Of a stretch of DNA of 64,000 nt, positions 1-64,000 are shown one piece after another. A program made the position numbers and the translations under genes. Origin of the DNA: Caenorhabditis remanei (lineage: Eukaryota; Nematoda; Chromadorea; Rhabditida; Rhabditidae); NCBI RefSeq assembly GCF_010183535.1, contig NC_071332.1, forward strand, positions 16,740,001 through 16,804,000, given 5' to 3'. The notes under the pieces were generated by a model. It searched no databases, had not been told where the DNA came from, and worked only from the letters and a program-made list of their open reading frames with translations. How positions within the stretch are numbered: the stretch's first letter is position 1; each line of letters begins with the position of its first letter.

Positions 1-133
1 GTATAATCAAATGAAACAAGTTAACTAGCAAACTGAAAAACGCAAAAATATGTCGATGAGCAATGAGGAAGTTCAATATTTGTTCTGGAACAGTGAACTC
101 GTAATCGAGAGCAGAATAGTCATAGTCATCCAT
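1..133 (-). CDS. srw-like chemoreceptor, 5' end only (runs off the window)
   Basis: An ATG at 133 on the minus strand opens a frame that reads to the window edge. It starts with an acidic, tyrosine-rich N-terminus (MDDYDYSALDYEF) followed by a hydrophobic first membrane segment ending in NLFHLII. The same NxFHLxxLTRKELR start of TM1/loop 1 is seen in the three other srw-like genes here (4020-5299, 7108-8408, 36557-37854). The srw class is a nematode peptide-receptor-like seven-transmembrane family. Only about 44 residues are visible, so integrity cannot be judged. The family call rests on the TM1 motif and the cluster context. Confidence 0.6.
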   Translation of the reverse strand, partial: MDDYDYSALDYEFTVPEQILNFLIAHRHIFAFFSLLVNLFHLII

Positions 134-2196
134 AAAATCTCACAAATGAAGTGGTGTGGCATGTTCGCATGTGTGTGTGTTATGGGGAGAACAGGTGCAA
201 AATTTGATTAGAAAAAGTGGGAAGAATGTGTCACGTTGTTACAATTAATTATACTAGAGACCAAAGCTCATGCGTTTTATTTTTGACTGTTTCGGATTTT
301 CAAATGTGCCCCGTTATCTTAAGCAGGCACTGATCTGTATTGATATAGATGAAATCAGACAAATGAAATGATAGCTGTCAAAATGTTTTTTTGGGAAATT
401 CTCAACTCGGGGTTTTGGGTTTTTGTGGTGGGGTTGGGCCATGACAAGTATTTCAGAAATTACAAAAATAAAATGTTATTTTTTAATGTATCTCGAGTTG
501 TTGATGAGAAATGAAAAAGTTGACACATGGACGGTTCCAATTCATTTTCGTTTCAATGTACTTACGGAAAGAAGGATTACGAAAAGTCTATGAGCAATTT
601 TGTGTTGAAAGCTGACAGATTCGCACATTAATTTAATAGAAAACATTCTTGATTTGCTCAATTTGAATATTGGGTGGTTAGTTTATGGAAATTTAATTGT
701 TGAATATTGACTTCGCGTAGAGAAAGTTCATTCTGAAGGCAGAATCTGGCAATTAAATTTTCGTAACAAAACAGATGCCGGTTTATTTGAAAAAAATATG
801 TATTGATTACAGATACTGCAATTTCATATGTCACTTTATGATATTGCATTCTTGGATGAATTCCATTTGAGAGATGTTGGAAGACGGACTGAATGTTCGC
901 AAATTGCTCACAGGGTTGATGTTAACTGTTCGTTCACATGTTTCGCAAAATTTCCAAACCAGTATTACACAAGTAGATCGCGCCTGCTCCATTTTTAAAT
1001 ATTTCTGTCTATTTTAGGAAAAACGGAAAACGGGGAAGTTTGAAAATTTCCAAAAATTCTCATGTTTCACAAAATTTTAGAACTGAAAATGTTGGAGAAA
1101 TATCTCTAACCAGCTCAATTTTAGACACAGATTCCGAATTTGATGTTTTTAGCTTGTGATTTTCCCGCTTTTCTAATTTTTTGTCAGTGGCTCTATATGT
1201 TGACAATATCCTAAGGACTTAGTCGATGACCAGGACAAAGTCAGAACCCAGGAAGTCCTCCTGTATGCCCCCAGGTTTCCCGATTCCGCAGAATACTCGA
1301 ATAAGCGCTGCAAAGACGAAAGATTTCAGCGACCCATTTACTGAGAGAAAAGGAGTTCAGACAAAAAATGGGGAAAAATCTAGGACATGCTAATGGAGCA
1401 AAAAAACGTATAGGAGTAAAATCTAACGCCCTTGTGGGTCACATCGTCTTTCTTCTATTTTGATGATGTTCTTTGTCTTTTTGATGAGATAATTACTAAT
1501 AAAAACGGCAATTAAAACTACATTGTAGTCGATCAGAAATGAGATTTTCGGATGGCTCATTAACGCGGATTAACGGAGATTTTCAAAAAAGCTCAATAAG
1601 AATAAACAAGATGGCATTCCAATCTCTTCCAATTCAAGAGGAACATATCTAAACGATGATGTGAGAAATTTCGAAAATAAATTTTTTTAAACATTGGAAA
1701 AAAAAACTCTCTGATGTTAGCACTGTTATTTATCATTCTATAAAATGATGCTTACAAAATTTGAAAGTGTTTTTCTTGTCACTTTTAGTTAATTAAATTC
1801 GTAACAATCAAGAACAGAGATGGCTCATGGGACCAAGCACCTGAAGAATATCATTCTTGTTCTTGCAACTTGGTTGCAACTCGACGACTTTCTTCAATTA
1901 AAAACATCTTATGCTATCACAGACCCCAGCCTCCAACCAGGATTTAAACATGTTCCGCATGAGTTTGTTATTCGGAGAATTGGAGAAATTCGGATAATTT
2001 TGTAGAAGCGTTCAAAATTTTTCCGAAAGTACTTCTAAAACAGGTTTTCGAATGTTTTTTTTTCCAGAAATTTCCGTTTTAAAACATGTTTATTCACAGA
2101 AACTCAACAGAGTTTCGATGTGATTAAATAAAAGAAGCGTAAATACTGGCTTCCAATTACAGAAGTCAGTCTCCCACTAAGATTTCAATAAATATA
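134..2196. other. intergenic, no supported gene
   Basis: AT-rich DNA with homopolymer tracts. Short open frames exist (e.g. 658-849 and 1820-2005), but I recognise no domain, signal peptide or convincing splice pattern. The part next to 133 presumably holds the promoter of the srw-like gene that leaves the left edge. Confidence 0.5.
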
Positions 2197-3406
2197 TCAA
2201 TCAATGTTTACTAGGAAATTAGAAGTTGATCTCGGTCCCAAGACACTACGTTGCTGGCGTGTTCTGAAATGTATTTAAGAAATTACAATAGCAAAATTAG
2301 AAATTACACCGATTTCTTAAAAAAAAAAAAAGGAACTGTTAGTTACTCACTCCGGTAAATGCCTCGTGACGTATTCTCGGAAAGGTGCGAAAAAGATTAT
2401 CAAAGAAACCATATTGAGTGATGAATGACTCGCAAACCATACAAGACACACGTTAGTTAAGAGTTGTACATATTCAAAATCTAACGCAAATCCAATGATA
2501 TTCAGAATAACTGGAAGAAAACAAAGTGCAGATGTTGCGTTTTGTATCATTAGATTTCTAAACGCTTCTTTATGTCGTTGGTAGTGTTGAGCAGATATTT
2601 TCAATTTCAGGTTTTGCATGATTTGAAAAATATCAAATATTATAAAATTCAGAAAGGTTATGTTAATAGACAGCGCAGTTATACAAAGCAACAACGCTAT
2701 TAAATACATATTTCCTTCTTTTGCATAAATTTCAAAATTTGACAATGATTGGAAATTGGCTAAATACTGAGGAAAATTCTGAAATAATGCATTTCCAAAT
2801 GTTTTTTTCTGACAATCTGAGAAACGTCATGTTTCAGTATTCCGTTTGCTTAACTTACTTTTTCTATAAACTTAAACTGTTCTTCTTTCGAAAAATGAAT
2901 AGTTTCCAACAGTATACCAGGAATCGGAAATTTCAGGATACAGAAGACCCAAGCGAGATATCCAACATAATTAGGGAACACATGAGTTTTCACAATCATA
3001 GACATTGCTTGATGTTTTTTCACAAAACACACTGTCAGCATTTCAAATTGAAACGACACGAAACAATAGTATGCTTGCTTGAATCGAATGAAAATTTCAG
3101 ATTTATGCATTTTTAGCTCACCACCGAGAAATGAGTGGAAATACCAAGCCAATTCCACAAAATTCCGTATGAATATCCCGCAAACAATGGAAAAAATGCA
3201 ACTATCTGCATCAAAAGTGTTGAATGAACATCTGTCACAAAACAAGCGATCTGATATATCAAAAGATAGTATCGAAAAGACTCCAATTTTTTGCATTGAA
3301 ACAATAATAGATAAATGCCAAACGAGTTTAAAAAAATAGAGATAGATCCTATCACATGATAACAGTTTAGTAGCCATGTTGGTTCAGTAAAGTCTATGAT
3401 TGGCAT
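2197..3406 (-). CDS. sri-like chemoreceptor (copy A), apparently intact
   Basis: Four exons can be read: 3406-3122, 3077-2859, 2778-2351 and 2263-2197. All junctions are GT/AG and keep frame, giving about 332 residues, the usual length for this seven-transmembrane family. The N-terminus (IDFTEPTWLLNCYHVIG), an FPLFAGY motif before TM3, a KKHQA motif and a late HSSLNM...FFAPFREY segment match the class I serpentine receptors as I know them. Exon 2 has the same length (219 nt) as in the other copies. It is the most diverged sri copy here and stands apart from the tandem group at 30-54 kb. It is presumably a sensory-neuron membrane receptor; the ligand is unknown. The class (sri versus related srh/str) is inferred from motifs only. 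Confidence 0.75.
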
Positions 3407-4019
3407 TGTGTCGCTTTTGTGTAAATAAGAATTTAATTCTAAAGAAAAAGTGACGAGAAAAAATTGATTAAACAAAAAACAGGTGAAAATACTATTCTGG
3501 CTTTTGAATAATACGAGTTTTGTGATTCTGCCTACATCATCTGCTGCTGGAAGTGTGACCTGAAAAATTGGAGGACAAGGAACAAGCCGAAATCATAAAG
3601 TCGAGGAATATTCCGAAAATCGTATAAACCTTCTCAACGGAAGGAGATTCTCTAATACGGTTGTTTAGAGTTCAATAAAGTTCGAACTTCAACCTACACC
3701 GCACTAACATTCAGATTGAGACACATTTTGTCTTTCCTCCTGGTAGGAAATGAGACTACTTCACGAGTATGCTGCGATAGATACGAGCAAAGAACTGAGC
3801 AAATGAAGATGATAGCTGCGAAAATGTTATTCAAGAAATATTGCATTTTTTAAAGGATAAAGATTGACAATATCGGGAAAAATATTTTTGAAGTTAGGTA
3901 TATCAACGCTTGTCCATAATTATTGCTCACACTCATATGACTTTGAGTTTTAAAGAATAGGGATACGGTAGTTACGTTATCACATTAGAATGTACACAAT
4001 AGATCAGTAAGTAGTTTTT
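3407..4019. other. intergenic spacer
   Basis: Between the 5' end of sri-like copy A and the 3' end of the srw-like gene. No ORF, RNA gene or repeat that I can support. It probably contains the copy A promoter. Confidence 0.4.
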
Positions 4020-5299
4020 TTAATTCGAGGTTTTTGAGGTATTATCCTGAACACTCGACCTCACAATCGAAACGATATCTTTATCCTTCTTCTCCTTCCA
4101 AATCAATCGTTTAACAACGCTTCTATACTGGGCGGACATACAAAAACACATGAGGCAATGTGTCGCAGAGTTGATACAAAGGAATATCAACACAATTGCG
4201 TCCAAGTTTTTGAAATATTCTCTATAAATGTAACAATAAACTATAATACTTTAATTACAAGGAACCCTTACTGCTCGTCGTATCCTTGGAAAATGTGATA
4301 ATTGAAGTAATACAATCCCCATAAGTGGCTTCAGAGATAAAAACTGAGATGGCCATAACAATTACCAGCTTGTAAGTGTTCGTAGATCTGAAAACACAAA
4401 TAGAGTTTAAATTGCATTTCACTTATGCAATTTCTTACTTATCCCCGCTGACATTTCTCCGTATTCTCTCCGCTTTCAAAATCGCTCCAACTAGAGCACC
4501 GGCCACCAAGATATACAAAACGCTAACTGAAATCGCCAAGTACCCATCGAACATAATATATTCCATTTCCCATTTTTCGCCGGATATATAATGGTATGGA
4601 ACGTAGCTCGGCGTTTTTTGTAATACGTCGCAGCTAAACCTTTAGTTTGTAAGAGATCGTTCTTAAAATTAAAACTTACTAAATAATTTTTTCAATTTTA
4701 GTTTTGAAAAAGAAGACTGAACTCCACCCAGCACACGCAATACCTAGTATAGTCTGAATTAAAAATCCATACTTCGGGGTCATCAGCCCTGCAATCGTAT
4801 TGCTCATAGGGAACATGACAGATAGTGCCCGAATTGCAGCAATATACAATGCGAGGAAGCTCGAGCATCGGCGACCAAAAATCTGACTAGTTTTGGCTAA
4901 AACATCAACAACCGCATGATAGTATTTGGTTCCATCGTAGCACGGCTCAATACTGTATACTATACCCCATGTCATGGCGCACAAGACGATAGTACCAAGG
5001 GATTGTACGAGGTCACACAAACAAACTCCGATCATTACCATGTATACCAAGTTGGATCTCAGCTCCTTGCGAGTCAATACGAACAGATGGAATAGATTGA
5101 TGAAGAAACTGATGCATGAAACAATGTCATAAGTTACGTGAATAGTATGAAGTACTTTCTGGTAGAATAGCATGTTTTCGAAGAAATCATCAGTGGCAAA
5201 ATCCAAGTCATACATACCACTCTCATCGAACGTGAAAAATGAAGTCTCATCATAGTAGAATGGGTCGACTGTTGTAGTTTTCGGTTTTTTAGTTTTCAT
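4020..5299 (-). CDS. srw-like chemoreceptor, apparently intact
   Basis: The start is the ATG at 5299, followed by a short lysine/threonine-rich start (MKTKKPKTTT) and an acidic extracellular N-terminus. TM1 and loop 1 read NLFHLFVLTRKELRSNLVYM, then MIGVCLCD in TM2, a cysteine in the first extracellular region, and RRCSSFLALYIAAIRALSV after TM3, a srw signature. Further exons lie at about 4640-4440 (containing PSYVPYHY and a KAERIRR intracellular turn), about 4381-4270 and about 4208-4020 (NSATHCLMCFCMSAQYR, the TM7 hallmark, then a basic tail). Introns are short and frame-compatible; the last acceptor is probably the AG of ATAGAG. The gene is related to the two nearly identical srw copies at 7.1 and 36.6 kb but clearly diverged from them. 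Confidence 0.75.
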
Positions 5300-6174
5300 A
5301 TTGTAGGTAAAGTTATTGAAAAATATGAAGACTGAGTAGAAGACGACGAGAAATTTGGTATTTGATACTTTGTCTTTGATATGTAGACATATAATCAAGT
5401 GGGTGTTAGATATCAACAAGAACAATTATTTCAAATAACAGGGTTCGAGTTATTAGAATCAAAAGACTGGAGCGTGATATCAGAACTCTGCGAACTGAAT
5501 GCTTAAACTTTCAAATATTACGAAAAAATCAGGCATCACCCCCTTTTGACATGACTGTAGTTCCATGATTAATTAAATAGACCGATCCCAGAAAATCATT
5601 CAAATTTTATTTGAAAATTAAATGTTGAGACCAAAATTGTTTTTTTTTTATTCAACGTATGTGTAGTTAAAACAAGAGCATAAAGTTTTTTCATCTCTCT
5701 CTTCGGAATGGGAAACGAGAGGAGGTGTGAAATCAGAATTCTGCAAATTGAACGCGTGAGTTTTTAGTAAACATCACCCAAAAATACAATTGCGAAAAGC
5801 AGATCTGCCCTCTCTGACATTGCTGTATTGTGTTGATTAATGATTAATTTCGTTCAAATTTGTAGATACGAAAAAATCTAAAACACAGATAGTTAAACCA
5901 AGATCTCTTCGAGAAAGTTCTCAATCGAGGCATTCCGAAAGAGTGAATGTTCTTTTATTTTCAGTTCTTGCTATTCAAACAGCATAAAATATGTTCTCAG
6001 TCAACGAATTGTTTTCTACTCTTGGTATTTCAAACCAGTTCGAATTCGGCACAGCGATCGAAAAAGAAGGGAAAGTAGGTATGATAGCGGTGACCTCGAC
6101 AGAATGATAACTCTATAAATGATAAGAACACTTATCTTTTTGGAAATGAGATCAGCAGATTTAGTATACCCAGC
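5300..6174. other. divergent intergenic region
   Basis: Lies between a minus-strand srw-like gene and a plus-strand DUF281 gene, so it must hold both promoters. AT-rich, no ORF of note. Confidence 0.4.
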
Positions 6175-7006
6175 ATGATATCTTGTTCGCTATTTCTTTA
6201 TCCATTTTTATTTATCAGTTCAGTCAACACCTGCATACGTATGATTCCCCCGGAAGATGTTTATATCAGTACCACCGCTCATATACTACCTGTTTCTACT
6301 CCAATAACCACTTCCACTCCAACAACCACTTCAACAAAATTTTCCTCCCCTGGACAAGCACCTGGAATTGCAACCACTTCAATACCATCTGCCGGAAACT
6401 CAGTCACCCCGACAACTGCAACGCCTTCCACTGCAGCTTCTGTTACCACTCCGGCTACAACAATGATGACTACCACATCAGCTGAAGGTTACTTAATTTG
6501 TTGTATCAGTTGCAAGCAGACGATTAGTCTCAAAATTGAATTACAGTATGCGACAAATGCGACGTCAACAAAATCGCACCGGACTTGGAGGATCCTGTAA
6601 ACACTTACTTTACATTTGAGTGGGTCTCAATTTTTTGTTTGCAAAGTTATTTTTTTCTCCAGTGTCGACAAACCAGCGACGGGATGTCAAATGGTTTTCC
6701 AAGTACATTGCATGAGATCAGATACGATGATTTGTGAAAATATTAATATTTTTGTGAGAGATACCTGTCAGAAGATTAATTTAAAATATGGAATTCCAGG
6801 GAACCAATCCCACAGGAAACAGAGGAATAGCCACGGGGGTCACATTGAACTCAGTGTCATCGACATTGACCTGTGAAGCAGATGGTTCCTGGTCTGCAAG
6901 AGATGGAGATGTGTAAGTCGATCACAAGGTTTCAGAAATCTGTGTAGTTTTCAGAACGATGATTTCAAAAATTGTCTGTACATTCCAGGGATGTGTGCAA
7001 CCTTAA
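6175..7006 (+). CDS. secreted DUF281-family protein with Thr/Ser-rich mucin-like stretch
   Basis: Five exons can be read: 6175-6487, 6547-6619, 6663-6753, 6800-6912 and 6955-7006. All introns are GT/AG and phases agree, giving about 213 residues. The N-terminus MISCSLFLYPFLFISS is a signal peptide. Residues of about 30-104 are almost all Thr, Ser, Pro and Ala (mucin-like, probably heavily O-glycosylated). A cysteine domain follows: CDKCDVNKIAPD, then ATGCQMVFQVHC, then STLTCEADGSW and a last pair of cysteines, the pattern of nematode DUF281. Function of the family is unknown; such proteins are typically extracellular. Unspliced reading gives apparent frameshifts that the introns resolve. The 3' half has a close paralogue at 36003-36455. 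Confidence 0.7.
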
Positions 7007-7107
7007 AAATAGTCAATACTTTATTCAAGATAGAGTTTATATGACCTGAATTCAATAAACACATTATTAAACATTTACCAACACAAAAGTTATCAATGAT
7101 ACTAAAT

Positions 7108-8408
7108 TCAATGTATAGTCGACCTCACAACAAAAACCAGGCCTTCATTTATTCGTTTTCTTTTTCTCCGCACCAGGCGTTTTGCCACACCTCTATATTG
7201 TGATGACATGAGGAAACATATTAAGCAATGGGTAACCGAATTGGCAATGAGAAGGGTGTACGAGAATGCATCGAATTCTTGATAAACTTCTCTGGAAAAA
7301 AGAGTGTTCTAAGTTTTATAGATTACTGCAGCTCACTGTTCTTCATAATATTGAACATATAAATAGTCAGTAACATAATAAATTCCGTAAGTGATTTCCG
7401 AGAGGAACACACTGATAGTCATTACCAAAACCAGCCAGAATGTGTTAGATGACGCATCACTTCTCAACTTCTTCCTCCTTTCCTTTGCTTTACTAACTGC
7501 TCCCAATAATATAATAGCCATGAAAAAATAGGTACAGCTGATAAACATTGCCATAAAGCCATCAATTGCTAGATATTTCCTCTCCCATTTTTCCACTGCA
7601 ACCATCCGATATGGAACGTAAGGAGGTGTCTTAGAACCATACTCGCAACTGGAATATCTTATCGAATATTGAACATTTTGCTGTATGAAACCTACTATTT
7701 TACTTTCTCAAATTTTTTATTATAAAAGTAGTAAGAGCTCCAGGTAGCACAACAAACACTTATTAGCAGCATAACCATTGTCCCAAATTTTGGTTTTAAC
7801 ATCTTTGCAATCAAATTATTCAATGGAAACAAAACGGAAATCGCTCTAATTACTGCTATAAATAATGCAAAAAACGCAGAGCATCTTCGGCTCATTATTT
7901 GTATGGATTTGGATAACAAGTTGATAATAAGATGCGAATACATCACACCACCCCAGCATCCTTCTATTTTATAGATTATATTCCACATCATTACAACTTG
8001 AGTAACATTTCCTAATGATTGAAATATATCACATAGACTAATTCCAATCATAATGATGTAAACTAATTGGGTCCTTAGTTCCTTGCGAGTCAGAACTATC
8101 AAATGAAAGATATTAACGAAAACAGCAATAAAAGATGAAATGTCATAGATAAATTTGATGGTCTCAACATATCCATCGAAAACTGTGTTGTCTTTTTGAA
8201 ACTCATCAGTAATATAATCGTAACCCGGGTAGAAATAATAGTCTTTCCAGAATGGTTCAGTTGTGGTCTCCACGCTTCCAGACTCATAATGATCTTGATA
8301 AATATAATAGTCTTGGGGCATTGGGGGAGTAGTAGTTCTAGGCTTTTTGGTATTTGGGTCGGGGTAGTCAATTGGATTCGGAAGCTTTTTACGTCCTAGT
8401 TTCAACAT
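7108..8408 (-). CDS. srw-like chemoreceptor (first copy of a duplicated pair)
   Basis: The ATG at 8408 starts exon 1 (to about 7695), which encodes an N-terminal region rich in Thr, Tyr and Asp, TM1 with NIFHLIVLTRKELRTQLVY, TM2 (IMIGISLCD) and RRCSAFFALFIAVIRAISV. A second large exon (about 7650-7330) carries PYVPYRMVAVEKWERKY, TM5 and KAKERRKKLRSDASSNTF. The last exon (about 7290-7108) has NSVTHCLICFLMSSQYRGVAKRL and a basic tail. Architecture and motifs fit the srw class. It is nearly identical to 36557-37854, so the pair arose by recent segmental duplication or was homogenised by gene conversion. No break seen. Confidence 0.78.
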
Positions 8409-8874
8409 TATGGCGAAAAACGGGAGCTGAGAGTGAATGAAATAGAAAACTGATCAAAAAACTAAAAAAAGTTATCACAAGTTTTACAATAATTGTAGAT
8501 TTTAAAAAGGAGTAAGGTACAATTAACATGATGTTTATCTAAATAGAAAATTTTTAGTCTTTTCAAAGCAGCATCAAAGATTATTCTGAATGACACTTAC
8601 TTGCCTGCTTTCACTTTTTTCATGATTTTTGGTCATTTTTAATATTCTTTTAATATTCACTTCTCTTTCAATGCATTGAGTTACGAATTGATATTAACTC
8701 GCAACTTGAGTCATAACTCTAGAACCACCAGTCTCACAGCAGATTCACTATAATCTTCATAGAAATGAATAAGATGGGACTGCAAGAAATGGCTTTCCAC
8801 TGTAATACGATAACTATTCTGAACGTGCCAAGTTCCTTGACCAAACTGTCTCGTTATTCAATCAGTGCATACTT

Positions 8875-10175
8875 TCAGGAAATAGCTGGTGAAACTCTCA
8901 CATCAGTAGTTATTCTTCGCTTTCGCAAACTGAAAAATTTACAATAAAAAAATTAGTTCAATTGTACGGTTTTCACTCACAATGCCATCTTTTTTGAAGC
9001 ATACTCTCTGAATGGAGGAAAAAATATAAAGAGTGAGATAATATTGATTGATGAATGAGCAGTAAACAGTACTACACAAATCGAACCAACAAATTGCGCA
9101 TATCGAAATTCCAAAACGATAAATGCCACGACTAGAGACACTGGAGATACGCAAAGAACAGTAGTTGTGGCTTGTACAAGTAAACTTCTTATCGCATCTT
9201 GGTGCTTTTTGACTGTTCCAGGAGAGATATGCAGTGCACGCATTAGACGTTTCAGTGCACGCATTAGACGAAAAAGGTCCATAATAATGAGAGCTAGCAA
9301 GGAGCAAACAAGAGATAAAAACGTAATAACAATTGCTACAATAACAAAGTATGTAGTGTTTTTAATATATAAATCAAAATGTGGTAACTGTTGAAAATTG
9401 GGCAGATATTCAGGGTAGAACTGAAAACTTATAGGTAATCAATCTTCTATAACTTATCAAACCTCCGCAATATATTTTAACTGTTCTTCTTTCTGCTCGT
9501 AAACAACATTGACACAGATAGTAACGAGTAAAGGAGTAATCAAACAACAAAAGTAAAAATAAAATAACAGAAATTTTGGTACAATATGTATTTTTAATAT
9601 GATAGCAATGGCTTGATGTTTCTGAATAAAGCTCAACGTCAGGGATCTTTCTGTACGTGAAAAGCATTGAAACAACAAATAACGAGTAAAGGAGTAAACA
9701 GAAAACAAAGATAATATAAGGGAAACAGAAAACTTGGTAGAGTATTTGTTTTTAATATGTTTGCAATGGTTTGATGTTTTTGAATGAAGCTCATAATCAA
9801 GAGTTCGAACTGTAGTGCCATCATGCTGTCTAGGATTATCTGTAAATCAGAAATAAATGGAATTATATCAGTTCGACGGAAACTTACTACATTATAGTGT
9901 AATGGGACCCCAAACCACTCAGGTAGGATACCAACAACGTATCCTGCTAAAAATGGGAATAGTGGAACACATTGCATTAGAAATGTGAATTCAATGTCTG
10001 TTAGAAAACACATACTCAGATACAGCAGCAAATAAAATCGAAAGGTTCCCAGTTTCTCACATTGAAAAATAAGCAAGTAAATGCCAAGTGAGTTCAGAAA
10101 AATTGAGATGATTCCAGTAACATGATAACATGAAACAATCCAATAAGGTTCGGAAAAGTCTATGTTATATTGCAT
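8875..10175 (-). pseudogene. sri-like chemoreceptor (copy B), chimeric and frameshifted
   Basis: Exon 1 begins at 10175 (MQYNIDFSEPYWIV...) and is intact. Exon 2 contains two successive versions of the TM4-TM5 region. The first runs to about 9645 and ends at QKD in a stop; then, in another frame, a second QKHQAIAIILK...QKEEQLKYIAEV version from a different sub-lineage follows to about 9457. The two halves resemble copies I and D/G respectively, so this looks like unequal crossing-over between paralogues. Exon 3 (about 9416-8979) also carries an in-frame 18-bp tandem duplication (RLMRAL repeated, about 9225-9270). The last exon ends at 8875. Unlikely to make a working receptor. Confidence 0.75.
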
Positions 10176-10511
10176 GTTGGGGAGTAGAAGTGACTGGGCG
10201 GCTGATAATCATAGCTCGAAATTTAGTACGTTGTGAGACAAAGACAGGTGCAATATCATTAAAAAAGCTATTTCTGATAATTGCGGAAGTAAAAACTTAT
10301 GAATTCGTACTCTTGTGTCATAACTCCAGAACCAGAAGTCTCAAAGCAGATTCAGAATATTCGGTATGAGAAATGAATAGAATGACCCTCAACAACATTT
10401 TTTGAGTAGGTTTGGGCTCACCAACCTTATAAGCCTCTTCAACAATTCTACACTCACTGCGTTCGACTGTCTACGAGGACCTTCTTCACTGTTTGCGAGA
10501 GCTCTACCAGC
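10176..10511. other. sri spacer, left flank of the Maverick
   Basis: Spacer of the same type as those 5' of the other sri copies. Its right end (GAGAGCTCTACCAG) matches the paralogous spacers at about 33,990 and 42,350, where the sequence continues without the transposon. Confidence 0.6.
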
Positions 10512-10517
10512 CAGCAA
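10512..10517. repeat. left target-site duplication CAGCAA
   Basis: CAGCAA directly precedes the left terminal repeat and recurs at 30165-30170 directly after the right one. Six-bp duplications are the rule for Maverick/Polinton integration. The uninterrupted paralogous site reads CTTTACCAGCAATCGC at about 33,992-34,007. Confidence 0.9.
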
Positions 10518-12209
10518 AGAGAAGTGTGGGGGGGGGGTATTTGGGACCATTTTAATTTCGCATGCTGCGCTCTCTCACTCTCTCGTCGTGTGAGACGGTT
10601 TCTCTGCGCGCTCTCTCTCTCTCGTTTGTCTGCGTCTCCTCCTCTTCCATACTCTCTCGCATGGCTCCCTCTCAAGCTCCATGGCTCCCTCGTAAGGATG
10701 ACTCATCGGTACTGTCTCCTCGGGGCTTAATTGAATTTTTTGATTTCACAGGTGAACCGCTGGGAATCCTATATGTGAAGGTGCCAGAATAGCGCCCTAT
10801 GTGTGTCCATAAATGAAAAGTGGATCGCGCGTGTGCCGCATATGTGCGGTCGTCTTTTCTGTGTACTGGCAGCGCGTGCACCCATGTAGCTCCCATATAC
10901 GTTCCATGTATGGTCCATATTTGAGGGTGGCGGCCGGCCGCCGCAACGACACTCCGGAATTACACGTGGGCGTGTTGTTTACCGTAAATCGACGTGACAT
11001 TTTTTTCTATAAGTCCGGGCCCATTTTCTCCGTTTCTCGAAGTTTTTCACCTATTTTCTTCATTCTTTTTGCACAAAACAGATAATGGCAAACTTCAAAA
11101 ATAAAAAGAAATCTATTCAAACTTGCGGAAACTTATTTTTTCAATACAAAAATTGTTATTTTCTCAAGAAACTAGAATTTTAAGTTTTTGTTGAGAAGTT
11201 CGGGTCTGATGTTCCGCTTCACTTCGGTATGATAAGAAATTATATTTTTTCAGATGGATTTAAAGGTAAGAAGGTAAGTATTTGTCATACCGAAGTAAAG
11301 TCAAAATGCCGGACTTCGAATTTCTTCGACGGGTATCATTTTCTTTCAGAGTTCAAAGAAAAGCTTGAGAATCAATGATTGTGTTATAATCACCAAGCTA
11401 ACATATGATTTTTATAGGAAATCGTGTGTGATTTTCAATTTTTTTAAAGTATTGCCATTATCTGTTTAAAAAAGGAAAGAACTTAGAGAAAAATGGAAAA
11501 AATATCCAAGTCCGAGAAATGGGAAGTGAACAAGTTGGAAAAAAGAAAAGTGAAACAACATGATAGCATTATATAACAATCACAACAATGAATTAGGCCT
11601 TTCTAGTGTTTCATACAGAATAATCAACCAAATGTGATTGGTAGAATTAATGCTGATTATGCTATCCATATGCGTTCCATATGCTCCCCACGTTTTCGGC
11701 CGACCGCGCGGTGATCCACGTAGACACATATAGGGTCCAACCCTCATTCTTTTTAGCCGCACATACGCCACCGCGCGGTTCCATATGTGTTCCCCAGCGG
11801 TTCACCTGTGTTTTCCATGTGCCCCCGAACCCCCGACCCGGTGTGTGTTGACTCAGAGCACAACCCCTGTGCTAAGTGTGTAAACTAAACCGGAGGGGTA
11901 GATGTGGTAGACATAGTGAGGGGTCTCGGGCGCGAGAGGGGAACCGGGAGGGAGAGAGACCCAACACGGCAGATTGTGTGTAGGGAAAAAGGAAGGGGGA
12001 GGATGAATTTAAGACTGAGCAATGATTTCTCTGAAATTATTTAATTACTTTTTTCGTTAATTACTTGTTTCGTTAATTACTTATGCTTTTTGAAAAAAAA
12101 ATATTTTCGAAACTACACTATACCTGACAAATCGTTTCGAGACCCAAATTTCAGAGAATACGTTATCTCTGAAAAAATGCGTCGCGCGCGGCGTCCGCGT
12201 AATTGATAC
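10518..12209 (+). repeat. left terminal inverted repeat of the Maverick (split by a nested element)
   Basis: 10518-10746 plus 11813 to about 12209 pair with the reverse complement of the right repeat. It starts AGAGAAGTGTG followed by a G-run of 10, then a CT-rich tract. The inner boundary, near GCGTCCGCGTAATTGATAC, is where the two ends stop matching. The insert 10747-11810 is absent from the right repeat, which gives the empty-site sequence directly. Confidence 0.9.
10747..11810. mobile_element. nested nonautonomous DNA transposon, CACAGGTGA termini
   Basis: 1,064 bp with inverted ends CACAGGTGAACCGCTGGG / CCCAGCGGTTCACCTGTG. Comparison with the right Maverick repeat shows a clean insertion with a 2-bp TT duplication (10745-10746, 11811-11812). 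Subterminal regions repeat variants of GTTCCATATG, possible transposase-binding sites. No transposase ORF. CAC termini with 2-bp duplications suggest the CMC (CACTA/Mirage/Chapaev) group, but this is inference. Same structural type as 42443-43729. Confidence 0.75.
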
Positions 12210-12838
12210 TTTCTTTTTTCCAACGGTTCTATCTTTTTTTTTTAACTTATGCCCTTTTTCAAAATTTCTTCTTATTTCTAAAATTTCACAGACATGTCCC
12301 TGTGTTTACTGAGAAATGACTAATGGAAAATTCTGTGTCTCGCACTCCCTCTACTAAAAGACCTTACTTGACTTTTTCGTCATTTCCTAACGGAATGGAC
12401 AACGTAAAATATTGAATATATTTGATTTTTATTAAATTCTAGTATTTCTTTTTAATTATTCGACTGTCTACTGAATGACAGTCCCTGTACATATTTGATT
12501 TTTATTGAATTAGGTATGTTTAATCAATTTTTAACTAGGAATATAATTTATTTTTCAGTTTTTTAACAAATAATTCCCCTCTCATCCATCATCAACAAAG
12601 AAGTGGACCATTAAGTACGTTTCATTATTTTTGAACTAGGAAAATGTTTTCTTTTTCAGTTTTTTTTTGATGGACGTGTAGAATTGCCAGAGAAACCGGA
12701 GAAAGTGAAAGATGGTGAAGCCGGAGTTCACTCTGAGGGATTGGATCGTGTTCAGAAAAGCAATTTGGTCCATCAAATAATTTTTTATTAATAAATAAAT
12801 AATCACAAATTTCAAAAAAATATATATATAACAAGAAT
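12210..12838. other. Maverick left interior, possible weak exon only
   Basis: AT-rich DNA. On the plus strand, after a TTTTTCAG at about 12,659, a frame encodes a charged stretch (DGRVELPEKPEKVKDGEAG) and stops at about 12,790, with possible introns before it. No upstream exon gives a good frame, so I do not call a gene. Confidence 0.3.
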
Positions 12839-13110
12839 TTAAATTTTCATATGGGAGAAGTCGACGTGAAGGGGCTGGACATTCTCCTAAAAGTATATAA
12901 ATAATGTCTTATATGCGAAAAAAGAAAAGTTATTCTTACCTTGGGGTTGTACCGGGATCCTTTAACGTAGTCTCCCTTCATTGGTGGCCACTGAGTGGAT
13001 TCATCAATGTCCCAGACGGGTTCCTTCTTAATCTCCTCCTAAATAAACTCCCAGTATCAAATTTAGAATTTAAAATTTACCTCAGTAAGCAGCTTTTTGG
13101 GGGCCTCCAT
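12839..13110 (-). CDS. small spliced Maverick gene, 58 aa, unknown function
   Basis: Three exons, 13110-13081, 13038-12940 and 12886-12839, with introns of 42 and 53 bp that are GT/AG and leave a clean frame from ATG to TAA. The protein is acidic-to-basic, with no membrane segment. It contains a WDIDESTQWPPMKGDYVKG segment rich in Trp, Asp and Pro and ends in HVDFSHMKI. I do not recognise it. It follows the protease/70-aa pair on the same strand at the left end of the element. The splice pattern and uninterrupted frame are the evidence that it is real. Confidence 0.6.
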
Positions 13111-13274
13111 TCTTGCGAATCTGTATAGTAGTCGGTATAGTGACAAAGTATGATTGTGGAAAATTGTGCGGGTTATGGAATGCTGGATCGTCGGGCTCTT
13201 AATTGATTTTGATGTTTCAATTACGACGCTAATTGAAAAATGTTTTGATTTGATGAGCATGTATGACCGATGAC

Positions 13275-13487
13275 TCATGCTGACGTCATGTGTAGATTGC
13301 CGAATTCATCTTTATAAATTTTAATTGTTCCCACAAGAGTAAAGTTCTTGAACGATTCTACGAAAAGTGGAAGCATCTGAGGTGTTGTCTTTTGGGGTTC
13401 CGGGAAGGTTTGAGGATACGATGGTTGAGTGACTCCATCTCTTGGAATCGGAGAGGATGGGAGAGACACAGCTTCTTGGTCAGACAT
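13275..13487 (-). CDS. small Maverick ORF, 70 aa, unknown
   Basis: ATG at 13487, ending at 13275. Its first codons overlap the last 8 nt of the protease gene, so the ATG lies just before the protease stop. The N-terminal half is rich in Pro, Ser and Gln (disordered); the C-terminal half (ESFKNFTLVGTIKIYKDEFG) could form a small beta element. No known domain. The tight overlap with the protease supports it as a genuine downstream gene in the same transcription unit. Confidence 0.5.
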   Translation of the reverse strand: MSDQEAVSLPSSPIPRDGVTQPSYPQTFPEPQKTTPQMLPLFVESFKNFTLVGTIKIYKDEFGNLHMTSA

Positions 13488-13998
13488 TATGAATGAATGA
13501 AAGCTTTTCGTACTTCAGAGGCTTATATACTTGACTCTCACAGGTCTTCAAGTGATTCTTGACCCATTTCACCACAAAATCATCGTTTTTAGGCAGATTG
13601 GTTGAGAAGGGGTGTCTTATGCGTTTATTTGAGTGTTTCATAGCTTTTCGAAGCAAAAAGTAAATACAATAATACCCGCAAACATCAGACAAAAGGCCTT
13701 GTATTGGCTTTTGAAATACTTTCTTCCATTTGACGCAATTTCTTGTAAAAAAGTCCAAAAACTCGGTTTGGGGCTCACAACCGCTACTATCCATAAAATA
13801 TCCATAATTTCGGTCATCTACCCAAAGCGCCACCCAATGTTCTCCACCTTCGGTACTTGGAGCTGTATTCCAAATAAATGAGCATGGCCTTCTGGTGATT
13901 ATTGGTTCATGATCACTAGGAAATACTCCCCGAAAACATTTTCTGGTTATATGACATGAACTTAGAAATTTCTCCAATTGTATAGTTGATAAGGACAT
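13480..13998 (-). CDS. adenain-like cysteine protease (Maverick PRO)
   Basis: 172 residues from the ATG at 13998. The C48/adenain-type catalytic layout is visible: His in GGEHWVALW (about residue 54), an acidic residue in the strand after it (YFMDSSG), a Gln in the oxyanion region, and the nucleophile in SDVCGYYCIYFLLR (about residue 108). In adenoviruses and Polintons this enzyme processes capsid precursors during particle maturation, which fits the nearby capsid, penton and PX genes. Length is near the family norm (about 200). No stop or frameshift. It begins 7 nt after the end of the PAZ-like gene and overlaps the 70-aa ORF downstream. Confidence 0.88.
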   Translation of the reverse strand: MSLSTIQLEKFLSSCHITRKCFRGVFPSDHEPIITRRPCSFIWNTAPSTEGGEHWVALWVDDRNYGYFMDSSGCEPQTEFLDFFTRNCVKWKKVFQKPIQGLLSDVCGYYCIYFLLRKAMKHSNKRIRHPFSTNLPKNDDFVVKWVKNHLKTCESQVYKPLKYEKLSFIHNV

Positions 13999-14004
13999 AA
14001 TTTA

Positions 14005-14533
14005 TTAAAACAAGCGAATACGAACATAAACACACTCAATAGGATAAAGACTGCCAGATGGCTCGCGGAATAGTGGGGAATGAGGGTAAGAGAGTGCAAT
14101 ATTATATTTAGTTTCGAAATATTTCTGGACCGAGATGAGCCGGTGTTTCTTTCCTGGAATTCGAGGTACCAAACGGCTTGGGAAGAAATGATTCCGTGGT
14201 TTTGCGTCACTGAAAAAATCATTGAAAATGAAGGTTTTAGTTAAAATTCAAACTCACAGGCTAAACTCAGCTTCTTGGGAAACCTCCATCCCATTACAGG
14301 AATTCCAGAAAAAGAGAACGTTAGATGTCTTCAAGTGACGATTCATATCTCGAATGTGGTGAATGGAAAGATTTTCAATTTTGTTGACCATGAGGAAGTA
14401 CGATGATAAACTAATATCCATACACTGAAAAAGAAAAATAAGAAAAAAATAATTATAAAACACTTACTCCGGCTGGAAGAGGATTGGCAAAATCCGGAGG
14501 AACAATAGGGCGCGTGGTTCCCGGCAACATCAT
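14005..14533 (-). CDS. Argonaute-like L1-PAZ fragment carried by the Maverick (candidate host capture)
   Basis: Three exons, 14533-14468, 14424-14258 and 14209-14005, with 43- and 48-bp GT/AG introns, make a continuous frame of 145 residues from ATG to TAA. Exon 3 contains RLISVQKYFETKYNIALSY followed by PHSPLF and, after a short gap, SLYPIE. This is the pattern with which Argonaute PAZ domains end: S/TVxxYFxxKYxIxLxYPxxPL and then YPxE. Exon 2 has an MDISLSSYF stretch like the L1 linker (xxDVSxxxF) and IRDMNRHLKTSNVLF like the start of nematode WAGO PAZ. There is no MID or PIWI domain and no slicer residues. It sits between the capsid and protease genes on the same strand. Not a core Polinton gene, so a captured host fragment is inferred. 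A decayed or convergent sequence is the alternative. Confidence 0.6.
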
Positions 14534-14938
14534 ACGACCGACTTGTACGACGGAAAAAGTACAAAATGAATTAAGGTTTCGCGTTTATTGTGACATTGCG
14601 GTAGCGATCGACCTCATACATTGCATCGTATTGTGACAAAACCAAAACATTCAGCCCTCCAGCGGGGACTTTCTTCTTAAATCGCAATAAAAGCTGAGTG
14701 CACCCGGCTTGTACCAATTCCCATGAATTTGAAGTATCAATGGGGGCTATGTTGAAAACAAAGAAAGTGTGCCCACTTCGGAACATTTTGTATGTAATAC
14801 AGGGACACGTCTTGTTCGATACACATCCGAGTTCATCATATAGTCGAGCGAGTGCTTGAGCATAACTCTTATTCTCAAAGTCACATTGAATTGGCTGTGG
14901 TGGGTACGCGGTTCCTCCAGCGTTTAGTTGAATTTCGG

Positions 14939-16265
14939 ACTAGCGTCCCCCGCCTCCCGGCGGGCTCCGCTAGAAGGGGCTTCGCCCCTTGCGCAGTGCT
15001 CAGCAAGCTTTGAATCAGATCGCTACGACCATTTTGAAGCAAGTTATGAGCATTTTTCTATTTTATATGACCCAGGCAAGCAGAATTTCATTACCTTTCG
15101 AATGGTAGTAAGATGAAGGTTCTACGACAATTTTGAGCCGAGTTAGAAAAAAAAACAAAAAATTAGACCAGCCAGAAACTCGAACCAAAAACCTCCCCAT
15201 CGCCGCACCACACCACTGCCACTGAGCCACACACTCGCTGGTGTGTAGCCACCCAGATGGCGTTTAAGTGGTGGGAAGACGCACGCTTGCATCGACTCGA
15301 CCAGTCGTCTCCTTTCAGAAATGTTCTCGAACGTTTGAGACCCTATAACTCGAGTCAAAATCAATATTTTTTAAATCTGTTTTTTTCTCCCCCTAGATAA
15401 TTTTCTTGGCTAACACATATCAAAAATCCATATTAGCTGGACAGATGACACTCCAGAGCTAAGCGATATAAGCGAAAAACCCGTTTTCTCCACAGCTCAG
15501 TTCCCACTGGACCGTTTTGGCTGAAACTTGATATTCCATTAGATAATTCCGATTTGACCAACATATCAAAAAATCAGAACAACTTTAGTACAAAAATTTT
15601 TCAGGACAGCAAAAATAGTCCGGTGGAGGCCGACAACAGCAAGGCGTTTTTTTCTGTTTTTCTGCAGTCCACCGGCCGTACCGGACGGGGGGTGCTTCAA
15701 ATTAAAAATTTGACGTAAAAAAGTGATTTCTCGTCTAATTTTACGTCTAGTTACCAAGTTATATCAAAAACTATCGGGTAGAACTCGAGATAATCGAGGT
15801 GAAGCAAAAAAACCGAAAAATGAAAAAACAGAAAATTTTCTCAAAATAAAAAGTAGCCTTCATTCAATCGATTATAACTCGTTTAGAAGTATGGAATCTC
15901 AAAAAGGGGGTTCTTAATAAAAAAATTGGCCTAAAATTCCCTATCGATTAAAAAAATAAAATCAAATTTTCATCGAGAATCGGAAAAGTTATGAATGCTT
16001 CAAAAGAGGGGACAAAATTGAGACATTTTTTTTCGTTTTTTTCGCCGAATTTTGAGCATAACTCTGCTCTTTTTTACTCCAGAAATATGGAATTTGGGAA
16101 AAAGCAAGAAAAAGTTATTAGCTAAAAAGCTATTAAAAAATTATTAAAAAATATAAAGTTTGAACAAAGTTGCACGAGGCAAAGCAAAAAAACTTTTTTC
16201 GACACATTTTTAAGCCCCGCCCACTTTTTTTCCCCCCGCCATACCTACTACCCATTGGGAAAGAA
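14939..16265. mobile_element. unclassified 1.3-kb insertion within the capsid gene
   Basis: Boundaries are approximate, set by where capsid coding stops on each side. The low-coordinate end has two GC-rich hairpins (stems CCCGCC/GGCGGG and AAGGGGC/GCCCCTT) next to CTAG. On the minus strand the order hairpin-then-CTAG-then-T resembles a Helitron 3' end, but the other end lacks a clear A|TC start, so this is only a suggestion. The interior holds repeated phrases like TATAACTCG and a tRNA-like box pair. No ORF of note. Base composition (G/C blocks at the edges, A/T inside) differs from the flanks. Confidence 0.6.
15165..15235 (-). repeat. tRNA-like (SINE-type) A-box/B-box pair
   Basis: On the minus strand TGGCTCAGTGG (15229-15219) fits the pol III A box and GGTTCGAGTTTC (15186-15175) fits the B box. 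The roughly 32-nt interval is as in a tRNA gene. There is no full cloverleaf, so this is a tRNA-derived repeat rather than a tRNA gene. Lies within the insertion in the capsid gene. Confidence 0.45.
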
Positions 16266-17137
16266 GGTGGTGGAAACGTCAAAATGTGGAAACTCGAGAG
16301 AATCTTTGGTGACATCAGTATTGGGATTGAGAAGTCCAACAATTATACGCCTTGGGACAATGTCATGATATATAGTGCTGAACGGTAGTTCAAAGCGTCC
16401 TTCAGGGACTCCAATAATTTTTACTTTCGAAAGAGTGAATGGATATTGAGCTGGTGCAGTTCGCAATCGATTTTCCAAAGCTAAAGTAGCTGATGGTACA
16501 ACATCAATCGCCCTCATATGTAGTTTCAAATCGGAAATTTCCAATTCAGCCTTTGTGTCTTTAGAACTTTGCAGACAGAAAGCGTCACTATTTCGGTAGA
16601 GTGTAAGTTGAATATCAACATGTGGGATCAAAAGTCTATCCGTTTGGAAACATTCCAAAAGTAGTGGAGCATACAGATCCAATTCTGATTTTGTAGTCAA
16701 GACACGTGAGTCTTTACTATCCGGGTCCCGCCATCCCGCAGTAGAAAGAAATCCTTTTTTGGTTTCAGTATTTTCGCCAAGTAGAGTTTGAATATAGCTT
16801 TTGTATGCATAATAGTCCGAGTCATAGACCGGAACATTGTTAAAGGTTACTTTAACTTGGTCAAAGAAGGTGGCACCAATAAAGTTTGTATATTGAATAG
16901 GGGGAACGTCAGCTCCTTCTTCAGCATTTTTGAGTTTCAGTTTAAAACTTATATAAGTTTTGTTGAGTTGAAAGAAGTGTGCACTATCATAAACATTGAA
17001 AACATACGGTCCTTTTGAATTTATAGCGTTTGTTGTGGTATAAGTCATCCATGTTCCTTTTGTAAATGCAACTTGGCTTGGTGGAGTGTCAAAAAGACAA
17101 ATATTGGATGGGGCGCTTGGAGCACTTTTTGATTCGA

Positions 17138-17641
17138 TTAGCTTTGCCATTTTCCAAAGATGTCGCGTTTCTGGGATGTTGATTTCGGCAAAGACCTTTT
17201 CTTCTTGGACGTCTTCCGCTTTTTAGATGGAACCTTTCTCAGCTTTCTTGTTTTTCTGACAGGTTTCCGCTTTGGACGAACCGTTTTCCTCCTCTTTCTT
17301 CTTCCACCAGACTGATCGAGTTTGCTGACAGCACGATTGATGAGAAAATTATAAGAATTGGTAGCGTTTTTTGACAAGGACTGCTTAAAAGAATCACCAG
17401 CCGCTACGTCGTTTGCAATACGAAGTGACGAATCCATGACTTCACGACCAACTGAAACACCCATGCGTTTTAGCAAGGGGACAGCGGAAATGAAGAGTTT
17501 TCCGAGTAATTGCGAGAAAGGGCCGTTTCCCCGTTGATAGAGACTTCCGGCACGAAATCCACCAGAACCGGTCTGACTTGGGTCATTTTCGAAAAAATGG
17601 ACCCAATCAATAGAAGCATCAGGATCAAAGTAAATATGCAT
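17138..17641 (-). CDS. PX-like basic virion protein of the Maverick
   Basis: 167 residues from ATG at 17641. The N-terminal half has glycine-rich and hydrophobic stretches (GSGGFRAGSLYQRGNGPF, then LLGKLFISAVPLLKRMG). The C-terminal half is extremely basic, with runs of Arg and Lys (GGRRKRRKTVRPKRKPVRK and following). This two-part design matches the Polinton PX proteins and resembles adenoviral core/cement precursors. A role in DNA binding within the particle is inferred. It lies between penton and major capsid genes, with its stop inside the first codons of the capsid ORF. Confidence 0.7.
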   Translation of the reverse strand: MHIYFDPDASIDWVHFFENDPSQTGSGGFRAGSLYQRGNGPFSQLLGKLFISAVPLLKRMGVSVGREVMDSSLRIANDVAAGDSFKQSLSKNATNSYNFLINRAVSKLDQSGGRRKRRKTVRPKRKPVRKTRKLRKVPSKKRKTSKKKRSLPKSTSQKRDIFGKWQS

Positions 17642-17680
17642 AGTGTGAGACGCGGATTTCTTGAGTAGTTGAATACGTAA

Positions 17681-18454
17681 TCAACCATCAAATGGATATT
17701 TGATCGGACGGAAATGAAGTACGATGACAATCTTTCCAGAGTTGAATGGAATGAAATGATCTCTATCGTTCTTAATTTGAATGCCAATCCGAGAGACTTC
17801 CTTCACTCTCAGTGGTACATATAGAGGGTTTGAGAATGTTTGTTCAACATTTCCCTCATTTCCCGTACTTATGCTGATAACCTTCAAAAGAGGTGTTTGA
17901 ATATGACTAACCGTCTGGGGTTCTACCAAGCCTTCAGAGTAGATGTACATAAGATCTGCACCCGAAAACATGGTATATTGCCCTTTTGCCGGAAATTGTG
18001 TGTTTTCCTTGTTTAGACCGAGAAAATAGCTGAGACGGTCCGAAAGTTCAACACGTGTAATATTCTTCGTATGTTGAATCGTTACCCGTTTGAATAGAGG
18101 ATCGTATGAAAACAGGTCAATTCCTTTTCCTGTGGCGTTTGTTGCCGTTTTCACCGTTTTCGCAAGAGTATGGTTCAAAATCTCGATTAGTTGACTTGGT
18201 GAAGAAAATGAGCAGTTTGGTACTTTACACTTGTATTCCGTTGTTCCGAAAGAAACATAAAACTCATTCTCATATTTGCCTTGTGATTCAGGGTTATGGG
18301 AAATCAAATCATGAGAAGTTGGATAAATGATGGAGGAAAGGGCTACTTCATACTCACGGCGGAATACCAAAGAAGAAGGAAGTGGAGTTTGAAAATTAGA
18401 AATTGTCGATCCGGCTTGAGCATTAGAAACAAGAGTCACATAGAAATCACTCAT
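17681..18454 (-). CDS. Maverick minor capsid (penton-like) protein
   Basis: I start at the ATG at 18454 (MSDFYVTL), not at the start of the longer open frame, because the upstream 51 residues are the shadow of an overlapping small membrane ORF. The 257-residue product has the typical Polinton penton opening (FYVTLVSNAQAGSTISNFQT, then REYEVALSSIIYP), followed by beta-rich sequence with LSYFLGLN in the middle and a VIVLHFRPIKYP end. Single-jelly-roll penton proteins form the capsid vertices. It is uninterrupted and placed between the integrase side and PX, as is usual. Confidence 0.8.
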   Translation of the reverse strand: MSDFYVTLVSNAQAGSTISNFQTPLPSSLVFRREYEVALSSIIYPTSHDLISHNPESQGKYENEFYVSFGTTEYKCKVPNCSFSSPSQLIEILNHTLAKTVKTATNATGKGIDLFSYDPLFKRVTIQHTKNITRVELSDRLSYFLGLNKENTQFPAKGQYTMFSGADLMYIYSEGLVEPQTVSHIQTPLLKVISISTGNEGNVEQTFSNPLYVPLRVKEVSRIGIQIKNDRDHFIPFNSGKIVIVLHFRPIKYPFDG

Positions 18455-18659
18455 TTTCTCTAATTTTAGGATTCGGTAGCAAATATCCAATACACGAACC
18501 AAGAATAATAAGCCACTGTTGCTGATGCGGATGATCAAGAGTACAAACTTTATATAGGGCCACAAAACATACAACATAAATGATAAAAACTTGTGAAAGA
18601 AATACAATCAAAGCCCTAGAACAGATGGTTTGACCACAAACCCACTTTGGACTATCCAT
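18447..18659 (-). CDS. small membrane protein of the Maverick, 70 aa
   Basis: ATG at 18659. Two hydrophobic segments (ALIVFLSQVFIIYVVCFVAL and WLIILGSCIGYLL) separated by a short polar loop with a His/Gln cluster, then a charged tail. The stop overlaps the penton start by 8 nt, the same kind of coupling seen at the protease/70-aa junction. Function unknown; a virion-egress or envelope role would be speculation. Coding potential rests on the overlap and the paired membrane segments. Confidence 0.45.
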   Translation of the reverse strand: MDSPKWVCGQTICSRALIVFLSQVFIIYVVCFVALYKVCTLDHPHQQQWLIILGSCIGYLLPNPKIRENE

Positions 18660-18733
18660 AATAACAAATGAAACTTATTTCTCAAAAAAATAACAAATGA
18701 AAATAATTTCTCAATAAAAATAACAAATAAAAC

Positions 18734-19738
18734 TTATTTCTCAAAATGATCTGTTTTATACAAAACCATCTCTTCTGCGTACCAAATACCATCAATCTCT
18801 TCTTCGTTCGAATCTGATAGAATATACACTGGAATGTCATAATTTAGGATTTTCGTCACTTTGAAGACTTCACTGGTCCATTTGGCTCTTGTACCCTTTG
18901 CGAAAGGAGAATTTTCAATCAAGACTCTGACCGTATCACCGACTTTGTAAACAGGGTTTTGTGCCTTCGACCCGCCATAGAGTCTCTGCCAGATTTTATA
19001 TGCATTATCCCAAGTGACGTTTTCAGGAGATGTTCCGATAGAGTCCATATATGTACTGTTTAGTCCTTCCAAGATTTTCGGTAGTACACTGACCCAGTCA
19101 TAACTTTGTGAAACGGTGAACCACTTTTCCAACTTGTTCTTGATTCTCATGATAACATTCTCGGCATAACAGGCTTTGACATTTGTGTTCTTCGGGTTAT
19201 AAAACGTAATACCCATTGATCGAACAAAGTTTTGAAACTCTTTTCCCATAAATTCGGTACCTGAAAACAAAATATAAGTACAGATTTTAAAAAACTGAAC
19301 CATACCTTTATCAGTATAAAGACTTGATGGAATTCTTCTTTGCGCAGACATCAAAATATCTTTATAGGCCTCAGTGACGGTTTCACACTTTTTATTTTTC
19401 AATGGTCGTGCAAACGCATAGCGACTAAACACATCAACCACTACCAAAATGTAGCAGTAACCTTTGTTCTTTGATTTGAGTGTTGGGAGCATTGCAAGAT
19501 CTGCCATATGATGGCTATTAGGCCCACGGGCGACCCAAGGATTATGCTTGATTGCTTTGACTTTGTGAAAATGTCGGGTGTATGCGTTGTTTGAATGAAG
19601 ATAGTTGAGAACCTCTTTTCTTCGAATGTGAGGATTTATTTTACGGGCTTGAGCAAGTAAAGTTGATGGACCACGCAATCCCGACTTTGGATCATGGTAC
19701 AATCTTTCCAAAAGGTTTTCAGTTTCCTGGCCCTCCAT
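18734..19738 (-). CDS. Maverick retroviral-like integrase
   Basis: The ATG at 19738 opens a frame to 18734 with one 45-bp GT/AG intron at 19305-19261. The intron is a multiple of three without stops, so the unspliced frame also reads through. The DDE catalytic triad of the rve fold is visible: Asp in HMADLAML, Asp in YTDKG just before the intron, and Glu in CYAENVIMRIKNKLEKW. A C-terminal part with YKVGDTVRVLIENSPF and KWTSEVFKVTKI is the SH3/chromodomain-like region typical of Polinton integrases. It would insert the element and make the 6-bp duplications seen here. The ATG overlaps the preceding gene by 20 nt. Confidence 0.92.
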   Translation of the reverse strand: MEGQETENLLERLYHDPKSGLRGPSTLLAQARKINPHIRRKEVLNYLHSNNAYTRHFHKVKAIKHNPWVARGPNSHHMADLAMLPTLKSKNKGYCYILVVVDVFSRYAFARPLKNKKCETVTEAYKDILMSAQRRIPSSLYTDKGMVQFFKICTYILFSGTEFMGKEFQNFVRSMGITFYNPKNTNVKACYAENVIMRIKNKLEKWFTVSQSYDWVSVLPKILEGLNSTYMDSIGTSPENVTWDNAYKIWQRLYGGSKAQNPVYKVGDTVRVLIENSPFAKGTRAKWTSEVFKVTKILNYDIPVYILSDSNEEEIDGIWYAEEMVLYKTDHFEK

Positions 19739-20414
19739 TACTCCAACGTTTTACAGCAAAAGTCCGGGGCGTGAAGCGGGTTTGGTACTTTCTTTTCGGG
19801 TTAAGAATATATTCTTCAGGAAAATTGGTCTCGCTCAAGTATTGTGACAATCCTCGTAACGCTACCGAAGGTTTTCTAATTGGGTTTTCGTTGGAAAAAT
19901 CTTTGATAATTTTCGTCACGTTGTACATGGGAATCAATCGGTTTTTCAAGTAAAATTCGCCAGTCCGTTTATCAACTAGAAAATGACTTGGGTGACTGTT
20001 GAAGTGATTCCAGAGTTTGGTTTTACTTTCTTTTATCTTCTCTAAAGGGGTAACTGAAGGAGGAATGACGGGTAGAGGGGTGACAGAACGACTAGAGTTT
20101 GTCCTGATTGAGTAGTCACTGGCGGCATCATCAAAATTACTGACAGCATCCATGAAAACATCGTCTTCTAGACTTTTATCAACTTTGGCCTGTATTTCCG
20201 TTTCTTTCGGCTTTTCTGATTCTTTTACCGCATTTGCCTCATCATTCCGTTTTTTCACCAATGATGTTATTTGTTGTTGTAAAAGTGAGAGTTTGACATC
20301 GTTTTCCATTGGTGTTTCCAATATTTTGTTGACTGACTCATCCGCAGGGTTTCGATTTTTGACCAAATCTTCATGTTCTTCCACAGATAGTAGTATATAT
20401 TTATTGTAGGACAT
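19719..20414 (-). CDS. conserved-type Maverick protein, unknown (coiled-coil, 231 aa)
   Basis: ATG at 20414. Begins MSYNKYILLSVEEHEDLV, a start pattern I associate with a recurrent Polinton-side protein. A helical, glutamine/lysine-rich coiled-coil region follows (about 40-75), then a Ser/Pro linker (TPLPVIPPSVTPLEKI). A C-terminal domain has GEFYLKNRLIPMYNVTKII and ends in a basic RFTPRTFAVKRW tail. No catalytic motif. Overlaps its upstream neighbour by 14 nt and the integrase by 20 nt, so it belongs to the same transcription unit. Confidence 0.6.
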   Translation of the reverse strand: MSYNKYILLSVEEHEDLVKNRNPADESVNKILETPMENDVKLSLLQQQITSLVKKRNDEANAVKESEKPKETEIQAKVDKSLEDDVFMDAVSNFDDAASDYSIRTNSSRSVTPLPVIPPSVTPLEKIKESKTKLWNHFNSHPSHFLVDKRTGEFYLKNRLIPMYNVTKIIKDFSNENPIRKPSVALRGLSQYLSETNFPEEYILNPKRKYQTRFTPRTFAVKRWSNGGPGN

Positions 20415-20760
20415 GTTCCAGAATAGTAGAAGCAGCAGAAATCAAGACTGGCAAAAGGACGGCAATTGGGGTACCACCAGTTTGAATTAGAAACTGACGA
20501 GTTTCGTCAATATTTCGAAGTGTTGAAAGACGTCTCAAGTCGGCAGAATATCGTTGAAGACGACGGACGTTCTTTTGGGATATTTGAACATTTCCTTTCA
20601 AAACGTTATAAACCAGCTCTACCAAACAAATTAGCTTTTGGTCAGGAATTGCGTTGATTAGAGCAATACGGGCATTTTTGTCAGAAGTTGCCGAAAGAGC
20701 CATAATTTCATTGAAAGTCTTCAAATCCCACTGGGGATAGTTATTTCGGGACGTAGACAT
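20401..20760 (-). CDS. small conserved Maverick protein, unknown (119 aa)
   Basis: I choose the ATG at 20760 (MSTSRNNYPQW), which overlaps the ATPase gene by 20 nt, rather than 20790. Mostly helical; contains LRRLSTLRNIDETRQFLIQTGG followed by a hydrophobic segment (AVLLPVLISAASTIL) that could span or insert into a membrane. The helix plus Q-GG plus hydrophobic tail pattern recurs in Polintons next to the ATPase. Role unknown. Confidence 0.55.
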   Translation of the reverse strand: MSTSRNNYPQWDLKTFNEIMALSATSDKNARIALINAIPDQKLICLVELVYNVLKGNVQISQKNVRRLQRYSADLRRLSTLRNIDETRQFLIQTGGTPIAVLLPVLISAASTILEHVLQ

Positions 20761-21370
20761 GAGTAATATTTCCAGGAAGTATATTATCACGATACCGAAT
20801 TTTGTCAGGACAACTTTTGTGAAGATCGATCAACAAGTAAGTATAGGGTTGACTGGTCGCGTCAGAATAAATGGAGAGAAAAGTGTTACAGCCTCCTGGC
20901 ATAAGCTGGGAACCCAAACAACGGACACTTGATTTATCCGAGTTATTCTTGAATAGAATGATATAACTTGCTTGGAGGCGGAGATTTCTTATAACTTTTG
21001 AATAGAAAATGGTGTGAAGGAGAAACATTACGGTCATATCGTAGTGATGAGCCAAAACTGACACTAGACGCTCCATTCCAGAGTTTTGGTCGATTTTCGT
21101 CATCAAGTCATCAATTACCACCATAGCCCGTTCCGTCTTATATTTCTTCAATTCTTCGAGATTTGGTAGTCCTTCGCGTAAAATGATATCTTTCCGGTTT
21201 TTCATAGAATCGGGTACACTTTCGAACGTGTCATAGTACCAAAAACATATCTTACTGTCCACATCAAAAATTGTATTCCTTTGATCGACTATTTTCCGTG
21301 CCAAAGTACTTTTTCCCTGGCCACTAGGACCAACAACAAGAATAGTAGACTGCCAAGCAAGCTTAACCAT
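20741..21370 (-). CDS. Maverick FtsK/HerA-type genome-packaging ATPase
   Basis: 209 residues from ATG at 21370. Walker A is GPSGQGKST (about residues 14-22), Walker B is MVVIDDLM (about 83-90), and an MFLLHTIF/QxSYIILFKN region corresponds to the sensor strands of A32-like packaging ATPases. In the family it pumps viral DNA into capsids. Length matches compact Polinton ATPases. No interruptions. It is the first of four overlapping genes leading to the integrase. Confidence 0.9.
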   Translation of the reverse strand: MVKLAWQSTILVVGPSGQGKSTLARKIVDQRNTIFDVDSKICFWYYDTFESVPDSMKNRKDIILREGLPNLEELKKYKTERAMVVIDDLMTKIDQNSGMERLVSVLAHHYDMTVMFLLHTIFYSKVIRNLRLQASYIILFKNNSDKSSVRCLGSQLMPGGCNTFLSIYSDATSQPYTYLLIDLHKSCPDKIRYRDNILPGNITHVYVPK

Positions 21371-21811
21371 GATGAATGAATAATTTTTTGAACATTTTTA
21401 TTTCTTTTTTATTCCATTCGATGCGAAAAAATTTGTATTATTTTTTTGATTACTGGAGAATCTCATGAATCTTCCATTTTATCGCATAATTTCCGATATT
21501 AACACATTTCCGACAATATTTCACTAAAATATGTGATGGCCGTCCCGTAAATCGACACGGCCTATCTTTTCTGGCTCCCAGGCCCCGGCCCCGCGCAAGT
21601 GCGTAGTACACCACGGGCATTGCACACTTTTCCCATCTCTCAACTATTTCATCATCGCCCCTCTTCACCCGTCTGTCTATGTGTCTGCTTGCTTCCCTCA
21701 CTACTTTGACGCAGACTTGAAAAAAAATATTTATTAAGAAAAAAAATATATACAAAAAGAAAAATTCTTTACCCGATGTCGATACCCGAGTGGCGGTGTA
21801 AACCCGAAAAA
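21371..21811. other. Maverick gap between ATPase and polymerase, with short direct repeats
   Basis: Contains GTAAATCGACACGGCC at about 21,546, a motif I recall as common in Caenorhabditis repeats. It also has a 28-bp imperfect direct repeat, CGATACCCGAGTGGCGGTGT at about 21,780 and CGATACCCGAATGGCAGTGT at about 21,822; the second copy overlaps the end of the polymerase gene. An open frame at 21450-21755 has no recognisable domain and I leave it out. Confidence 0.45.
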
Positions 21812-24800
21812 TTATTTATGGCGATACCCGAATGGCAGTGTTGACCCGTCCGAAAGAACCCGTCTTTTGTTGAAGGTGTACCTCATTTGTTTCTCAATAT
21901 CTTGGGCGTAGACATTGTGCTCCCGATCCCTCCGCATGGTGAACTGGGGCACCTTCTGAACCGTCCTCGGTGTGATTTCCTCCAAGACCTCCTCAACCAT
22001 CGTCTTCATGTTGTCGAACGTGACGATCTTGTCCGCGGCCGACGTCATTGTGAAGCCTTTGGCCTTAATGGAGATCTGAAAAAAATTTAAAAGTTTTATG
22101 AATACATTTTTTTTTAGTTGTTTACCTTTTCTTCACCGGTTTCCATCACCTGTTTGTAACTGTAGGTTTTGGGACCTAAAGTTACAAATTCGGTCATGGT
22201 GCCACTCAACTCGCTGGTCAGGGATCCCAAATATTTGCCCAGATCTTCCTTGAGAGGGTCTTCTTCTCCATCTGGGACCGTGTAGATGAGGGAGTCTGTG
22301 TCTGAAAAAATATATTTGTGAATGAATTTTCAAAGTTAAAAATTTACCGGTATAGACCAGATTGTCTGCCCCCACTTTCTCCATCAGCTCATACAAGCGG
22401 AGCCTGGCATGAGATGTCGTCAGCGCAGCGATGTGCATGGCACTCGTCCGGAGACTCTGGAGGCATTCCGCTCTTTTTTGGTGTTTGACGACGAGGGTAT
22501 CATTGACGGCTCTCACGTCTTGAATCTCGACGGTTTTATCGTAAAGAATACGATAAAACTTGGCCGGATCAATAATGATTGACGTGTTCGTCTTATCCAC
22601 CCTCTGGGCCGTTTTTCCCCACTAAAATAAAACTTTCAGATTTTTAAAAATTTAATAAAAAACTTACGAGTGAGTTGAGCAAGAGTTTGGAGACGGCTCG
22701 CTTTCCGGGGTTCTTCTCCATCTTATCGGCATCCAACTCGATAGCCTCCATGGTCCGGTACCCTTCAATGAAAGCCTCCTTTTCTTCCGGGGTGACGACT
22801 GTCTCTGGCCATCCACTGGCGTGCTGTAATAATATTTTTTCATATTTGTTTTTAATGAAAAACTTACAATTTTCTCCACCATCATCGTATTGATATAAGA
22901 GGTGAAGAGTCCTCCCTCGCTCTGCTCGTTGTTTTCAAGCCAAAGTGGGTATTCGATGGCCTATAAATTTAATTTTTCTTAAAAATAAATGTAATCAACT
23001 TACATGGAAAACTTCCAAAATTTTGTAGCCCAACTTGAGGGCTTTGCCGAGCTCGAAGGTGGTGTACACACCAGTGAATGACCTTTCATCATCTGTGTGG
23101 TGGCAATCTTCTTGATTCTCCTCTCTCATACAAACTGAGGAAATATATAATTTTGGGAAACTTGAAGAAAATACTTACTTTTGCAGAGTCCAAAGACCAA
23201 CTTTCCAGACGTTTTGTCTGCAATAAGAGGGAGTCGGAGATCATCAGGTGCCAACACCCGACACAGCATGAATCCTAAGAATGGGATGTCTTCTGGAGCA
23301 GTCATTGGGACTTTGAGGTCCTTTGCTGGAACATCTCTTGGCGGTCCGACGGGGAAACAGCAGTACTTCATCACGGAGGGGTATAAGCTGAAGAAAAAAA
23401 ATACGATTTTATGATAAAGATTGTGGAAAATATACCTGATGACGTCATTGAAGTTGATAACTTTCCCTTTGTCATCGACAATCAGCTTAAAAACCTCAGT
23501 CCGCCCACCAACCAAGGCTCTCTCCATTTGGAGGATCCCCTAAAATATTATTTGTATTTTTTTTTTAGTTTGAAAAACTTACGGAAACTTCATGATTAGC
23601 GAAAAAGTCCGCCATTTCCGGGTTATTTCGGAGCTCTGTGTCGACATCACACTCCCAAACAACCTCCACAGGATAACCACTTTCCTTCAGTTCGGCCAGT
23701 CGCATACGATCCCTCTCTCGAACCTCCTCGCCAGTCATGTCGCCAATCATTGAGTCATCGGCAAACGAACACGAATGGGCATGCCAGTAACACCCCTAAA
23801 CAAAAAATTAATTATGTTGAAAACAACTGTCAGACTCACATTAAACTCAATTATTTTTCCTTCCGGATACCTGTCGCATTTATCGATGAATCCATCGACC
23901 CGGAACCTGCCGATCTGAAATAAAATTTATCATTTTAGGAAAAAAACCACAATCTTCTCACCATCTTTTCACCATATGTCGACGAAATGTCGACTTGGAC
24001 TCCGTCCCTATGTCCAATCCATGCCAAATACTTTTGGCTTTTGATTGAAGAATTATAGGAAGCGGATGGCTTGACATCAAGAACGATTGGGCATCCGTTT
24101 CGAAGGTGATTCCGGCGAAATGTGGTCATCGCGGCAGAAGCGATAGTGACCGACTCCTGTAAGAAACGCAGACAGTTAGAGAAATGATCGTCGTGAGGGA
24201 AAGTGTGGGGGCACCATATGGTCGGGTGAGAGAGTGGAGAAATAGACGGGGAAAGAACCAACCTCTAACAGACAGACATCTGTCAACTCTTCGAAGGCCT
24301 TCAGGAAAGTAGTCATTGATGTGGCGAGGATATACACATCATTATAACAGTACTTGATCAACTCTTCACAAAAGTTGAACTTCTTGTTGGACGACTTGTA
24401 TTCCTCCCTTTCCTCAGCAAGTACCTTCTCCATACGTTTTCTCTCCGATGCCGACTTGTTATCCAACGTGAAGTACTCGTTTGCCGGGAGATCTCCCTCA
24501 TAATCATAGTTTTCTTCTTTTATAAACTTGATTGGGAAATCTCTGGAAAGGTTTTTTTCTATATTTTTCAAGATAATAAATTACTTACCCCTTCAGAGAA
24601 TCCACCTCGAAAGTTTTTCCCATTGTGGCTAGACTCATCGGGAGGTACTTCATGGAATCGACCATCCGGACACCATTGTGCTTCAGATAAACGAGCTTCG
24701 TGCCGTCCAGGCATACTTCCGGTGCCGATTTGTTGGAAGCGATGAGACTCTGGAGGATGAATTGTCCGTCGTATCTGAAAGAAATTTAACAAAATTAGAA

Positions 24801-27112
24801 AGTTTTTCATTTTTCACTTGCCCAGACATGTTGTGGGCGACAAGCGTTGAGCCCTTGTTTTCCTCAGAGATCACGAATTGTCCGATCTCGGACTTACAGT
24901 CCAGATCTCTGTTGGCGTAATAGATGCTCTCGATTATTTTTATTCGGCCATTTGGAGAACACCGGGCACATGTGTCGGAGTCATCCTTGATTTCAGGCTT
25001 CGTGCCATCATACTTGACCGTCTTTGGAATCGTCGAGGAGCATTCTGGGCAACATCTGATCCCGGTGAAGACGATCGGGATCTGTTCTCCTTCCTCCACA
25101 GCCTTACTCTGAAATTTTTTATATTTTTTCTGACCAATATAAGAGTACACAAACCTCGATATCGTAGTAGAAGTACGTCCGAGTGAGCCTCTTCTCATTC
25201 TTCTTGCTGACGGTCATCGTACAGTGGTGGAATTCCGCCCTCATACACTGACATCGGTGGCAGAAATTTTCTCCACATTCGTGAGGCCTGGCATTCTTGT
25301 TGCGGAAGTAGGGCGTCTCACATTTTTTGCAGAATTTTGTGTGATCGCACCTACTTTTTCCACCTCGTGGCCCTAAAAACAAATAGTTAGTCTTGCCCTT
25401 TATGATTATTTATTTACCTTTCTCGAGATGGTTTTGGTAGCATGCCTCCGAGGGGAAGTGGACATGACACTTCTGGCATTCTACGGGTTTATCATCCTTC
25501 GTTTTAGGACAGTTCTGCTTGCCACATTTTCTGTGGATCAACTTGCAGTTGTAGTGTGAGGCCACGTCCCTGAATTTTGCGTCACACTTGCCGCAATAAT
25601 ACCAGGTATCGAGGAGGGCGCACACACTTCTGACACCACGGAAATGACCATTTGAGAGATAGAGAACCAGCAGTTTTTTCTCTCCAGTGTAGTCACCTTT
25701 GAAGAATGGCAGAGTGGAATTTTGTTCGAATACCAGGATTTTGTACTTCTTGAAGACTGTTTCTTGGAAGGCTTTGATATCCAGATAACCAAAGTTTTCA
25801 GACTTTGTAACTCCCGCCTTCTAAAATAAAATAAATAGTTTCCCAATGTTTCAACGGACAAATATTACCTTTTTGATGTCCTCAACAGTTTCAAAAAGCC
25901 ACTTGTAGCGGTTGGGGTTGCTATCGGACTTCTTCAAACTAGCTTTGTAGTTGTAGCGAGCTGTGGCTGTTTTCTTCTCTTGCCAAATGGAGTAGTACAG
26001 TGCTTGGAGGAGTGCATGAGGGAGGCAGTTTTTGGAGACTATAACAAAGTTTACTTTTTCAACAATTAATTTTAGAATTTATCAAAACCTTTATTCTGCA
26101 AAACATTTGTTGCTCCTTTTCGTCCAAAACTTGATACGGCCTCATCTCTATCTTCTTTTTCTATTGTGTCCTCCTCCTCCTCTACTTCTTCTTCTTCTTC
26201 TTCTTCTACCTCGTCCCCTCCGTTTTCCTCCACTTCTCCGAGAACTCTATCATCAATTTCCCTTCTCTCATACATTTCCATATCATAGTCTCCTTCTTCA
26301 TCATCCAGGAAATCGTCGAATTCTCCCTCCTTTTCGACTTCTTCATCATCTCCATCATCAGAGCACCCCGCTTCGTCATCGAGGAAAGGGCAACCTCCTC
26401 TCCTCTTTTTCGACTTTACAGAGCGGGTCTCTTCCCTTTCTGCCCTAGCCTCCTCTCTAGTTTCCTCCTCCGCCCTTTTTTGTTTCTCGAAAGCAATTAG
26501 TTCGAGAAGTTTTTCAGTGTCAAACTTTCTTTTACGTCCTCGCTTTGATTTCGGAGAAACTTCAGGGGGAACGTCTCCAGAACCCACTGCCGGTGTGACA
26601 TAAGTCAACATCACCGACAACTCGGGGACGTCCAATTCCAATGGAGAGCGACTCGACTGACTCATTCTCTCCATGTTGAAGACAATGTCATCTATCGTCA
26701 CTCTTCCTATTGGTTTTAGAGGGAGGCCAATATGTTCTACTAAACTATCAGAAAAAATAGTCACTCCGACATGAAGGTCGGTCGTGGAAGCTCTAGAGGG
26801 GGCATGTTTCTTCATCAGATCTATCAGAGCCTGGGCAAACATTTCGGGGCCTTGGGGGTGGAGAATAATGTTTCGGGGGACCCGCAATTTTATTGTGACA
26901 TGAGTCACAACATTTCGGAATGGTCCTTCCCCTCTACGGACTACCTTCGTGAGCTCTTTCAGGCTAGCTCCGCCCACTTGGACCTAATAAATTAAAAACT
27001 GTTTAAACCCCACAAATAATTTTATTTCACTCACGAGTCCACTTCGCAACTCCTCCATTTCAGTCTCCTCCACCTGCTCCAGGACTGCATTGAGTACTTG
27101 TTGAACGGCCAT
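21812..27112 (-). CDS. protein-primed DNA polymerase B of the Maverick, many exons
   Basis: Starts at the ATG at 27112 and ends with GYRHK at 21812; introns are short GT/AG. An N-terminal region (about 27.1-26.1 kb) ends in a long Glu/Asp-rich tract. A zinc-binding Cys/His region follows at 25.6-25.2 kb (CKKCETPYFRNK, CHRCQCMRAEFHHC). The 3'-5' exonuclease motifs are FYYDIE (about 25.15 kb), VAHNMSGQ (about 24.84 kb) and YCYNDVYIL (about 24.34 kb). Polymerase motif A (DVIS-LYPSV) is split by an intron near 23,392-23,437, motif B (KLLLNS) lies near 22,680, and motif C (DTDSLIY) follows the intron near 22,303. All catalytic acidic residues are present. In Polintons it replicates the element using a terminal protein primer. 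No break found, but I did not resolve every exon edge. Confidence 0.88.
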
Positions 27113-27138
27113 TTTGAATTACGACGAGAATACTGAAA

Positions 27139-27399
27139 ATGATACAATCAGCTCCAAAGAAGGTTATGAACGAGGACAATACTGGCTATTTTGTCCCACA
27201 AGAAAGTTTCAATCAAAACGGAATGGTGAGTATAAATTATTTACTAAAAAATTAAAGAAAAATTCAGATAAGCTCAACAATCGGAAACGAAAGTATGGCT
27301 TTCACACAGCCGCCGCCGTCAAAAACAACGAAAAGAGTCGAAAGTTTTATTTTCAACTTTAATAAAGGGTCGTCACCGACCATCAACATACAAAAATGA
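27139..27399 (+). CDS. small spliced Maverick gene, 72 aa, ends in an F-x-KGSxPxINI motif
   Basis: Two exons, 27139-27225 and 27268-27399, with a 42-bp GT/AG intron; ATG to TGA is in frame. It starts only 26 bp from the polymerase ATG on the other strand, so the two genes share a very short divergent promoter. The protein is polar, with a QPPPSK linker and the C-terminal string FIFNFNKGSSPTINIQK. A homologous tail occurs in a relic at about 28,600-28,470 on the minus strand, so the tail is conserved between two copies and is probably the functional part. No known domain. Confidence 0.6.
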
Positions 27400-27698
27400 A
27401 AGAATGGTGGAGCCGGGAGGGAGAGAGAGGGGGCGAATTTTTGTGTAATGTTTTGATTTCCCTTTCGTATCATCTCGTGACAGGTTTATCATTATAAATC
27501 CATTAAGTGCAACAATTCCTGAAATTAAACCCCGCCCCCTTTCAGCTGCTATCATTCATTTCATTATTTTTTCTTCTTACTGTGCGGTCGGTTTCTCCAC
27601 CGCTCTCCCTTTCCCGACACTTTCTGTTTCGTTTACTTTTTGTTTCTTTCTTCTTCTCCCAAAAAATAAATTTGTGTACTTTCATTTCTGTAGAATAA

Positions 27699-28271
27699 AT
27701 GTCTCATGTCTACTCCTCCAACGAAAACGCCAAAGCCGTTAAGGATCTTTCAAAATCCTACAAGAATAAATCAGCCAAGAGCGAAGGTCCCATTTCCGAC
27801 GAAATCAAGAAAATCGTCCACCCATCGCGGACTTCATTGAAAAGAAAGAGAGAGGAAAAAGGAGAAGAGGACGGGACCGTCAGAAAAATGGTAATTTATT
27901 TACTTTGTCATATAAAATAGTATTTTTTATATTTCAGGAATGGCTCAAGATGAAGGCTAAGGACGCCGTGATCCCAACCGAGACAAATGCTGTGGTGAAG
28001 CCGGAGTATCTCTTCAGGGAACCAGGAGCGATCGTTTTCAACATCTGTTACCCCTGCAAAAAATTCAACTCAGAACGCCAGGTGGAAGTCGTCGAGCCTG
28101 GAATGGTACAAATCCGTAAGTTTTATAAATTTTATAATTTTTCCGTGTATTTATTTTTTAATTTCAGCATTGGCTTTGTGCAGTGTCTGTCGAAACCATC
28201 TGAATCTCCAGCGCCAAATCAAGTTCTTCCAGTTCGAAATTCCAACCGTCAAGAAGGAGTATAATCTGTAA
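27699..28271 (+). CDS. putative zinc-binding small protein of the Maverick, 157 aa
   Basis: Three exons, 27699-27890, 27938-28115 and 28168-28271, GT/AG introns of 47 and 52 bp, phases agree. The N-terminal third is highly charged (Lys, Glu, Ser) and probably disordered, with LKRKREEK as a candidate nuclear-localisation signal. The C-terminal half has two CxxC knuckles, ICYPCKKF and LCSVCRNH, about 35 residues apart, which could form one zinc ribbon. No family recognised. On the plus strand near the right repeat, opposite to the structural genes, suggesting separate (early?) expression. Confidence 0.6.
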
Positions 28272-28399
28272 TTCTTTTGAAGGAAAATACCCCTCTCTCT
28301 TTTCCACACTTTCCCGTTTTCCCCCTCCTTTTCTGCCCTCATGTTTTCCCGCATAGTCCCCTTTCGTCCCCAGAAAGACAAGTTTATTAATGACCAATT

Positions 28400-29260
28400 T
28401 ATTCTTCAAAGTAACTAAAAGGAAGAGTAAAACTATCAGGCAATAAAATCCATTTCCAAACGTTCAGTCCTTTTTGTATATGTTTATCACAGGAGCCGAA
28501 CCTTTTGCGAAATGAAAGGTGTACGCGTCCTTTTTCTTTTCGGCTTTCTGTGTTTGATTGTGTGGGATGGGTGTTTCGTTGAATAGGGCCATTGCCTGAA
28601 ATTTTCAAGTTTTCCATAAAAATTGACCGATAAATCTAGTATATAAACTCACCATACTGACGGAATCCACAAATTTTACGCCCTTGTGTTTCAAAAACAC
28701 TAGTTTTGTTCCATCCAGAGCGGTTTGAGGTTTGGAGACCAGGACAATCGGTGTCCCGTTTTTCAAATGGTCTCTTCTGAAGACCTGCATGGCAGCAGAT
28801 GCGGCAGTGACGGCCTCCTGCAAGAAATTGCGAGTTTGTAGGATTAAAAAATGTTTTTCCTACCTCCAACAAGCATACATCAACCATCTCCTCAAACGAC
28901 TTCTCAAAGTTTGTCATGGCCGATGCGAGAATGAAGACATCGTTATAACAATTTCTTCCACAAAATTGAACTTTTTGTGTGTTACCCGCTCCGATGCCAA
29001 AAACTCTTCCAATTCCTTTCGCTTTACTGGTGATTTGTTGTCAAGATCGTAATATTCGTCGTCGGGAATATTTGAGGTGCTTCCTTGTTGCTGGCAATCA
29101 GTTTTTCGATAATAAACTGAGCATCATATCTGAAAAGTGATTTTACACACATAGTTTGGAGAGAAAATAATTACCTCGATGCATTATGTGCCACAGCCAG
29201 AGCCCCCATGCTCTTCTGATAACAAGTAGATTTCGGTATTGATTGATGTAGAATAGAAGG
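28400..29260 (-). pseudogene. rearranged relic of a second polymerase B plus small-gene tail
   Basis: Minus-strand fragments match the nearby polymerase but are diverged and out of order: YDAQFIIEKLIASNK (about 29,110), then DNKSPVKRKELEEFLAS, CYNDVFILASAMTNF (exonuclease III, about 28,940), EAVTAASAAMQVFRRDHLKNG (about 28,800) and finally DGTKLVFLKHKGVKFVDS (about 28,700), which in the intact gene lies upstream of exonuclease III. An exon at about 28,600-28,470 then carries an FHFAKGSAPVINIYKKD tail like that of the 27139-27399 gene. Frames are broken by a deletion at about 29,070. Evidence of an older or different Maverick incorporated near the right end. Confidence 0.7.
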
Positions 29261-29539
29261 AAATTAATAAATTACTTTTAGGACTCAGAAAAAATCAGAA
29301 TTAAATAGAGATAGGACACCGCTGGCGTCCAAAAATAATATAGAATGAAGGAAAAGATGCAATGAAAAACTATTTATACTGACCAAACGTCTGGTTTTTC
29401 AAAGACAAAGAAAAATGAATCATCTCAAAGTACACCAAAAAGCTCACGTAGGAGTGGGCACCGTGCCAACTTTCAAACATTCACAATAAACGAGGAAGAT
29501 TTATATTGAAAAAATCAGAAAACTGATATATCTATTTAT
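29261..29539. other. Maverick right interior, nothing recognised
   Basis: AT-rich sequence between the polymerase relic and the right terminal repeat. No ORF, splice signals or repeats that I can support. Confidence 0.4.
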
Positions 29540-30164
29540 ATCAATGATGCGGACGCCGCGCGCGACTCATCCGCGACGCATTTTTTCAGAGATACCGTAT
29601 TCTCTGAAATTTGGGTCTCGAAACGATTTGTCAGATATAGTGTAGTTTCAAAAATTTTTTTTTTTTCAAAAAGCATAAGTAATTAACGAAAAAAGTAATT
29701 AAATAATTTCAGAGAAATCATTGCTCAGTCTTAAATTCATCCTCCCCCTTCCTTTTTCCCTACACACAATCTGCCGTGTTGGGTCTCTCTCCCTCCCGGT
29801 TCCCCTCTCGCGCCCGAGACCCCTCACTATGTCTACCACATCTACCCCTCCGGTTTAGTTTACACACTTAGCACAGGGGTTGTGCTCTGAGTCAACACAC
29901 ACCGGGTCGGGGGTTCGGGGGCACATGGAAAAATCAAAAAATTCAATTAGGCCCCAAGGAGACAGTACCGATGAGTCATCCTTACGAGGGAGCCATGGAG
30001 CTTGAGAGGGAGCCATGCGAGAGAGTATGGAAGAGGAGGAGACGCAGACAAACGAGAGAGAGAGAGCGCGCAGAGAAACCGTCTCACACGACGAGAGAGT
30101 GAGAGAGCGCAGCATGCGAAATTAAAATGGTCCCAAATACCCCCCCCCCCCCCCACACTTCTCT
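29540..30164 (-). repeat. right terminal inverted repeat of the Maverick
   Basis: About 625 bp, reverse-complementary to 10518-10746 plus 11813-12209, ending in a C-run of 15 and CACACTTCTCT. The C-run is longer than the G-run of 10 at the left end, as expected for a slippage-prone tract. It lacks the nested element found in the left repeat. Confidence 0.9.
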
Positions 30165-30170
30165 CAGCAA
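30165..30170. repeat. right target-site duplication CAGCAA
   Basis: Exact copy of 10512-10517. The following TCGCCCGTGACCAGCAGCTT continues the paralogous spacer found uninterrupted near 34,003. Confidence 0.9.
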
Positions 30171-30477
30171 TCGCCCGTGACCAGCAGCTTCGATGGGAAG
30201 CAGGCTGAACTACTGGCGCCAATGGACCTCTCAATTAATCTTGTTAATAAAGTTGAAGTTTCTCTCGCACTTTAATTGTAAAATGGACTTCTCGTCCCTC
30301 TAACGTGTCACAACACTCACAAAACTTTGTCAGACAATAGCTGTAAGGATGGGCAGATAGATTATTTAACTTTTTAATTTTTATAGCATGATTAGAAATA
30401 TAAAGAGCATAACAGCGATGAATAGCATCGGTTTCATGACCAAACTGTTTCGTTACAATGCATATTTTCAAAAAACA

Positions 30478-31593
30478 GCTGGTGAACCTCTCACTTCAGT
30501 ACTTTTTTTCGTTTTCGCAAACTGAAAATTTCACAATACAAAAATTAGTTCAATTGTACGGCTTTCACTCACAATTTCATCTTCTTTGAAGCATACTCCC
30601 TGAATGGAGAAAAAAATACAAAGAGTGAGATAATATTGATTGATGAATGAGCAGTAAACAGTACTGCACAAACCGAACCAATAAATTGTGAATACCGAAG
30701 TTCCAAAACGATAAAGAGCACGACTAGAGACACTGGAGATACACAAAGAATAGTAGTTGTGATTTGTACAATTAAACTTCTTATCGCAGTTCGTGCTTTT
30801 TAAATGTTCCAGCAGATATTTGTAACTTCAGTGCACTCATTAGTCGGGAAATGTCCGTAATAGTGAGAGCTAGCACAGAGCAAGCAAAAGATAAAAACAT
30901 AAAAACAATTGCTACAATAAAACCATATGTAGTGTTTTTGATATACAAGTCGAAGTTTGATAACTGTTGAAAACTAAGCAGGTATTCAGGGTAGAACTGA
31001 AAAAAAGTAGCTAATCAATCTATCATCACTTGTCTAACCTCCGCAATATATCTCAATTGCTCATCTTTCTGTTCGTAAACAATATTGACACAAAAAGTAA
31101 CGAGGAAAGGAGTAATCAGACAACAAAAATAAAGAAATAATAACATAAAATTTGGTATAATATGTGTTTTTAATATGACAGCAATGGTTTGATGTTTCTG
31201 AATGAAGCTCATCATCAATAACTGATATTGGAGTGCAATAATACTGGATGCCATTATCTGTACATCAGAATTAAATTCAAATATATCAGTTCGACGGAAA
31301 CTTACAACATTATAGTGTAATGAGACCCCAAACCACTCAAATAAGATACCAACAGAGTATCCTGCTAAAAACGGGAATAGTGGAACACATTGCATTAGAA
31401 ATGTCAAATGTATGTCAGTTAGAAAACACATGCTTAGATATGCCAGCAAAAAAAATCGAAAAGTTCCTAGTTTCTCACATTGGAATATAAGTAAGTAAAT
31501 GCCAAGGGAGTTCAGAAAAAATGAGATGATTCCAATAATATGATAACATGAAATAATCCAATAAGGTTCAGAAAAGTCTATGTCATACTGCAT
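30478..31593 (-). pseudogene. sri-like chemoreceptor (copy D), frameshifted
   Basis: Exon 1 (from ATG 31593) and exon 2 (to about 31,040) are intact and closely resemble copy G. Exon 3 (about 30,996-30,574) has lost one base near 30,789: other copies encode KKHEDAIRSL, here the frame breaks at KKHE and meets a stop at once. Last exon ends at 30478. This is a probable recent pseudogene, since the rest is clean; a sequencing error is the alternative. Copy D is the first receptor right of the Maverick. Confidence 0.75.
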
Positions 31594-32439
31594 GTTGGGA
31601 AAAAGTGAATGATCGGCTGATAATCATTGCCAGAAATTTAGTTCGTTAGGACATAGTGACAGGTGGACATTGAAAAGCGCTATTTCTGTTCATTGCGGAA
31701 GTAATAACTTATGAACTCATACCTTAAGTCATAACTCCTGATCCAACAGTCTCACAGCAGATTCACCATAATTTGCATAAGAAATGAATGAAATGAGCCT
31801 CAACAACTGCAAGACACGTGTCCCGTGACCTTCCATTCTGATACCATCACTATTCTGGATGTGCTCTAAACCCAACCTGATGATCTTACGGTAACTATCT
31901 ACCCTACATTTCCCGTGCATCGCCTCTCGGTTAGTCGTGTTGATAACGTTTTTCTTGATTTCTCCCCTTTTGTTCCTCTTGCGCTCTAAGTGTGACACAG
32001 GCTCACCGTCACTCTAACGCGATCCAAACTGTTTAGATAACTTTACACATTTCATATTGCTTGAATTAATGACACATATTTTTACTCATAGTCTAAAGTT
32101 TAGTTGGTCTTATAAACTGAACAGGTGATTTTCCTCACCAGACATTGAAATCTATTTAAAATTATACTCAAAAAGGGCTCCGAGACATTTCGACGCATTT
32201 GTTATTTTGATGACATCACGTTTACTTTTATTTTCACTGATATTTTGTGGAGAAACGGGGTGCAGCATTTTCAATAGTTACGTTGTCTCATAAAAATTTC
32301 AACTAGAACATTTAAAAAAAAGTTCATCACATGAACATTTTAACATCTAGAGAAAAGAACAGAGAGAGGAAGATAAATATCGCTAGTTTTTTACCAAATT
32401 TTCTTGTTATTCGAGAAGGAAATACATTCAAAAACGAGT
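31594..32439. other. sri inter-copy spacer
   Basis: Spacer of the tandem array. It shares blocks with the spacers near 33.6, 39.6, 42.1 and 54.2 kb (e.g. AGTCATAACTCCTG and CTCAACAACTGCAAGACAC). No gene seen. Confidence 0.5.
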
Positions 32440-33554
32440 TTATGAACTTCTCACAACAGTTGTTATCTTTCGCTTTCGCATACTGAAAATTTACAAACAA
32501 AACATAATTTCAATAGTAGTGTTTTCACTCACAATTTCATCTTTTTTGAAGCATACTCTCTGAATGGAGGAAAAAATATAAAGAGTGAGATAATATTGAT
32601 AGATGAATGAGCTGTAAACAGTACTGCACAAACCGAACCAACAAATTGTGCATATCGAAGTTCCAAAACGATAAAGAGCACGACTAGAGACACTGGAGAT
32701 ACACAAAGAATAGTAGTTGCGATTTGTACAAGTAAACTTCTGATCGCATCTTTGTGTTTTTTAAATGTTCCAGCAGATATTTGCAGTTTCAGTGCACGCA
32801 TTAGTCGGAAAATGTCCATAAAAAAGAGAGCTATCACAGAGCAAGCAAAAAATAAAAACATAAAAATAATTTCTACCACGAAAACATATCTAGTGTTTTT
32901 AAAATACAATTCAAAGTGTGGTAACTGTTGAAAACTTGCCACATATTCAGGGTAGAACTGAAAATTTATAGGTAATAAATCTACGATAACTTGTCAAACC
33001 TCCGCAATATATCTCAATTGCTCATCTTTCTGCTCGTGAATAGCATTGAGACAACAAATAACGAGTAAAGGAGTAAACATAAAACAAAGATAATATAAAG
33101 GAAACAGAAAACCTGGTAGAGTATTTGTTTTTAATATGTTTGCAATGGTTTGATGTTTCTGAACGAAGCTCATCATCAAGAATTCAAGCTGTAGTGCAAC
33201 AAAGCTGAATGCCATTATCTGGGAATCAGAAATAAATTCAATTATAGCAGTTTGTCGGAAACTCACAACATTATAGTGTAATGGGACCCCAAACCACTCA
33301 GGTAGGATACCAGCAGCGTATCCTGCTAAAAATGGGAAAAAAGGAACAACTTGCATTAGAAGAGTCAAATGAATGTCAGTTAGAAAACACATACTCAGAT
33401 ACGCCAGCAAATAAAATCGAAAAGTTCATAGTTTCTCACATTGGAATATAAGTAAGTAAATGCCAAGGGAGTTCAGAAAAAATGAGATGATTCCAATAAC
33501 ATGATAACATGAAACAATCCAATAAGGTTCAAGAAAGTCTATGTTATATAGCAT
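32440..33554 (-). pseudogene. sri-like chemoreceptor (copy E), premature stop
   Basis: ATG at 33554. Exon 1 carries an in-frame TGA at about 33,427, where sister copies have GGA in QCEKLGTFRF. All downstream exons (about 33,219-33,000, 32,956-32,535 and 32,491-32,440) keep their frame and splice sites, so a single substitution is the only visible lesion. Such a gene could be a recent or polymorphic null. Confidence 0.75.
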
Positions 33555-34473
33555 GTTGGGAAAAAAGTGAATGGTCGGCTGATAAACATAGGCAGAAATT
33601 TAGTTGGTTGTGAGAGAGTGACAGGTGGAATATCAGTGAAAAGCGCTATTTCTGTTCATTGCGGAAGTAATAAATTATGAACTCATACCTTAATTCATAA
33701 TTCCTGCGCTACCCGTCTCACAGCAGATTTACTATAATCTGCATGAGAAATTAATAGAATGAGTCTCAACAACTGCAAAACACATGCCCCGTGACCTTAA
33801 CCTGAACCCAACCTGGTGACCTTATGATAAAGATCATCTTCCCTATGTACATTTTCAGTGCATACGCGGAAGAGGAAATGGTCACAATGTCGTCGCCTAT
33901 CAATCGTTCTACACTCTCTGAAATGATGATGTCTACCGATGATGATGTTAAGCACCGTGGTTCAGAGGATTTTTTTCACTGCTTGCGGCAGCTTTACCAG
34001 CAATCGCTTGTGACCAGCAGCTTGGATGGGAAGAAGGCTTAACTACTGACACCAATGAAGCTCACGACTAGTCATTTTAATAAAGTTTATGTTTTTCTCC
34101 TCCTTGTTGTTCCTCTTGCACTTTAACATAACATGTAACATTGGCTCACCGTTCCTCTAACGTGTCACGACACTGTAACATTAGTTGTGACTGTGGATGA
34201 ACAGAGAGATTCTTCCACTTTTAACATTTTCATTGCATGATTAGATACATAAAGAGCAGATAACATAGATAAGTATGCTAATTCATCTCCGATCTCCCAC
34301 GAAAAAGCGTTCCTTCCAAGAAATAAAAAAAAGAAGAAGTTGCATTTGTGCTACGAATACAAGTATCTGGAACAGGGCTAAATTGAACTCGTACACATTT
34401 TTCCCTATTACGTACCCTTGCGGACGTAAATAAATTATTATTATTATTATTATCATCGTTTCAGTGCATACTT
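33555..34473. other. sri spacer holding the uninterrupted Maverick target and an (ATT)n microsatellite
   Basis: 33,940-34,080 matches the sequence broken by the Maverick (TTACCAGCAATCGC is continuous here) and by the DNA transposon at 42.4 kb (TTTTAATAAAGTT continuous near 34,077). A short (TTA)n run lies at about 34,434-34,454. No gene. Confidence 0.65.
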
Positions 34474-35598
34474 TCAAGAAATAGCTGGTGAAACTCTCAC
34501 ATCAGTTGTTATTCTTTGCTTTCGCAAACTGAAAACTTAAAAAATTAGTTCAATTGTACGGTTTTTACTCACAATGTCATCTTTTTTGAAGCATGCTCCC
34601 TGAATGGAGGGAAAAATATAAAAAGTGAGATAATATTGATTGATGAATGTGCAGTGAACAGTACTGCACAAATCGAACCAACAAATTGTGCATATCGAAG
34701 TTCCAAAACGATAGAGACCACCATTAGAGATATTGGAGATACGCAAAGAATAGTAGTTGCGATTTGTACAAGTAAACTTCTTATCGCATCTTCTTGCTTT
34801 TTGAATGTTCCAGCAGATATTTGCAGTTTCAGTGCACGCATTAGTCGGAAAATGTCCAAAATAAAGAGAGCTAGCATAGAGCAAGCAACGGATAAAAACA
34901 TAAATATAATTGCAGCAATAAACACATATGTATTGTTTTTAAAATACAAATCGAATTGTGGTAACTGTTGAAAACTGGGCAGATATTCAGGGTAGAACTG
35001 AAAATTTATAGGTAGTAAATCTACTATCCTTCTATCGTCAAACCTCCGCAATATATCTCAATTGCTCATCTTTCTGCTCGTGAAGAGCATTGAGACTACA
35101 AATAACGAGTAAAGGAGTAAACAGAAAACAAAGATAATATAAGGGAAACAGAAAACTTGGTAGAGTATTTGTTTTTAATATGTTTGCAATGGTTTGATGT
35201 TTCTGAACGAAGCTCATAATCAAGAGTTCAAACTGGAGTGAAACGAAACTGAATGTCATTATCTGGGAATCAGAATCAAATTCAAATATATCAGCTCAAC
35301 GGAAACTTACGACAGTATAGTGTATTGAGACCCCAAACCACTCAACTAGGATACCAGCAGCATATGCTGCTAAAAATGGGAAAAAAGGAACAACTTGCAT
35401 TAGAAGAGTCAAATGAATGTCAGTTAGAAAACACATACTTTGATACGCCAGCAAATAAAATCGAAAAGTTCCTAGTTTCTCACATTGGAATATAAGTAGG
35501 TAAATGCCAAGGGAGTTAAGAAAAAAAGAAATGATGCCAATAACATGATAACATGGAACAACCCAATAAGGTCCGGAAAAATCTATGTTATATTGCAT
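34474..35598 (-). CDS. sri-like chemoreceptor (copy F), intact
   Basis: Exons 35598-35311, 35262-35044, 34997-34573 and 34528-34474. Lengths 288, 219, 425 and 55 sum to 328 codons plus stop, and every intron is GT/AG. The protein starts MQYNIDFSGPYWVVPCYHV, has FPFLAAYAAGIL, the SFVQKHQTIANILKTN loop, KKQEDAIRSLLVQ and the TM7 signature HSSINIISLFIFFPPFREH. It is predicted to be a seven-transmembrane receptor in sensory cilia. Because it is complete it is my reference for exon borders and for judging the broken copies. Confidence 0.82.
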
Positions 35599-35814
35599 GT
35601 CGGGGAGATAAAGTGACTGGTCGGCTGCTTAACATAATTAGAAACTTAGTTTGTCGTGACATGGTGACAGGTGGAATATCATCGGTAAGCGGTAGTTCTG
35701 TTAATTGCGGAATTAATAATTCATTAACTCGCAACTTGAGTCATAACTCCCGATCCACCAGTTTTACAGCATATTCACTATAATCAGCCTGAGAAATGAA
35801 TAATAAAAGACAAA

Positions 35815-35910
35815 AAAGTTTTCCCCGGTGGGTTTCGAACGCTGGCTGTCAGATTGGCACCAAAAATTCAAAATTAAAATACGACATCTTTCCAACCACT
35901 TAGTATTTCT
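35815..35910 (-). repeat. tRNA-like (SINE-type) fragment
   Basis: The minus strand has an A-box-like CTAAGTGGTTGG (about 35,903-35,892) and a B-box-like GCGTTCGAAACC (35,842-35,831). The interval is too long for a normal tRNA, and no cloverleaf forms. It lies at the left border of the duplicated DUF281-srw-sri block. Confidence 0.35.
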
Positions 35911-36002
35911 AGCTTTTATCTTGTCGCTTCAAAAAATAACGGGAGGAACTAAAAGTTGTTCAAACATCAATATCAAAGACAAATCTCAAAATTGAATTAT
36001 AG

Positions 36003-36455
36003 TATGCGACAAATGCGACGTCAACAAAATCGCGCCGGACTTGGAGGATCCTGCAAACACTTACTTCACATTTGAGTGGGTCTCAATTATTGTTTGCAAA
36101 ACTGCTATTTTTTCCAGTGTCGATAAACCAGCAACGGGATGTCAAATGGTTTTCCAAGTACATTGCATGAGATCAGATACGATGATTTGTGAAAATAACA
36201 ATATTTTTGTGAGAGGTACCTGTCAGAAGATTAATTTAAAATATGGAGTTCCAGGGAACGACTTCTACAGGAAACAGAGGAATAGCCACTGGTGTCACAT
36301 CCACCTCAGCGTCATCGACATTGACCTGTGAAGCAGATGGTTCCTGGTCTGCCAGAGATGTGTAAGTCGATCACAAGGTTAAAGAAATAAGTGTAATTTT
36401 CAGAACGATGATTTCAAAAATTGTCTGTACATTCCAGGGATGTGTGCAACCTTAA
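36003..36455 (+). pseudogene. DUF281 gene fragment lacking its signal/mucin exon
   Basis: Closely matches exons 2-5 of the 6175-7006 gene (CDKCDVNKIAPDLEDP, ATGCQMVFQVHC, STLTCEADGSW). Similarity begins only at about 35,978, inside intron 1, so the first exon with signal peptide and Thr-rich stretch was not duplicated. No alternative first exon seen upstream. Splice sites of the remaining exons are kept, with small differences such as a two-codon deletion near SWSAR. Confidence 0.7.
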
Positions 36456-36556
36456 AAATAGTCAATACTTTATTCAAGATAGAGTTTGTAAGACCTGAAT
36501 TCAATAAACACATTATTAAACATTTACCAACACAAAAGTTATCAATGATACTAAAT

Positions 36557-37854
36557 TCAATGTATAGTCGACCTCACAACAAAAACCAGGCCTTCATTTA
36601 TTCGTTTTCTTTTTCTCCGCACCAGGCGTTTTGCCACACTTCTATACTGTGATGACATTAGGAAACATATCAAGCAATGGGTAACCGAATTGGCAATGAG
36701 AAGGGTGTACGAGAATGCATCGAGTTCTTGATAAACTTGTCTGGAAAAAAGAGTGCTCTAAGTTTTATAGATCACTTTAGCTCACTGTTCTTTATAATAT
36801 TGTACATATAAATAGTCAGTAACATAATAAGCTCCGTAAGTGATTTCCGAGAGGAACACACTGATAGTCATTACTAGAACCAGCCAGAATGTGTTAGATG
36901 ACGCATCACTTCTCAACTTCTTCCTCCTTTCCTTTGCTTTACTAACTGCTCCCAATAATATAATAGCCATGAAAAAATAGGTACAGCTGATAAACATTGC
37001 CATAAAGCCATCAATTGCTAGATATTTCCTCTCCCATTTTTCCACTGCAACCATTCGATATGGAACGTAAGGAGGTGTCTTAGAATCGTACTCGCAGCTG
37101 GAATATCTTATCGAATATTGAACATGCGGTATGAAACCTACTACTTGACTTTCTCAAATTTTTTATTATAAAAGTAGTAAGAGCTCCAGGTAGCACAACA
37201 AACACTTATTAGCAGCATGACCATTGTCCCAAATTTTGGTTTTAACATCTTTGCAATAAAATTATTCAATGGAAACAAAACGGAAATTGCTCTAATTACT
37301 GCTATAAATAATGCAAAAAACGCAGAGCATCTTCGACTCATTATTTGTATTGATTTGGATAACAAGTTGATAATAAGATGCGAATACATCACACCACCCC
37401 AGCATCCTTCTATTTTATAGATTATATTCCACATCATTACAACTTGAGTAACATTTCCTAATGATTGAAATATATCACATAGACTAATTCCAATCATAAT
37501 GATGTAAACTAATTGGGTCCTTAGTTCTTTGCGAGTCAAAACTATCAAATGAAAGATATTAACGAAAAAAGCAATAAAAGATGAAATGTCATAGATAAAT
37601 TTAATGGTCTCAACATATCCATCGAAAACTGTGTTGTCTTTTTGAAACTCATCAGTAATATAATCGTAACCCGGGTCAAAATAATAGTCTTTCCAGAATG
37701 GTTCAGTAGTGGTCTCCACGCTTCCAGACTCATAGTGATCTTGATAAATATAATAGTCTTTGGGTATTGGGGCAGTAGTAGTTCTAGGCTTTTTGGTATT
37801 TGGGTCGGGGTAGTCTATTGGATTTGGAAGCTTTTTACGGCCTAGTTTCAACAT
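36557..37854 (-). CDS. srw-like chemoreceptor (second copy of the duplicated pair)
   Basis: Same exon plan as 7108-8408: exon 1 37854-37141, middle exon about 37,100-36,780, last exon about 36,740-36,557. The protein differs by only a handful of residues (e.g. FDPGYDY for FYPGYDY, SFIAFF for SFIAVF, NFIAK for NLIAK). TM1 NIFHLIVLTRKELR, RRCSAFFALF and NSVTHCL motifs are present. No frame break. Synonymous and intron differences are visible, so both copies are genuinely present and not one assembly copy. Confidence 0.78.
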
Positions 37855-38303
37855 TACGGCAAAAAACGGAAGATGAGAGTGAATGAAATAGAAAACTGAT
37901 CAAAAAACTAAAATAGTTATCACAAGTTTTACAATAATTATAGATTTCAAACAGGAGTAAGGTACAATTAACATGATGTTTATCTAAATAGAAAATTTTT
38001 AGTTTTCTCAAAGCAGCATCAAAGATTATTCTGAATGATACTTACTTGTCTGTTTTTATATTTTCATGATTTCTGGTCATTTTTAATATTACACACTTCT
38101 CTGCTATGTGTTGCGGAATGAGTATTAGCACGCAACTTGAGTCATAACTCCTGCGCCACCAGCCTCCCAGCAGATTCATTATGATCAGCATAAGAAAAGA
38201 ATAAGATAGGTCACGTGTTCCGTGGCTTTCCACTGTGATACGATAACTATTCTGAATGTGCCCAGTTCCTTGACCAAACTGTCTCGTTATTCAGTGCATA
38301 CTT
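37855..38303. other. spacer between duplicated srw and sri genes
   Basis: Matches the spacer at 8409-8874 over most of its length, except where a stretch near 38,080-38,110 replaces the TCTTTTAATATTCAC segment. No gene. Confidence 0.5.
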
Positions 38304-39431
38304 TCAAAAAAGAGCTGCTGAATCTCTCACTTCAGTTGATATTTTTCGCTTTCGCATACTGAAAATTTTACAAACAAAACATTAATTCAATAGCAGTGTT
38401 TTTACTCACAATGTCATCTTTTTTGAAGCATAATCTCTGAATGGAGGGAAAAATATAAAGAGTGAGATAATATTGATTGATGAATGAGCAGTAAACAGTA
38501 CTGCACAAATCGAACCGAGAAATTGTGCATATCGAAGTTCCAAAACGATAAAGACCACGACTAGAGACACTGGAGATAAGCAAAGAATAGTAGTTGTTAT
38601 TTGTACAATTAAACTTCTTATCGCATCTTCGTGCTTTTTAAATGTCCCAGCAGATATTTGCAGTTTCAGTACACGCATTAGTCGAAAAATGTCCATAATA
38701 GTGAGAGCTAGCACAGAGCAAGCAAAAGATAAAAACATAATAACAATTCCTACCATAAAACCATATGTAGTATTTTTGATATACAAGTCGAAGTGTGGTA
38801 ACTGTTGAAACCTGGGCAGATATTCAGGGTAGAACTAAAAATTTATAGGTAATAAATCTACTATCACTTGTCTAACCTCCGCAATATATCTCAATTGCTC
38901 ATCTTTCTGTTCGTAAACAATATTGACACAAAAAGTAACAAGGAAAGGAGTGATCAGACAACAAAAATAAAGAAATAATAACATAAAATTTGGTATAATA
39001 TGTGTTTTTAATATGATAGCAATGGCTTGATGTTTCTGAATGAAGCTCATCATCAATAACTGATATTGGAGTGCAATAATACTGGATGCCATTATCTGTG
39101 AATCAGAATTCAATTCAAATATATTATTTCGGTGGTAACTTACGACATTATAGTGTAATGAGACCCCAAACCACTCAGATAAAATACCAACAGAGTATCC
39201 TGCTAAAAATGGGAATAGTGGAACACATTGCATTAAAAATGTCAAATGTATGTCAGTTAGAAAACACATACTTAGATATGCCAGCAAAAAAAATCGAAAA
39301 GTTCCCAGTTTTTTACATCGAAAAATAAGTAAGTAAATGCCAAGGGAGTTCAAAAAAAATGAGATGATTCCAATAACATGATAACATGAAATAATCCAAT
39401 AAGGTTCAGAAAAGTCTATGTTATACTGCAT
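38304..39431 (-). CDS. sri-like chemoreceptor (copy G), intact
   Basis: ATG at 39431; exons 1 and 2 read MQYNIDFSEPYWIISCYHV to EQKDEQLRYIAEV. Exon 3 begins after a TTTTTAG acceptor (usually TTTTCAG in sister copies) at about 38,835 and runs to about 38,412 with KKHEDAIRSLIVQ and FFPPFRDYASKK. The last exon ends at 38304. All frames join. Sub-lineage shared with copy D (SIIALQYQLLMMSF), different from F/H/I. It is the sri partner of the duplicated DUF281-srw-sri block. Confidence 0.8.
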
Positions 39432-40434
39432 GTTGGGAAAAAGTGAATGATCGGCTGATAAACATAGCCAGAAATTTAGTTGGTTGAGAGAGAGTGACAG
39501 GTGGAATATCATTGAAAAGCACTATTTCTGTTAATTGCGGAAGTATAAACTCATGAACTCATACCTTAAGTCAAAAATCCTGCGCCACCCGTCTCACAAC
39601 AGATTCACTATATTCTGCATAAGAAATGAACAGAATAAGTCTCGACAACAGCAAGACACATGCCCCGTGACCTTCCATTCTGATACCATAAATTTTCTGG
39701 ATGTGCTCTAAACCCAACCTGATGACCTTACGATAACAATCTACGCTACATTTTCTGTGCATTTAATAAAAAGGAAATCGTCAGAAAGTCGTCGTCTCTT
39801 AATTATTCTTATCTTCTTCACTGCTTGGGGAAGCTGAGAGCAACCACCCATGACCAGCGGCTTCAATGGAAGGGAGACTCAACTACTGGTGCCTATGGAT
39901 CTCTCAATTAGTCATGTTAATGAAGTTGTTGTTGCTCTCTTCTTTTTTGCTCTTCTGGCACCACTCTAAGTGTAACACGGGCTCACAATCCGTAACTAAT
40001 CCAAACTGTTTAGATAAGTTTACACAATTCATATTGCTTGAAATAATGAGACATATTTTTACTCATAATCTAAAACTCAGTTGGTCTTATAAACTGAACA
40101 GGTGATTTTCCTTACTAGGCCTTGAAACATATTTAAAATTAGACTCAAAAAGGGCTCCGGGACATTTCGACGCATTTGTTACTTTGATGACATCACGTTT
40201 ACTTTTATTTTCACTGATATTTTGTGGAGAAACGGGGTGCAGTATTTTCAATAGTTACTTTGTCTTATAAAAAATTCAACTAGAACATAAAAAAAGTTCA
40301 TTACATGATAATTTTAACATCCAGAGAAAAGAACAGAGATAAATATCACTAGTTTTTTACCAAATTTTCTCGTTATTCGTGGAGGAAATACTTTCAAAAA
40401 CCAGTTCATAAACTTCTCACAACAGTTGTCATCT
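39432..40434. other. sri inter-copy spacer
   Basis: Same composite of spacer blocks as 31,594-32,439; 39,990-40,430 matches 32,010-32,460 closely (e.g. GGGCTCCGGGACATTTCGACG). No gene. Confidence 0.5.
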
Positions 40435-40604
40435 TTCGCTTTCGCATACTGAAAATTTACAAACAAAACATAATCTCAATAGTAGTGTTTTCATTCACAA
40501 TGTCATCTTTTTCGAAACATACTCTCTGAATGGAGGAAAAAATAAAAAAAGTGAGATAATATTGATTGACGAATGGGAAGAAAACAGTACTATACAAATC
40601 GAAC
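40435..40604 (-). pseudogene. sri-like 3' gene fragment
   Basis: Only the last intron/exon and the final part of exon 3 (TM7 region) of a receptor remain. Similarity to neighbouring copies stops abruptly at CAAATCGAAC (40,604), where sequence typical of a spacer (ATGTCACGACAC) begins. A deletion between two tandem copies would produce this junction. Confidence 0.7.
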
Positions 40605-40767
40605 ATGTCACGACACTCAAACATTAGCTGTGACTGTGGATGAGCAGAGAGATTCTTCCTCTTTTAACATTTTTATTGCATGATTAGAGACATAAAAAGC
40701 AGATAACATAAATAAGTATCATCGGTTTCATGACCAAACTGTCTCGTCATTCAATCAGTGCACACTT

Positions 40768-41888
40768 TCAAGAAATAGCTGGTGAAACTCTCACATCAGT
40801 TGTTATTCTTTGCTTTCGCAAACTGAAAACTTAAAAAATTAGTTCAATTGTACGGCTTTTACTCACAATGTCATCTTTTTTGAAGCATACTCCCTGAATG
40901 GAGGAAAAAATAAAAAAAGTGAGATAATATTGATTGATGAATGGGAAGAAAACAGTACTATACAAATCGAACCAATAAATTGTGCATACCGGAGTTCCAA
41001 AACGATAAAGACCACGACTAGAGACACTGGAGATACACAAAGAATAGTAGTTGTAATTTGTACAAGTAAACTTCTTATAGCATCTTCGTGCTTTTTGAAT
41101 GTTCCAGGAGATATTTGCAGTTTCAGTACACGCATTAGTCGGAAAATGTCCATGATAAAAAGAGCTAGCACAGAGGAAGCAAATGATAAAAACATAAAAA
41201 TAATTGCTACCACTAAAACATATGTATTGTTTTTAAAATACAATTCGAAGTGTGGCAACTGTTGAAAACTAGGCAGATATTCAGGGTAGAACTGAAAATT
41301 TATAGGTAATCAATCTACTATCACTTGTCTAACCTCCGCAATATATCTGAATTGCTCATCTTTCTGCTCGTGAATAGCATTGAGACAACAAATAACGAGT
41401 AAAGGAGTTAACAGAAAACAAAGATAAAATAAGGGAAACAGAAAACTTGGTAGAGTATTTGTTTTTAATATGTTTGCAATGGTTTGATGTTTCTGAATGA
41501 AGCTCATAATCAAGAATTCAAACTGTAGTGCAACAACGCTGTATGCAATTATCTGTAAATCAGAAATGAATTCATATATATCAGTTCGGCCAGAACTTAC
41601 AACATTATAGTGTAAGGAGACCCCAAACCACTCAGGTAGGATACCAGCAGCGTATCCTGCTAAAAATGGAAAAAAAGGAACAACTTGCATTAGAAGAGTC
41701 AAATGAATGTCAGTTAGAAAACACATACTTAGATACGCCAGTAAATAAAATCGAAAAGTTCCCAGTTTTTTACATTGAAAAATAAGCATGTAAATGCCGA
41801 CGGAGTTCAGAAAAAATGAGATGATTCCAATAACATGATAACATGAAATAATCCAATAAGGTCCGGAAAAGTCTATGTTATATTGCAT
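40768..41888 (-). CDS. sri-like chemoreceptor (copy H), intact
   Basis: ATG at 41888. Exons about 41,888-41,601, 41,552-41,334, 41,291-40,867 and 40,822-40,768, with the same borders as copy F. It encodes MQYNIDFSGPYWIISCYHV, FPFLAGYAAGILPEWFG, SFIQKHQTIANILKTN, KKHEDAIRSLLVQITTT and HSSINIISLFLFFPPFREY. No frame break. Close to copies F and I. Confidence 0.8.
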
Positions 41889-42440
41889 GTTGGGGAGATA
41901 AAGTGACTGGTCGGCTGATAATCATAGCCAGAAATTTAGTGCTTTGTGACATAGTTACAGGTGGAATATCATTGAAAAGCACTATTTCTGTTAATTGCGG
42001 AAGTATAAACTTATGAACTCGTACCTTAAGTCATAACTCCTGCGCTACCCGTCTCACAGCAGATTCACTATAATCTGCATGAGAAATTAATAGAATGAGT
42101 CTCAACAACTGCAAGACACATGTTCCGTGACCTTACACTCTGATACCATCACTATTCTGGACGTAACCTGAACCCAACCTGGTGACCTTACGATAAAGAT
42201 ATTCCCTATGTACATTTTCTGTGCATACACGGAAGAGGAAATGGTTATAATGTCGTAGCCTATCAATCGTTCTACACTCTCTGCAATGATGATGTCTGCC
42301 GATGATGATGTTAAGCACCGTGGTTCAGAGGATTTTTTCACTGCTTGCGGAAGCTTTACCAGCAATCGCCAGTGACCAACAACTTCTATGGGAAGAAGGC
42401 TCAACTACTGATGCCAATGAAGCTCTCGACTAGTCATGTT
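41889..42440. other. sri spacer, left flank of the CACAGG transposon
   Basis: Tandem-array spacer. It includes TTTACCAGCAATCGCC at about 42,354, another uninterrupted version of the Maverick target. A minus-strand open frame (42102-42404) shows no family features. Confidence 0.5.
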
Positions 42441-42442
42441 AA

Positions 42443-43729
42443 CACAGGTGAGTCGCGAACGACCCGTTACGGATGTACCGCAAGTCGCGCGCGGTCCGCA
42501 TAGGAATCATATGTGGGTCCGTATGCGATCAGTAACGGATCGGATCGCGAACGGTTTGAATGTAACGGCGAGCGCTTCCTCCCTTCTATTTTTGTTCTCA
42601 TTTACTACAAAACTCCGGTTTTTCCAGTCAAACCATACAAAATGGATATTTTATTTTGTTTATTCTGAAAAAGATAACATTTAATACATAAATACCACGT
42701 TAATTCAAAGTGAACCTATGCAAACGCGCTTTGTTGAGACTACATTTTTGGCTATATTATTTGAAGCCTAAAATGGAATTGTTCAATATTTTTTGTTCTT
42801 TCAAAAATTTGGCCTTTCTCGGTTATATTTCTGCTTAAAACTATTTCTTGTCAAAGTTCTTCAGTTAGAACAAAACAATTTAGGTAAACGATTTTCCTCA
42901 AAAGGGCGCGTTTGCATAGGTTCACTTTGAAATATCGTGAAATACATGATTAATACATAAATAAATACGTAAAAATCACATAACATTGGGATAATTAGGT
43001 TCACAAAAAGAGGTTCGAATCTGGGACGGAGACGGCGGATGACTTCTGATTTGACCGTTCTTGTACCCTTGAAATCGGAATATTGAGAGTACGGTACAAT
43101 TTTGTAGCTCCTTTTACCGTATTGTTCCATTCGAACTCTGCACCATTTCCCTCGTTAACTGCCGAAATTCTGAAAAAAATTGATTAAAATATTATTTTGT
43201 ATTGGCGATACTTACTTCCATTGTTAGTCGTTTATCCATTTTATGCAGCTGGCGGAGGCACGAACGTCCATCTTTTCCTTCTGTCGCCGTTAATCATTTT
43301 CTGAAAAGTAAACAATTTAGGATAATTCCATGGAAAGTCAAATGTATCGACGGCTACCGATGCAATCCTCACGCGAGTAAAATTTTTTAAAGCAAGATTT
43401 TGAACGATCGCGAATGAAAAAAGCTCAAAATTAGAAAACAAACAAGAAAAATAAATAATTCAGCAAGAAAAAAATTAGATGGACGAGGGTGCAGTCTTTA
43501 GTCACTCAGACTTCAGCCATCGGTAACGGATCCATACGCGAATCCGTATTCTAACCGCGTGCGAGGCAATTGCGTTTCTGCGCAAAAGTACAGAGCCGTA
43601 TTCTATCCGTTCGCGATTTTTGGAAACGGACCGTACGCGATTGGCCAGTCGTGAAAATAGCCGTAACGGATCAGTTACGGACCAGAAACCTGGTCCATCC
43701 GCATACGGTTGAAGCGCACTTTACCTGTG
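42443..43729. mobile_element. DNA transposon with CACAGGTGA termini and rich subterminal repeats
   Basis: 1,287 bp. Termini CACAGGTGAGTCGCG / GCGCACTTTACCTGTG, flanked by a 2-bp AA duplication (42441-42442, 43730-43731). The paralogous spacer at about 34,077 gives the empty site. Both ends carry many variants of CCGTTACGG, CCGTATGCG and GATCCGT in both orientations, a typical transposase-binding landscape. The interior includes a minus-strand frame (43130-42861, MEQYGKRSYKIVPYSQYSDF) that I do not recognise and a nested MITE. No transposase found. CMC-group membership is suggested by the CAC end and the 2-bp duplication. Confidence 0.75.
42704..42931. mobile_element. nested MITE-like inverted-repeat element, about 228 bp
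   Basis: A roughly 27-bp inverted pair opening TTCAAAGTGAACCTATGCAA at 42,704 and closing TTGCATAGGTTCACTTTGAA at 42,931 bounds non-coding DNA inside the larger transposon. Target duplication uncertain. Confidence 0.55.
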
Positions 43730-44683
43730 AATAAAGTTAATGTTTTTCTCCTCCTTTTTGTTCTACTGCACTTTAACATAACATGTAACATTGTCTCACC
43801 GTTCCTCTAACATGTCACGACACTCAAACATTAGCTGTGAGTGTGGATGAGCAGAGAGATTCTTCCACTTTTAACATTTTTATTGCATGATTAGAGACAT
43901 AAAAAGCAGATAACATAAATAAGTATCATCGGTTTCATGACCAAACTGTCTCGTTATTCAATCAGTGCACACTTTCAAGAAATAGCTGGTGAAACTCTCA
44001 CATCAGTTGTTATTCTTCGCTTTCGCAAACTGAAAACTTAAAAAATTAGTTCAATTGTACGGCTTTTACTCACAATGTCATCTTTTTTGAAGCATACTCC
44101 CTGAATGGAGGAAAAAATAAAAAAAGTGAGATAATATTGATTGATGAATGGGAAGAAAACAGTACTGCACAAACCGAACCAACAAATTGTGCATATCGAA
44201 GTTCCAAAACGATAGAGACCACCATTAGAGATATTGGAGATACACAAAGAATAGTAGTTGCAATTTGTACAAGTAAACTTCTTATCGCATCTTCGTGCTT
44301 TTTGAATGTTCCAGAAGATATTTGCAGTTTCAGTACACGCATTAGTCGGAAAAGGTCCATAATAATGAGAGCTAGCATAGAGCAAGCAACAGATAAAAAC
44401 ATAAATATTATTGCAGCAATAAACACATATGTATTGTTTTTAAAATACAAATCGAAGTGTGGTAACTGTTGAAAACTGGACAAATATTCAGGGTAGAACT
44501 GAAAATTTATAGGTAATCAATCTACTATCCTTTCTATCGTCAAACCTCCGCAATATATCTCAATTGTTCTTCTTTCTGTACGTGAAAAGCATTGAAACAA
44601 CAAATAACGAGTAAAGGAGTAAACAGAAAACAAAGATAATATAAGGGAAACAGAAAACTTGGTAGAGTATTTGTTTTTAATAT

Positions 44684-45120
44684 TGTAACGGATCAGGCTG
44701 ATCCGTTAGTTCCAACTCTATCAAATGTGTGCAACCCATTATCCCATCAAGCAGTACAACAACGAACGAACTCTCAATCACTAAATAATCGCTCGGTTAG
44801 ACCTGCAAAGTTTCGTCGTCTCGTCGCCTCGCGTCTCCTCGCCGACACTCTCTCGCCTTCACCATTTCGCCGCCGCCGCCAACTTCCTCTTCACCCGCCA
44901 AACCGTTCACTATGGCGCCAATCTTCTTTTCTCTAAACTCTCTCACTCTCTCGTTTTCCCTATATAAGGAGCTGGAAAGCTCATTCTAGGCAGTCTTTTG
45001 TGGTCCCAACCTTTATCCCACGTTTGACTCTTGTTTCCCTTACTCCCCGCTCGCCTCTCAAATGTAACTACTCTTGCTCTAATAAACTAGTAGTCTCAAA
45101 AACCTGTTCGTACGTTTACT
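44684..45120 (+). repeat. 5' LTR
   Basis: Begins TGTAACGGATCAGGCTGATC, within which TAACGGATCAG and CTGATCCGTTA form a perfect 11-bp hairpin arm pair. Contains a TATA box (CTATATAAGG, about 44,960) followed by AATAAA at 45,081. Ends TACGTTTACT rather than the usual CA. Confidence 0.9.
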
Positions 45121-45135
45121 GGTAGCAGCGAGTGT
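45121..45135 (+). other. candidate tRNA primer-binding site
   Basis: With the last LTR base the junction reads TGGTAGCAGCGAG, starting TGG as a site complementary to a tRNA 3' CCA end would. I cannot name the tRNA. Confidence 0.45.
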
Positions 45136-45785
45136 AGTCTAAGCGTAGGAACTTGTTCGCTTTTTGCCATCATTTTTCCTCCTTAGGCTTAATTAAGATC
45201 CTTTCGGCAGGTTTGTTTTCTCTAGTTTATTGCGCTTACGGGTAACATAAACCTTAGCATTTGTAGTTCCCCTAGTGTCTTTCCGTTTTTATTAGAGTGG
45301 CCAATCTTTTAAAAACATTAGTGTCAGCGCTAGGTTCTGTAGGTAAGGGGTTGGGTTTCATTAGTTAAACGGGACAAAAGCTCCGTCTCGTTAGTTAAGT
45401 TTTAGCGGGAATTTTCACTCTGGGTTGTCACGTATCTTTCCGCTTTTTCTTTTCTTTCGGACGGAGGGAATATAGTGCGGATTGCCTAGACCTTCCCTGT
45501 CCGGAAGAACATTTCTCGTGAATTAACCGTTAATTGTTTCTTTCGTTATCTTTCCCTCAGCTCGGCGCAAGCCGGCGGAGGTTTTCTCTTTTTCAGCGAA
45601 CTTTTAAGTTCAAACCGTGGTTGTGGTGTGTCGAAGTGGCGTCGTGTTGTGTCAGCATACAGCGTCATGTGTTCGGACGAGAGCAAAGAAGTCGTCAGCA
45701 GGACAACCGGGAGTGCGCATCGATCGGAGTCGAGGAGGAATGTCGAGACGACATACAGGTATAAAATAGAAAAGTGTTGCTCCAG

Positions 45786-45825
45786 TCTGCACAGTGAGAC
45801 CCATGCTTCGGCATTCGCCTCCGCG
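45786..45825 (+). repeat. GC-rich leader repeat, copy 1
   Basis: A 40-bp unit beginning GTCTGCACAGTGAGACCCAT and ending CGCCTCCGC, placed about 30 bp inside the first apparent intron. A second copy is at 46716-46755 and a weaker one at about 51,270-51,297. Confidence 0.6.
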
Positions 45826-46715
45826 ACATGGTTTAACATTTTTATTGTCTGTTTAAAAACAGTACATTCGTAGCCTACTCTCCAAAACAACCTTTCTCGT
45901 AATGGCGAAAGCCGAACAGTTAAGAGCAACAGAAGGGATCGATCGGCGCAAGCAGCGAAAGTCGTTGAAGAACAACAACCAAGCAAGACCTGCAGAGGAG
46001 AAGATGACGTGATTTTGGTCAAGACGCAGTGAGCAACAACAACAAAATCGTGGCAACGGGCTTCCCAACAGAAACAATGGCGAAGCGGTTCTCGGTATAG
46101 CTGAGGTTGTATCAGAACCTGGGCATGGCGCAGCGGAATCGTGGAACTTCCCTGGAAGCCCAGCGGCGGGATCAGGCACGGCCGGTGATCATTTGGAAGC
46201 AACATCTCCAAACCGTCGATAGGAAGCCGAGATTTATGTCTCGCGGTGTCGGCTCCTGGGCGTGAAAGTCACAAGGTGATGACGGAAACGTTTGCGATCA
46301 AACAGAGGATCACGGGAGTTTTTCGAGTATCCGGTGAAGTCCGATGACGACATGGCTAAAAGACGAAAGTCAGAGTTGATTAGTGGCCACCGAGAGTTTT
46401 ATACTCGAATCAACTAGAAGTCGGAGTCCACGGCTCTGCGTTGCCCGCTTGTGGAGCGGCAATTCGAAAGCAAAGAACAGCTGGTACAGAGACAACAGCG
46501 GATCTGGACAAAGAAGACACGGACAAGAAGAAGTCAGGTGAAGTCAGAACAATGTCAGCAGCAGAAGAAGTCAAGTCAAGACAGTTGAGAAAGACGAAGA
46601 GTGAAGTCATCAGGAGTTCAGAACAAGAAGCAAAGTGAAATCAGCAATGAGGAAACTGAGTATCAAGGAAAGAGCAAGCGACGATAAACTACAGGTAAAA
46701 CTCTTGTTGACGGAT

Positions 46716-46755
46716 TCTGCACAGTGAGGCCCACGCCTCGGCGTTCGTCTCCGCA
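46716..46755 (+). repeat. GC-rich leader repeat, copy 2
   Basis: Begins TTCTGCACAGTGAGGCCCAC and differs from copy 1 at about six positions, several of them transitions (A/G, C/T). It also sits just after a splice-donor-like CAG|GTAAAA. Confidence 0.6.
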
Positions 46756-49700
46756 TAATACCTGAAACGTTGAGTGTATCAAACTTTGAATCATAAAACA
46801 GTTGTAATCTAATGATTAATGTCGTAAGGTTATTTAAGCACAATTTTCAGGGTTTAGTTTACATTCAGGCATAGTCAAGTGTACGAAGAAGGCGGAAGCA
46901 AGTTGGGACAAGTCAATGAGCAAGCAAAGACAGAAGACGTTGGTAACACGTGCATCAGTATTCAACTCAAAGAAGAAGAGAGACAGAACGATTGTAGTCG
47001 GAAGCAAGAACATCGTAGAAGACATCATTGTTCAACGGAAGACAACAAAAAGTCACTTCGAAGTCAGTACGTGTGAATACGTAGGCAAAGCAACGAGACA
47101 TTCAGAATCAGGCAGTACAGCTATCATTTTCTTAATGAAAGTTTATGAACAGTTCAGTCAATGAAGCAAAGACAAGTCAAACGTTCAAATGCTAAGTTTT
47201 TGTTCAGATCGTTACAGAGTTTCAGGTCGAAGCAAAGTAGTTCAAGCTGAGCGACGTCAGTCAACAAGTTAATGCAGAAAGCTAGCCAAGCTGAAACAAC
47301 AAGTCAAGGTAGTCAAGCAACAACTTTCAGACAAGAAGAGAAGAAGTCAAGAGAAGAAGAAGCGATATCTCAAGACGGACATTCATCAGAAGTCAGTGAA
47401 GTTGAAGCATATCCGGCTTAGTCATGGTGCAGCAGAAACAGAGTCACAGGTCATTCAGGACAGGTATTCGTAACGGAAACTGGTAGAACATGAAGTCTGT
47501 CATGAACATCAGATACATCAGTACAAAGAAGCTTTGAAGAGTGAAGTCGAAGTAGCTCCAAAAGATCTTTAGCAGAGCTCATTCATCATCAACAACAAGT
47601 TCCAGATGATTTTAGTCTAACATGCTAGAAGTATGGTTACTCCGAGTCATTTCGTTTTTGGGCGAATTCCAGTAGTGTTCTGTCAGCATCAGTTGTCATG
47701 TTTGTTCTCAAGTTGACATTGTACAAGAACAACAAGGGAAGTCAGATGAAAGTGAAGCAACACAGTCAAGTCAGTAATCGAAGACGTTCATCAAGTTCAG
47801 CAGAACATGTGATCAAGTAGACGAGCACCAGTAAGTGTTAACTTTTCGGAAAACTGATTTCAGAAGACAAGTACGATGATCTATGACAGAGTAACTGAGA
47901 CATGTATGAACAAGGACAGATGATTGTCAGTAACAGCAATGTCAGAAGTTGCTGTGAGAATACAACTCCATCAGCAGACAGACGAAGTCTATCGGAACTT
48001 GTAATGAAGTCGTTTATGTTCAAGAGTGTCCACTAGAAAGGTAAAGCATAATATCAGTGTTTATAGTTCAGAAGTCACAACAAGTAATCATGATGAAGAA
48101 CAGAAGAATCAGTAAGTTGTGTTGAGCTGCCAGCCATTCGTGACAATCAACGGAACAATGTCGAAAACAAGTGTCAGCTACGAAAGTCAGCAAGAAGAAG
48201 AAGAATCTCAACGACACCTAGTAGAAGCTAACTGAAGTAGACGAAGGTCAACCGAAGTAGACAAAACTCATTGGCAAATGGTTCAGGTCAACAAAGGTAG
48301 GCGGAGCTCAGCTCAAATAGTTTCAGTCAACTTAGGTTGATGAAGCTCAGCGACAAATAGACAAAGTCAGCTGAAGTCAACGATTCACAGCAGACGGCAT
48401 ACGAGTGCAAGTTTGAGAAGTCAGTTTTCAGCGCAAAGTCATCGCAACAAGTTGAACCAATTGTTGATGTCAACATTCGCATTCCTTCATGAGTTGTCAT
48501 AAGTTCTAAACACGCTTTTAGTCTTTAACATCAGTCTCTCCAAGTGTTTTCTCTTAGCACAAAAGCGTTTCGGTAAATCTCACTTCGTGGTAAAGACAGA
48601 AGCATCAACATCAGCAATGTTCGGATGAAGAGACGCAAGCATTGGTTTCGTTTTGTTTGTACCACAAGTTCGCAAGAAGGGACAAGTCGGTCATCACCAC
48701 AAAGGACAGCCAGTCATTAAAATCTTGTAGCAAGTACTAATCTAAAGTTTTATCCAATAATTAACCATAGCTTTTCACGCATACTAATAATCAGCAGTTT
48801 TTCAAGTCAATGTACCGGTTTTCTAGTCTTGTTGTCCATTCGAATTCTATTCATCAGAAGAAGTACTGATCTTTCAACACACAGGATTCAACAAGCTCGA
48901 CGAGTGATGATCAAGAAAGATTTCAGATTTCAGAATGAAGAAGGAAAGTCAATATAGGCAAGAAGGTCACAACTTTGTCGATTCAAACTCCAGTAATGGT
49001 ACCAAGGCAATGTGCAACCACACCCAGCAGTAGTTTACAACTCAGCTGTACTAATGATTCAGTATTTTAATCAAACTAATAACTCAGTACAAAGTACAAA
49101 TACTAACCCGTTTTAAACAGAACAGATGAAGAAAGATGTCAGATTGCAACATTTCGCAGCAGGGACTCGTTACGGAAAGATGTCGGAAGACAACAGTCAG
49201 TATTCAAGAAGTCTACATACTTCGTACGTTGGTCGTGAACACTCTTGTTCAGAGATGGTAAAAGGCAGATGTCTGGAAACAGATGAAGAACAAGCTCAAA
49301 GGAAAATGGATCAGTTCAAAGTCGACGTCACTCGGTGAAACGTTCAACATCAGTTGCAGATTGAGTCAAAACACTAAAGACGTTCGAGAAGATCACAAGT
49401 GTTTCAGTCTCGTACAGAGTGCTAAAAAGTCAGTATTTATGCAGATTTGATAGTAGAATGTAGACACGTCTGGTTTCATCGTTCAGAAGTCGGAAGAACT
49501 CAAAACGAGCAAGGAACAAGTCTAACTGTTAAAAAGTTGTCACAACGAATTGAAGTCAGAAGACACTGTGTTCGGAGTTCAGAGATGACGCAATGAAGAA
49601 GCATTCAACAGTCGATGGTTCCACTTAGAGGCAAAGAAAGTATCGATGAACAGTCAACGAGTTTTGGGAATACACAGTCCCGTAACTGTTTAATACCTTT

Positions 49701-49967
49701 CCAGAGACAGACACCGACTACTGCCAGTTCCTCTTGTGACAAACTTCAGTACGTATCGCTTGCGCAGATTTAGTTTTGAAGATGTTTAAAGGGTATCACA
49801 ACTAGCTGGAGTGTATTGACTCGTTAAGGAACAACGACCAAGATCCACCGTCATGCAAACCCGAAGAAACAAGACTGGAAAGAAATGCACTTTGATGGAA
49901 AGAATCGAGACAATGATGAGAATACAATGGAATGATGGTTTTGAATTTCGATCCTACTTTCATGGCT

Positions 49968-50483
49968 CTACCAATAAGGAACAAGTGGGTTCTGATCGGC
50001 GGCATCCTTCGCCGTTCGATCGGCACGATCGTTCAACCAGTCTCCAGAGTGAGCGACGACGTACTCGAACCTGACACTTCCTCCTATCTGTTGCATATCC
50101 CCTATCATACTATAGATGGTTTCAATGAGTTCTTCATTTGCGACCGGTGTTCCATTGCTTGTTCTCCACCCGTTCGGGATCCAATTATTTCTCCACATAG
50201 TGATCGAATTGATGGCATAGTGAGAATCAGTTACAATCGTGACATTGTAAGCGGGCCCGTCACTAAGAACAATTTTCAGAACTTCTTCGATTGCTTTCAG
50301 CTCATAATGATTGTTCGTTTGTGGGCCGGACACTGAGAATCCTGTAGCATTAAAGAGCCTATCATTTTGGAAGACAACTGCCCATCCTCCTTTCGCATCG
50401 CTCCGCCCATTTCTCAGTGCACATTCGTCCGTGTAGACGCGAATGTCTTCGACGTACCGCGGAACAAGAGAAGTCAACAGCAA
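49968..50483 (-). CDS. RNase H type I domain, antisense within the retrotransposon
   Basis: An uninterrupted frame of about 170 residues with the full RNase HI active site. Asp is in IRVYTDECALRN, Glu in NNHYELKAIEEVL, Asp in IVTDSHYAIN, and the final His and Asp in VAHSGDWLNDRADRTAKDA; the handle-like WIPNGWRTSNGTPVAN stretch resembles animal and nematode RNase H1. RNase H cuts RNA in RNA:DNA hybrids. It is opposite to the element's Gag and has no introns. There is no ATG before the first strand; the frame opens after a stop at about 50,510, so a spliced upstream exon or non-ATG start would be needed. It may be a captured retrocopy of a host gene rather than the element's own pol RNase H. 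Confidence 0.82.
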   Translation of the reverse strand: MLLTSLVPRYVEDIRVYTDECALRNGRSDAKGGWAVVFQNDRLFNATGFSVSGPQTNNHYELKAIEEVLKIVLSDGPAYNVTIVTDSHYAINSITMWRNNWIPNGWRTSNGTPVANEELIETIYSMIGDMQQIGGSVRFEYVVAHSGDWLNDRADRTAKDAADQNPLVPYW

Positions 50484-51203
50484 CTCTGTGATGTGTCCTA
50501 ATGCAAACAGTCATTGAACAAGATGTCAGAAGGTTCTCGGTACAACATCCATAGTCAGAGAAGTCAGAATCTGAGGAGAAAATAGTCAAGAATGCGTAAG
50601 ACAGTGGTCAAAGTATTGAAGAACAACTGTCAATCACTAATTAGTGAATCGGTCTTGTCTTACTCGACGAAGAAAAGTTTGGAAAATTGAAGAATACACC
50701 TAAAAAGGACAGTCATTCAGTTCCAAAAAGGTAAATTTCAGCAGTTTTCCCCGGTTTAACATTGTTCAGGTTCTCAAATTCTTGGCAAATACTCTTGGTT
50801 CACAAATTCTCGTTTCAAATACAGTCATTCGAAAGACGCAGCAAGAAAATGTTCACTCGGGTCTCACCACGAAGAAGGGTTACGGTCATAATTTAAAGGA
50901 GCATAGGATATCACCATCGGCGACTCTCGCAACGAACAACTACGGTCACAGTCGTTTTCCTGTGTGCAGCGAAGAAAGTTCTCGAACTGGATTTTTAGGA
51001 TTTCTGAAGATTATTCGACAATTCTTATCGATTTTTGTCTTGTTTTCGGCGTAAAATTCAAGTTTTCGGACAAAAATTTGTTTTAAAAAGTCAAAACTTC
51101 ACTATTTTGCATAAAAACAAAACAATTCGTTCTCGGTTTTTCTCGCTAATTCTCATCTTCCTTGAAGTAGCATCAACTCGTCATTTACAGAAAAACTCAC
51201 AGT
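50484..51203 (+). other. end of the retrotransposon leader
   Basis: Continues the AGTCA-rich leader to about 50.7 kb, then normal AT-rich sequence. A possible intron runs from GTAAATTTCAG at about 50,731 to TTGTTCAG at about 50,770. No supported gene. Confidence 0.4.
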
Positions 51204-52604
51204 ATGGCAAGCAACATCGAAGGTGAAGTAGAGGAAGCCGTTCAACACTCCCTGAGTGCCTCCCGCACCGCGGGGCCCGCGTTTCGGCGCTCGCCTCCGC
51301 GGGAGAGCGCTCATGGGAGTGGGCTCCCCTCGTCTGTCCCTATTCCTATTGTACCTTCTAGTACAGAAGATCTTGATTGGTATAACAGAAATTGGGAAGA
51401 TAGTCCACCAACGCCTCTGTCCACGTCTCCATCCTCAGTCAAAGAAGAAACTGTTGTTTCTTTCGAAGAGATCACTCTGGAAATGCTCGCGTTGCAAAAT
51501 CACGAGCCGATTCAGATGTACAGTGATGTGGTATCAGGAGCAGACTTCTCGAGACTTGTACGAGAGTTCAAGGAACGCGTCAAAAATCTGAGCAGAACAA
51601 TCACCGAAGAAGAGAAACGTAAGTTACACATGACATTTCTAGGTGGTGAAGCTCGTGAAATAGCCAAAGAAGTGCTAGAAGATGACGAAAACTCAACCGT
51701 TGCTAAGATTGAATACGAGATTCGTGACAGATGGTTCATGAAATACAAGGCTATCTTAGACCTGTGCAGACGACAGCAGGAGCCCCTCGGAGACATTTTC
51801 ACCAGAGTTGATTGTGTCGTAAGACGTTTCACACTTTGGAGCGAGGAGATCTATATTCAGCAGGAAGTAATCGAGAAACTCGCTAGGACACTTTGTGACG
51901 ACACTACTCATTTCATGTTGCACACGAACTTTCAGCACACATATCAGTGTCTGCAAAATGGATGGTATGACCAACTTCAGTGGAACGAAACTCGCGATGA
52001 AATACTGGGTGAAACAGATTTTGACGGAGTTGTCGGTTCAGAAGCTTCTGAAGAAGGAGAATCTCCATTGTTTGGTCGTACTGGAAAGAGTCTGAACAGC
52101 TTGACTAAAGCCCAATTAGTTGCAACTAATGTGAACAATGATTTCATGTTTTCAGCTTACAAGGAAACAACAAACAAAGTCATACAAGGACTTGTCTCAT
52201 CATTGTGCCAATCAACAATGAAGGAAGTAGGAAAGGACAAGCCGCTGGACAAAGTACCAGAATGGATGGGCGTAGTAGATGATCTGTTGCTAGATGACGA
52301 CACAGAAGAAGTCATGGAGACATTGTTTTCGGCCATCCGAACCATCGCACCACAAATCCTAAGCAAGTACTTCGAACGCGGAAGTGGCACGGATTTCAAT
52401 CAGGACAAATTGGATGATTCACAAGAAGTCAGCGATTCACATGCAAATTCGGAACAACAGGATCCAGTACAAGAAGACGTTGTGGAGCAACAGCAGCAGC
52501 TAGAATCAGACGTACAGTCATCATCGTCAGGAGGATTGCCGTATAACTTGAGACCAAGACGTGCATCACAAGGATGGAAAAGGCGTTCGAGTCAAGCACA
52601 GTAA
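51204..52604 (+). CDS. Gag-like capsid protein of the LTR retrotransposon
   Basis: 466 residues from ATG 51204. The N-terminal about 90 residues are Ser/Pro-rich and disordered. A helical core at about 105-250 contains FKERVKNLSRTITEEEKRKL, then MTFLGGEAREIAKEVL and a DRWFMKYKAILDL helix. This matches the capsid N-domain layout of Gypsy-type Gag, where a (L)xLxGxAxxxxxxL segment follows a basic helix. An acidic region and poly-Gln follow, then LPYNLRPRR near the end, a phrase frequent at retrotransposon polyprotein ends. No CCHC zinc knuckle, protease or reverse transcriptase follows. Frame is clean, as expected for a young insertion. Confidence 0.65.
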   Translation: MASNIEGEVEEAVQHSLSASRTAGPAFRRSPPRESAHGSGLPSSVPIPIVPSSTEDLDWYNRNWEDSPPTPLSTSPSSVKEETVVSFEEITLEMLALQNHEPIQMYSDVVSGADFSRLVREFKERVKNLSRTITEEEKRKLHMTFLGGEAREIAKEVLEDDENSTVAKIEYEIRDRWFMKYKAILDLCRRQQEPLGDIFTRVDCVVRRFTLWSEEIYIQQEVIEKLARTLCDDTTHFMLHTNFQHTYQCLQNGWYDQLQWNETRDEILGETDFDGVVGSEASEEGESPLFGRTGKSLNSLTKAQLVATNVNNDFMFSAYKETTNKVIQGLVSSLCQSTMKEVGKDKPLDKVPEWMGVVDDLLLDDDTEEVMETLFSAIRTIAPQILSKYFERGSGTDFNQDKLDDSQEVSDSHANSEQQDPVQEDVVEQQQQLESDVQSSSSGGLPYNLRPRRASQGWKRRSSQAQ

Positions 52605-53184
52605 GCCGCTTCTGGATACAATAACTCCAAGTCAGCCAGGATCCCCGTAGTCTGTTTTCTTAAGCATTTTCCCCGACCCATCTGCATCTAATAATTATCT
52701 TAACTGTTTCTATACTAGGCCACGTCCTGCACACCATTGTTTTACTGACCCTAAGCCTGTTTTCGTTTTACTTACCCACACACAGTCCCTATCTAAGGAA
52801 GATTTCTTAAGCATCCCAACTATTCTGTATCGACCTTGTAAGTCTCATACCTGTTTACACTTTAAGTGTTCTTGTTAACTCACCCACTGTTTCCCCACCC
52901 AATTACCCGTATCACATGAGAAAGAGAGAGCTAAGAGTGGAATCAGAAGAAAGAAGAAGAGGGAGGATGATGAAGAACAAGGAAGGAGGAGTGGATTGGA
53001 TGGAGAGGATGGAAAGGAAGGAGATCATGGAAGACGTCAAGGATGAGTCATCTAATCAGTCAGCGTCAACAGAGAGTCTACTCCAGAATCACTCATGTCA
53101 CCAAGGAGGAAAATTCGTCAAAAATGCTCACACGCACACATTTGACTTGTCAGGGACGACAATTCTTGAGATAATGGGGGGAGG
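52605..53184 (+). other. retrotransposon 3' region with purine-rich tract
   Basis: Non-coding. Highly purine-rich from about 52,915 to 53,045 (AGAAAGAAGAAGAGGGAGGA). The sequence GATAATGGGGGGAGG directly before the 3' LTR is the candidate polypurine tract for plus-strand priming. Confidence 0.65.
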
Positions 53185-53621
53185 TGTAACGGATCAGGCT
53201 GATCCGTTAGTTCCAACTCTATCAAATGTGTGCAACCCATTATCCCATCAAGCAGTACAACAACGAACGAACTCTCAATCACTAAATAATCGCTCGGTTA
53301 GACCTGCAAAGTTTCGTCGTCTCGTCGCCTCGCGTCTCCTCGCCGACACTCTCTCGCCTTCACCATTTCGCCGCCGCCGCCAACTTCCTCTTCACCCGCC
53401 AAACCGTTCACTATGGCGCCAATCTTCTTTTCTCTAAACTCTCTCACTCTCTCGTTTTCCCTATATAAGGAGCTGGAAAGCTCATTCTAGGCAGTCTTTT
53501 GTGGTCCCAACCTTTATCCCACGTTTGACTCTTGTTTCCCTTACTCCCCGCTCGCCTCTCAAATGTAACTACTCTTGCTCTAATAAACTAGTAGTCTCAA
53601 AAACCTGTTCGTACGTTTACT
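53185..53621 (+). repeat. 3' LTR
   Basis: Same length (437 bp) as the 5' LTR and, by eye, the same sequence throughout. TATA box near 53,461, AATAAA near 53,582. Followed by the ATAT duplication. Confidence 0.9.
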
Positions 53622-54042
53622 ATATGTTTGCAATGGTTTGATGTTTCTGAATGAAGCTCATAATCAAGAGTTCGAACTGTAGTGCCATCATGCTGTCTAG
53701 GATTATCTGTAAATCAGAAATAAATGGAATTATATCAGTTCGACGGAAACTTACAACATTATAGTGTAATGGGACCCCAAACCACTCAGGTAGGATACCA
53801 ACAACGTATCCTGCTAAAAATGGGAAAAGTGGAACAGCTTGCATTAGAAATGTCACATGTATATCAGTTAGAAAGCACATACTTAGATATGCCAGCAAAT
53901 AAAATCGAAAAGTTCCCAGTTTTTTACATTGAAAAATAAGTAAGTAAATGCCGAGGGAGTTCAGATAAAAAGAGATGATTCCAATAACATGATAACATGA
54001 AATAATCCAATAAGGTTCAGAGAAGTCTATGTTATACTGCAT

Positions 54043-54701
54043 GTTGGGAAAAAAGTGAATGTTCGGCTGATAATCATAGCCAGAAATTTAGTTGGTTGTG
54101 AGAGAGTGACAGGTGGAATATCATTGAAAAGCGCTATTTCTGTGAATTGTGGAAGTGAAAACTTATGAACTCATACCTTAAGTCATAACTCCTGCGCCAC
54201 CCGTCTCACAGTAGATCCACTTTAATCTGCATAAGAAATGAATAAAATGAGTCTCAACAACTCCAAGACACGTGTCCCGTGACCTACCAACTTGATACCA
54301 TCACTATCCTGGATGTGCTATAAACCCAACCTGATGATCTTACGGTAACTATCTATCCTACATTTTCCGCGGAAGAGTAAATTTCCAGAATGTCGAGGTT
54401 TTTCAACAATTCTACACTCTCTGCGTTTGACTGTTTACTGATGATGATGTTTGACACCATGGTTCGGAAAAAAGATATTTTTCTCTTTTTTAAAAGTTTT
54501 TCCGCCTAATCATAAACAACACATTGAATTAATATCTCGAAAGCAATTATAAGTGGTCACATTTTTTGAAAGGTATTATTGTGAAAAATTGCATGTTTGA
54601 GCGAAAATTAACATCATGTTTATCAGAGAGCCATGTCTTTTATAAAAGTGGTTTTTGGCAGTGATTTTTGTATCATAAAACGTTTTCCTATTCTTAAAAC
54701 C
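54043..54701. other. divergent spacer between sri copy I and the irld gene
   Basis: The left part is the standard sri spacer (to about 54,460); the right part is unique and must hold the irld promoter. No gene. Confidence 0.5.
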
Positions 54702-56544
54702 ATGGCCATATTCTTTTGTCTCATTGCTTATATTTTTCTAATTCAGTTCTCCCTTGGAAATTATGACAAGGATTTAAAACACGTTCTGGATGCCTATAAA
54801 GAAAGTTAGTTTCATTTAAAAAAAGTTTTTTTCATTCTCTTCAATTACTTCTTAATTCTTCAGACCCCGATTGTGTCTTCAATTACACTCAAGTCAACTC
54901 CACCACTATCAAATTTTTCCCACAATGTGAGATGGTGTATGCTATAATTGTTATCAACTCTGACACTGACTTATCGGGGGATCAGATCAAAACTGCATTT
55001 AAGAATATGAGCACATTGGTTGGCGGGATAAGAGTGGAAAACTCCGACCTAACCAATTTTTCATTTGTCACACCTCATAAGACCAGAGGTTATGTTGGCT
55101 TTTATTGTGAGACATGTGAGTTTAGAGATTGCGTGCGGAAATAGGAAATTCTTTGGGTTAATTTAGATGGGCTATTCATCAAAAACAATTCTTATCTTAC
55201 CAATGTCAGTATGTTATCAAACATCCGTTTGTACCCTGGAAACAGTCCGGGGGATTGTGTGATCCAAGTGAAGGATAATAAGTTGCTAGATATGGAAAAA
55301 TTGTGTGATAATGGGTGGCTGGCAGAGTCTACAGATCTAACAACAACTGGAAATTTGAAAAATTGTGGTTAGTTTTTTTTCTACTTTAAAGTTTCTAATT
55401 AGAAGTATTCAGGTTGTCAAATTAGTGAAATCTCGTCATCTGCTCAGAATTGCTCTGCCACTTATAACGGGATTCAGTTACTCAACGTTTCAGTCAATAC
55501 ATCTCATTTTTCAAATATCAAGCTTGTCAAAGGAATAATCAATATCCAAGATACAAACCTTCAAAACTTATCTTTTCTGAAAAGTTTTCAATACTGGACG
55601 GTTAGAAGCGACAAATCAATTATTCTCAATCTTCAGAATAATCCAGAGATGACCAGATTTTTATTACCGAAAATTTGGGTATCTGCATAACTTTTTTTCA
55701 AAACGTTCTAATTTAAAAATGTTTAAGAATATTGAAAATAATGCTCCAGATGGAATTACTCTTGCCAACTTTGAGAATTTGCACCCTGATTTCTGTCTGT
55801 CTCTGTCGGAGATGATGATCCTGCTCGAACTGAATTTACCTTTTGTGAATCTTCAAGCAAAATTCTGTGAGGACCCTGGAGATATTGGGGAGCTAATTTT
55901 ATGTCGGTTTACTTCGATGTACGATTTGCCGAATAACTGCGATATAGTTCTGGGAGACTTGAAGATAGAGAAAGGAGATGAAGATGACTGCACCAAGCTG
56001 AATAATATGAAGTATTTATTTGGCGCATTGATTGTCCAAAACACTGAATTAACAGATTTGGACAATTTGGCAGCTTGCAAACATATTGTGTCTTTAAATG
56101 GTAATATTTCAAGGCTCAAAACATATTGAGTTCCTAATTTCAGATTCATATCCAGTGATTCAATTCATTTCAAACAAGAAACTCAAAAATTTGGAACTTC
56201 GATACATTTATGTTTGTCAGAAATGTATTCTAAAAACTTTCAAAAAATATTTCAGAGTATAACAACCCGAGGCAAAAGAGAAGCTATAATTCAGGACAAC
56301 GATCTTTTCAAAGCAGAACTAGGCAATCAGTCCTGTCAGCTCTTTCAATCTTATACTGAATACTCTGAGTACGTGACAAGACTGGTGTATATTGGAGGGG
56401 ATTGTGGTAAATATACTTTGTAAAACATTTTATCAAATACATTAAAATCTTTTAGGTGCTCGCGTGGATATCAAACAGATTTCTACTATCAGTACTAATC
56501 TCTCATCAATTTTAGTGACCGTGCTTATATTTTTCATTTTTTGA
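54702..56544 (+). CDS. irld-like receptor L-domain protein, complete
   Basis: Eight exons: 54702-54804, 54864-55115, 55167-55367, 55413-55678, 55728-56100, 56144-56211, 56256-56406 and 56456-56544. All are GT/AG and sum to 500 codons plus stop. A signal peptide (MAIFFCLIAYIFLIQFSLG) is followed by two receptor L-domains rich in spaced cysteines and leucine/asparagine (e.g. LVKGIINIQDTNLQNLSFL and YLFGALIVQNTELTDLDNL, the strand-turn repeat of insulin/EGF-receptor L-domains). A hydrophobic C-terminus (ILVTVLIFFIF) suggests a GPI-anchor signal or short membrane tail. There is no kinase domain. This is the layout of the nematode irld family, thought to bind ligands such as insulin-like peptides; the ligand here is unknown. 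Confidence 0.8.
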
Positions 56545-56898
56545 ATAATCTTAATAACACTTCAATTTTGCATAATTTAAAAAGGAAGGAGTAATTGCCC
56601 CACTATCTCCAGTAAAATACCGTTGAAGGGCTCTAACTAGTGATGCGAAAATGGCAATGCAGGTGTGCCAGATATCAAAGGAATATGATCTAAGAATTTG
56701 ATTGTTACAGAATGAAAACATTACTACTTATATCTATTTTATTTATTGAAACGAATGAACAAGTCACTGACACGTAAAATTTGAAATAAAGTTGGATGAA
56801 ATTTAAAATGTAGGCAGGGCGCAGATTAAAATATGGGATTTGAGGGTTTATCTAAAGACAAACATTGATAATGACTACCAAGTCGCTGACAAAACCGC
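56545..56898. other. convergent 3' spacer
   Basis: Between the 3' ends of the irld-like and str-like genes. AT-rich, no feature supported. Confidence 0.4.
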
Positions 56899-58147
56899 TT
56901 AGTTCATAACAGTTGGAGAATTCACATTCTTCGATCCTGTCTGATTTGTACTTGGCTCTGTTTCCACGGTACTCAATAACTGTTTACATTTATCCAAAAA
57001 CTGAATGATGAGTTCTGGAAGATGTACACTGAACAAACGATATTCATACGTCAACTCACTTTTTGCAGCTTTTTTGTAGTCTGCAACGATATACATAACA
57101 ATGATAGCATCCATTGCTGGGTACAATGTGAAGGCGCAGAGGAATATTCCAGTTGGTAGATCACACTCTAGATCTAGTAGAGGAAGGTAGATTATAAGCA
57201 TCACAGGAGAAAACAGAGTTATAGTGGGCGTCACAATCTGGAGAATAAGAGTCTTGAAAAATTGCTTGTGTAGGTTTCTCAATGAAATTGAGAGCATTTG
57301 AAGCTTTTCCTCCATGCCAATATACATAAAAATAGCACAATAGATGATTACAGTATACTGGATAGCCATGATACATGTCATGGTAGTTGTCGACGAAATA
57401 TTAAACCATCGGATAGAACCGGTAGCGTCATAGGCAACGACGGCTACACCCGAAACCTCAGATATGTCGAGATTGAGTTTTTGAAGCATATCAGAGCTGA
57501 AGTAATAAGCTAAAAGTAATTTCATTACACTCGACTTGCTTCAAGTATCCTTTTGAGTATTCGTCTATTTTATCAAAATACAAAATCCCCAGAGCCCAAG
57601 CAACACCGAAGAACACCGAATAGACAACAGAGATCATAAACTTCCATCCTTTGAAAAAGCGGAGTTTCGTTTCACTGAAAAGCAACACTTCATCACAATT
57701 CGTTTCCGAGAGAACTTACTCAAAAATCGCCCAGTATCGATATAAAAATTGAACCGATAGCATGGAAATGGTGGATGCGTAGACTCCCGTGTAAAAGCAC
57801 AAACAGAAGGTTACAGTGTCTTGACTCATTCCAAATGGGCGACTGGTACTATAGAAGACATAACCAGCATTGTGAGAATACACATTCTAAAATTGAAACA
57901 AGTGAAATGTTTTCTATTTCCTGAATACCGGATAAAGAATCAGCTCTATCGTTGCGAAAAATATACCAACTGTTGGGAAGAGAATTAGTAGATATTTATA
58001 ACTTCCAAAACTTCTGGATATCCCAAAAACAGTAAGAAATATTAGAATGTAACAGAAGAAAGTGGTAGAGAAGAATCCAAACTGAGCAATAAGCTGGGCG
58101 ATTTTCACATAGATAGTGAAGGATTTCGATTCAGAAGCGTCGGGCAT
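56899..58147 (-). CDS. str-like chemoreceptor with one unresolved frame problem
   Basis: ATG at 58147; exon 1 to about 57,946 holds TM1-TM2 (FGSYKYLLILFPTVGIFFAT). The next exon has NVYSHNAGYVFYSTSRPFGMS and the str/srj signature SMLSVQFLYRYWAIF. A third begins KLRFFKGWKFMI and contains GILYFDKIDEYSKGYLK. The last large exon (57,520-56,899) has the MEEKLQMLSISLRNLHKQFFKTLILQ loop and TM6-TM7. Between YLK and SDMLQKLNLDI (about 57,535-57,495) neither straight reading nor any GT/AG pair of reasonable length gives a continuous frame. It may be a recent pseudogene, an assembly error, or use an unusual splice site. Confidence 0.7.
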
Positions 58148-58528
58148 TTTCAGAATGATGATAACGTTATGTTGGCTAACTATACGCTGGTATTAATGTT
58201 TTTGAATAAAGATATATGGCAGACAGGAAATTGTATTACAGACTATTGTTTCAGACTGTCTTTGATTAGATCTTATAGACTACGTCTGTATGACAGGAAA
58301 TTGAATCGTATAATATTGTTATCAGAATGCTTTTAATGTAAAAACGGTGTGTGTACCCGTATTAAGATAATTACCGTAAAACCTGTAATAGAACTACATG
58401 GACTTCTATTTTTCCAACACATTCGGAGATACAGGCGTACTTTATTAAAATGTGAACATCTGTTTTTCGAAGATGAGAAGAACCATTTGGATATTTTCTC
58501 AATGAAACCTCAAACACTCTTGATAAAT
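58148..58528. other. spacer, no gene seen
   Basis: Contains a short tandem-like pair near 58,205-58,315 (GACAGGAAATTG occurs twice). Otherwise nothing supported. Confidence 0.4.
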
Positions 58529-59515
58529 TTAAACAAAAACTGAAAAACAATTCTCAATAACTTTTCGTCGAATTCTTTGATGTATTTCCAGTGCCACAAC
58601 TATTGACTCGGTCCTTGTAGGCTCGTTGACCTGAAATCCGTGTCATTCTACTGCTGTCGTCTTAATTCTTACCTTCGTCTTAGCCCTTCTCCAGAAAAAT
58701 TTCATAGCAACTTCCCGATAATGTGAAGACATAAACAAACAAACAAAACAGTGAGTCACTGAATTCAAGGTTAGCAATGTTTTGGGGATATGCGCCAGCA
58801 TCATAGTTAGTTGTCTGAAAGTTTAAGTGGAATTTGCTATGTTGATAAAAGTACATTGACTCTTACACTCGAAAAAAATGGAATGTTGTCGTTTGGATAG
58901 GGCCATTTGCTAAAAATGAAAAGTATACTGTATCCAAGCGTAGCTATCAAAAAGGAGACAGTCATTCCAATTATCAAATTTGAAGTATTATCTTGTCTAA
59001 AATTTTTCTTAAAACAAGAAAATAAAAATAAAACTGATTGATTACTTTTCAGATCCCAATCTCTTCCGCCGTTTCTTTGCAATCTTGAGCGCTACCAGAA
59101 GAATTACAGTAAGAAAAGTGTAGATCACGGTGAGCACTAATATACTGAAACCCTCTGTGAGTTCGTGTTGTGCCACTTTTCATCTTCGAGTCCAATAAAA
59201 TAGCAACTGAAAATCAAATATTTTGCTTTGGTGGGCCGGAGTGAAACTCACAATGACACACATCTTTATGGGGTTTTGCCCGAAGATAAAACTCTGCGTA
59301 CCAAATTCCCAAAATAAGATTAAAAATAAACACTACAAAAATTGCTGTGGAAAGTTTCGTCAATCGATTTGCCACCGCGCTCATAGAGAACATAACAGAG
59401 ACAGTGCGGATAAAGTCATCGACAAGGCAAGTACTATGGAACACATTCTCCCAAATTTTTGAACTCCTCCAGAATACCATTCAACTCCCATATAAAGCCA
59501 TTGCTTGAAACTAGC
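58529..59515 (-). CDS. srw-like chemoreceptor, 3' part (5' end lost in the assembly gap)
   Basis: Readable exons: 59,515 to about 59,250 with FIRTVSVMFSMSAVANRL and a TM4 segment (IFVVFIFNLILGIWYAEFYL), about 59,175-59,050 with TM5 and ALKIAKKRRKRLGSEK, about 58,998-58,867 with IGMTVSFLIATLGYSIL, and the TM7 exon with LNSVTHCFVCLFMSSHYREV, then a basic tail ending near 58529. Motifs place it in the srw class but it is distant from the three other copies. The N-terminus and TM1-TM3 would lie under or beyond the run of N. Confidence 0.65.
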
Positions 59516-59615
59516 NNNNNNNNNNNNNNNNNNNNNNNNNNNNNNNNNNNNNNNNNNNNNNNNNNNNNNNNNNNNNNNNNNNNNNNNNNNNNNNNNNNNN
59601 NNNNNNNNNNNNNNN
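59516..59615. other. assembly gap (100 N)
   Basis: Exactly 100 N, the conventional placeholder for a gap of unknown size. The sequence changes abruptly from a srw-like gene to the interior of a CACAGG transposon. Confidence 0.97.
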
Positions 59616-60374
59616 AAAAATCACATAACATTGGGATAATTAGGTTCACAAAAAGAGGTTCGAATCTGGGACGGAGACGGCGGATGACTTCTGATTTGAC
59701 CGTTCTTGTACCCTTGAAATCGGAATATTGAGAGTACGGTACAATTTTGTAGCTCCTTTTACCGTATTGTTCCATTCGAACTCTGCACCATTTCCCTCGT
59801 TAACTGCCGAAATTCTGAAAAAAATTGATTAAAATATTATTTTGTATTGGCGATACTTACTTCCATTGTTAGTCGTTTATCCATTTTATGCAGCTGGCGG
59901 AGGCACGAACGTCCATCTTTTCCTTCTGTCGCCGTTAATCATTTTCTGAAAAGTAAACAATTTAGGATAATTCCATGGAAAGTCAAATGTATCGACGGCT
60001 ACCGATGCAATCCTCACGCGAGTAAAATTTTTTAAAGCAAGATTTTGAACGATCGCGAATGAAAAAAGCTCAAAATTAGAAAACAAACAAGAAAAATAAA
60101 TAATTCAGCAAGAAAAAAATTAGATGGACGAGGGTGCAGTCTTTAGTCACTCAGACTTCAGCCATCGGTAACGGATCCATACGCGAATCCGTATTCTAAC
60201 CGCGTGCGAGGCAATTGCGTTTCTGCGCAAAAGTACAGAGCCGTATTCTATCCGTTCGCGATTTTTGGAAACGGACCGTACGCGATTGGCCAGTCGTGAA
60301 AATAGCCGTAACGGATCAGTTACGGACCAGAAACCTGGTCCATCCGCATACGGTTGAAGCGCACTTTACCTGTG
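59616..60374. mobile_element. CACAGG-type DNA transposon, right part (duplicate of 42971-43729)
   Basis: Begins inside the element and ends CCTGTG at 60374, followed by the same AA flank. Looks identical by eye to 42971-43729; see the note on assembly duplication. Confidence 0.85.
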
Positions 60375-60619
60375 AATAAAGTTAATGTTTTTCTCCTCCT
60401 TTTTGTTCTACTGCACTTTAACATAACATGTAACATTGTCTCACCGTTCCTCTAACATGTCACGACACTCAAACATTAGCTGTGAGTGTGGATGAGCAGA
60501 GAGATTCTTCCACTTTTAACATTTTTATTGCATGATTAGAGACATAAAAAGCAGATAACATAAATAAGTATCATCGGTTTCATGACCAAACTGTCTCGTT
60601 ATTCAATCAGTGCACACTT

Positions 60620-61328
60620 TCAAGAAATAGCTGGTGAAACTCTCACATCAGTTGTTATTCTTCGCTTTCGCAAACTGAAAACTTAAAAAATTAGTTCAAT
60701 TGTACGGCTTTTACTCACAATGTCATCTTTTTTGAAGCATACTCCCTGAATGGAGGAAAAAATAAAAAAAGTGAGATAATATTGATTGATGAATGGGAAG
60801 AAAACAGTACTGCACAAACCGAACCAACAAATTGTGCATATCGAAGTTCCAAAACGATAGAGACCACCATTAGAGATATTGGAGATACACAAAGAATAGT
60901 AGTTGCAATTTGTACAAGTAAACTTCTTATCGCATCTTCGTGCTTTTTGAATGTTCCAGAAGATATTTGCAGTTTCAGTACACGCATTAGTCGGAAAAGG
61001 TCCATAATAATGAGAGCTAGCATAGAGCAAGCAACAGATAAAAACATAAATATTATTGCAGCAATAAACACATATGTATTGTTTTTAAAATACAAATCGA
61101 AGTGTGGTAACTGTTGAAAACTGGACAAATATTCAGGGTAGAACTGAAAATTTATAGGTAATCAATCTACTATCCTTTCTATCGTCAAACCTCCGCAATA
61201 TATCTCAATTGTTCTTCTTTCTGTACGTGAAAAGCATTGAAACAACAAATAACGAGTAAAGGAGTAAACAGAAAACAAAGATAATATAAGGGAAACAGAA
61301 AACTTGGTAGAGTATTTGTTTTTAATAT
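60620..61328 (-). pseudogene. sri-like 3' half, duplicate of copy I
   Basis: Same sequence as 43975-44683, including the LTR insertion point in exon 2. The 5' half would lie beyond the window. Confidence 0.85.
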
Positions 61329-64000
61329 TGTAACGGATCAGGCTGATCCGTTAGTTCCAACTCTATCAAATGTGTGCAACCCATTATCCCATCAAGCAGT
61401 ACAACAACGAACGAACTCTCAATCACTAAATAATCGCTCGGTTAGACCTGCAAAGTTTCGTCGTCTCGTCGCCTCGCGTCTCCTCGCCGACACTCTCTCG
61501 CCTTCACCATTTCGCCGCCGCCGCCAACTTCCTCTTCACCCGCCAAACCGTTCACTATGGCGCCAATCTTCTTTTCTCTAAACTCTCTCACTCTCTCGTT
61601 TTCCCTATATAAGGAGCTGGAAAGCTCATTCTAGGCAGTCTTTTGTGGTCCCAACCTTTATCCCACGTTTGACTCTTGTTTCCCTTACTCCCCGCTCGCC
61701 TCTCAAATGTAACTACTCTTGCTCTAATAAACTAGTAGTCTCAAAAACCTGTTCGTACGTTTACTGGTAGCAGCGAGTGTAGTCTAAGCGTAGGAACTTG
61801 TTCGCTTTTTGCCATCATTTTTCCTCCTTAGGCTTAATTAAGATCCTTTCGGCAGGTTTGTTTTCTCTAGTTTATTGCGCTTACGGGTAACATAAACCTT
61901 AGCATTTGTAGTTCCCCTAGTGTCTTTCCGTTTTTATTAGAGTGGCCAATCTTTTAAAAACATTAGTGTCAGCGCTAGGTTCTGTAGGTAAGGGGTTGGG
62001 TTTCATTAGTTAAACGGGACAAAAGCTCCGTCTCGTTAGTTAAGTTTTAGCGGGAATTTTCACTCTGGGTTGTCACGTATCTTTCCGCTTTTTCTTTTCT
62101 TTCGGACGGAGGGAATATAGTGCGGATTGCCTAGACCTTCCCTGTCCGGAAGAACATTTCTCGTGAATTAACCGTTAATTGTTTCTTTCGTTATCTTTCC
62201 CTCAGCTCGGCGCAAGCCGGCGGAGGTTTTCTCTTTTTCAGCGAACTTTTAAGTTCAAACCGTGGTTGTGGTGTGTCGAAGTGGCGTCGTGTTGTGTCAG
62301 CATACAGCGTCATGTGTTCGGACGAGAGCAAAGAAGTCGTCAGCAGGACAACCGGGAGTGCGCATCGATCGGAGTCGAGGAGGAATGTCGAGACGACATA
62401 CAGGTATAAAATAGAAAAGTGTTGCTCCAGTCTGCACAGTGAGACCCATGCTTCGGCATTCGCCTCCGCGACATGGTTTAACATTTTTATTGTCTGTTTA
62501 AAAACAGTACATTCGTAGCCTACTCTCCAAAACAACCTTTCTCGTAATGGCGAAAGCCGAACAGTTAAGAGCAACAGAAGGGATCGATCGGCGCAAGCAG
62601 CGAAAGTCGTTGAAGAACAACAACCAAGCAAGACCTGCAGAGGAGAAGATGACGTGATTTTGGTCAAGACGCAGTGAGCAACAACAACAAAATCGTGGCA
62701 ACGGGCTTCCCAACAGAAACAATGGCGAAGCGGTTCTCGGTATAGCTGAGGTTGTATCAGAACCTGGGCATGGCGCAGCGGAATCGTGGAACTTCCCTGG
62801 AAGCCCAGCGGCGGGATCAGGCACGGCCGGTGATCATTTGGAAGCAACATCTCCAAACCGTCGATAGGAAGCCGAGATTTATGTCTCGCGGTGTCGGCTC
62901 CTGGGCGTGAAAGTCACAAGGTGATGACGGAAACGTTTGCGATCAAACAGAGGATCACGGGAGTTTTTCGAGTATCCGGTGAAGTCCGATGACGACATGG
63001 CTAAAAGACGAAAGTCAGAGTTGATTAGTGGCCACCGAGAGTTTTATACTCGAATCAACTAGAAGTCGGAGTCCACGGCTCTGCGTTGCCCGCTTGTGGA
63101 GCGGCAATTCGAAAGCAAAGAACAGCTGGTACAGAGACAACAGCGGATCTGGACAAAGAAGACACGGACAAGAAGAAGTCAGGTGAAGTCAGAACAATGT
63201 CAGCAGCAGAAGAAGTCAAGTCAAGACAGTTGAGAAAGACGAAGAGTGAAGTCATCAGGAGTTCAGAACAAGAAGCAAAGTGAAATCAGCAATGAGGAAA
63301 CTGAGTATCAAGGAAAGAGCAAGCGACGATAAACTACAGGTAAAACTCTTGTTGACGGATTCTGCACAGTGAGGCCCACGCCTCGGCGTTCGTCTCCGCA
63401 TAATACCTGAAACGTTGAGTGTATCAAACTTTGAATCATAAAACAGTTGTAATCTAATGATTAATGTCGTAAGGTTATTTAAGCACAATTTTCAGGGTTT
63501 AGTTTACATTCAGGCATAGTCAAGTGTACGAAGAAGGCGGAAGCAAGTTGGGACAAGTCAATGAGCAAGCAAAGACAGAAGACGTTGGTAACACGTGCAT
63601 CAGTATTCAACTCAAAGAAGAAGAGAGACAGAACGATTGTAGTCGGAAGCAAGAACATCGTAGAAGACATCATTGTTCAACGGAAGACAACAAAAAGTCA
63701 CTTCGAAGTCAGTACGTGTGAATACGTAGGCAAAGCAACGAGACATTCAGAATCAGGCAGTACAGCTATCATTTTCTTAATGAAAGTTTATGAACAGTTC
63801 AGTCAATGAAGCAAAGACAAGTCAAACGTTCAAATGCTAAGTTTTTGTTCAGATCGTTACAGAGTTTCAGGTCGAAGCAAAGTAGTTCAAGCTGAGCGAC
63901 GTCAGTCAACAAGTTAATGCAGAAAGCTAGCCAAGCTGAAACAACAAGTCAAGGTAGTCAAGCAACAACTTTCAGACAAGAAGAGAAGAAGTCAAGAGAA
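61329..64000 (+). mobile_element. LTR retrotransposon 5' part, duplicate of 44684-47355
   Basis: LTR at 61329-61765, then leader with both GC-rich repeats (62431-62470, 63361-63400) and the two apparent introns (62404-62507, 63340-63495). Runs off the window. Confidence 0.85.

What the first reader, a model, noticed from the sequence alone, without database searches (positions are those of the whole stretch)
14005..14533. Argonaute L1-PAZ-like gene inside a Maverick, a candidate viral-style silencing decoy
Seen: a three-exon frame with clean GT/AG introns between the capsid and protease genes, encoding an ISVxxYFxxKYNIxLSYPxxPL...YPIE pattern. Known: this is how PAZ domains of Argonautes end, and nematode WAGO Argonautes bind small RNAs that silence transposons; Mavericks elsewhere carry captured host genes. 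Inferred: the element may carry a PAZ-only protein that binds the 3' ends of small RNAs or competes with host Argonautes. A PAZ without MID/PIWI in a virus-like element would be a new kind of RNA-silencing suppressor.
Basis: partly seen in the sequence, partly recalled or inferred. Interest (0 to 1): 0.88.

Follow-up and report, generated by a model that had tools for sequence, protein, structure and literature searches.

The report
Lone PAZ gene in worm Mavericks
A virus-like transposon repeated through this roundworm genome carries, next to its protease gene, a small conserved gene whose protein is predicted to be a lone PAZ domain, the part of Argonaute proteins that grips the tail end of small RNAs, and it likely helps the element resist the worm's RNA silencing.

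The parts
14468..14530 (-). exon 1 of the PAZ-only gene (21 codons, starts MLPG)
   Evidence: sequence; annotated relatives P0003 and P0007 start MLPG, P0005 and P0006 have MLPG further in
14425..14467 (-). intron 1, 43 nt, GT..AG, phase 0
   Evidence: sequence
14258..14424 (-). exon 2 (first half of the predicted PAZ fold)
   Evidence: 43 genome matches at E<=10, 41 of them below 1e-3; no Pfam match alone
14210..14257 (-). intron 2, 48 nt, GT..AG, phase 2
   Evidence: same place and phase in 37 of 39 copies examined
14005..14209 (-). exon 3 with the PAZ signature and stop codon
   Evidence: Pfam PF02170 E 3.3e-5; 43 copies at E<1e-3; dN/dS 0.02-0.12 among four copies
13480..14001 (-). adenovirus-like cysteine protease gene, next gene downstream
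   Evidence: Pfam Peptidase_C5 E 1.4e-5
14571..14939 (-). presumed C-terminal piece of the major capsid gene
   Evidence: open frame; label inferred: the C. nigoni model P0005 runs from a capsid-like stretch through the start of a like piece into the PAZ gene
16248..17222 (-). presumed main piece of the major capsid gene; in this copy separated from 14571-14939 by about 1.3 kb
   Evidence: capsid-to-exon-3 distance 2094 here against 757-1080 in the other 40 copies that have both
18734..19750 (-). retroviral-type integrase
   Evidence: Pfam rve E 1.1e-8
20741..21397 (-). P-loop ATPase (presumed packaging ATPase)
   Evidence: 15 weak P-loop type Pfam matches, best 1.9e-5
24176..24580 (-). piece of the family B DNA polymerase
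   Evidence: Pfam DNA_pol_B_2 E 7.4e-7
10518..30164 (.). whole Maverick: long terminal inverted repeats (left arm in two pieces, about 10518-10746 and 11811-12186), flanked by CAGCAA at 10512-10517 and 30165-30170
   Evidence: for the repeats; ends and flanking duplication read

Best explanation
The gene is a near-constant gene of this Maverick clade in this genome, its protein is predicted to fold as a lone PAZ domain, and it likely works by gripping the 3' ends of host small RNAs so that the element escapes silencing. Shown: gene structure, position between the presumed capsid and protease genes, copy number, purifying selection, annotated relatives in three Caenorhabditis species, and absence of a PIWI domain with it. 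Predicted: the PAZ fold, from a relative 48% identical to the window copy in exon 3 and 38% in exon 2. Inferred: because a PAZ by itself can anchor RNA 3' ends but has no guide 5' pocket and no slicer, the protein would sequester or shield small RNAs (or their duplex precursors) rather than use them; if made with the virion genes it would act when particles and element DNA are most abundant.
Against: No binding, expression or silencing data. Exon 2, the other half of the fold, matches no profile alone, evolves faster (dN/dS 0.16-0.42, 2 of 6 pairs not significant), and I could not map the human PAZ residues of that half onto it; RNA contacts there may be lost. The PAZ score is under Pfam's cut-off in version 28. 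The place beside presumed virion genes fits a structural role as well. In the second clade only 7 of 23 capsid places have a PAZ-like match nearby at the thresholds used; five stretches of about 5 kb read without such a match showed none, so such elements may live without one or keep it elsewhere. Some clade-1 copies are damaged: one is split by about 12 kb between exons 2 and 3 (C6:21082264) and two have only the end of exon 3 (C35, C117).
Confidence: 0.5

Rival explanations
1. The PAZ protein binds the 3' ends of the element's own linear DNA, protecting or organising termini during protein-primed replication or packaging.
For: Mavericks are expected to replicate as protein-primed linear DNA (recalled); a human PAZ was crystallised with deoxynucleotide overhangs (title of 1si2); the gene sits beside presumed virion genes.
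Against: A gene for the element's own ends should be constant; it was seen near 7 of 23 second-clade capsid places only, though weak sensitivity may be the cause. The nearest solved folds are small-RNA anchors.
Confidence: 0.15
2. It is a protein-level mimic: it competes with host Argonautes for loading or partner proteins and does not need to bind RNA.
For: PAZ fold predicted while the exon 2 half diverges faster.
Against: The aromatic residues of the pocket side, which such a mimic would not need, are invariant in the rows compared.
Confidence: 0.15
3. It is a virion or assembly protein that happens to keep an ancient PAZ-type fold.
For: Packed between presumed capsid and protease genes; 40 of the 42 measured gaps to the protease are 7-72 bp.
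Against: No viral structure model resembles it (best E 0.79); in the second-clade element L069 the PAZ-like genes lie on the other strand from the capsid gene.
Confidence: 0.15
4. It is a relic of an inserted host Argonaute exon without function.
For: A few copies are broken (C6:21082264, C35, C117), as in any transposon family.
Against: 42 of 43 exon-3 copies without a stop, kept splice sites, dN/dS 0.02-0.12, several species.
Confidence: 0.01

Closest known systems
PAZ domain of Argonaute/PIWI proteins (PF02170)
   Same: Predicted fold, the YF..KYN..YP-P..P-E segment, invariant aromatic residues in the second half
   Different: Stands alone in 144 aa, without PIWI; encoded by a mobile element; first half divergent
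Maverick/Polinton elements of Caenorhabditis
   Same: Long terminal repeats, 6-bp duplication, polymerase, integrase, C5 protease, ATPase
   Different: The passage that I read on nematode Mavericks names a fusogen and cargo genes (PMC10680173); the word PAZ occurs neither in that text nor in PMC11071308
Viral suppressors of RNA silencing built from host-like RNAi domains (RNase III, dsRBD; recalled)
   Same: Proposed role: blunt small-RNA silencing with a domain of the host's own machinery
   Different: No PAZ-only suppressor is known to me; function here is inferred only
C. elegans F55C9.3, a PAZ-domain gene that is a target of the ERI-6/7-dependent siRNA pathway (PMC3213143, passages)
   Same: A PAZ-domain gene among recently acquired, duplicated genes that the authors thought might come from viruses
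   Different: Sequence not available here, so kinship with the Maverick gene is untested

Membership tests
PAZ domain (PF02170) | PAZ fold (OB-like barrel with alpha-beta insertion) | tested here: met
PAZ domain (PF02170) | Sequence profile above the curated cut-off | tested here: inconclusive
   24.3 bits for exon 3, 27.1 for P0003, less for the other four relatives, cut-off 28.8 in PF02170.28; the protein database lists PF02170.29 for P0003
PAZ domain (PF02170) | Pocket that holds a nucleic-acid 3' end | tested here: inconclusive
   Aromatic residues of the second half invariant; residues of the first half could not be mapped; no binding data
Argonaute | PIWI domain in the same protein | tested here: not met
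   144-aa gene ends at a stop before the next gene; no PF02171 match in the Maverick copies by comparing the places
Maverick/Polinton | Terminal inverted repeats and 6-bp target duplication | tested here: met
Maverick/Polinton | Family B polymerase, rve integrase, adenovirus-like protease | tested here: met
Maverick/Polinton | Double jelly-roll major capsid protein | tested here: inconclusive
   No convincing profile or PDB sequence match; not folded
Viral suppressor of RNA silencing | Reduces small-RNA silencing in cells | not testable with these tools
   Needs an assay

The most novel reading that the evidence does not exclude
Nematode Mavericks encode PAZ-only proteins as standard equipment: small-RNA 3'-end sponges built from the host's own guide-anchoring domain, in at least two element clades and in duplicated form in one, in an arms race with the worm's many Argonautes; PAZ-type genes that worm siRNA pathways silence, such as C. 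elegans F55C9.3, would be relics or targets of the same conflict.
Probability: 0.42. Interest if true: 0.93.

Novelty: new variant of a known kind. Interest (0 to 1): 0.85.

Why it matters
I know of no virus or virus-like transposon with a PAZ gene (recall), and no viral structure model matched. Mavericks carry genes between worm species (PMC10680173, passage); how they persist in hosts with so many Argonautes is open. A conserved PAZ-only gene gives a directly testable candidate for counter-silencing, and a natural minimal candidate for a small-RNA 3'-end binder.

Full report
WHAT IS THERE. The window is G000:C5:16740001-16804000. The genome is Caenorhabditis remanei by inference: the C. remanei proteins GCK72_010616 (P0003) and GCK72_013060 (P0007) are recorded on contigs of 17,877,849 and 25,790,997 bases, the exact lengths of contigs C3 and C4 here. 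The Maverick runs from 10518 to 30164, between two copies of CAGCAA (read); its inverted repeats pair 11811-12066 with 29677-29932 and 10517-10746 with 29931-30160, so the left repeat is in two pieces about 1.1 kb apart. It holds an integrase, a C5 protease, a P-loop ATPase and polymerase pieces. On the minus strand, between the presumed capsid gene and the protease, lies the gene of the finding: exons 14530-14468, 14424-14258 and 14209-14005, 144 amino acids. In this copy the presumed capsid frame is interrupted by about 1.3 kb, by the distance to exon 3 in other copies; the PAZ gene itself is open.

HOW CONSERVED IT IS. Exon 3 has 59 matches at E<=10, 43 at E<1e-3; 42 of the 43 have no stop, one has a TGA. 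They fall into subfamilies from 94-100% down to 39% identity. Of the 43, 42 have the protease downstream (40 of the 42 within 72 bp), 41 the presumed capsid gene upstream, 40 both. The three incomplete ones: C151:137 lies at a contig start, C6:21082264 is split from its exon 2 by about 12 kb, and C16:6608 has no protease match; 42 of 43 clade-1 protease places have the gene near. Of 39 copies whose exon 2/exon 3 border I read (of 43; C7, C26, C176 and C6:21082264 were left out), 37 have a GT..AG intron of 42-55 nt at the same place and phase; in the other two (L066, L067) the start of exon 3 was not matched, so the border was not tested. Between four clade-A copies, exon 3 (67 codons) has dN/dS 0.02-0.12 in 6 of 6 pairs (p 1.7e-8 to 3.6e-4; pairs not independent); exon 2 (55 codons) 0.16-0.42, significant in 4 of 6; the protease 0.09-0.16 in 4 pairs, one with p 0.056. 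Other pairs: subfamilies E and G 0.26 (exon 3, six changes only) and 0 (exon 2), C and F 0.20 and 0.28, D and E 0.10 in exon 3; many wider pairs are saturated at synonymous sites. Annotated relatives outside C. remanei: C. nigoni (P0004, P0005) and C. brenneri (P0006). The C. nigoni model P0005 is fused to a capsid-like piece, so the neighbourhood seems the same there; the place of the C. brenneri gene was not seen.

A SECOND CLADE. Mavericks whose presumed capsid protein is only 23-30% identical form 23 places. Five of the 23 have a weak exon-3 match nearby, and I read these: they carry two tandem PAZ-like genes, in L069 on the other strand from the capsid gene: gene 1 exons 1520-1687 and 1732-1920, gene 2 exons 1995-2156 and 2203-2562. 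All five (L069-L073) show both genes, one of them (L070) cut short in gene 2. Five further places picked because they had no such match (L074-L078) show neither within about 5 kb, so the ten stretches are not a random sample. Gene 2 is annotated in public records as CRE_08607, CRE_16095 and CRE_19497. Its kinship with host PAZ rows is fair (hhalign E 5.7e-8) but the fold model is weak and Pfam finds nothing. I treat it as likely PAZ, not proved. Two more of the 23 places (C2:16284998, C4:1941904) have a still more divergent PAZ-like frame within about 2.3 kb (E 0.0012; the first read).

HOW IT MAY WORK. [quoted passage not shown] This protein is predicted to have that fold and keeps the Phe, Tyr-Phe and Lys-Tyr of the second half without exception in the rows compared, but it has no PIWI. 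The simplest use is to hold small-RNA 3' ends and keep them from use or amplification. Being packed with presumed virion genes, it may be made late or even travel in particles. All of this is inference. The same fold could hold DNA 3' ends, and the first half, which evolves faster, may have changed the pocket or turned it to protein contacts.

ORIGIN. With the Maverick exon-3 profile the best-scoring of the 20 rows searched are a dispersed single-exon PAZ-like family (27.9 bits) and then host Argonautes (25.1 bits and less). A tree of 24 rows separates host Argonaute PAZ from mobile PAZ with 57/90 support and long branches. So neither a WAGO origin nor a single capture is shown.

WHAT IS IN PRINT. 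Searches for Maverick/Polinton with PAZ, Argonaute or nematodes gave, in their listings and the passages that I opened, no report of a PAZ gene in such elements; the nematode polinton paper of Jeong 2023 and the Widen paper are not held, so this is not proof. PMC3213143 (passages) names the C. elegans PAZ-domain gene F55C9.3 among ERI-6/7 siRNA targets and suggests that such genes may have come from viruses.

Noticed in passing
L079 2694-3062 +, L081 2393-2761 +, L082 2184-2537 -, L083 2115-2489 + (C3, C1, C4 of the genome): A dispersed single-exon PAZ-like family of about 124 aa (8 of 30 matches, 76-100% identical, one with a stop; Pfam PAZ E 0.0062-0.025, under the cut-off), outside the clade-1 Mavericks. 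In L082 it lies head to head with a frame bearing retroviral aspartyl protease and a weak viral fusion-glycoprotein match; in L083 with a frame that I would call gag-like (recall; no Pfam match). L082 and L083 share another 1.1 kb at 94%. Possibly a second mobile carrier of a PAZ gene.
   Followed up: partly
L085-L088: Very divergent two-exon PAZ-like frames; L085 lies near a second-clade capsid gene, the others were not placed in an element.
   Followed up: partly
window 42971 onward and 59616 onward: A stretch repeated at 100% identity (300-nt reference) with spacing 16645; frames at 44038-46268 and 60683-62913 read the same, next to a run of unread bases near 59500: recent duplication or assembly artefact.
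   Followed up: no
window 30526-44339 and 60672-60984: Seven copies of a unit (80-92% identical to a reference copy) in a tandem family of chemoreceptor-like membrane proteins (family name by recall).
   Followed up: no
G000:C6:3266326-3268006: A host-type PAZ plus PIWI gene about 6 kb from a Maverick PAZ copy, with a similar gene on contig C40.
   Followed up: no
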